Origin: a virus
IMG/VR virus record: IMGVR_UViG_3300036766_000744
Span: 1 to 20,336 of that record
Length of the DNA: 20,336 nt
Direction: 5' to 3' (one strand)
The notes under the pieces are model-generated. The model was not told the origin of the DNA. It saw only the letters and a program-made list of their open reading frames with translations, and did no database searches. The position numbers were made by a program, and so were the translations under genes. How positions within the stretch are numbered: the stretch's first letter is position 1; every line of letters begins with the position of its first letter. Positions 1-20,336 of the stretch are shown here, piece after piece.

Positions 1-55
1 TGATCTCGCTGCCGGAGAGCGTCTTTTGGCTCTTGAAGAAGGCCAGCTCACTCAT
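1..55 (-). CDS. partial early gene (position of Mu transposase A), 5' end only
   Basis: Only the first 18 codons lie in the window, reading MSELAFFKSQKTLSGSEI, and the gene continues leftward out of view. The ATG overlaps the ner stop codon as ATGA, and an AGGTG a few bases upstream could serve as ribosome binding site, so it is very probably translationally coupled to ner. In Mu-like phages the gene after ner is the DDE transposase A, which makes that the leading guess. The visible residues are too few to show any transposase domain, so the identity is inference from position. The reading frame and start are directly visible; the function is not. Confidence 0.6.
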   Translation of the reverse strand, partial: MSELAFFKSQKTLSGSEI

Positions 56-357
56 TGGTCACCTGTGTGCAGCCGCGAGCGGCACTCAGGCCGCGGCCTG
101 TTGTCCGGCGTGTAGCGCCCCGGCCAGAGTTCGTGCAGCGGAACGCCGAGGAACTCGGAAACGATGATCTCGACGTCAGGCCAGTGCCGCTTACGCAGCA
201 CCATGTAAACGACGTCCTGCGAGTAGCCGTTCTCGAGCGCCAGCTCCCGAAGGCGCTTCCCGCGCATGCGGATCGCTGCCTTGATCTGCTCGGGGTGCCA
301 GCCGCCGCTCGCGATCGGAGTGCCAAACGTGGTAGGCGTGGGCTGCTGGTTCGGCAT
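52..357 (-). CDS. ner: Ner-like (Nlp/SfsB family) winged-helix DNA-binding regulator
   Basis: The 101-residue product carries the typical Ner/Nlp core: WHPEQIKAAIRMRGKRL near residue 20, then an HTH segment around L-R-E-L-A-L-E-N-G-Y-S-Q-D-V-V-Y, then the family ending LGVPLHELWPGRY. In phage Mu, Ner is a small negative regulator that binds between the early and repressor promoters and turns down early transcription. The start at 357 (MPNQQP) is chosen because the family begins shortly before the WHPE motif. A longer frame to 513 is open but would overlap the divergent repressor. No clear ribosome binding site precedes 357, and the candidate promoter would give a leader of only a few bases. 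It is divergent from the repressor and overlaps the next leftward gene, which fits an early operon running left. Confidence 0.85.
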   Translation of the reverse strand: MPNQQPTPTTFGTPIASGGWHPEQIKAAIRMRGKRLRELALENGYSQDVVYMVLRKRHWPDVEIIVSEFLGVPLHELWPGRYTPDNRPRPECRSRLHTGDQ

Positions 358-369
358 AGGTACCAGGCC

Positions 370-398
370 ACAATGGCTGCCCAAAAGGGCAGCGTCAA
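370..398 (-). promoter_or_regulatory. candidate early (ner) promoter
   Basis: On the minus strand TTGACG (398-393) matches five of six -35 positions, and CATTGT (375-370) follows after exactly 17 bases as a weak -10, three of six. Transcription would begin near 363, only a few bases before the ner ATG at 357, so the message would be almost leaderless. The 17-base spacer lies entirely within the 18-bp palindrome at 376-393, so a protein bound there would occlude RNA polymerase. This is read by eye from consensus only. Confidence 0.4.
376..393. promoter_or_regulatory. operator-like palindrome between ner and repressor
   Basis: GCTGCCCAAAAGGGCAGC is a perfect inverted repeat: two 7-base arms around AAAA. 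It lies between the divergent ner (357) and repressor (GTG 418) starts, the place where Mu-like phages carry the operators of the lysis-lysogeny switch. A further half site GGGCAGC occurs at 408-414, giving a direct repeat AAAGGGCAGC at 384-393 and 405-414 with a 21-base period, about two helical turns. Either the repressor or Ner could bind; the sequence does not say which. Confidence 0.6.
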
Positions 399-417
399 GG
401 CCCGAAAGGGCAGCTTC

Positions 418-948
418 GTGAAAAAAACGTCTTCCTTCCAAGATTTGTCCGCGGCACAGCGGCTCGAACTCGCCGACCGCGTCCGCGCATGTGCCGACGC
501 AATCGGCACGCATGCCAAGGCCGCAAAGGCTGCGCGCGTCTCGGTCCGGCAGCTTCGGAAGTATTTGGCCGGAGAGGTCGTGCCACCCCTAATTGCCGCT
601 GGGAACCTGGCCTTCGGTTCGGGACACAGCCTCGAATGGGTTTTGACTGGCCGCGGATCTCGGCAGCGATCACCGGATGGTTGGGAGTCCCGAATGTCAG
701 CAGCAGTCGCCGCTGCCGACTCAACCCAAGTCACTCTCGCGCTCGGGCGCCAAGTTGAGGCTGCCCTTGTGGGCATCTACGGCGACTTGTTCGGACAGCT
801 CAGCGAGGAGGACCAAGACATCATCGTCGGAAGGTCCGTCGATTCGATTCGTGAGTCCGACCTCGGCGCTGAATCATGGCCCAGCCTGATAAAGCTCATC
901 GCGGCCGCACACAAAATATCGCTCGCAGTGCTCAAGCCCGAGAAGTGA
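418..948 (+). CDS. phage repressor, CI/C2-like helix-turn-helix protein
   Basis: With the GTG start at 418 the product is 176 residues. The first half resembles phage CI/P22 C2-type DNA-binding domains: an HTH around T-H-A-K-A-A-K-A-A-R-V-S-V-R-Q-L-R-K-Y and the common domain ending SLEWVLTGRG. The rest is helical with no visible S24 (LexA-like) peptidase, so RecA-stimulated self-cleavage is not expected. GTG 418 is preferred because GAAAGGG lies 7 bases upstream and because it leaves about 60 bases of control region. An in-frame ATG at 373 has a poor ribosome site and would put the operator palindrome inside the gene. The gene is divergent from ner, as the c repressor is in Mu. By context it should maintain lysogeny by shutting off the leftward early operon. 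Confidence 0.75.
   Translation: MKKTSSFQDLSAAQRLELADRVRACADAIGTHAKAAKAARVSVRQLRKYLAGEVVPPLIAAGNLAFGSGHSLEWVLTGRGSRQRSPDGWESRMSAAVAAADSTQVTLALGRQVEAALVGIYGDLFGQLSEEDQDIIVGRSVDSIRESDLGAESWPSLIKLIAAAHKISLAVLKPEK
760..777. repeat. near copy of the operator palindrome inside the repressor gene
   Basis: GCTGCCCTTGTGGGCATC repeats the architecture of the palindrome at 376-393: the left arm GCTGCCC is identical, the spacer is four bases, and the right arm has one mismatch (GGGCATC for GGGCAGC). It lies within the repressor coding sequence, so chance or codon constraint is possible. It could be an auxiliary operator allowing looping, but nothing beyond the match supports that. Confidence 0.25.
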
Positions 949-1589
949 GCGCATGCCAAGAGGCGCTGCGCCTTGCGCCCAAGCGTTGAGCGCCGTGTCA
1001 GCCAGGGGCGATTAGAGGCCCGCCCGCCGGCCAGGTCAGCCGTACCCCATGCGCGGCAACGGATGGCGCGTAGCGGCCGGCTAGGGGGCTCCGCGCAGCC
1101 CTCTCGCGGCGGGTTGCCAGGTCGGGTGACTCGGACCGTGTGCGCGCACATGCACCTACATCAAAAAAGCACGCTCCGCGACCTCACGGCGCGACGCGGC
1201 CGGGAACGCCTGAAAAACTAGGCGTAATTGCGCTCCCATGTCTCTTTGCGTCGGATAATACACGGCGCATACGCGTGTAAACGCTCGCCTGATTTGTCGA
1301 GAAAACAAGACACGGGGACCGCCGTTAGGCGGCCCGATGCTCTCTTCGGCTCGGCTTGGATTCCCCAGTTGCCGCCATCGGCTGCGAGTCAGCCGTCGGG
1401 GCTGGCTCCAGGTCGGCCTCCCGGCGGCCGAGTTTGCAGCCATCAGCGGCACATCGAAGGCCCGAGCGGTCCCTTGCTCCACCGGTCGCCGCTGACAGCT
1501 GCAAGCTATACCTGGTGACGGCCAGAAATTCGGATCTAACACGTTGGGATTTCGCACCGCGCAACGCTCCGTCAGAGTGACGGACACCG
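949..1589. other. 641-bp stretch without a convincing gene, probable control region before the late operon
   Basis: Neither strand carries a frame with recognisable protein features; the open frames present start with TTG or lie antisense and look like GC-rich shadows. Visible elements are short inverted repeats at 961-973 (AGGCG/CGCCT), 1319-1332 (CCGCC-GTTA-GGCGG), 1380-1394 (GGCTG/CAGCC) and 1413-1431 (TCGGCC/GGCCGA), none followed by a clear T-run. An AT-richer patch at about 1210-1310 holds a -10-like GATAAT and an inverted repeat. The position, between the repressor and the first head gene, suits a terminator for the repressor and an activator-dependent late promoter. A short RNA cannot be excluded. 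Confidence 0.5.
1254..1279 (+). promoter_or_regulatory. candidate promoter element with adjacent inverted repeat
   Basis: GATAAT at 1254-1259 matches five of six positions of a -10 hexamer. The only -35-like sequence nearby, TTGCGC at 1228, is 20 bases away, too far for unaided sigma-70 recognition. Immediately downstream, TACACG (1259-1264) and CGTGTA (1274-1279) form an inverted repeat with a 9-base centre. A missing -35 plus a nearby palindrome is what an activator-dependent phage late promoter would look like, as with Mu C protein, but this is inference. Confidence 0.3.
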
Positions 1590-2711
1590 ATGCCGCTGCC
1601 AATCGAAATCTTTCGCGCAGGTCGTCACACCGACATGAACGGCGTGACGCTGAGCTTCAGCGCTGCCGAAGTGCTCGCCGCTGCGAGCGCGTACGACCGC
1701 AGCGCGCACGAGGCGCCCATCGTCGTCGGCCATCCCGCGGCCGACGCGCCTGCGTACGGTTGGGTGAAGGGCCTGTCGTGCAAGGACGGCGTGCTGAGCG
1801 CCGATGTCGATCAGCTCGACCCCGCGTTCGCAGAGCTCGTGCAGGCGGGCCGCTTCAACAAGGTGAGTGCATCGTTCTACTTGCCGACCGCCTCGAGCAA
1901 TCCCAAGCCCGGCGGCTACTACCTGCGGCACGTGGGCTTCCTTGGCGCGATGGCGCCCGCGGTCAAGGGCCTCAAGCCCGTGGCGTTCGCGGACGCGGCC
2001 ACCGACTCGGTCACGCTCGAGTTCGGAGACTTCGGCGAGCGCACCGTGGCGCAGATGTTCCGGTCGCTGCGCGACTGGATGCTTGCGAAGTTCGGACAGG
2101 AAGAAGCCGACAAGGCGCTGCCGCCTTGGCAGGTGGACACGACGCAAGAGATTGCGGCGCAGCCCACGCCGGCCGCCGCTGCAAGCCCTGCCTTCGCAGA
2201 GCCCGCGAGCACGGTCGTGGCCGACACGACGAATGCGCCGACCGCAACGCCGACGCCCAGCGCTGAAGATGTTGCACGTGAAGTCGCGTTCGCGGAGCGC
2301 GAGGCGAAGATTGCAGAGCGCGAGGCGCAGCTCTCGCTTGACGCGCGCGCTCGGCGCCGTGCTGAGCACACCACGTTCCTCGATGGCCTCGTGGCCCAGG
2401 GCCGCGTGCTGCCGTGCAAGCGCGAGCTGCTCGTGGAGTTCATGGAGCTGGTTGCCGGCGACCAGGTGGTGAGCTTCGGCGAGACCGAGGCGCGCAGCCC
2501 GCTCGAGGTGTTCCGCTCTGACGTTCTCGCGCACCTGCCCAAGCAGGCCGAGCTCGCCGAGCTTGCCGCGCCCGAGGTTGGCACAGCCGAGCTCGAGGGC
2601 GACTTGCTCATCAGCGCGACCATCGCCTTCCAAGAAGCGCGCCTCGCCAAGGGCGAATACCTCACGACCTCACAGGCCATGGCCAGGGTCCGCAACGGAG
2701 AAAAAGCATGA
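1590..2711 (+). CDS. Mu gpI-like capsid maturation protease with C-terminal scaffold region
   Basis: The 373-residue product resembles the Mu-like prophage I protein family (PF10123), the head protease whose C-terminal part acts as scaffold. Recognisable stretches are VVGHPAADAPAYGWVKGL near residues 45-62, and RFNKVSASFYLP and GGYYLRHVGFLGAMAPAVKG at about 88-130. From about residue 195 there is a Pro/Ala/Thr linker, then a charged helical stretch rich in A-E-R-E-A (about 230-265) and a scaffold-like F-L-D-G-L-V-A-Q-G-R-V-L-P motif. Catalytic residues were not assigned. The start is fixed: an in-frame TGA lies 12 bases upstream, though the ribosome site is weak. It is the first rightward structural gene, and the next gene overlaps its stop as ATGA. 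In Mu the scaffold also starts internally (gene Z); several internal ATGs exist here but none stands out. Confidence 0.75.
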   Translation: MPLPIEIFRAGRHTDMNGVTLSFSAAEVLAAASAYDRSAHEAPIVVGHPAADAPAYGWVKGLSCKDGVLSADVDQLDPAFAELVQAGRFNKVSASFYLPTASSNPKPGGYYLRHVGFLGAMAPAVKGLKPVAFADAATDSVTLEFGDFGERTVAQMFRSLRDWMLAKFGQEEADKALPPWQVDTTQEIAAQPTPAAAASPAFAEPASTVVADTTNAPTATPTPSAEDVAREVAFAEREAKIAEREAQLSLDARARRRAEHTTFLDGLVAQGRVLPCKRELLVEFMELVAGDQVVSFGETEARSPLEVFRSDVLAHLPKQAELAELAAPEVGTAELEGDLLISATIAFQEARLAKGEYLTTSQAMARVRNGEKA

Positions 2712-3145
2712 GAGTCCTCGCATTCATCCTCGCCACGCTGCTGCTCACCCCGCTGCTCTGTCAGTCCGCGCACGCCTCGTGCGTCGAAGAGAGTCGGTCA
2801 CAGTCGGTCAGCGAAGGCCAGGCTCTGCAGCCTGCGCCCGCGGCCTGTCAGTCGACCGATGCCAGCGCGCGCTTGCCCCAGGCGTGGCCAGACGCACCCG
2901 AGCTCGGCGGCCTGAAGGCCAACCCCGCGAGCAACGGCGTCGCACACCTCGTCGAGCACCGACAGGTCGCCGAGCTATCCGCCGCTCTGCTCAGTAACCA
3001 GCCCGACCAAAGCGCGCGTCAACCTCGCCTGCTGCGCGTGGTGCGGGCATCCAACATCTTGCCGCGCGCGCCCCAAGCGCTGCGTGATGAGCCCATCGCT
3101 CCTGTGTTGGTGCGGTGGGCTCGCGCAAACCTCGCCCACGTTTGA
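2708..3145 (+). CDS. small secreted protein of unknown function within the head operon
   Basis: The 145-residue product begins with a classic signal peptide: MR, then a hydrophobic run through L17, then A-H-A at 21-23, a good signal peptidase I site. Cys25 follows, but the preceding residues (H-A-S) do not make a good lipobox. The mature part is rich in Ala, Gln, Pro and Leu with no domain that I recognise. Its ATG overlaps the protease stop (ATGA), so it is coupled to the protease gene, and codon choice is GC-rich like its neighbours. An exported protein is not part of the usual Mu head cluster. It could be a cargo gene acting in the host periplasm, an envelope factor such as an exclusion protein, or part of a lysis function. 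None of these is shown by the sequence. Confidence 0.65.
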   Translation: MRVLAFILATLLLTPLLCQSAHASCVEESRSQSVSEGQALQPAPAACQSTDASARLPQAWPDAPELGGLKANPASNGVAHLVEHRQVAELSAALLSNQPDQSARQPRLLRVVRASNILPRAPQALRDEPIAPVLVRWARANLAHV

Positions 3146-3230
3146 CCGACCCTGCTCAACCCTGATCAGGCCCACGCGCAAAACATTTCTTTCTCGGTGA
3201 CCCGCAACCTCTCAACGGAGTGATTCGACC

Positions 3231-4160
3231 ATGAGCGACAACTTTCCCCTGCTGCCCCTGCAGCGCATCGCCTCGGGCGTCATCGAAGCCCGGCGCATCC
3301 TGAAGGTCACCGGCAACGACGGCGAGCTGGCGCAAGCCTCCGACGCGAGCGACAAGCTCATCGCCATCAGTGGCATTCGCGGGGCCGCCAGCGGCGCGGC
3401 CTTCGAGGCGCACTTCGCGGGCCTGGTGCCTGTCGAGTACGGAGGCGTCGTCGCCCAGGGCGACCCGCTCACCGCCGACGCTGACGGCAAGGCCATCGTC
3501 GCCACCGTGGGCGACTACGTGGTCGGCCGCGCCACCGAGGAGGGCACCGCCGGCACCATCGGCTCGATGATGATGGGCGCCGCCAACGACCGCGTGACCG
3601 ACGGCGATGCGTTCATGACGCACCTGACCTCGACCAAGACGCAGCGGCACATCCCGCTCGCGGACTTCCGCCTGGTTGCAGGCACGCCGCTGGCTGCGTT
3701 CGCCGACGGCGCGAGCGCGACGCCTGGCTACGCTGTCGACGACAGCGAGGCGCCGGCCATCCGCTGGAACAACCACGCGACCCCGACGGCGGTCTACGCC
3801 TCGGTGCCGCTGCCGCCCGACCTCGACGACGCCGAAGACGTCGTGGTGAAGGTGCTGGCCTCGAAGACTGGCGCCACCATCGGCGACGCGGTGACGTTCA
3901 CGCTCACCGCCTTCATGCTGACCGTGGGCGCCCTGCGCGACGCGGACGCCAACGCTGGCGGCGCGACCGGCGCCATGACCGGCAATGCGGCCAGCAAGAC
4001 CGTGCAGGCGGTCTCGCGCACCATCGCAGCGGCTGACGTGCCCGCCGCGCCCGGCTCGCTGACCCTGTCGATGAAGCCGACCGACGGCACGCTCGGCACC
4101 GACGATGTCTCGGTCCACTCGGTGTGGCTCGAGTACACGCCCAAGCTGCTCACCGCCTGA
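3231..4160 (+). CDS. capsid decoration (cement) protein, DUF2190-like N-terminus with extra C-terminal domain
   Basis: The 309-residue product falls into two parts. Residues 1 to about 110 resemble the DUF2190/Mu gp33-type decoration proteins: the stretch F-A-G-L-V-P-V-E-Y-G-G-V-V-A-Q-G-D-P-L-T followed by D-A-D-G-K-A and D-Y-V-V-G-R-A is the family's compact beta fold. Residues 140-309 form a second region with alternating hydrophobic pattern and a beta-rich look, which I do not recognise. Typical family members contain little more than the first part. A good GGAG lies 10 bases before the ATG. The position directly before the major capsid protein fits a protein that binds and stabilises the capsid surface; the C-terminal part might be the exposed portion. 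Confidence 0.7.
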   Translation: MSDNFPLLPLQRIASGVIEARRILKVTGNDGELAQASDASDKLIAISGIRGAASGAAFEAHFAGLVPVEYGGVVAQGDPLTADADGKAIVATVGDYVVGRATEEGTAGTIGSMMMGAANDRVTDGDAFMTHLTSTKTQRHIPLADFRLVAGTPLAAFADGASATPGYAVDDSEAPAIRWNNHATPTAVYASVPLPPDLDDAEDVVVKVLASKTGATIGDAVTFTLTAFMLTVGALRDADANAGGATGAMTGNAASKTVQAVSRTIAAADVPAAPGSLTLSMKPTDGTLGTDDVSVHSVWLEYTPKLLTA

Positions 4161-4166
4161 GCGCGC

Positions 4167-4183
4167 GCGTGACCCGGTCACGC
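4167..4183. repeat. intercistronic palindrome after the decoration gene
   Basis: GCGTGACC-C-GGTCACGC is a perfect inverted repeat of 8-base arms around one base, beginning 7 bases after the decoration stop. As RNA it would fold to a six-pair stem with a CCCGG loop. No T-run follows, so a plain intrinsic terminator is unlikely. It may stabilise or help process mRNA between two highly expressed head genes. Confidence 0.5.
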
Positions 4184-4235
4184 ACCCATCTGATCAACAC
4201 GCCCCGAACCCGGACACCGAAACTCAAGAGGACCC

Positions 4236-5189
4236 ATGGCCGACGACGACACCAACACCGCATTCCCAGTCGACCCGCAGCTCACCGCCATCGCGGTGGC
4301 CTACCGCAACCCCGACGTCTCGCTCATCGCTGACGCGGTGCTGCCGCGGGTGTCGCGGCCCGGCACGCTGCTCGAGTACACGAGCTACGACGACATCTAC
4401 CAGGCGTACACGCTGCCCAACACCAAGGTCGGGCCCAAGGGCAAGGTCAACAGCGTCGAGCTCGGCGGCCGGCGCGTGCAGGCGTCCACCGAGGACAACG
4501 CCATCCAGGTGCCCCTGAGCCACTTCGATCTCAACGCCATCAGCAAGGGCGTCGACGCGAAGGCTGCGGCCACGGAGTACGCCACCTCCATCATCAACCT
4601 GCAGCACGAGGTGGCCGTGGCCGCGCTCGTGTTCGACGCAGCGAACTACCCCGCGGGCTTCAAAGAGACGCTCGCCGGCGACGACCAGCTCAACGACGCC
4701 CAGTACGCGGGCAACCCGCTGAGTCTCATCTCGGCGGGCCTGGACACGGCGCTGGTGCGCCCCAATCGCCTGGTGTTCGGGCATAAGGCCTGGTCGGTGT
4801 TCCGCAGCTTGCCCGCGGTGGTCAAGGCCGTCCTGGGCAACTCGGGCGACAGCGGCATGGCGACGCGCGAGCAGGTGGCGCGCCTCTTCGAGGTGCAGGA
4901 GGTGCTCGTGGGCGTGAGCCTGCTGAACATCAGCAAGCCCGGCGAGGTCGCCTCGCTCAACCGCGTGTGGGGCAACCACATCGCCGCGAGCTACATCGAC
5001 CGCGCGGCAGCGCAGGTCGGCGGCCTGACCTTCGGAGCGTGCTTCGAGTACGGCACGCGCTTCGCGGGCACCATCGAAGACAAGGACATCGGCGCCCGTG
5101 GCGGCGCGCGTGTTCGGGTGGCCGAGTCCACCAAGCCCGTGATCATCGCGCCGCACGCGGCGTACTTCTGGGAAGACGTCGTCGCCTGA
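4236..5189 (+). CDS. major capsid protein, HK97-fold type
   Basis: The 317-residue product matches the capsid proteins that follow a gp33-type decoration gene. It opens with the characteristic D-P-Q-L-T-A-I-A-V-A-Y-R-N-P-D and L-I-A-D-A-V-L-P-R-V, and contains the HK97-like mid-region with A-T-E-Y-A-T and paired acidic and hydrophobic helices (about 100-140). It ends in a beta-rich part with V-R-V-A-E-S-T-K-P-V-I-I-A-P-H-A-A-Y-F-W-E-D. Length and position (protease, decoration, capsid, head completion) agree with Mu gpT-type heads. GAGG lies close before the ATG. The coat protein assembles into the icosahedral shell on the scaffold supplied by the gpI-like protein. Palindromes lie in both flanking intergenic gaps. 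Confidence 0.88.
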   Translation: MADDDTNTAFPVDPQLTAIAVAYRNPDVSLIADAVLPRVSRPGTLLEYTSYDDIYQAYTLPNTKVGPKGKVNSVELGGRRVQASTEDNAIQVPLSHFDLNAISKGVDAKAAATEYATSIINLQHEVAVAALVFDAANYPAGFKETLAGDDQLNDAQYAGNPLSLISAGLDTALVRPNRLVFGHKAWSVFRSLPAVVKAVLGNSGDSGMATREQVARLFEVQEVLVGVSLLNISKPGEVASLNRVWGNHIAASYIDRAAAQVGGLTFGACFEYGTRFAGTIEDKDIGARGGARVRVAESTKPVIIAPHAAYFWEDVVA

Positions 5190-5195
5190 TCGTAG

Positions 5196-5213
5196 GGCCG
5201 CGAGCTCGCGGCC
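5196..5213. repeat. 18-bp perfect palindrome after the capsid gene
   Basis: GGCCGCGAGCTCGCGGCC begins 7 bases after the capsid stop and would form a very stable seven-pair stem with an AGCT loop. The following bases (TGCCCAGG) have no T-run. It could act as a 3' stabiliser of capsid mRNA or reduce read-through into the head completion genes. Confidence 0.5.
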
Positions 5214-5246
5214 TGCCCAGGTCCACTCCAACACGAGAGGTCACGC

Positions 5247-5441
5247 ATGAAATACATCGTCAAGAGCGCCATCCGCACCGGCGGCAAGCTCTACAAGGAG
5301 GGCGACGAGGTCGAGCTGCCCGAGAAGCTCGGCACGCCTCTGGTCCTGCGCAAGCGCCTGGTCATGGCCGCGCCCGCCGCATCCAAGCCGCCCGCCGCGC
5401 CCAAAGAGCGTGAACCCAAGAAGACCGACAAGCCCGCCTGA
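5247..5441 (+). CDS. small head-region protein (Mu gp35-position), unknown function
   Basis: The 64-residue product has a compact N-terminal part (KYIVKSAIRTGGKLYKEGDE) likely to be beta-stranded, and a disordered tail rich in Lys, Pro and Ala. GAGAGG precedes the ATG by 6 bases, a good ribosome site, and the stop overlaps the next start as TGATG. Small proteins with such a YKEGDEV-type motif are common between the capsid and DUF1320 genes of Mu-like phages, where Mu has gp35. A role at the head or neck is inferred from position only. Confidence 0.65.
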   Translation: MKYIVKSAIRTGGKLYKEGDEVELPEKLGTPLVLRKRLVMAAPAASKPPAAPKEREPKKTDKPA

Positions 5442-5848
5442 TGCTCACGCTGGCGACATTCAAGCAGCGCTTCGACGCTGCACTGCTCGCGCAGTTGACC
5501 GACCCCGCGGGGGCCGCGTGCGACGACGTGAAGGTGCAGCACGCGCTCGACGATGCCGCCGCACAAATCGCAGGCTACACCTACCGGCTGCCCGTGATGG
5601 ATCAGCCGCCTGGTGCAACGCTGGCGGCGCATCAGGCCTCGCTCGCGCTCTACGCCCTGGCCGGCAACCGGCCGGGCGTGGAGTTCGATTCGATCCGCGC
5701 GCGGCACAAGGCGTCCATCGCCTGGCTCGAGGGGCTGACGGCCAGTGGCTCGTCCATTGGCATCGGTGGCTCGGCCAGTGCGCAGACCGCGCTGATGGAC
5801 GTCGCGAGCCTCGCTCAGTTCGGAGGCGCCGATGACGGTGCGGATTGA
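5441..5848 (+). CDS. DUF1320 protein, Mu gp36-like head-tail connector component
   Basis: The 135-residue product fits the DUF1320/Mu gp36 family: an opening L-A-T-F-K-Q-R-F, a helix with V-Q-H-A-L-D-D-A-A-A-Q-I-A-G-Y-T-Y-R-L-P, then a second helical region with H-Q-A-S-L-A-L-Y-A-L, ending in a Gly/Ser-rich tail. These helical proteins are thought to act as head completion or adaptor proteins at the portal. The start overlaps the previous stop (TGATG) and the 3' end overlaps the next gene by 17 bases. Order (capsid, gp35, gp36, G) is that of Mu. Confidence 0.8.
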   Translation: MLTLATFKQRFDAALLAQLTDPAGAACDDVKVQHALDDAAAQIAGYTYRLPVMDQPPGATLAAHQASLALYALAGNRPGVEFDSIRARHKASIAWLEGLTASGSSIGIGGSASAQTALMDVASLAQFGGADDGAD

Positions 5849-6302
5849 GGTCGAGCTGCATGATGGCTTCAGCCACGAGCTGAGGGCGCTCATGGTGCGT
5901 CTGGGCAGCGTCCAGGCGCCGCTCGACGACATCGGCGGCTCGCTGGTGACCTCCACGCAGCAACGCTTCGAGGACGAAGAGGGTCCTGATGGCACGCCGT
6001 GGCAGCGCCTGTCGGATGTGACGCTCGAGCGACGCGGCCCGGGCGCCAAGAAGCTGCGAGAGACAGGCGACCTCTACGACAGCATCGGGCACATGGTCGC
6101 CCCGGGCGCTCGCAGGGGCGGCTCGCGAGGCGCCACCTTATATGTGGGCGCCAACCGAACCTACGCCCGTATCCAGCAGCTGGGCGGCCAGGCCGGTCGC
6201 GGCCTGAAGGTCACGATTCCTGCGCGGCCGTACCTGGGCGTGAGCTCCGACGACCAGCGCGAGATCAAGGCCATCCTCGCCGACCACTTGAGGGCCAGCT
6301 GA
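5832..6302 (+). CDS. virion morphogenesis protein, Mu gpG / P2 gpS-like tail completion protein
   Basis: The 156-residue product carries the family features of PF05069: an N-terminal amphipathic helix, the segment QQRFEDEEGPDGTPWQRLSD at about residues 43-62, an L-R-E-T-G-D-L-Y-D-S-I segment at about 76-87, then Y-A-R-I-Q-Q-L-G-G and P-A-R-P-Y-L-G-V near the C-terminus. These proteins complete or terminate the tail and help it join the head. It starts inside the preceding gene and its stop overlaps the next ATG, so it is translationally coupled on both sides. Confidence 0.88.
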   Translation: MTVRIEVELHDGFSHELRALMVRLGSVQAPLDDIGGSLVTSTQQRFEDEEGPDGTPWQRLSDVTLERRGPGAKKLRETGDLYDSIGHMVAPGARRGGSRGATLYVGANRTYARIQQLGGQAGRGLKVTIPARPYLGVSSDDQREIKAILADHLRAS

Positions 6303-6814
6303 TGGCCTCGACGCAAGAGCAGGTCGACGCAATGGTGGCACGCATCAACACGGCGGCCATCGGCATCAGCGCCGAAGCCATGCCCGAGCGTCCGGCTCGG
6401 CAGCGTTTCATTCATGCGGTGGGCGTGGTGTGGGTCGCCTTCAACGGCGTTGTGTTTGCACCTGCCGCGGCCCTGGACTATCCGGTGCAGGATGGCGTCG
6501 CCCGCTTCGAGGCTGTGCTCCTGGTGCGCGGTCTCAACGGCCCCAAGGGCGCCAACAGCTACGTCGATGCGCTGCAGGCTCTCTTGCACGGCTGGGCGCT
6601 GCCTGACGGCCGCCCGCTCTCGATGGTGGATGTGAAGTTCGTCGACCACGAGGACGGCGTGTGGCGCTACGACCTGATGTTTTCGAGCAAGGTCGTGGCC
6701 GTGCCCGTGACCGATGACAGCGAGCTCGAGGAGGCGCCGCTCATCAAGCGGCTGCGCCTGGAGAGTGCGTACAGCGAGAGCCAGCTCGACGTGCCTGAAG
6801 ACCCCGAACCCTGA
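6302..6814 (+). CDS. Mu gp37-like protein (DUF1834-type), head-tail region
   Basis: The 170-residue product begins MASTQEQVDAMVARI and shows a helix followed by a long beta-rich part with V-A-R-F-E-A-V-L-L-V-R-G and a terminal acidic tail. The similarity to the Mu gp37/DUF1834 type is judged by position and general pattern: these genes sit between the gpG homologue and the sheath and are believed to form part of the tail terminator or neck. The start follows directly from TGATG overlap with the preceding stop. Family assignment is moderate; the coding call is secure. Confidence 0.65.
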   Translation: MASTQEQVDAMVARINTAAIGISAEAMPERPARQRFIHAVGVVWVAFNGVVFAPAAALDYPVQDGVARFEAVLLVRGLNGPKGANSYVDALQALLHGWALPDGRPLSMVDVKFVDHEDGVWRYDLMFSSKVVAVPVTDDSELEEAPLIKRLRLESAYSESQLDVPEDPEP

Positions 6815-6821
6815 GTGAACC

Positions 6822-7133
6822 ATGACTGATCGCAACTACATCTATTCGGGCCCACTGTCGGGCGTCACGCTGGCCGGTGGGCGCGAGATCATGCTGCGCC
6901 CGGGCAAGTCCGTGGTGATGCCCGACGACTCGCCCTACACGCAGCGATTGCAGGCGCGAGGGTTCCTCGAGCTGCAGGTCGAGGTGGAGGTCATCGTCGG
7001 CGAGGAGCCGGCCACCAAGCTGCTCAAGCCCGCGCGCAAGTCTGCGCCGGCGAGCCCGGCGCCCGCCTCGAGCGCCGCATCACCCAGCGCGCCCACGGCT
7101 CCCGGCATGGCTACGAAAAAGGACGGTGAGTGA
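6822..7133 (+). CDS. small gp38-like protein preceding the sheath
   Basis: The 103-residue product has a short beta-rich N-terminal half (Y-S-G-P-L-S-G-V-T-L, I-M-L-R-P-G-K-S-V-V-M-P-D-D-S-P-Y) and a long Ala/Pro/Ser/Lys tail. Mu places gp38, a small DUF2635 protein of unknown role, exactly here before the sheath gene, and the L-x-P-G-x-x-V and D-S-P-Y features recall it. The assignment is tentative. The stop overlaps the sheath start as TGATG. Confidence 0.6.
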   Translation: MTDRNYIYSGPLSGVTLAGGREIMLRPGKSVVMPDDSPYTQRLQARGFLELQVEVEVIVGEEPATKLLKPARKSAPASPAPASSAASPSAPTAPGMATKKDGE

Positions 7134-8572
7134 TGACCGATTTTCTGCATGGCGTCGAAACCATCGACATCCTCACTGGCGCCCGGCCGGTGCGCGGCGT
7201 CAAGAGCGCCGTCATCGGCTTGATTGGCACAGCTCCCATCCATCATGTGGCCGCGGCTGACCAGAAGATCAACGACAGCGTGCTGGTGCTGGGCGACGTG
7301 TCGGCGGCGAAGTACTTCGGCCCCGAGCTCGCCGGCTACACGCTGCCCAAGGCGCTCGCGGGCATCATCGCCGAGGGCGGCGGCATCGTCATCGCCATCA
7401 ACGTGTTCGACCCGGACACTCACCAGGACGTGGTGGCCGCGGCCGACCTCGACATCGTCGACGACCAGATTCAGCTCGCCAACGGCGACATCATCAGCGT
7501 CACGGTGAAGGTCGACGGAGGCGGCGGCTCGGCCCTGATCGAGGGCACCGACTACACCATCGACCGCGTCGCGGGGCTCATCACCACGCTGGCAGACGGC
7601 GCACTCGACGGCGACGCGCAGGCCAACGTGGCCTACGCGTACGGCGACCCCACCGAGGTCGTGGCGGCCGACATCATCGGCGATGTCGTGGATGGCCTGC
7701 GCACCGGCATGCAGGGCTTTCTCGACTCGTTCTCGAAGTACGGGTTCTTCCCGAAGATCATCGCCGCCCCTGCGTACTCGACCCAGGCATCGGTCGTTGC
7801 TGCGATGGCTTCCGTCGCCGCGCAGAACAAGTGCCGCGCCATCTACCTCGCGGACGCGCCGGTGGCCACCACGGTCGAAGAGGCCATCACTGGTCGCGGC
7901 CCAGGCGGCGCCATCAACTTCAACATCGCCGACAGCCGGGGCGTGCTGTGCTTTCCGCACCTGTCGGTCTACGACAGCGAGACCGACGCGACCGAGCTGC
8001 GGCCCTACTCGCAGTACCTGGCGGGCATCATCGCCCGCACCGACCGCGAGAAGGGCTTCTGGTACTCGCCGAGCAACAAGACCATCCGCAGCGCGCTGGG
8101 GACCGAGATCCCGGTCACCTGCGCCCTCAACGACCCCGACTCCGAGGCCAATCAGCTCAACGCCGCGGGCATCGTGACGGTGTTCAATGCGTTCGGTTCG
8201 GGCCTGCGCACCTGGGGCAACCGTTCGAGCGCCTTCCCCGGCAGCTCGCTGCAGACCAACTTCATCCAGTCGCAGCGTGTGGCCGACCAGGTGCACGAGA
8301 GCCTCGAGCTGGCAATGCTCGACTTCATGGACGAGCCCATCACCGACCCGATCATCGAGTCGGTGCTGGACACCGGCAACGGCTACATGCGCCAGCTCAT
8401 CGGTCGCGGCGCCGTGCCCACGGGCAGCGCGGTGACCTTCTCGTCTGAGAAGAACCCGCCCGAGGAGCTCGCCGCAGGCCACGTCATCTTCGACGTCACC
8501 TTCGTCCCCAATCCGCCGATGGAGCGGGTGACCTTCGAGAGCCGCATCGACGTCTCGCTGCTCGCACGCTGA
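7133..8572 (+). CDS. contractile tail sheath protein (P2 FI-like)
   Basis: The 479-residue product is a clear contractile tail sheath. It opens with F-L-H-G-V-E-T-I-D, has the conserved G-L-I-G-T-A-P segment near residue 30 and a mid-region with Y-S-Q-Y-L-A-G-I-I-A-R-T-D-R-E-K-G-F-W-Y-S-P-S-N, and ends with N-P-P-E-E-L-A-A-G-H-V-I-F-D-V and P-N-P-P-M-E-R-V-T-F-E-S, the C-terminal strand region of P2 FI-type sheaths. Contraction of this sheath drives the tube through the host envelope. ATG 7133 overlaps the preceding stop and is preferred over the GTG one codon upstream. Confidence 0.93.
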   Translation: MTDFLHGVETIDILTGARPVRGVKSAVIGLIGTAPIHHVAAADQKINDSVLVLGDVSAAKYFGPELAGYTLPKALAGIIAEGGGIVIAINVFDPDTHQDVVAAADLDIVDDQIQLANGDIISVTVKVDGGGGSALIEGTDYTIDRVAGLITTLADGALDGDAQANVAYAYGDPTEVVAADIIGDVVDGLRTGMQGFLDSFSKYGFFPKIIAAPAYSTQASVVAAMASVAAQNKCRAIYLADAPVATTVEEAITGRGPGGAINFNIADSRGVLCFPHLSVYDSETDATELRPYSQYLAGIIARTDREKGFWYSPSNKTIRSALGTEIPVTCALNDPDSEANQLNAAGIVTVFNAFGSGLRTWGNRSSAFPGSSLQTNFIQSQRVADQVHESLELAMLDFMDEPITDPIIESVLDTGNGYMRQLIGRGAVPTGSAVTFSSEKNPPEELAAGHVIFDVTFVPNPPMERVTFESRIDVSLLAR

Positions 8573-8611
8573 AACCGACGCTGATCAACGCGAGCACCCA
8601 AGAGGAACCCC

Positions 8612-9136
8612 ATGGCCATCCAAGTCAGCAAGATTTTCAACGCCAACGTCTACCTCGACGGCACCCAGAACCTGGTGGGTCGCGCCAGTGAGGTGAAGCT
8701 GCCCGACGTCGAGCCGCAGACCTCCGAGCACAAGGCCCTCGGCATGATTGGCACGCTCGAGCTACCGAGCGGACTCAAGCAGATGACGCTCGGCATCAAG
8801 TGGGCCGGCTTCTATGGCGACCACCTGAAGAAGAGCGCCAACCCGTTTTCGGCGCACAAGTTCCAGATCCGCGCCTCGCACGAGACGTACGCGGCGGGCG
8901 GCCGCACCGAGCAGCTGCCGCTGGTTGTGCTGGTGACGGGCAGCTGGAAGAAGAACGCTCTGGGGACGCTCAAACCCCAAGAGATGGCCGACGGCTACGA
9001 CGATGAGATTGCGATGACCTACCTGAAGGTCTCGCTCAACAAGGAAGAGCTGCTCGAGGTCGACGTGTTCCAGAACGTCTGGAAAGTCGGCGGCGTCGAT
9101 GTGCTCGAGCAGTTCCGCGCCAACCTCGGCGCTTGA
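8612..9136 (+). CDS. tail tube protein (P2 FII family)
   Basis: The 174-residue product matches the P2 FII tail tube family (PF04985): the start AIQVSKIFNANVYLDG, the segment G-T-L-E-L-P-S-G-L-K-Q-M-T-L-G-I-K-W, and the late A-M-T-Y-L-K-V-S-L-N-K-E-E-L-L-E-V-D region. Its length equals P2 FII rather than the shorter Mu gpM. It directly follows the sheath, the normal order. AGAGGAA lies 6 bases before the ATG, one of the best ribosome sites in the window, as expected for a protein needed in many copies. Confidence 0.92.
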   Translation: MAIQVSKIFNANVYLDGTQNLVGRASEVKLPDVEPQTSEHKALGMIGTLELPSGLKQMTLGIKWAGFYGDHLKKSANPFSAHKFQIRASHETYAAGGRTEQLPLVVLVTGSWKKNALGTLKPQEMADGYDDEIAMTYLKVSLNKEELLEVDVFQNVWKVGGVDVLEQFRANLGA

Positions 9137-9167
9137 TTCGTAACCCTTCCACCGCCCGGAGCACGAC

Positions 9168-9470
9168 ATGGCAGAATCAGATGCGGCCGCGCAGTGGCCC
9201 AAGACGCTCACGCTGCCCAGTGGCAAGGCCGCTGTGGTACGGCGCGGCACCGGCGACACCATCATGCGCAGCGCGCGGTTGGTCGGGGCCGAGGACCGCG
9301 GCAACCCGATGGCGCTGGCGATGGCGCATCTGGCGGTCAAGCTGACCCTCGACGGCAGGCACCTGACCTATGAAGAGGTGCTCGAACTCGACGAGGACGA
9401 CGTCTACGCGCTGCTCGGTATGACCCAGGGAAAAGGCCCTACGTCACCTCCGAGCACCTCGCTGCCTTGA
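9168..9470 (+). CDS. tail assembly chaperone, short form (P2 gpE-like)
   Basis: The unshifted product has 100 residues, with a beta-rich start (KTLTLPSGKAAVVRRG) and a helical part ending in Y-E-E-V-L-E-L-D-E-D-D-V-Y-A-L-L-G. It lies between tail tube and tape measure, the fixed place of the P2 E and lambda G chaperones, which coat the tape measure during tail assembly and are absent from the finished virion. The frame ends at TGA 9468 shortly after a slippery heptamer, giving a short form and a frameshifted long form. GGAG lies 6 bases before the ATG. Confidence 0.85.
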   Translation: MAESDAAAQWPKTLTLPSGKAAVVRRGTGDTIMRSARLVGAEDRGNPMALAMAHLAVKLTLDGRHLTYEEVLELDEDDVYALLGMTQGKGPTSPPSTSLP

Positions 9471-9598
9471 AGGCCGAGGGCTATCTCACGCACGCCGAGA
9501 TCATTGCGATGGACGAAGAGGATCTCGCGGCGGAGGTGACCGAGTTCATCGAATACCACAGGGCGCGCAACGAGCACGCCCGCAAGCAGCCACGGTGA
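9168..9598 (+). CDS. tail assembly chaperone, -1 frameshift long form (P2 gpE+E'-like)
   Basis: Slipping back one base at GGGAAAA (9428-9434) continues the chaperone in the -1 frame from 9434 (reading R-P-Y-V-T-S-E-H-L-A-A-L) to a TGA at 9596-9598. The fusion has 143 residues: 89 from the zero frame and 54 from the -1 frame. The extension is acidic and helical (Y-L-T-H-A-E-I-I-A-M-D-E-E-D-L) and has no good start of its own, which argues that it is reached only by frameshifting. This matches the conserved programmed frameshift of phage tail assembly chaperones. It ends 6 bases before the tape measure start. Confidence 0.85.
9428..9434 (+). other. slippery heptamer for programmed -1 frameshift
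   Basis: The codons CAG GGA AAA GGC contain G GGA AAA in the correct phase for simultaneous slippage of the P-site (GGA to GGG) and A-site (AAA to AAA) tRNAs. It has the X-XXY-YYZ form and differs from the lambda GT site (GGGAAAG) only at the last base. A ten-base perfect inverted repeat encloses it: GAGGTGCTCG at 9375-9384 and CGAGCACCTC at 9451-9460. Confidence 0.88.
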
Positions 9599-9604
9599 CG
9601 CACC

Positions 9605-11698
9605 ATGCAATCAATCTTCGAGCTCGCGGTCATCATCTCGGCGGTGGACCGCGCCTCGAAGGTCGCTGACACCGTCGGCAAGGCCATCGGCGGCATCGGC
9701 GCCGCATCTGACAAGCTGAAGAGCACAGGCCAATCGCTGGCCGTGCAGGGCGCCCTGGTCGACGGGGCCGCGCAGAAGATCACCGGCTGGATGGACGCCA
9801 TCCTGGCGCCCGCTGCGAAGGTCGAAGACGCCCTTGCGAAGGTGCAGTCGGTCATCACGCCGCTGGACGGCAACATGGCTGCGTCAATGGAGCGCCAGCG
9901 CGTGGCGGCTCTCGACTGGTCCAAGCAGCACACTGCGTCGGCCGCGCAGTTCGCTGACACGACCTACATGATGATCAGCGCTGGCCTCGACGAGAAGGCC
10001 GCCATCGAAGCGACGCGCACGGCGATGAGCGTGGCCACCGCGACGATGGGTGACAACGTCGCCACGGCGGCTCTGGTTGCCACCGTGTATAACAACATGG
10101 GCGACCACACCAAAGACGTCGGCAAAGAGATGGCGCACCTCGGTGACATCATCACCAAGACGCAGCAGACCTTTCAGTTCGAGAACCTTGGAGTACTCAA
10201 CGAGGGGCTGAAGTTCGGCATCCCCACGGCGCTGCAATATGGCGTGCAGCTGGATAGCCTGTCGGCCATCATCGGCCAGCTCAACAACGCAGGCATCCAG
10301 GGCGGCATGGCGGGCACCGCGTTCGCCGCGACGATGAAGGGGATGCAGGGCGCGAGCGAGAAGCTTGGGTTCTCCATCTCGCGCACGTCCGACGGCGGGT
10401 TTGACTTCATTGGCACGCTCAAGGGGCTCGAGGCCAAGTTCGGCACGCTCAAGAGCATGAGCCCCGAGGTGCTCGAGGGCTTCAAGGATGCGTTCGGCGA
10501 CGAGGGCTTCCGCGGCCTGTCCTTGATGATCGGCAAGTCCGCCGAGCTCGAGGCGAACCTCGGCAAGGTGCGCGACAACAGCCAAGCTGCGGCGAAGGCC
10601 ACTGCCATCATCGAGGCGACAAAGACCAGCCAGCTGCAGATCATGGCCAACACGCTGGACGCAGCCAAGGTCACGCTCGCAACGCAGCTCAACCCGCTGC
10701 TCACCCAGCTCATCCCGAAGGTTGTCGAGATGGCCAAGGCGTTCGGCGACTTCGCGGCCAAGCACCCGGGGCTGACCAAGATCATGCTGTCGATGCTGGC
10801 CATCGTGGGCGGCGTGCTGTCTGTGATCGGGCCCATGTTGCTGTTCACCGGCAGCATCTCGCTCTTCGCGGGGCATGCGATGGGCTTTGCCGCCGGCGCC
10901 TGGAAGATGGTCACTGGCATGTGGGGATTTGTCTCGTCGGTGATCGCGGGCGAGTCGGCCGCGGCCGCGTTCGCAATGACGCTCCTGGCCAACCCCATCA
11001 CCTGGATTGTGCTCGCCATCGTCGCGGCTGCGGCGCTCATCTATGTCTACTGGGACCCGATCAAGGCGTTCTTCGTGCAGCTGTGGGATGGCATCTCGAT
11101 GAGCTTCACCAATTCGTGGGCGGCCATCTCGGCGGCGTGGAGCGCGTTCCACCCGCTCGAATGGATCAAGACGACGTTCGCGAGCGTGACGGCGTGGTTT
11201 GCGGGCTTCTCGCTCTTTGATGCAGGCGCCAACATCGTGAGCACCATCGCCGACGGCATCATGGCCGGGGCCAGCAAGGCCGTCGCCGCGATGAAGTCGG
11301 TGGTCACCAGCGTGCGCGCATACCTGCCCTTCAGTCCGGCCAAGGAGGGTCCGCTCAAGGACTTGCACCGCGTGCGCCTGGTCGAGACCATCGCGGACGC
11401 TGTGCGACCCGACTCACTGGTCGCTCGCATGCGCTCGGTCACCGCAGCGGTCGCCGCTGTGCCGCTGGTGATGGCGCCCATGGCGGCTGCGGCGCTGCCC
11501 AGCGCGGCCAGCGTCATCGGTGCAGGTCGCGGCGCGGCCGGCGGTCAGGTCGTGATGCACGTGACCATTCAGATCGAGGGCAACGCGGACGCCTCGACCG
11601 TCGAGCAGCTCGACCGCTGGGTGCGCGGCAACGGCGCGGTGCTGGTCGATGTGGTGGACCGCGAAGCGCGCCGGCGCAAGCGCACGGAGCTTGGCTGA
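9605..11698 (+). CDS. tail tape measure protein
   Basis: The 697-residue product is the longest in the window and follows the chaperone. The first 370 residues are helical and resemble the phage minor tail/tape measure domain (PF10145 type), with A-A-Q-F-A-D-T-T-Y-M-M-I-S-A-G-L-D and F-A-A-T-M-K-G-M-Q-G-A. Hydrophobic segments at about 390-425 and 463-487 could insert into or cross a membrane during DNA ejection. The C-terminus repeats the common V-R-x-Y-L-P-F-S-P-A-K-E-G-P-L-x-D-L-H motif and ends in a basic stretch. At the usual 0.15 nm per residue the tail would be about 100 nm (inference). The ATG has no strong ribosome site, so coupling to the upstream frameshift product is likely; the stop overlaps the next ATG. 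Confidence 0.93.
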   Translation: MQSIFELAVIISAVDRASKVADTVGKAIGGIGAASDKLKSTGQSLAVQGALVDGAAQKITGWMDAILAPAAKVEDALAKVQSVITPLDGNMAASMERQRVAALDWSKQHTASAAQFADTTYMMISAGLDEKAAIEATRTAMSVATATMGDNVATAALVATVYNNMGDHTKDVGKEMAHLGDIITKTQQTFQFENLGVLNEGLKFGIPTALQYGVQLDSLSAIIGQLNNAGIQGGMAGTAFAATMKGMQGASEKLGFSISRTSDGGFDFIGTLKGLEAKFGTLKSMSPEVLEGFKDAFGDEGFRGLSLMIGKSAELEANLGKVRDNSQAAAKATAIIEATKTSQLQIMANTLDAAKVTLATQLNPLLTQLIPKVVEMAKAFGDFAAKHPGLTKIMLSMLAIVGGVLSVIGPMLLFTGSISLFAGHAMGFAAGAWKMVTGMWGFVSSVIAGESAAAAFAMTLLANPITWIVLAIVAAAALIYVYWDPIKAFFVQLWDGISMSFTNSWAAISAAWSAFHPLEWIKTTFASVTAWFAGFSLFDAGANIVSTIADGIMAGASKAVAAMKSVVTSVRAYLPFSPAKEGPLKDLHRVRLVETIADAVRPDSLVARMRSVTAAVAAVPLVMAPMAAAALPSAASVIGAGRGAAGGQVVMHVTIQIEGNADASTVEQLDRWVRGNGAVLVDVVDREARRRKRTELG

Positions 11699-12198
11699 TG
11701 TTCTACCTTGGGTCCATCAAGCTCGATGTCCTGCGCGTGCGTAGTCTTAGCGGCGTTGGTTTTGGCTGGGAGTACTCCGCGCAGACCACCATCGAGTCGC
11801 TGCCCATCCAGCAGCTGGTTGGCCAGAAGCCAAGCGATCTCTCGCTCGACATCAAGCTGCACCCTGCGCTCGGCGACCATGCGCAGCTCGAGGCGGCGCT
11901 GCGTGCATCGGGCGACGCCGGTGAGGTGCTCTCGCTGCAGACCGAGTCAGGCGTGCTGTTGGGCTACTATGTGCTCGCCTCCATCGGCGAGAGCTGGGAC
12001 TGGACGCTGCCAGACGGCACGCTGCTCGAGGGCGTGCTGTCGCTCAAGCTCACCCAGCACAGGCCGCCAGGTGATGCGCAGTCGCCGCAGCTGGCAGTCG
12101 AGGGCACGGCGGCTGCCGAACGTGTGACGCCGACCCAGGTGGACAGCTCGGGCGACCCGGCCGAGGTCCCGCTGTCACAAGTGGTGAGGTCCGCCTGA
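11698..12198 (+). CDS. tail protein U (P2 gpU-like)
   Basis: The 166-residue product opens MFYLGSIKLDVLRV and continues with F-G-W-E-Y-S-A-Q and Q-L-V-G-Q-K-P-S-D-L-S-L-D-I-K-L-H, which correspond to the P2 gpU family (PF06995), a small tail protein needed for completion of the tail. The W-D-W-T-L-P-D-G-T segment is also family-like. The last 40 residues are a Ser/Pro/Gln-rich tail. Both ends overlap neighbours by one base. The order T, U, X, D is that of many P2-related tails. Confidence 0.85.
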   Translation: MFYLGSIKLDVLRVRSLSGVGFGWEYSAQTTIESLPIQQLVGQKPSDLSLDIKLHPALGDHAQLEAALRASGDAGEVLSLQTESGVLLGYYVLASIGESWDWTLPDGTLLEGVLSLKLTQHRPPGDAQSPQLAVEGTAAAERVTPTQVDSSGDPAEVPLSQVVRSA

Positions 12199-12410
12199 TG
12201 GAGTACGTCCGCTACATCACACGGCAGGGCGACCGCTGGGATCTCATCGCATGGCGGTGCTACGGCACCCCGTACGCCTTCGAGCAGATCATCGCCGCCA
12301 ACCCCACGGTGCCAATCAGCACCGAGCTGGACGCCAACCTCGTGCTCGCCATCCCCGTGGTGCAGCAGGCCGCGCTCGATGTGGCGCTCTTGCCGCCGTG
12401 GAAGCGGTGA
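12198..12410 (+). CDS. tail protein X, LysM-like (P2 gpX-like)
   Basis: The 70-residue product shows the PF05489 tail X pattern: Y-I-T-R-Q-G-D-R-W-D-L-I-A-W-R-C-Y-G, then F-E-Q-I-I-A-A-N-P, ending L-V-L-A-I-P-V. The fold is LysM-like and in contractile tails it links tube, hub and sheath baseplate. It starts on TGATG with gene U and is followed 4 bases later by the hub gene. Confidence 0.9.
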   Translation: MEYVRYITRQGDRWDLIAWRCYGTPYAFEQIIAANPTVPISTELDANLVLAIPVVQQAALDVALLPPWKR

Positions 12411-12414
12411 GCCG

Positions 12415-13692
12415 ATGAGTCGTGCGCCCAGGCCCGTGTGGCTGATCACCTACGAAGACAAGGACGTGAGTGACGACATCGCGCCCATGGTCAAGAGCGT
12501 CACGTACACCGACCATGTGCACGGCAAGAGCGACGAGATTGGCCTCACACTCACCGATGACCAGGCGCTGTGGCGCGGCTCCTGGTACCCGAGCAAGGGC
12601 GACCGCATCGACCTGAAGATCGGCTACGACAACGAGCCGCTCTTGCCCTGCGGCCGCTTCGAGGTCGACACCGTGGATCTCGACGGCGTGCCCGATGTCG
12701 TGACGGTGCGTGGGCTCGCAGCCGGCATCACAGCACCGCTGCGCACCAAGCTCAGCCGAGGGTTTGAGGAGGTGTCAGTCCGCGACATCGCGCTGCAGAT
12801 CGCCGCCGAGCATGGCCTGCAGCTGGTCGGCGAGCCACCGACGCGCACGCTGCGGCGCGTGAGCCAGGCCAGCGAGACGTCGCTCGGCTTCCTCAAGCGT
12901 CTGGCCGAGGAGTACGACTGCGCGTTCAGCGTGCGAGGTGAGCAGCTGGTGTTCTTTCGGCTCCTGGATCTCGAGCAGGCCGCGGCGGTCACGACGCTGC
13001 GCCGCACAGAACTCAGCGGCTACCGGTTCTCCGATGGCACGCAGGGCACGTATGTGGCGTGCGAGGTGAGCTATCAGGATCCCGAGAGTGGCGAGTTGCT
13101 CAAGTGCCGGGTCGAGGCCGACGACAAAAGGACGCGCACCTCGACCGCGGCCGCGTCCTCGATCCCGCCCGACGTGCTGGGTGTGGTGGCGGCAGGCAAG
13201 CGCCGGGTGTCGCGCGGCGAGCTCGTGCGGACGTGGCAGCGCTGGATTGCCGGCCTTGGTTTCTATGCGGGGAAGATCGATGGCGAGTTCGGAGAGCTGA
13301 CTCGGCGCGGCACCCGACAGTTTCAGGCTCAGCAACACATCACCGTGGATGGCTCGGTGGGTCCAGAGACCTACGGCGCTGCCATCACGATGGGGTTTGT
13401 GCCGAGCGACGGTAACGCGGCTCAGGCGCCTGCCGCCGGCGACGTGCTCTACCGGAATATCCGCGTGGAAAGCGGTGCTGAGGCCGAGGACAAAGCGCGT
13501 GCTCTTCTGCGCCAGGCCAACCGCCTGCAGGTCACCGGTAGTCTGCGCGTGCCTGGCAACCAACGCCTGGTCGCCGGCAGCAAGATCGAGCTGGTGGGCA
13601 TGTCACGCCTGGACGGCGCATTCCTGATCGACAAGAGCACGCACTCGATGTCACGTGGCTACACCACCGAAGTCGAGGTGCACCATGTATAG
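12415..13692 (+). CDS. baseplate hub protein D (P2 gpD / Mu gp44-like) with inserted peptidoglycan-binding domain
   Basis: The 425-residue product is a late control D-type baseplate hub (PF05954): it contains D-D-I-A-P-M-V-K-S-V-T-Y-T-D, G-D-R-I-D-L-K-I-G-Y, F-E-V-D-T-V-D-L-D-G near the start and L-V-A-G-S-K-I-E-L-V-G-M-S-R-L-D-G-A-F-L near the end. Between these, residues 270-328 (LVRTWQRW to MGF) match the PG_binding_1 pattern: G-F-Y-A-G-K-I-D-G-E-F-G, then Q-F-Q-A-Q, then T-V-D-G-S-V-G-P-E-T-Y. The usual family length is near 380, so the excess is about the size of this insert. The domain would bring peptidoglycan binding to the tail tip. ATG 12415 is chosen because upstream codons would overlap gene X. 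The gene overlaps V by 8 bases. Confidence 0.9.
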   Translation: MSRAPRPVWLITYEDKDVSDDIAPMVKSVTYTDHVHGKSDEIGLTLTDDQALWRGSWYPSKGDRIDLKIGYDNEPLLPCGRFEVDTVDLDGVPDVVTVRGLAAGITAPLRTKLSRGFEEVSVRDIALQIAAEHGLQLVGEPPTRTLRRVSQASETSLGFLKRLAEEYDCAFSVRGEQLVFFRLLDLEQAAAVTTLRRTELSGYRFSDGTQGTYVACEVSYQDPESGELLKCRVEADDKRTRTSTAAASSIPPDVLGVVAAGKRRVSRGELVRTWQRWIAGLGFYAGKIDGEFGELTRRGTRQFQAQQHITVDGSVGPETYGAAITMGFVPSDGNAAQAPAAGDVLYRNIRVESGAEAEDKARALLRQANRLQVTGSLRVPGNQRLVAGSKIELVGMSRLDGAFLIDKSTHSMSRGYTTEVEVHHV

Positions 13693-14257
13693 GCGTGGCA
13701 CCGTCTCAGTGGTCGACGCCGTGACCTGTCGGGCCCGGGTGACGTTCGCTGACCGCGGCAACATGGAGAGCCACTGGCTCGACGTGCTGCAGCTCAACGC
13801 CGGCGCCAACCAGGACTACAGGCTGCCCGACGTCGGCGAGCTGGTCGGCGTGATGATGGACGAGCACGACGAGGCAGGCTGCATCCTCGGCGCCCTCTAC
13901 TCCAAGCGCCTGGCGCCGCCGTCGGCCGACGGGGATGTGCGCATGGCGCGCTTCTCCGACGGCGCAGTGTTCAGCTACGACCGGGCGGCACACGTGCTCG
14001 CAATCGATCTGGGGTCCGGGACCGCCGAGATCGCGGCCGGTGCACTGCAACTGACCTCGAGCGTGACGGTGCAGGGTGGCGCGGAGGCAGTGGCATTGGC
14101 GCAGAAGACAGCGGACGCGCTGACGGCGCTCAAGGACGCCATCAGCGCCGCCCCCATTGTAGCGCTCGACGGTGGTGCAGCGTTCAAGGCTGGCATTGTG
14201 GCAGCGCTTGCAGCCTGGCCGCCTGACATCGCATCGGAGAGTCTCAGTGCGGACTGA
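13685..14257 (+). CDS. baseplate spike protein V (P2 gpV / Mu gp45-like)
   Basis: The 190-residue product starts MYRRGTVSVVDAVTCRARVT, an OB-fold beginning typical of gpV/gp45, followed by W-L-D-V-L and L-P-D-V-G-E-L-V-G-V-M-M-D and G-C-I-L-G-A-L-Y-S. Past residue 85 comes a beta-helical part (D-G-A-V-F-S-Y-D, L-A-I-D-L-G-S-G-T-A-E-I). The gpV trimer is the needle that pierces the outer membrane. A C-terminal helical stretch follows the spike part; no H-x-H metal-binding tip was seen. The ATG lies within the last codons of gene D. Confidence 0.88.
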   Translation: MYRRGTVSVVDAVTCRARVTFADRGNMESHWLDVLQLNAGANQDYRLPDVGELVGVMMDEHDEAGCILGALYSKRLAPPSADGDVRMARFSDGAVFSYDRAAHVLAIDLGSGTAEIAAGALQLTSSVTVQGGAEAVALAQKTADALTALKDAISAAPIVALDGGAAFKAGIVAALAAWPPDIASESLSAD

Positions 14258-14282
14258 TGACCAGAACACTTTGACCTTTCGG

Positions 14283-14300
14283 GCTCGCGCGCGCGCGAGC
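14283..14300. repeat. 18-bp perfect palindrome between V and W
   Basis: GCTCGCGCGCGCGCGAGC lies in the 54-bp gap between V and W, the largest gap in the baseplate cluster, and ends 11 bases before the W start. As RNA it forms a strong stem. No T-run follows. It may limit ribosome entry at W or act as an RNA stability element. Confidence 0.45.
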
Positions 14301-14311
14301 AGCGTGGGCAC

Positions 14312-14656
14312 ATGTCTGTCACTCCAGGCTCGCAGGTCCAGCTCGGCACGCGTGGTGCGTGGCTGGTTGGCGTTGAAGCGACCGAGCAAGAGATTCGCAC
14401 GCTGTGCGGCACGCATGTTGGCGCGGTGCCGCTGGACCCGCAGCTCGGCATCGATTGGCTCAGCATCATCGACCTGCCGAGCGCAGATGCAGTGCCCGCG
14501 CTCATGCGTGAGGTGCACCGGGTACTCGCGCGTTACCTGCCTCTTGTCACGGTGGTCTCGGTCGAGGTCGTGTCCGCGGCCGAGAGTTGCGCAGCGAAGG
14601 TCACGTGGAGACCAAGTAGCGAGTCCGGCGAGCGCACGGTCGAGGTCGGACCATGA
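14312..14656 (+). CDS. baseplate wedge protein W (P2 gpW / gp25-like)
   Basis: The 114-residue product has the small wedge protein pattern: an early T-E-Q-E-I-R-T-L-C-G-T, then V-P-L-D-P-Q-L-G-I-D-W and a helix around A-L-M-R-E-V-H-R-V-L-A-R-Y. Its place between V and J is that of P2 W, whose product belongs to the T4 gp25 family and starts sheath polymerisation. The initiation region is poor (no clear purine-rich site) and a palindrome precedes it. It overlaps J as ATGA. Similarity is moderate, position strong. Confidence 0.78.
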   Translation: MSVTPGSQVQLGTRGAWLVGVEATEQEIRTLCGTHVGAVPLDPQLGIDWLSIIDLPSADAVPALMREVHRVLARYLPLVTVVSVEVVSAAESCAAKVTWRPSSESGERTVEVGP

Positions 14657-15783
14657 GTAGTCTGCCCGAGCCCGACTTCATCATGCGAGACCCTGCGGTG
14701 GTCGAGCAGGAGGTGCTCGAGACATGGGAGTCGCTCACCGGCTTGGCGCTCAGCCCTCTGGCTCCTGAGCGCCTGCTACTGGCGACGATTGCCTACCGCG
14801 AGTCCTTGTGCCGCATTGGCATCCAGGAGGCCGCCAAGCTCAACCTCGCGCGCTACAGCCGCTTCCCAATGATCGACTTCATTGGCGAGATGGTCGGCGC
14901 CGAGCGGCTTGCCGCAGCCAAGGCCACCACCACCATTCGGTTTGAGCTCGCCGAGGTTTATGGCTCGCCGGTGTCAGTGCCCGCGGGCACGCGTCGCAAG
15001 AGCAGAGACGGCCGCGTGGTGTTTGAGACCGACGACGACGCCGTGATCGCGACCGGCGATCTCTACATCGATGTGCCGGCCACAGCGACGCTCGCGGGCG
15101 TCCAGGCCAACGGCTACATCGCCGGTCAGATATCGGTGGAGGTCGACGAGATTCCGCTGGTGACCGCGGCCGCGAACACCACCGCGACCGATGGAGGCAC
15201 CACGGCCGAGCTCGACCCGCGGTACATCGAGCGCATCCTGCTCGCGCCTGACGCCGTCGGCGCGGGCTCCAAGGAGTCCTATCGTTTTGGCGCGCTCAGC
15301 GCATCTGTGCTCGTCGCAGATGTCGCCGTGCTCAACCCGGAGGCAGGCGACGCGCTCATCGTGGTGCTGGCGACCACGGGGCTGCCGAGCCAGGAGCTGC
15401 TCGACACCGTCGAAGCGCAGCTCTCGGCCGAGACGTTCCGGCCGCTGTGCGACACCGTGGCCGTGGGAGCGCCCACCGAGGTCAACTGGTCGCTCGCGGT
15501 GCGCATCAAGCTCTTTCGCGCGGCTGACCTCGAGAGCGTGATGGCGGCGGCCGAGCTCGCCGCAGACAGCTACCGCGCTTCGCGCGAGGGAAAGCTCGGC
15601 CGAGATCTTGTGCCCAGCCAGATAGCGCGTGTAGTGGGCGCACCCGGCATCTACTCGGTCATCGTCGACGAGCCCGCGCAGACCAGCATCGCCGCCGACG
15701 AGTGGGCTCACTGCGACTCGGTGCTGGTCGAGTTCGACGGCTGGGTCGATGAAGAGTTCGACGACGAGGTCGCCGGTGCCTGA
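14653..15783 (+). CDS. baseplate wedge protein J (P2 gpJ / Mu gp47-like)
   Basis: The 376-residue product fits the Baseplate_J family (PF04865). It has an acidic N-terminus with L-A-P-E-R-L-L-L-A-T-I-A-Y-R-E-S-L, a beta domain containing V-S-V-P-A-G-T-R-R-K-S-R-D-G-R-V-V-F-E-T, and a region with P-R-Y-I-E-R-I-L-L-A-P and the related S-Y-R-F-G-A-L. The C-terminal half contains L-G-R-D-L-V-P-S-Q-I-A-R-V-V-G-A-P-G-I. J builds the wedge together with W and I. Both ends overlap neighbours (4 and 8 bases). Confidence 0.92.
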   Translation: MSSLPEPDFIMRDPAVVEQEVLETWESLTGLALSPLAPERLLLATIAYRESLCRIGIQEAAKLNLARYSRFPMIDFIGEMVGAERLAAAKATTTIRFELAEVYGSPVSVPAGTRRKSRDGRVVFETDDDAVIATGDLYIDVPATATLAGVQANGYIAGQISVEVDEIPLVTAAANTTATDGGTTAELDPRYIERILLAPDAVGAGSKESYRFGALSASVLVADVAVLNPEAGDALIVVLATTGLPSQELLDTVEAQLSAETFRPLCDTVAVGAPTEVNWSLAVRIKLFRAADLESVMAAAELAADSYRASREGKLGRDLVPSQIARVVGAPGIYSVIVDEPAQTSIAADEWAHCDSVLVEFDGWVDEEFDDEVAGA

Positions 15784-16450
15784 CGCCCTGCTGCCAAGCT
15801 CCGTGTCCGATGAGCGCTTCAAGCAGCTCGACGCGGTTGCGCGCATGCGCTTTGATGCGCTCGACCGCACGAAACTCTTGGTCTACATGATCGACAACGT
15901 GGATGCGTCGGCGCTGCCTGCGCTCGCATGGCAGTTCAGGGTGCTCGGCGACAGTTGGTCCATTGCGCCCACCGATGCAGAGAAGCGCTCTCTGCTGCGC
16001 CGCGCCATCGCCCGGCGTCGTAGCCGCGGAACGACCTGGGCCGTGAAGGATGCACTGGATGCGGTGGGCTACCCCGTCGTGTTCATCGAGGAAGGTGTGC
16101 GCATCCTGTACGATGCCAGCATCACGTACAGCGGCGCCTTCAGGTACGACCACCACTGGGCCAAGTGCTGGATAATCGTGGACTCGGACATCGCAGCCGC
16201 GGCCGACTATGAGGCGGTGGCTCGCGCGATCAGCGCAACCTTCAATGAGTGGAAGCGTGCCGTCGTGCAGTTGGCCGCGGTGTACTTTGTGTTGGGCGCG
16301 CCGTCGGCCGAATTCACGCACGATGTCGCTGCGGTGTATTGGCCGGACACCGAAGAGCTGCGCTTGTTCGAGCTGATCTTGAGCGGCGCGCTTGCCGATG
16401 GTGACGAACTGGTCGTGGATGGCGACGATTACGTGATCGCAGGAGAATGA
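15776..16450 (+). CDS. baseplate/tail protein I (P2 gpI-like)
   Basis: Starting at GTG 15776 the product has 224 residues: PDALLPSSVSDERFKQLDAV at the start matches the P2 gpI family (PF09684), as do L-P-A-L-A-W-Q-F-R-V-L-G-D-S-W and R-R-A-I-A-R-R-R-S-R-G-T-T-W-A-V-K-D-A-L. The GTG lies within the last codons of J and is preferred over an ATG nine codons upstream, since the family begins close to the L-L-P motif. Protein I joins J at the baseplate rim, where fibres attach; accordingly fibre genes follow. Confidence 0.9.
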   Translation: MPDALLPSSVSDERFKQLDAVARMRFDALDRTKLLVYMIDNVDASALPALAWQFRVLGDSWSIAPTDAEKRSLLRRAIARRRSRGTTWAVKDALDAVGYPVVFIEEGVRILYDASITYSGAFRYDHHWAKCWIIVDSDIAAAADYEAVARAISATFNEWKRAVVQLAAVYFVLGAPSAEFTHDVAAVYWPDTEELRLFELILSGALADGDELVVDGDDYVIAGE

Positions 16451-16454
16451 CCAG

Positions 16455-17336
16455 ATGCCCGACATCACAACCAAGCAGCTAGCGGACATGTTGCAGGATG
16501 GCACGCTCGTGGTCGAGGGCGCAGGCGCTGGGCGTGTCCTACGGGTTGCCTCGGCGCCCAACAGCTTCCTCTCCAGCGACGGCGGTGGCGACGCTGTGCT
16601 GGTCGCCCTCGCGGCCAGCAGGGTTCTCGGCCGCAAGGCCACGGGTGACGTTGCCGCGCTGACGGCCGCGGAGGTCTTGGCCATTCTGGATGCACTCACG
16701 TCTGCCGAGGTTGCGGACGCAATAGCCGCCGCGCTTGCGTCCTACTCCACCACAGCGCAAGTCGTGCTCAAGAGCCTGTTCGATGCCCACAGCATCCTCT
16801 ATGCGGCCAGCGATGATACGCCCGCTGCACTCACGGTGGGCGCGTCAACGCTCGTCGGTCGCCTGGGCGCAGGCGGGATTGGAGCATTGACGGTCGCTGA
16901 AGTACTCGAGCTCCTCGGCGGAGCAGCACCCACGGGCTCCGGCTCGCTCGTCCGCTCGGTTGCGCCAACCCTGACCAAACTGACGGCCGCGCAATACCAA
17001 GTAACGCCTTTGGCGACTGCATACGGGGCTGCACTCAACCTCGACGTTGCCGCCGCCAATGATCACGAAATTGGCTCGTTGACCGGCCACATTGCGCTCA
17101 CGCTGACCAACGGCATCGACGGCTGCTCGGGCACCATCATGGTCAAGCAAGCGGGCCCAGGCTCCTACACATGCTCTTTCGCAGCGGCGGGGCGCACGGT
17201 CATGCGCGACACACTCACCGCGAGCATTCAGCCTGCGACGGCGGTTGGTGCGGTCACGCTGTATGCGTACTACTACGCCACGGTCGGTGGCACCGCGTAT
17301 CTCATCATCGCCGCAGCATGTCTGGTGGCCGCATGA
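16455..17336 (+). CDS. tail fibre protein with ALT-x-x-EVL repeats
   Basis: The 293-residue product carries two copies of a fibre repeat, G-R-K-A-T-G-D-V-A-A-L-T-A-A-E-V-L-A-I-L (59-78) and G-R-L-G-A-G-G-I-G-A-L-T-V-A-E-V-L-E-L-L (135-154), of a kind frequent in phage tail fibres and side-fibre stalks. The N-terminus (T-T-K-Q-L-A-D-M-L-Q-D-G-T) probably attaches to the baseplate. Residues 180-293 look like an all-beta domain with Y-A-Y-Y-Y-A-T-V and would be the distal part. It follows gene I by 4 bases with AGGAG 9 bases before the ATG, as P2 H does. Its stop overlaps the next ATG as ATGA. Confidence 0.78.
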   Translation: MPDITTKQLADMLQDGTLVVEGAGAGRVLRVASAPNSFLSSDGGGDAVLVALAASRVLGRKATGDVAALTAAEVLAILDALTSAEVADAIAAALASYSTTAQVVLKSLFDAHSILYAASDDTPAALTVGASTLVGRLGAGGIGALTVAEVLELLGGAAPTGSGSLVRSVAPTLTKLTAAQYQVTPLATAYGAALNLDVAAANDHEIGSLTGHIALTLTNGIDGCSGTIMVKQAGPGSYTCSFAAAGRTVMRDTLTASIQPATAVGAVTLYAYYYATVGGTAYLIIAAACLVAA

Positions 17337-18376
17337 CACCGCGGCCCGGCTCGAGCATGCTTTGGCGCGCATCCGCGCACCCAATCACACTGACCGGCAT
17401 CAATGTTGCGTGGGGCATGTATGAAGGCGGCAGTACGCGCGTGCTCACTGGCACAAATTTGGGAGGTGCCACTTCGGTCAAATTTGGAGGCGTTGAGGCG
17501 GCATCGTTCGTGGTGGACAGCCCCGTACAGATTACCGCGTTGACTCCTGCCGCAACCACGCCGGTCGTCGGTGTGGTGGATATTTCGGTGACCTCACCGG
17601 CCGGGACGGCGACACTCGCCGCAGTCTTCGAATATGTGTCCGTGGGTCGCGCGGCCGCTGTTGCCGGCGCCGCTTCGTACGTGGAGCTAGACCCACGGCT
17701 CGGATATACACTTGCGAGTGGTCGAGTGAGTGGGTGGTTGGACCAAGGCAACTCCGCGATCAAGGCCGACGTCGCACAGGCCACCGCGGGCAACCAACCG
17801 CTGTGGACTGCCAGCGGTCCGAACGGTCAACCGTGTTTGACATTTAACGCTGCGCGGCCCGACATTATTAAGAAGACCACCACAACCACCGTCCTTTCGT
17901 CGGGCACTGGTATCTGGTTTGGGGCTGTGTTGGCGCCAACGTCTGGCGCGACGCGTCGCGCATTCGATGCGCAGCAGAACGGCGGCGCCACTCTTGATGG
18001 TGTGGCCGTATTGTGGACCAGCACGCTGGTCGGAGATATCTATGTGCACGACGGGACGAGCGCAAAGGACGCGCAGGGCGGCGCTGCCGAGGTGACGGCA
18101 ACAAATATATTCGTGCAGTGCAGTATTGCGTCGGGCCCCGTGGCCAAGAAATGGATCAATGGCACGACCAAAGGCACGACGCCTGCTATGGCGGCCTACA
18201 CACTCGGCAAGAATTTGGACAAGTGGTACATCGGCGCGCGCAACGACAACCTGAACCCCTTTGATGGCACGATCAGCCACATCTTCTCGATCGCAGCCAA
18301 CGGAAACGCGGCATCATTTCTCGTCATGGAAAAGTATTTTGAAGAAAAGTATGGGCTTACGATTGCGACAATTTAG
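17333..18376 (+). CDS. tail-associated adhesin with IPT/TIG and LamG-like lectin domains
   Basis: The 347-residue product has an Ig-like IPT/TIG domain at about 28-105, with R-V-L-T-G-T-N-L-G-G-A-T-S-V-K-F-G-G-V and D-I-S-V-T-S-P-A-G-T. Residues 120-347 resemble concanavalin A-like/LamG domains, with V-S-G-W-L-D-Q-G-N, N-Q-P-L-W-T-A-S-G-P-N-G-Q-P-C-L-T-F and a terminal Y-F-E-E-K-Y-G-L. Such domains bind sugars, so it probably recognises host surface glycans. ATG 17333 is chosen for its ATGA overlap with the previous gene; an in-frame ATG at 17318 is possible. The base composition is noticeably less GC-rich than in the baseplate genes. Confidence 0.75.
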   Translation: MTPRPGSSMLWRASAHPITLTGINVAWGMYEGGSTRVLTGTNLGGATSVKFGGVEAASFVVDSPVQITALTPAATTPVVGVVDISVTSPAGTATLAAVFEYVSVGRAAAVAGAASYVELDPRLGYTLASGRVSGWLDQGNSAIKADVAQATAGNQPLWTASGPNGQPCLTFNAARPDIIKKTTTTTVLSSGTGIWFGAVLAPTSGATRRAFDAQQNGGATLDGVAVLWTSTLVGDIYVHDGTSAKDAQGGAAEVTATNIFVQCSIASGPVAKKWINGTTKGTTPAMAAYTLGKNLDKWYIGARNDNLNPFDGTISHIFSIAANGNAASFLVMEKYFEEKYGLTIATI

Positions 18377-18378
18377 TT

Positions 18379-18831
18379 ATGCAAGACGTGATCATAGTCC
18401 CGGCCGATGAGGCAGACGCAACGCGCGAGGCGCTCGGTCGTGCGTATGCGGAGGCGCTTGCCAGGCCGTACCCAATACCACCTGACGTGGTTGTGCCGGG
18501 GCGTGACGGCCGCAGCCCCGAAGGCCTGACCCTGTACTATGCCGACGCCCTCGTGAGTGCCGACGGCGTCAGCGCGGCGTTCAAGATTGGGGCGACCATC
18601 CTCCCGCAGCTGGGAAAGATACGTACCCTCACCGATGGGCGCAGGGTGATGCCCACGACAGAGGTGTCGAAGGTTGATCTCGCGACGTGGGCAACCGATG
18701 GGCGCAGGGTGATGCCCACGACAGAGGTGTCGAAGGTTGATCTCGCGACGTGGGCAAAGGTCGACACAGCGGGCCTGGCTTTGGGGAACGATTTAGTCGA
18801 CGCGACGGTGGAGGATAAATGGCTAGTCTGA
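18379..18831 (+). CDS. small fibre-region protein of unknown function with internal 21-residue duplication
   Basis: The 150-residue product begins MQDVIIVPADEADATREALG, with an acidic and helical first part, then P-Y-P-I-P-P-D-V-V-V-P-G-R-D-G. It contains the segment T-D-G-R-R-V-M-P-T-T-E-V-S-K-V-D-L-A-T-W-A twice in direct succession (residues 85-126), from an exact 63-bp DNA duplication. I recognise no family. It lies between two adhesin genes, so an adaptor, linker or fibre assembly role is plausible but unproven. The start has no obvious ribosome site; its 3' end overlaps the next gene by 13 bases and contains that gene's GGAGG. Confidence 0.65.
   Translation: MQDVIIVPADEADATREALGRAYAEALARPYPIPPDVVVPGRDGRSPEGLTLYYADALVSADGVSAAFKIGATILPQLGKIRTLTDGRRVMPTTEVSKVDLATWATDGRRVMPTTEVSKVDLATWAKVDTAGLALGNDLVDATVEDKWLV
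18631..18756 (+). repeat. exact tandem duplication of 63 bp
   Basis: Two identical 63-base units, 18631-18693 and 18694-18756, lie head to tail. The identity extends one base further and is in frame, adding exactly 21 residues. Absence of any difference, even at third codon positions, points to a recent duplication (or an assembly error). Confidence 0.95.
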
Positions 18832-19886
18832 CAGAGGATGGTCTGTGGGTTGGTGGCATCTACGCACTTGAGGCGACCGATGTAGTGGGCGTGGGCGGTG
18901 ATGGTGCGTCGAATGTGCAGCCTGCGGAGTTAAGTAATCGCACGGCGTGCTTGCTCACTGTGTTGCTGGACCTGGTGGTTGATGGGTGGCGCGCGGCCAG
19001 TGCCGACGGGTCCTATGCCGATGACTTCCACGCGCTCGCCGTCGCTGACAATGGTGTGCTCATCGCGGCGGGTGAGAATGGTGAGATACAACGTTCGACC
19101 GATAATGGACGCACGTGGACGCACGTCTCACTCGGAGAGGACGCATATGTTGGTGTCTGGAGAGCTGCCGCATTTGGTGGCGGTGTCTTCGTGCTGGCCG
19201 GTGATGAGGCCGAGCTGCGCAGCTCGAGCGACTATGGGCTGACCTGGGACAGTCTGGATCCGCCGACGGCAGATATCCTCGCGCTGACATACGGCGGTGG
19301 CCAGTTCGTTGGCGTCGGTGTCGAAGGCATCATCATCACCTCACCCGACGCAGAGGAGTGGACCGAGCAGGAGAGTGGCGTCGGCGAGACGCTGCAGACA
19401 GTGTTCTGCGGCGGCGGCTTGTTTGTCGTGGGTGGACAGTTGGGCATCATCATCACCTCACCCGACGCAGAGGAGTGGACCGAGCGTGATGCGGCGGCTG
19501 CGTACGAGGGCACATTCGTCGCGGGGGTGTATGCCGACGGGTTGTTTGTGCTTGGCAGCTCTGCTCGACAGGTGCAGGTTAGTGCCGACGGCGTTGAGTG
19601 GTCCGTGGCGGCCGACGACATCATCGGCATCGACGTGTTGGCCGGTTTGAGCTATGAGCTCGGCCTGTTCATCGCCCTCGGACCAGGAGGATGGGTTGCA
19701 ACAGCGCTCGGTGGCACGGCCGGTGGCCCCACCAGCGCCCAATCGTGGACCGCCCGTCGCACCCCCTTCGCGGCCAACCTCTGGGCCATCCTGTCGGTCG
19801 ACGGCCGACCCGTCGTGGTGGGCTCCAGCGGGCTACTGGCAGTCGGCTCTAAGGTAGCCCTGGCAGCACCCCCGCCGGAGGTGTGA
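18819..19886 (+). CDS. tail fibre tip with beta-propeller (BNR/Asp-box-like) repeats
   Basis: The 355-residue product begins with a short adaptor common in phage fibres: W-V-G-G-I-Y-A-L-E-A-T-D-V-V, then N-V-Q-P-A-E-L-S-N-R-T-A-C-L. The rest is a series of blades of about 40 residues, each with an Asp-box-like turn: STDNGRTW (about 92), SSDYGLTW (about 136), SPDAEEW (175 and 214), SADGVEW (255), and G-G-x-F-V strands between. This is the pattern of sialidase-like/YCF48-like propellers. No catalytic sialidase residues could be assigned, so glycan binding is more likely than cleavage. A strong GGAGG lies 4 bases before the ATG. It is the last phage gene before the probable right end. Confidence 0.78.
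   Translation: MASLTEDGLWVGGIYALEATDVVGVGGDGASNVQPAELSNRTACLLTVLLDLVVDGWRAASADGSYADDFHALAVADNGVLIAAGENGEIQRSTDNGRTWTHVSLGEDAYVGVWRAAAFGGGVFVLAGDEAELRSSSDYGLTWDSLDPPTADILALTYGGGQFVGVGVEGIIITSPDAEEWTEQESGVGETLQTVFCGGGLFVVGGQLGIIITSPDAEEWTERDAAAAYEGTFVAGVYADGLFVLGSSARQVQVSADGVEWSVAADDIIGIDVLAGLSYELGLFIALGPGGWVATALGGTAGGPTSAQSWTARRTPFAANLWAILSVDGRPVVVGSSGLLAVGSKVALAAPPPEV
19326..19485 (+). repeat. 43-bp identical repeat pair at 117-bp spacing (propeller blades)
   Basis: The 43 bases at 19326-19368 recur without change at 19443-19485, offset by 117 bases or 39 residues, one propeller blade. They encode G-I-I-I-T-S-P-D-A-E-E-W-T-E. Intervening sequence differs. The identity at synonymous positions suggests recent blade duplication or gene conversion. 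Confidence 0.9.
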
Positions 19887-19899
19887 CCCGCGCTGTGTG

Positions 19900-19924
19900 A
19901 GTGGCATCCCCGTGCAGCGCCACT
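19900..19924 (+). terminator. weak hairpin after the last fibre gene, possible terminator
   Basis: AGTGGC (19900-19905) and GCCACT (19919-19924) form a six-pair stem with a 13-base loop, 14 bases past the fibre stop. The following GTAAATCCC is not a T-run. It is the only hairpin before the phage end and could end the late transcript, but support is weak. Confidence 0.25.
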
Positions 19925-19933
19925 GTAAATCCC

Positions 19934-19975
19934 AATCCCAAACCGCGTGACACAAAATCCCAAACCGCGTGACAC
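19934..19975. repeat. two 20-bp direct repeats at 22-bp spacing, probable transposase sites at the prophage right end
   Basis: AATCCCAAACCGCGTGACAC occurs at 19934-19953 and again, identical, at 19956-19975. The 22-base period equals the size of the Mu transposase (MuA) sites R1 and R2, which lie side by side at the right end of Mu. A CA at 19980-19981 lies 5-6 bases outside the outer copy, so reading inward the end would begin TGTAGCGTGTCACGCGG, in keeping with the TG...CA termini of Mu-like elements. The location just past the last fibre gene also fits. Confidence 0.6.
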
Positions 19976-19979
19976 GCTA

Positions 19980-19981
19980 CA
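19980..19981. other. proposed right terminus of the prophage
   Basis: Mu-type DDE transposition joins a 3' CA to target DNA. The CA at 19980-19981 is the first one outside the paired 22-bp sites, at about the distance found in Mu. If correct, ATGAG at 19982-19986 is the five-base target duplication, which should recur next to the left end outside this window. The exact base is inference. Confidence 0.45.
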
Positions 19982-20336
19982 ATGAGCGAACCAGTAGGCC
20001 ACCCGCCGCCCCGCCCCCACCAGCGCAGCAGGCCGTCCAAGTGGCGACGACGGCACCCGCAGCGCAGCGAGAACGAGACAAGGTGTGGACAGCGGAGGAA
20101 GACACCGAGGCCGCGGCCACAGACGAATTCGATACGCAAGCCGGCCGCGCGTGGTCGAATTCACGGACCGTGAGACCTGCCCCTGCGCGGCGGGTGCTCG
20201 GCCGAGTACTGCTTGGGATTGCGGCGCTCGTGCTCGTCAGCGTCGGCTTCAGGGCGCTTACGGCAACGACCAACACGTCGACGCCTCGCCCAGCACATCC
20301 GGCCGCGTCGCCGGCCAAGAACGACACCCGGGTGGA
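19982..20336 (+). CDS. probable interrupted host gene: proline/alanine-rich linker and one membrane span, partial at both ends
   Basis: The frame with codons starting at 20083 minus multiples of three is open from 19951 to the window edge. It encodes R-T-S-R-P-P-A-A-P-P-P-P-A-Q-Q-A, then an acidic stretch (W-T-A-E-E-D-T-E-A-A-A-T-D-E-F-D), then basic R-R-V-L-G-R and a hydrophobic helix V-L-L-G-I-A-A-L-V-L-V-S-V-G-F at about 20201-20250, then an Ala/Pro/Thr-rich segment. There is no ATG; GTGs at 19969, 20041 and 20083 lack good ribosome sites. The part seen looks like the middle of a single-pass membrane protein, such as myxobacterial kinases or regulators with a disordered linker. I infer that the prophage split it. 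Alternatively it is a phage membrane protein starting at GTG 19969. Confidence 0.55.

Follow-up and report, generated by a model that had tools for sequence, protein, structure and literature searches.

Very probable right end of a Mu-type transposable phage, with paired 22-bp transposase sites, in an uncultured virus record

Among described transposable phages, Mu has a right end (NC_000929) that, read inward from the terminus, consists of the hexamer TGAAGC followed by GGCGCACGAAAAACGCGAAAGC and GTTTCACGATAAATGCGAAAAC. KS10, a transposable phage of Burkholderia, carries putative paired sites at each of its ends, which are 15 nt long and do not resemble the Mu sites, and it was described with no direct repeats flanking it (PMC2628397). 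The target-site duplication of transposable phages measures 5 or 6 bp (PMC8705779). Here we analyzed a window of 20,336 bases, which is a complete IMG/VR virus record with the left end of the phage lying beyond it, and conclude that positions 19932-19981 very probably form the right end of a Mu-type transposable phage. The window resembles KS10 in having putative paired sites at an end of a transposable phage, those of KS10 being shorter (15 nt). It resembles Mu in its inward terminal TG(A/T)AGC and in its two 22-bp sites, arranged head to tail at positions 7-28 and 29-50, so that the Mu-like arrangement of R1, R2 and a terminal CA proposed in the initial annotation is matched by an identical 6+22+22 register in the Mu right end.

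The genes of the window correspond to the late half of a Mu-type phage, with the fibre genes at the right end and a divergent pair of repressor and Ner-like regulator genes at the left edge (Table 1). Additionally, the middle part of the baseplate hub protein (12379-13692) matches several endolysin profiles, as if a cell-wall binding domain had been inserted. Both a MuA-type DDE transposase and MuB are absent from the 20,336 bp. The closest relative, IMG/VR 3300032157_000374 (G001, composed of loci L002 and L005; baseplate protein 52%), encodes MuA (DDE_2, HTH_Tnp_Mu_2, and Mu-transpos_C) and MuB as determined by Pfam, with the late genes to the right and MuA and MuB to the left of a divergent repressor. 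The absence of a transposase from the window can be explained by this layout, which has MuA and MuB on the opposite arm and would place those of the window phage to the left of base 1. By inspection, G001 (L005, L002) also carries terminase-, portal-, and Mu F-like genes past MuA and MuB, on the arm opposite its other late genes. Unlike that of the window, the recorded right edge of G001 lies at a stop codon amid further genes, and no 22-bp pair was found at that edge.

Between the last fibre gene and an open frame without a start, AATCCCAAACCGCGTGACAC is present in two exact 20-bp copies (19934-19953 and 19956-19975) at a spacing of 22, and GCTACA adjoins the outer copy, its CA being the fifth and sixth bases beyond. 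Read inward, the window gives TGTAGC followed by 22 and 22 bases. The initial annotation had described these elements, and the coordinates and spacing of the repeats, the distance to the CA and the setting were all verified, with the fibre frame ending at 19886 and the sole start upstream of the open frame (GTG, 19969) falling within the outer repeat. Apart from a perfect 63-bp tandem duplication (TDGRRVMPTTEVSKVDLATWA twice, 18631-18757), which lies within the small gene preceding the last fibre gene, this is the only exact repeat of at least 15 bp with a period of 5-59 in the window, and the longest exact repeat at a period of 15-30 in 200 first-order Markov simulations of the window was 13 bp. 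No third copy was found in the window when up to 3 mismatches were allowed, nor was there a strong extra site of the R3 kind in the ~70 bp inside R2. In the 22-bp register the predicted R1 and R2 are identical at 20 of 22 positions.

Table 1. Features of the window, with predicted elements of the phage right end.
Feature	Position	Strand	Evidence or remark
Ner-like regulator (HTH_35), reading left toward the missing early region	52..357	-	PF13693 E=5e-18; phrog_769
Repressor-like protein, divergent from the Ner-like gene	373..948	+	phrog_2328 E=2e-6
Mu-type head and contractile-tail module (protease, scaffold, major head protein, Phage_tail_S, sheath, tape measure, hub, baseplate)	1590..16450	+	
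Last phage gene, tail-fibre type	18819..19886	+	phrog_3100 and others across the N-terminal part
R2, inner transposase site, inward GTGTCACGCGGTTTGGGATTGG	19932..19953	-	Predicted; all five key positions present
R1, outer transposase site, inward GTGTCACGCGGTTTGGGATTTT	19954..19975	-	Predicted; matrix from other phages' sites
Terminal hexamer TGTAGC (GCTACA on +)	19976..19981	-	Identical hexamer ends eight relatives, three with target duplication
CA, predicted right terminus	19980-19981		
ATGAG, predicted right copy of the target-site duplication	19982..19986	+	Inferred from position; left copy outside the record
Foreign DNA, probably from a host, carrying an interrupted 118-aa open frame	19982..20336		

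A tape-measure alignment (window and G001) used as the query yielded 80 viral loci and 4 genome loci, among which both ends could be located for three prophages. In a Clostridiaceae MAG contig (L086), a 34,951-bp prophage is flanked by a duplicated ATAAG, and when the flanks are joined a single open frame results, which matches the M42 peptidase family in its downstream part. A contig of a Tepidanaerobacteraceae MAG (L087) holds a 37,012-bp prophage with TTTAG duplicated at its flanks, which when joined restore a class-III aminotransferase frame, and in a third contig (L046) a 34,393-bp prophage has CTTAA at both flanks. The 22-bp pair of L086 itself drew attention to its right end, which the duplication then fixed; for L087, the ends came solely from the duplication and the similarity of the two termini, and for L046 the right end came from a hexamer scan and the left end from the duplication. 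Since L086 and L087 both read TGTAGC followed by 22 and 22 bases inward, the hexamer is established without recourse to the site letters of the window. These two prophages, which interrupt unrelated host genes, share with the window the terminal hexamer, the 22-bp register and related tape-measure proteins (39% and 32%, respectively, in the best segment), and differ from it in their AT-rich sites, their hosts and in having both ends and the duplication resolved. Near the right end of L086 (L086:17054-19906), a lectin-like gene, a small helical protein and a reverse transcriptase with a YADD motif were read as a likely diversity-generating retroelement, and a second Mu-type transposase lies on another contig of the same Clostridiaceae MAG (G020:C120:8767-8943).

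Eight further loci (L024, L031, L050, L052, L060, L061, L076, and L078) came from scanning for the hexamer together with a pair of similar 22-mers. Altogether, eleven relatives carry TGT or TGA and two tandem 22-base sites at the right end in the register of the window, the hexamer being exactly TGTAGC in 8 of the 11. Two of the IMG/VR contigs, L031 and L078, end exactly at TG, and the contig of L078 also begins exactly at a TG end; this 35,302-bp contig (G028; L111:1, L078:21580) runs from the TG left end exactly to the CA right end and appears to be a complete phage genome, because it starts and stops exactly at phage ends. Other candidates were set aside. L014 has a 22-bp tandem pair (16 exact bases) beside an open frame crossing the end, and is regarded as similar only, its sites scoring negative in the 6-base register and fitting better one base off. 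G023 and G027 each have a candidate left end but mismatched flanks, and neither was counted as a resolved prophage. The baseplate J protein as a query gave one true relative only (L003 was a false match) and no matches in a first genome scan, the fibre and sheath proteins as queries gave no matches, and GenBank phages contained no nucleotide-level relative of the window phage.

Every one of the 22 sites from the eleven relatives has C5 and A18; A6 and T14 are each present in 20 of them, and G15 is present in 16. R1 and R2 of the window have all ten of these conserved positions (C5, A6, T14, G15, and A18 in both copies). The A-tract common among the relatives at site positions 19-21 is TTT in the window. 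When scored by a site matrix whose training set left out the window, L014 and Mu, R1 ranked 11th and R2 53rd among the 40,630 22-mers of the window, and in 20,000 letter shufflings of each site an equal score was reached in none for R1 and in 0.015% for R2. Under a combined criterion (at least 8 key positions, at least 5/6 of the hexamer, and identity of at least 13) none of 500 simulated windows gave a match, whereas the window itself scores 10, 6, and 20, a comparison that tests the window against the set of relatives and is no independent prediction, since the key positions were derived from the relatives afterwards.

Taken together, these results suggest that the repeats are almost certainly the transposase sites R1 and R2, with the terminal CA at 19980-19981 and foreign DNA from 19982, because the ends of the relatives share the register, the conserved positions are present and the simulations hold no comparable match. 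The initial annotation's proposal of a Mu-like right end is supported by the homologous ends of the relatives, the three prophages with a 5-bp duplication, the Mu register and a flank sequence not found in phage collections. By the scheme of Mu, a MuA-type transposase would bind the two head-to-tail 22-bp sites, which start 6 bases inside the terminus, and would pair R1 and R2 with sites at the left end. A nick would then be made after the CA at 19981 and the 3' ends joined to staggered target DNA, which would leave a short duplication of the target, 5 bp long in the relatives with both ends resolved, and bases 19982-20336 would be the DNA that received this phage copy. For the window phage itself, we infer this binding and cutting, and a transposase of its own that matches the sites, from sequence comparison.

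The initial annotation had further suggested that the site sequence may define a distinct transposase specificity. The letters do differ from those of Mu: the window matches Mu R2 at 11 of 22 site letters (C5, A6, C7, T14, G15, and A18 among them), has ATTT where Mu has AAAA at positions 18-21, and has an R1 and R2 nearly identical to one another, unlike those of Mu. However, the conserved positions of the group are all present, and since site sequences differ from phage to phage in the group, divergence alone is no sign of an unusual transposase. The site letters of the window are new, in that IMG/VR contains no exact copy of the 20-mer; a search there with a relaxed terminus pattern also gave no matches. 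It is a tentative possibility, less likely than not, that the transposase recognizes a GC-rich site ending in an ATTT tail and is inactive on Mu ends and on those of the AT-rich relatives, which would provide an orthogonal end-transposase pair from a high-GC host.

The DNA from 19982 onward is probably foreign, with a host as its probable source. The 118-aa frame within it has a hydrophobic stretch that by inspection looks membrane-spanning, stays open up to the end of the record and, on the host side, lacks a start. Because the opposite strand is likewise open (19977-20336), the direction in which the interrupted frame reads is uncertain. Searches with the 118-aa protein against IMG/VR, GenBank phages and plasmids found no relative, which agrees with a host origin.

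Tandem repeats of ~22 bp are also found in operators, and this repeat sits directly upstream of an open frame, as would an operator pair or promoter element internal to the phage genome. Against such a role, the register and terminal hexamer recur at prophage ends with unrelated downstream genes, and the frame beyond is without a relative in viral or phage collections, which makes a regulatory element very improbable. We consider it extremely improbable that the repeat arose by chance or by a recent local duplication and is without function. R1 and R2 are more alike in the window than in the relatives, as would be expected of such an origin, and the nearby 63-bp duplication shows that local duplications happen; nevertheless, a matrix built from other phages' sites fits each copy, with the hexamer and CA standing in exact register.

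The origin of the flank is a separate matter, since 19981 could be the terminus while the DNA beyond is a host fragment carried in the virion, or a chimeric join, and not one stable prophage site. The DNA packaged in Mu-like virions has varied host sequence at its ends, and the flanks of G023 and G027 mismatch each other, as virion mixtures predict. We regard such an origin as unlikely, though to be taken seriously; it would leave the terminus and sites unaffected and change only where the flank came from.

With 19932-19981 read as the phage right end, the understanding of transposable phages is unchanged, the window being a further example of a known layout. What this reading provides is a fixed right boundary for an uncultured phage and an end signature for its group, TGTAGC followed by 22 and 22 bases with C5, A6, T14, G15, and A18, which can separate phage from host in metagenome contigs.
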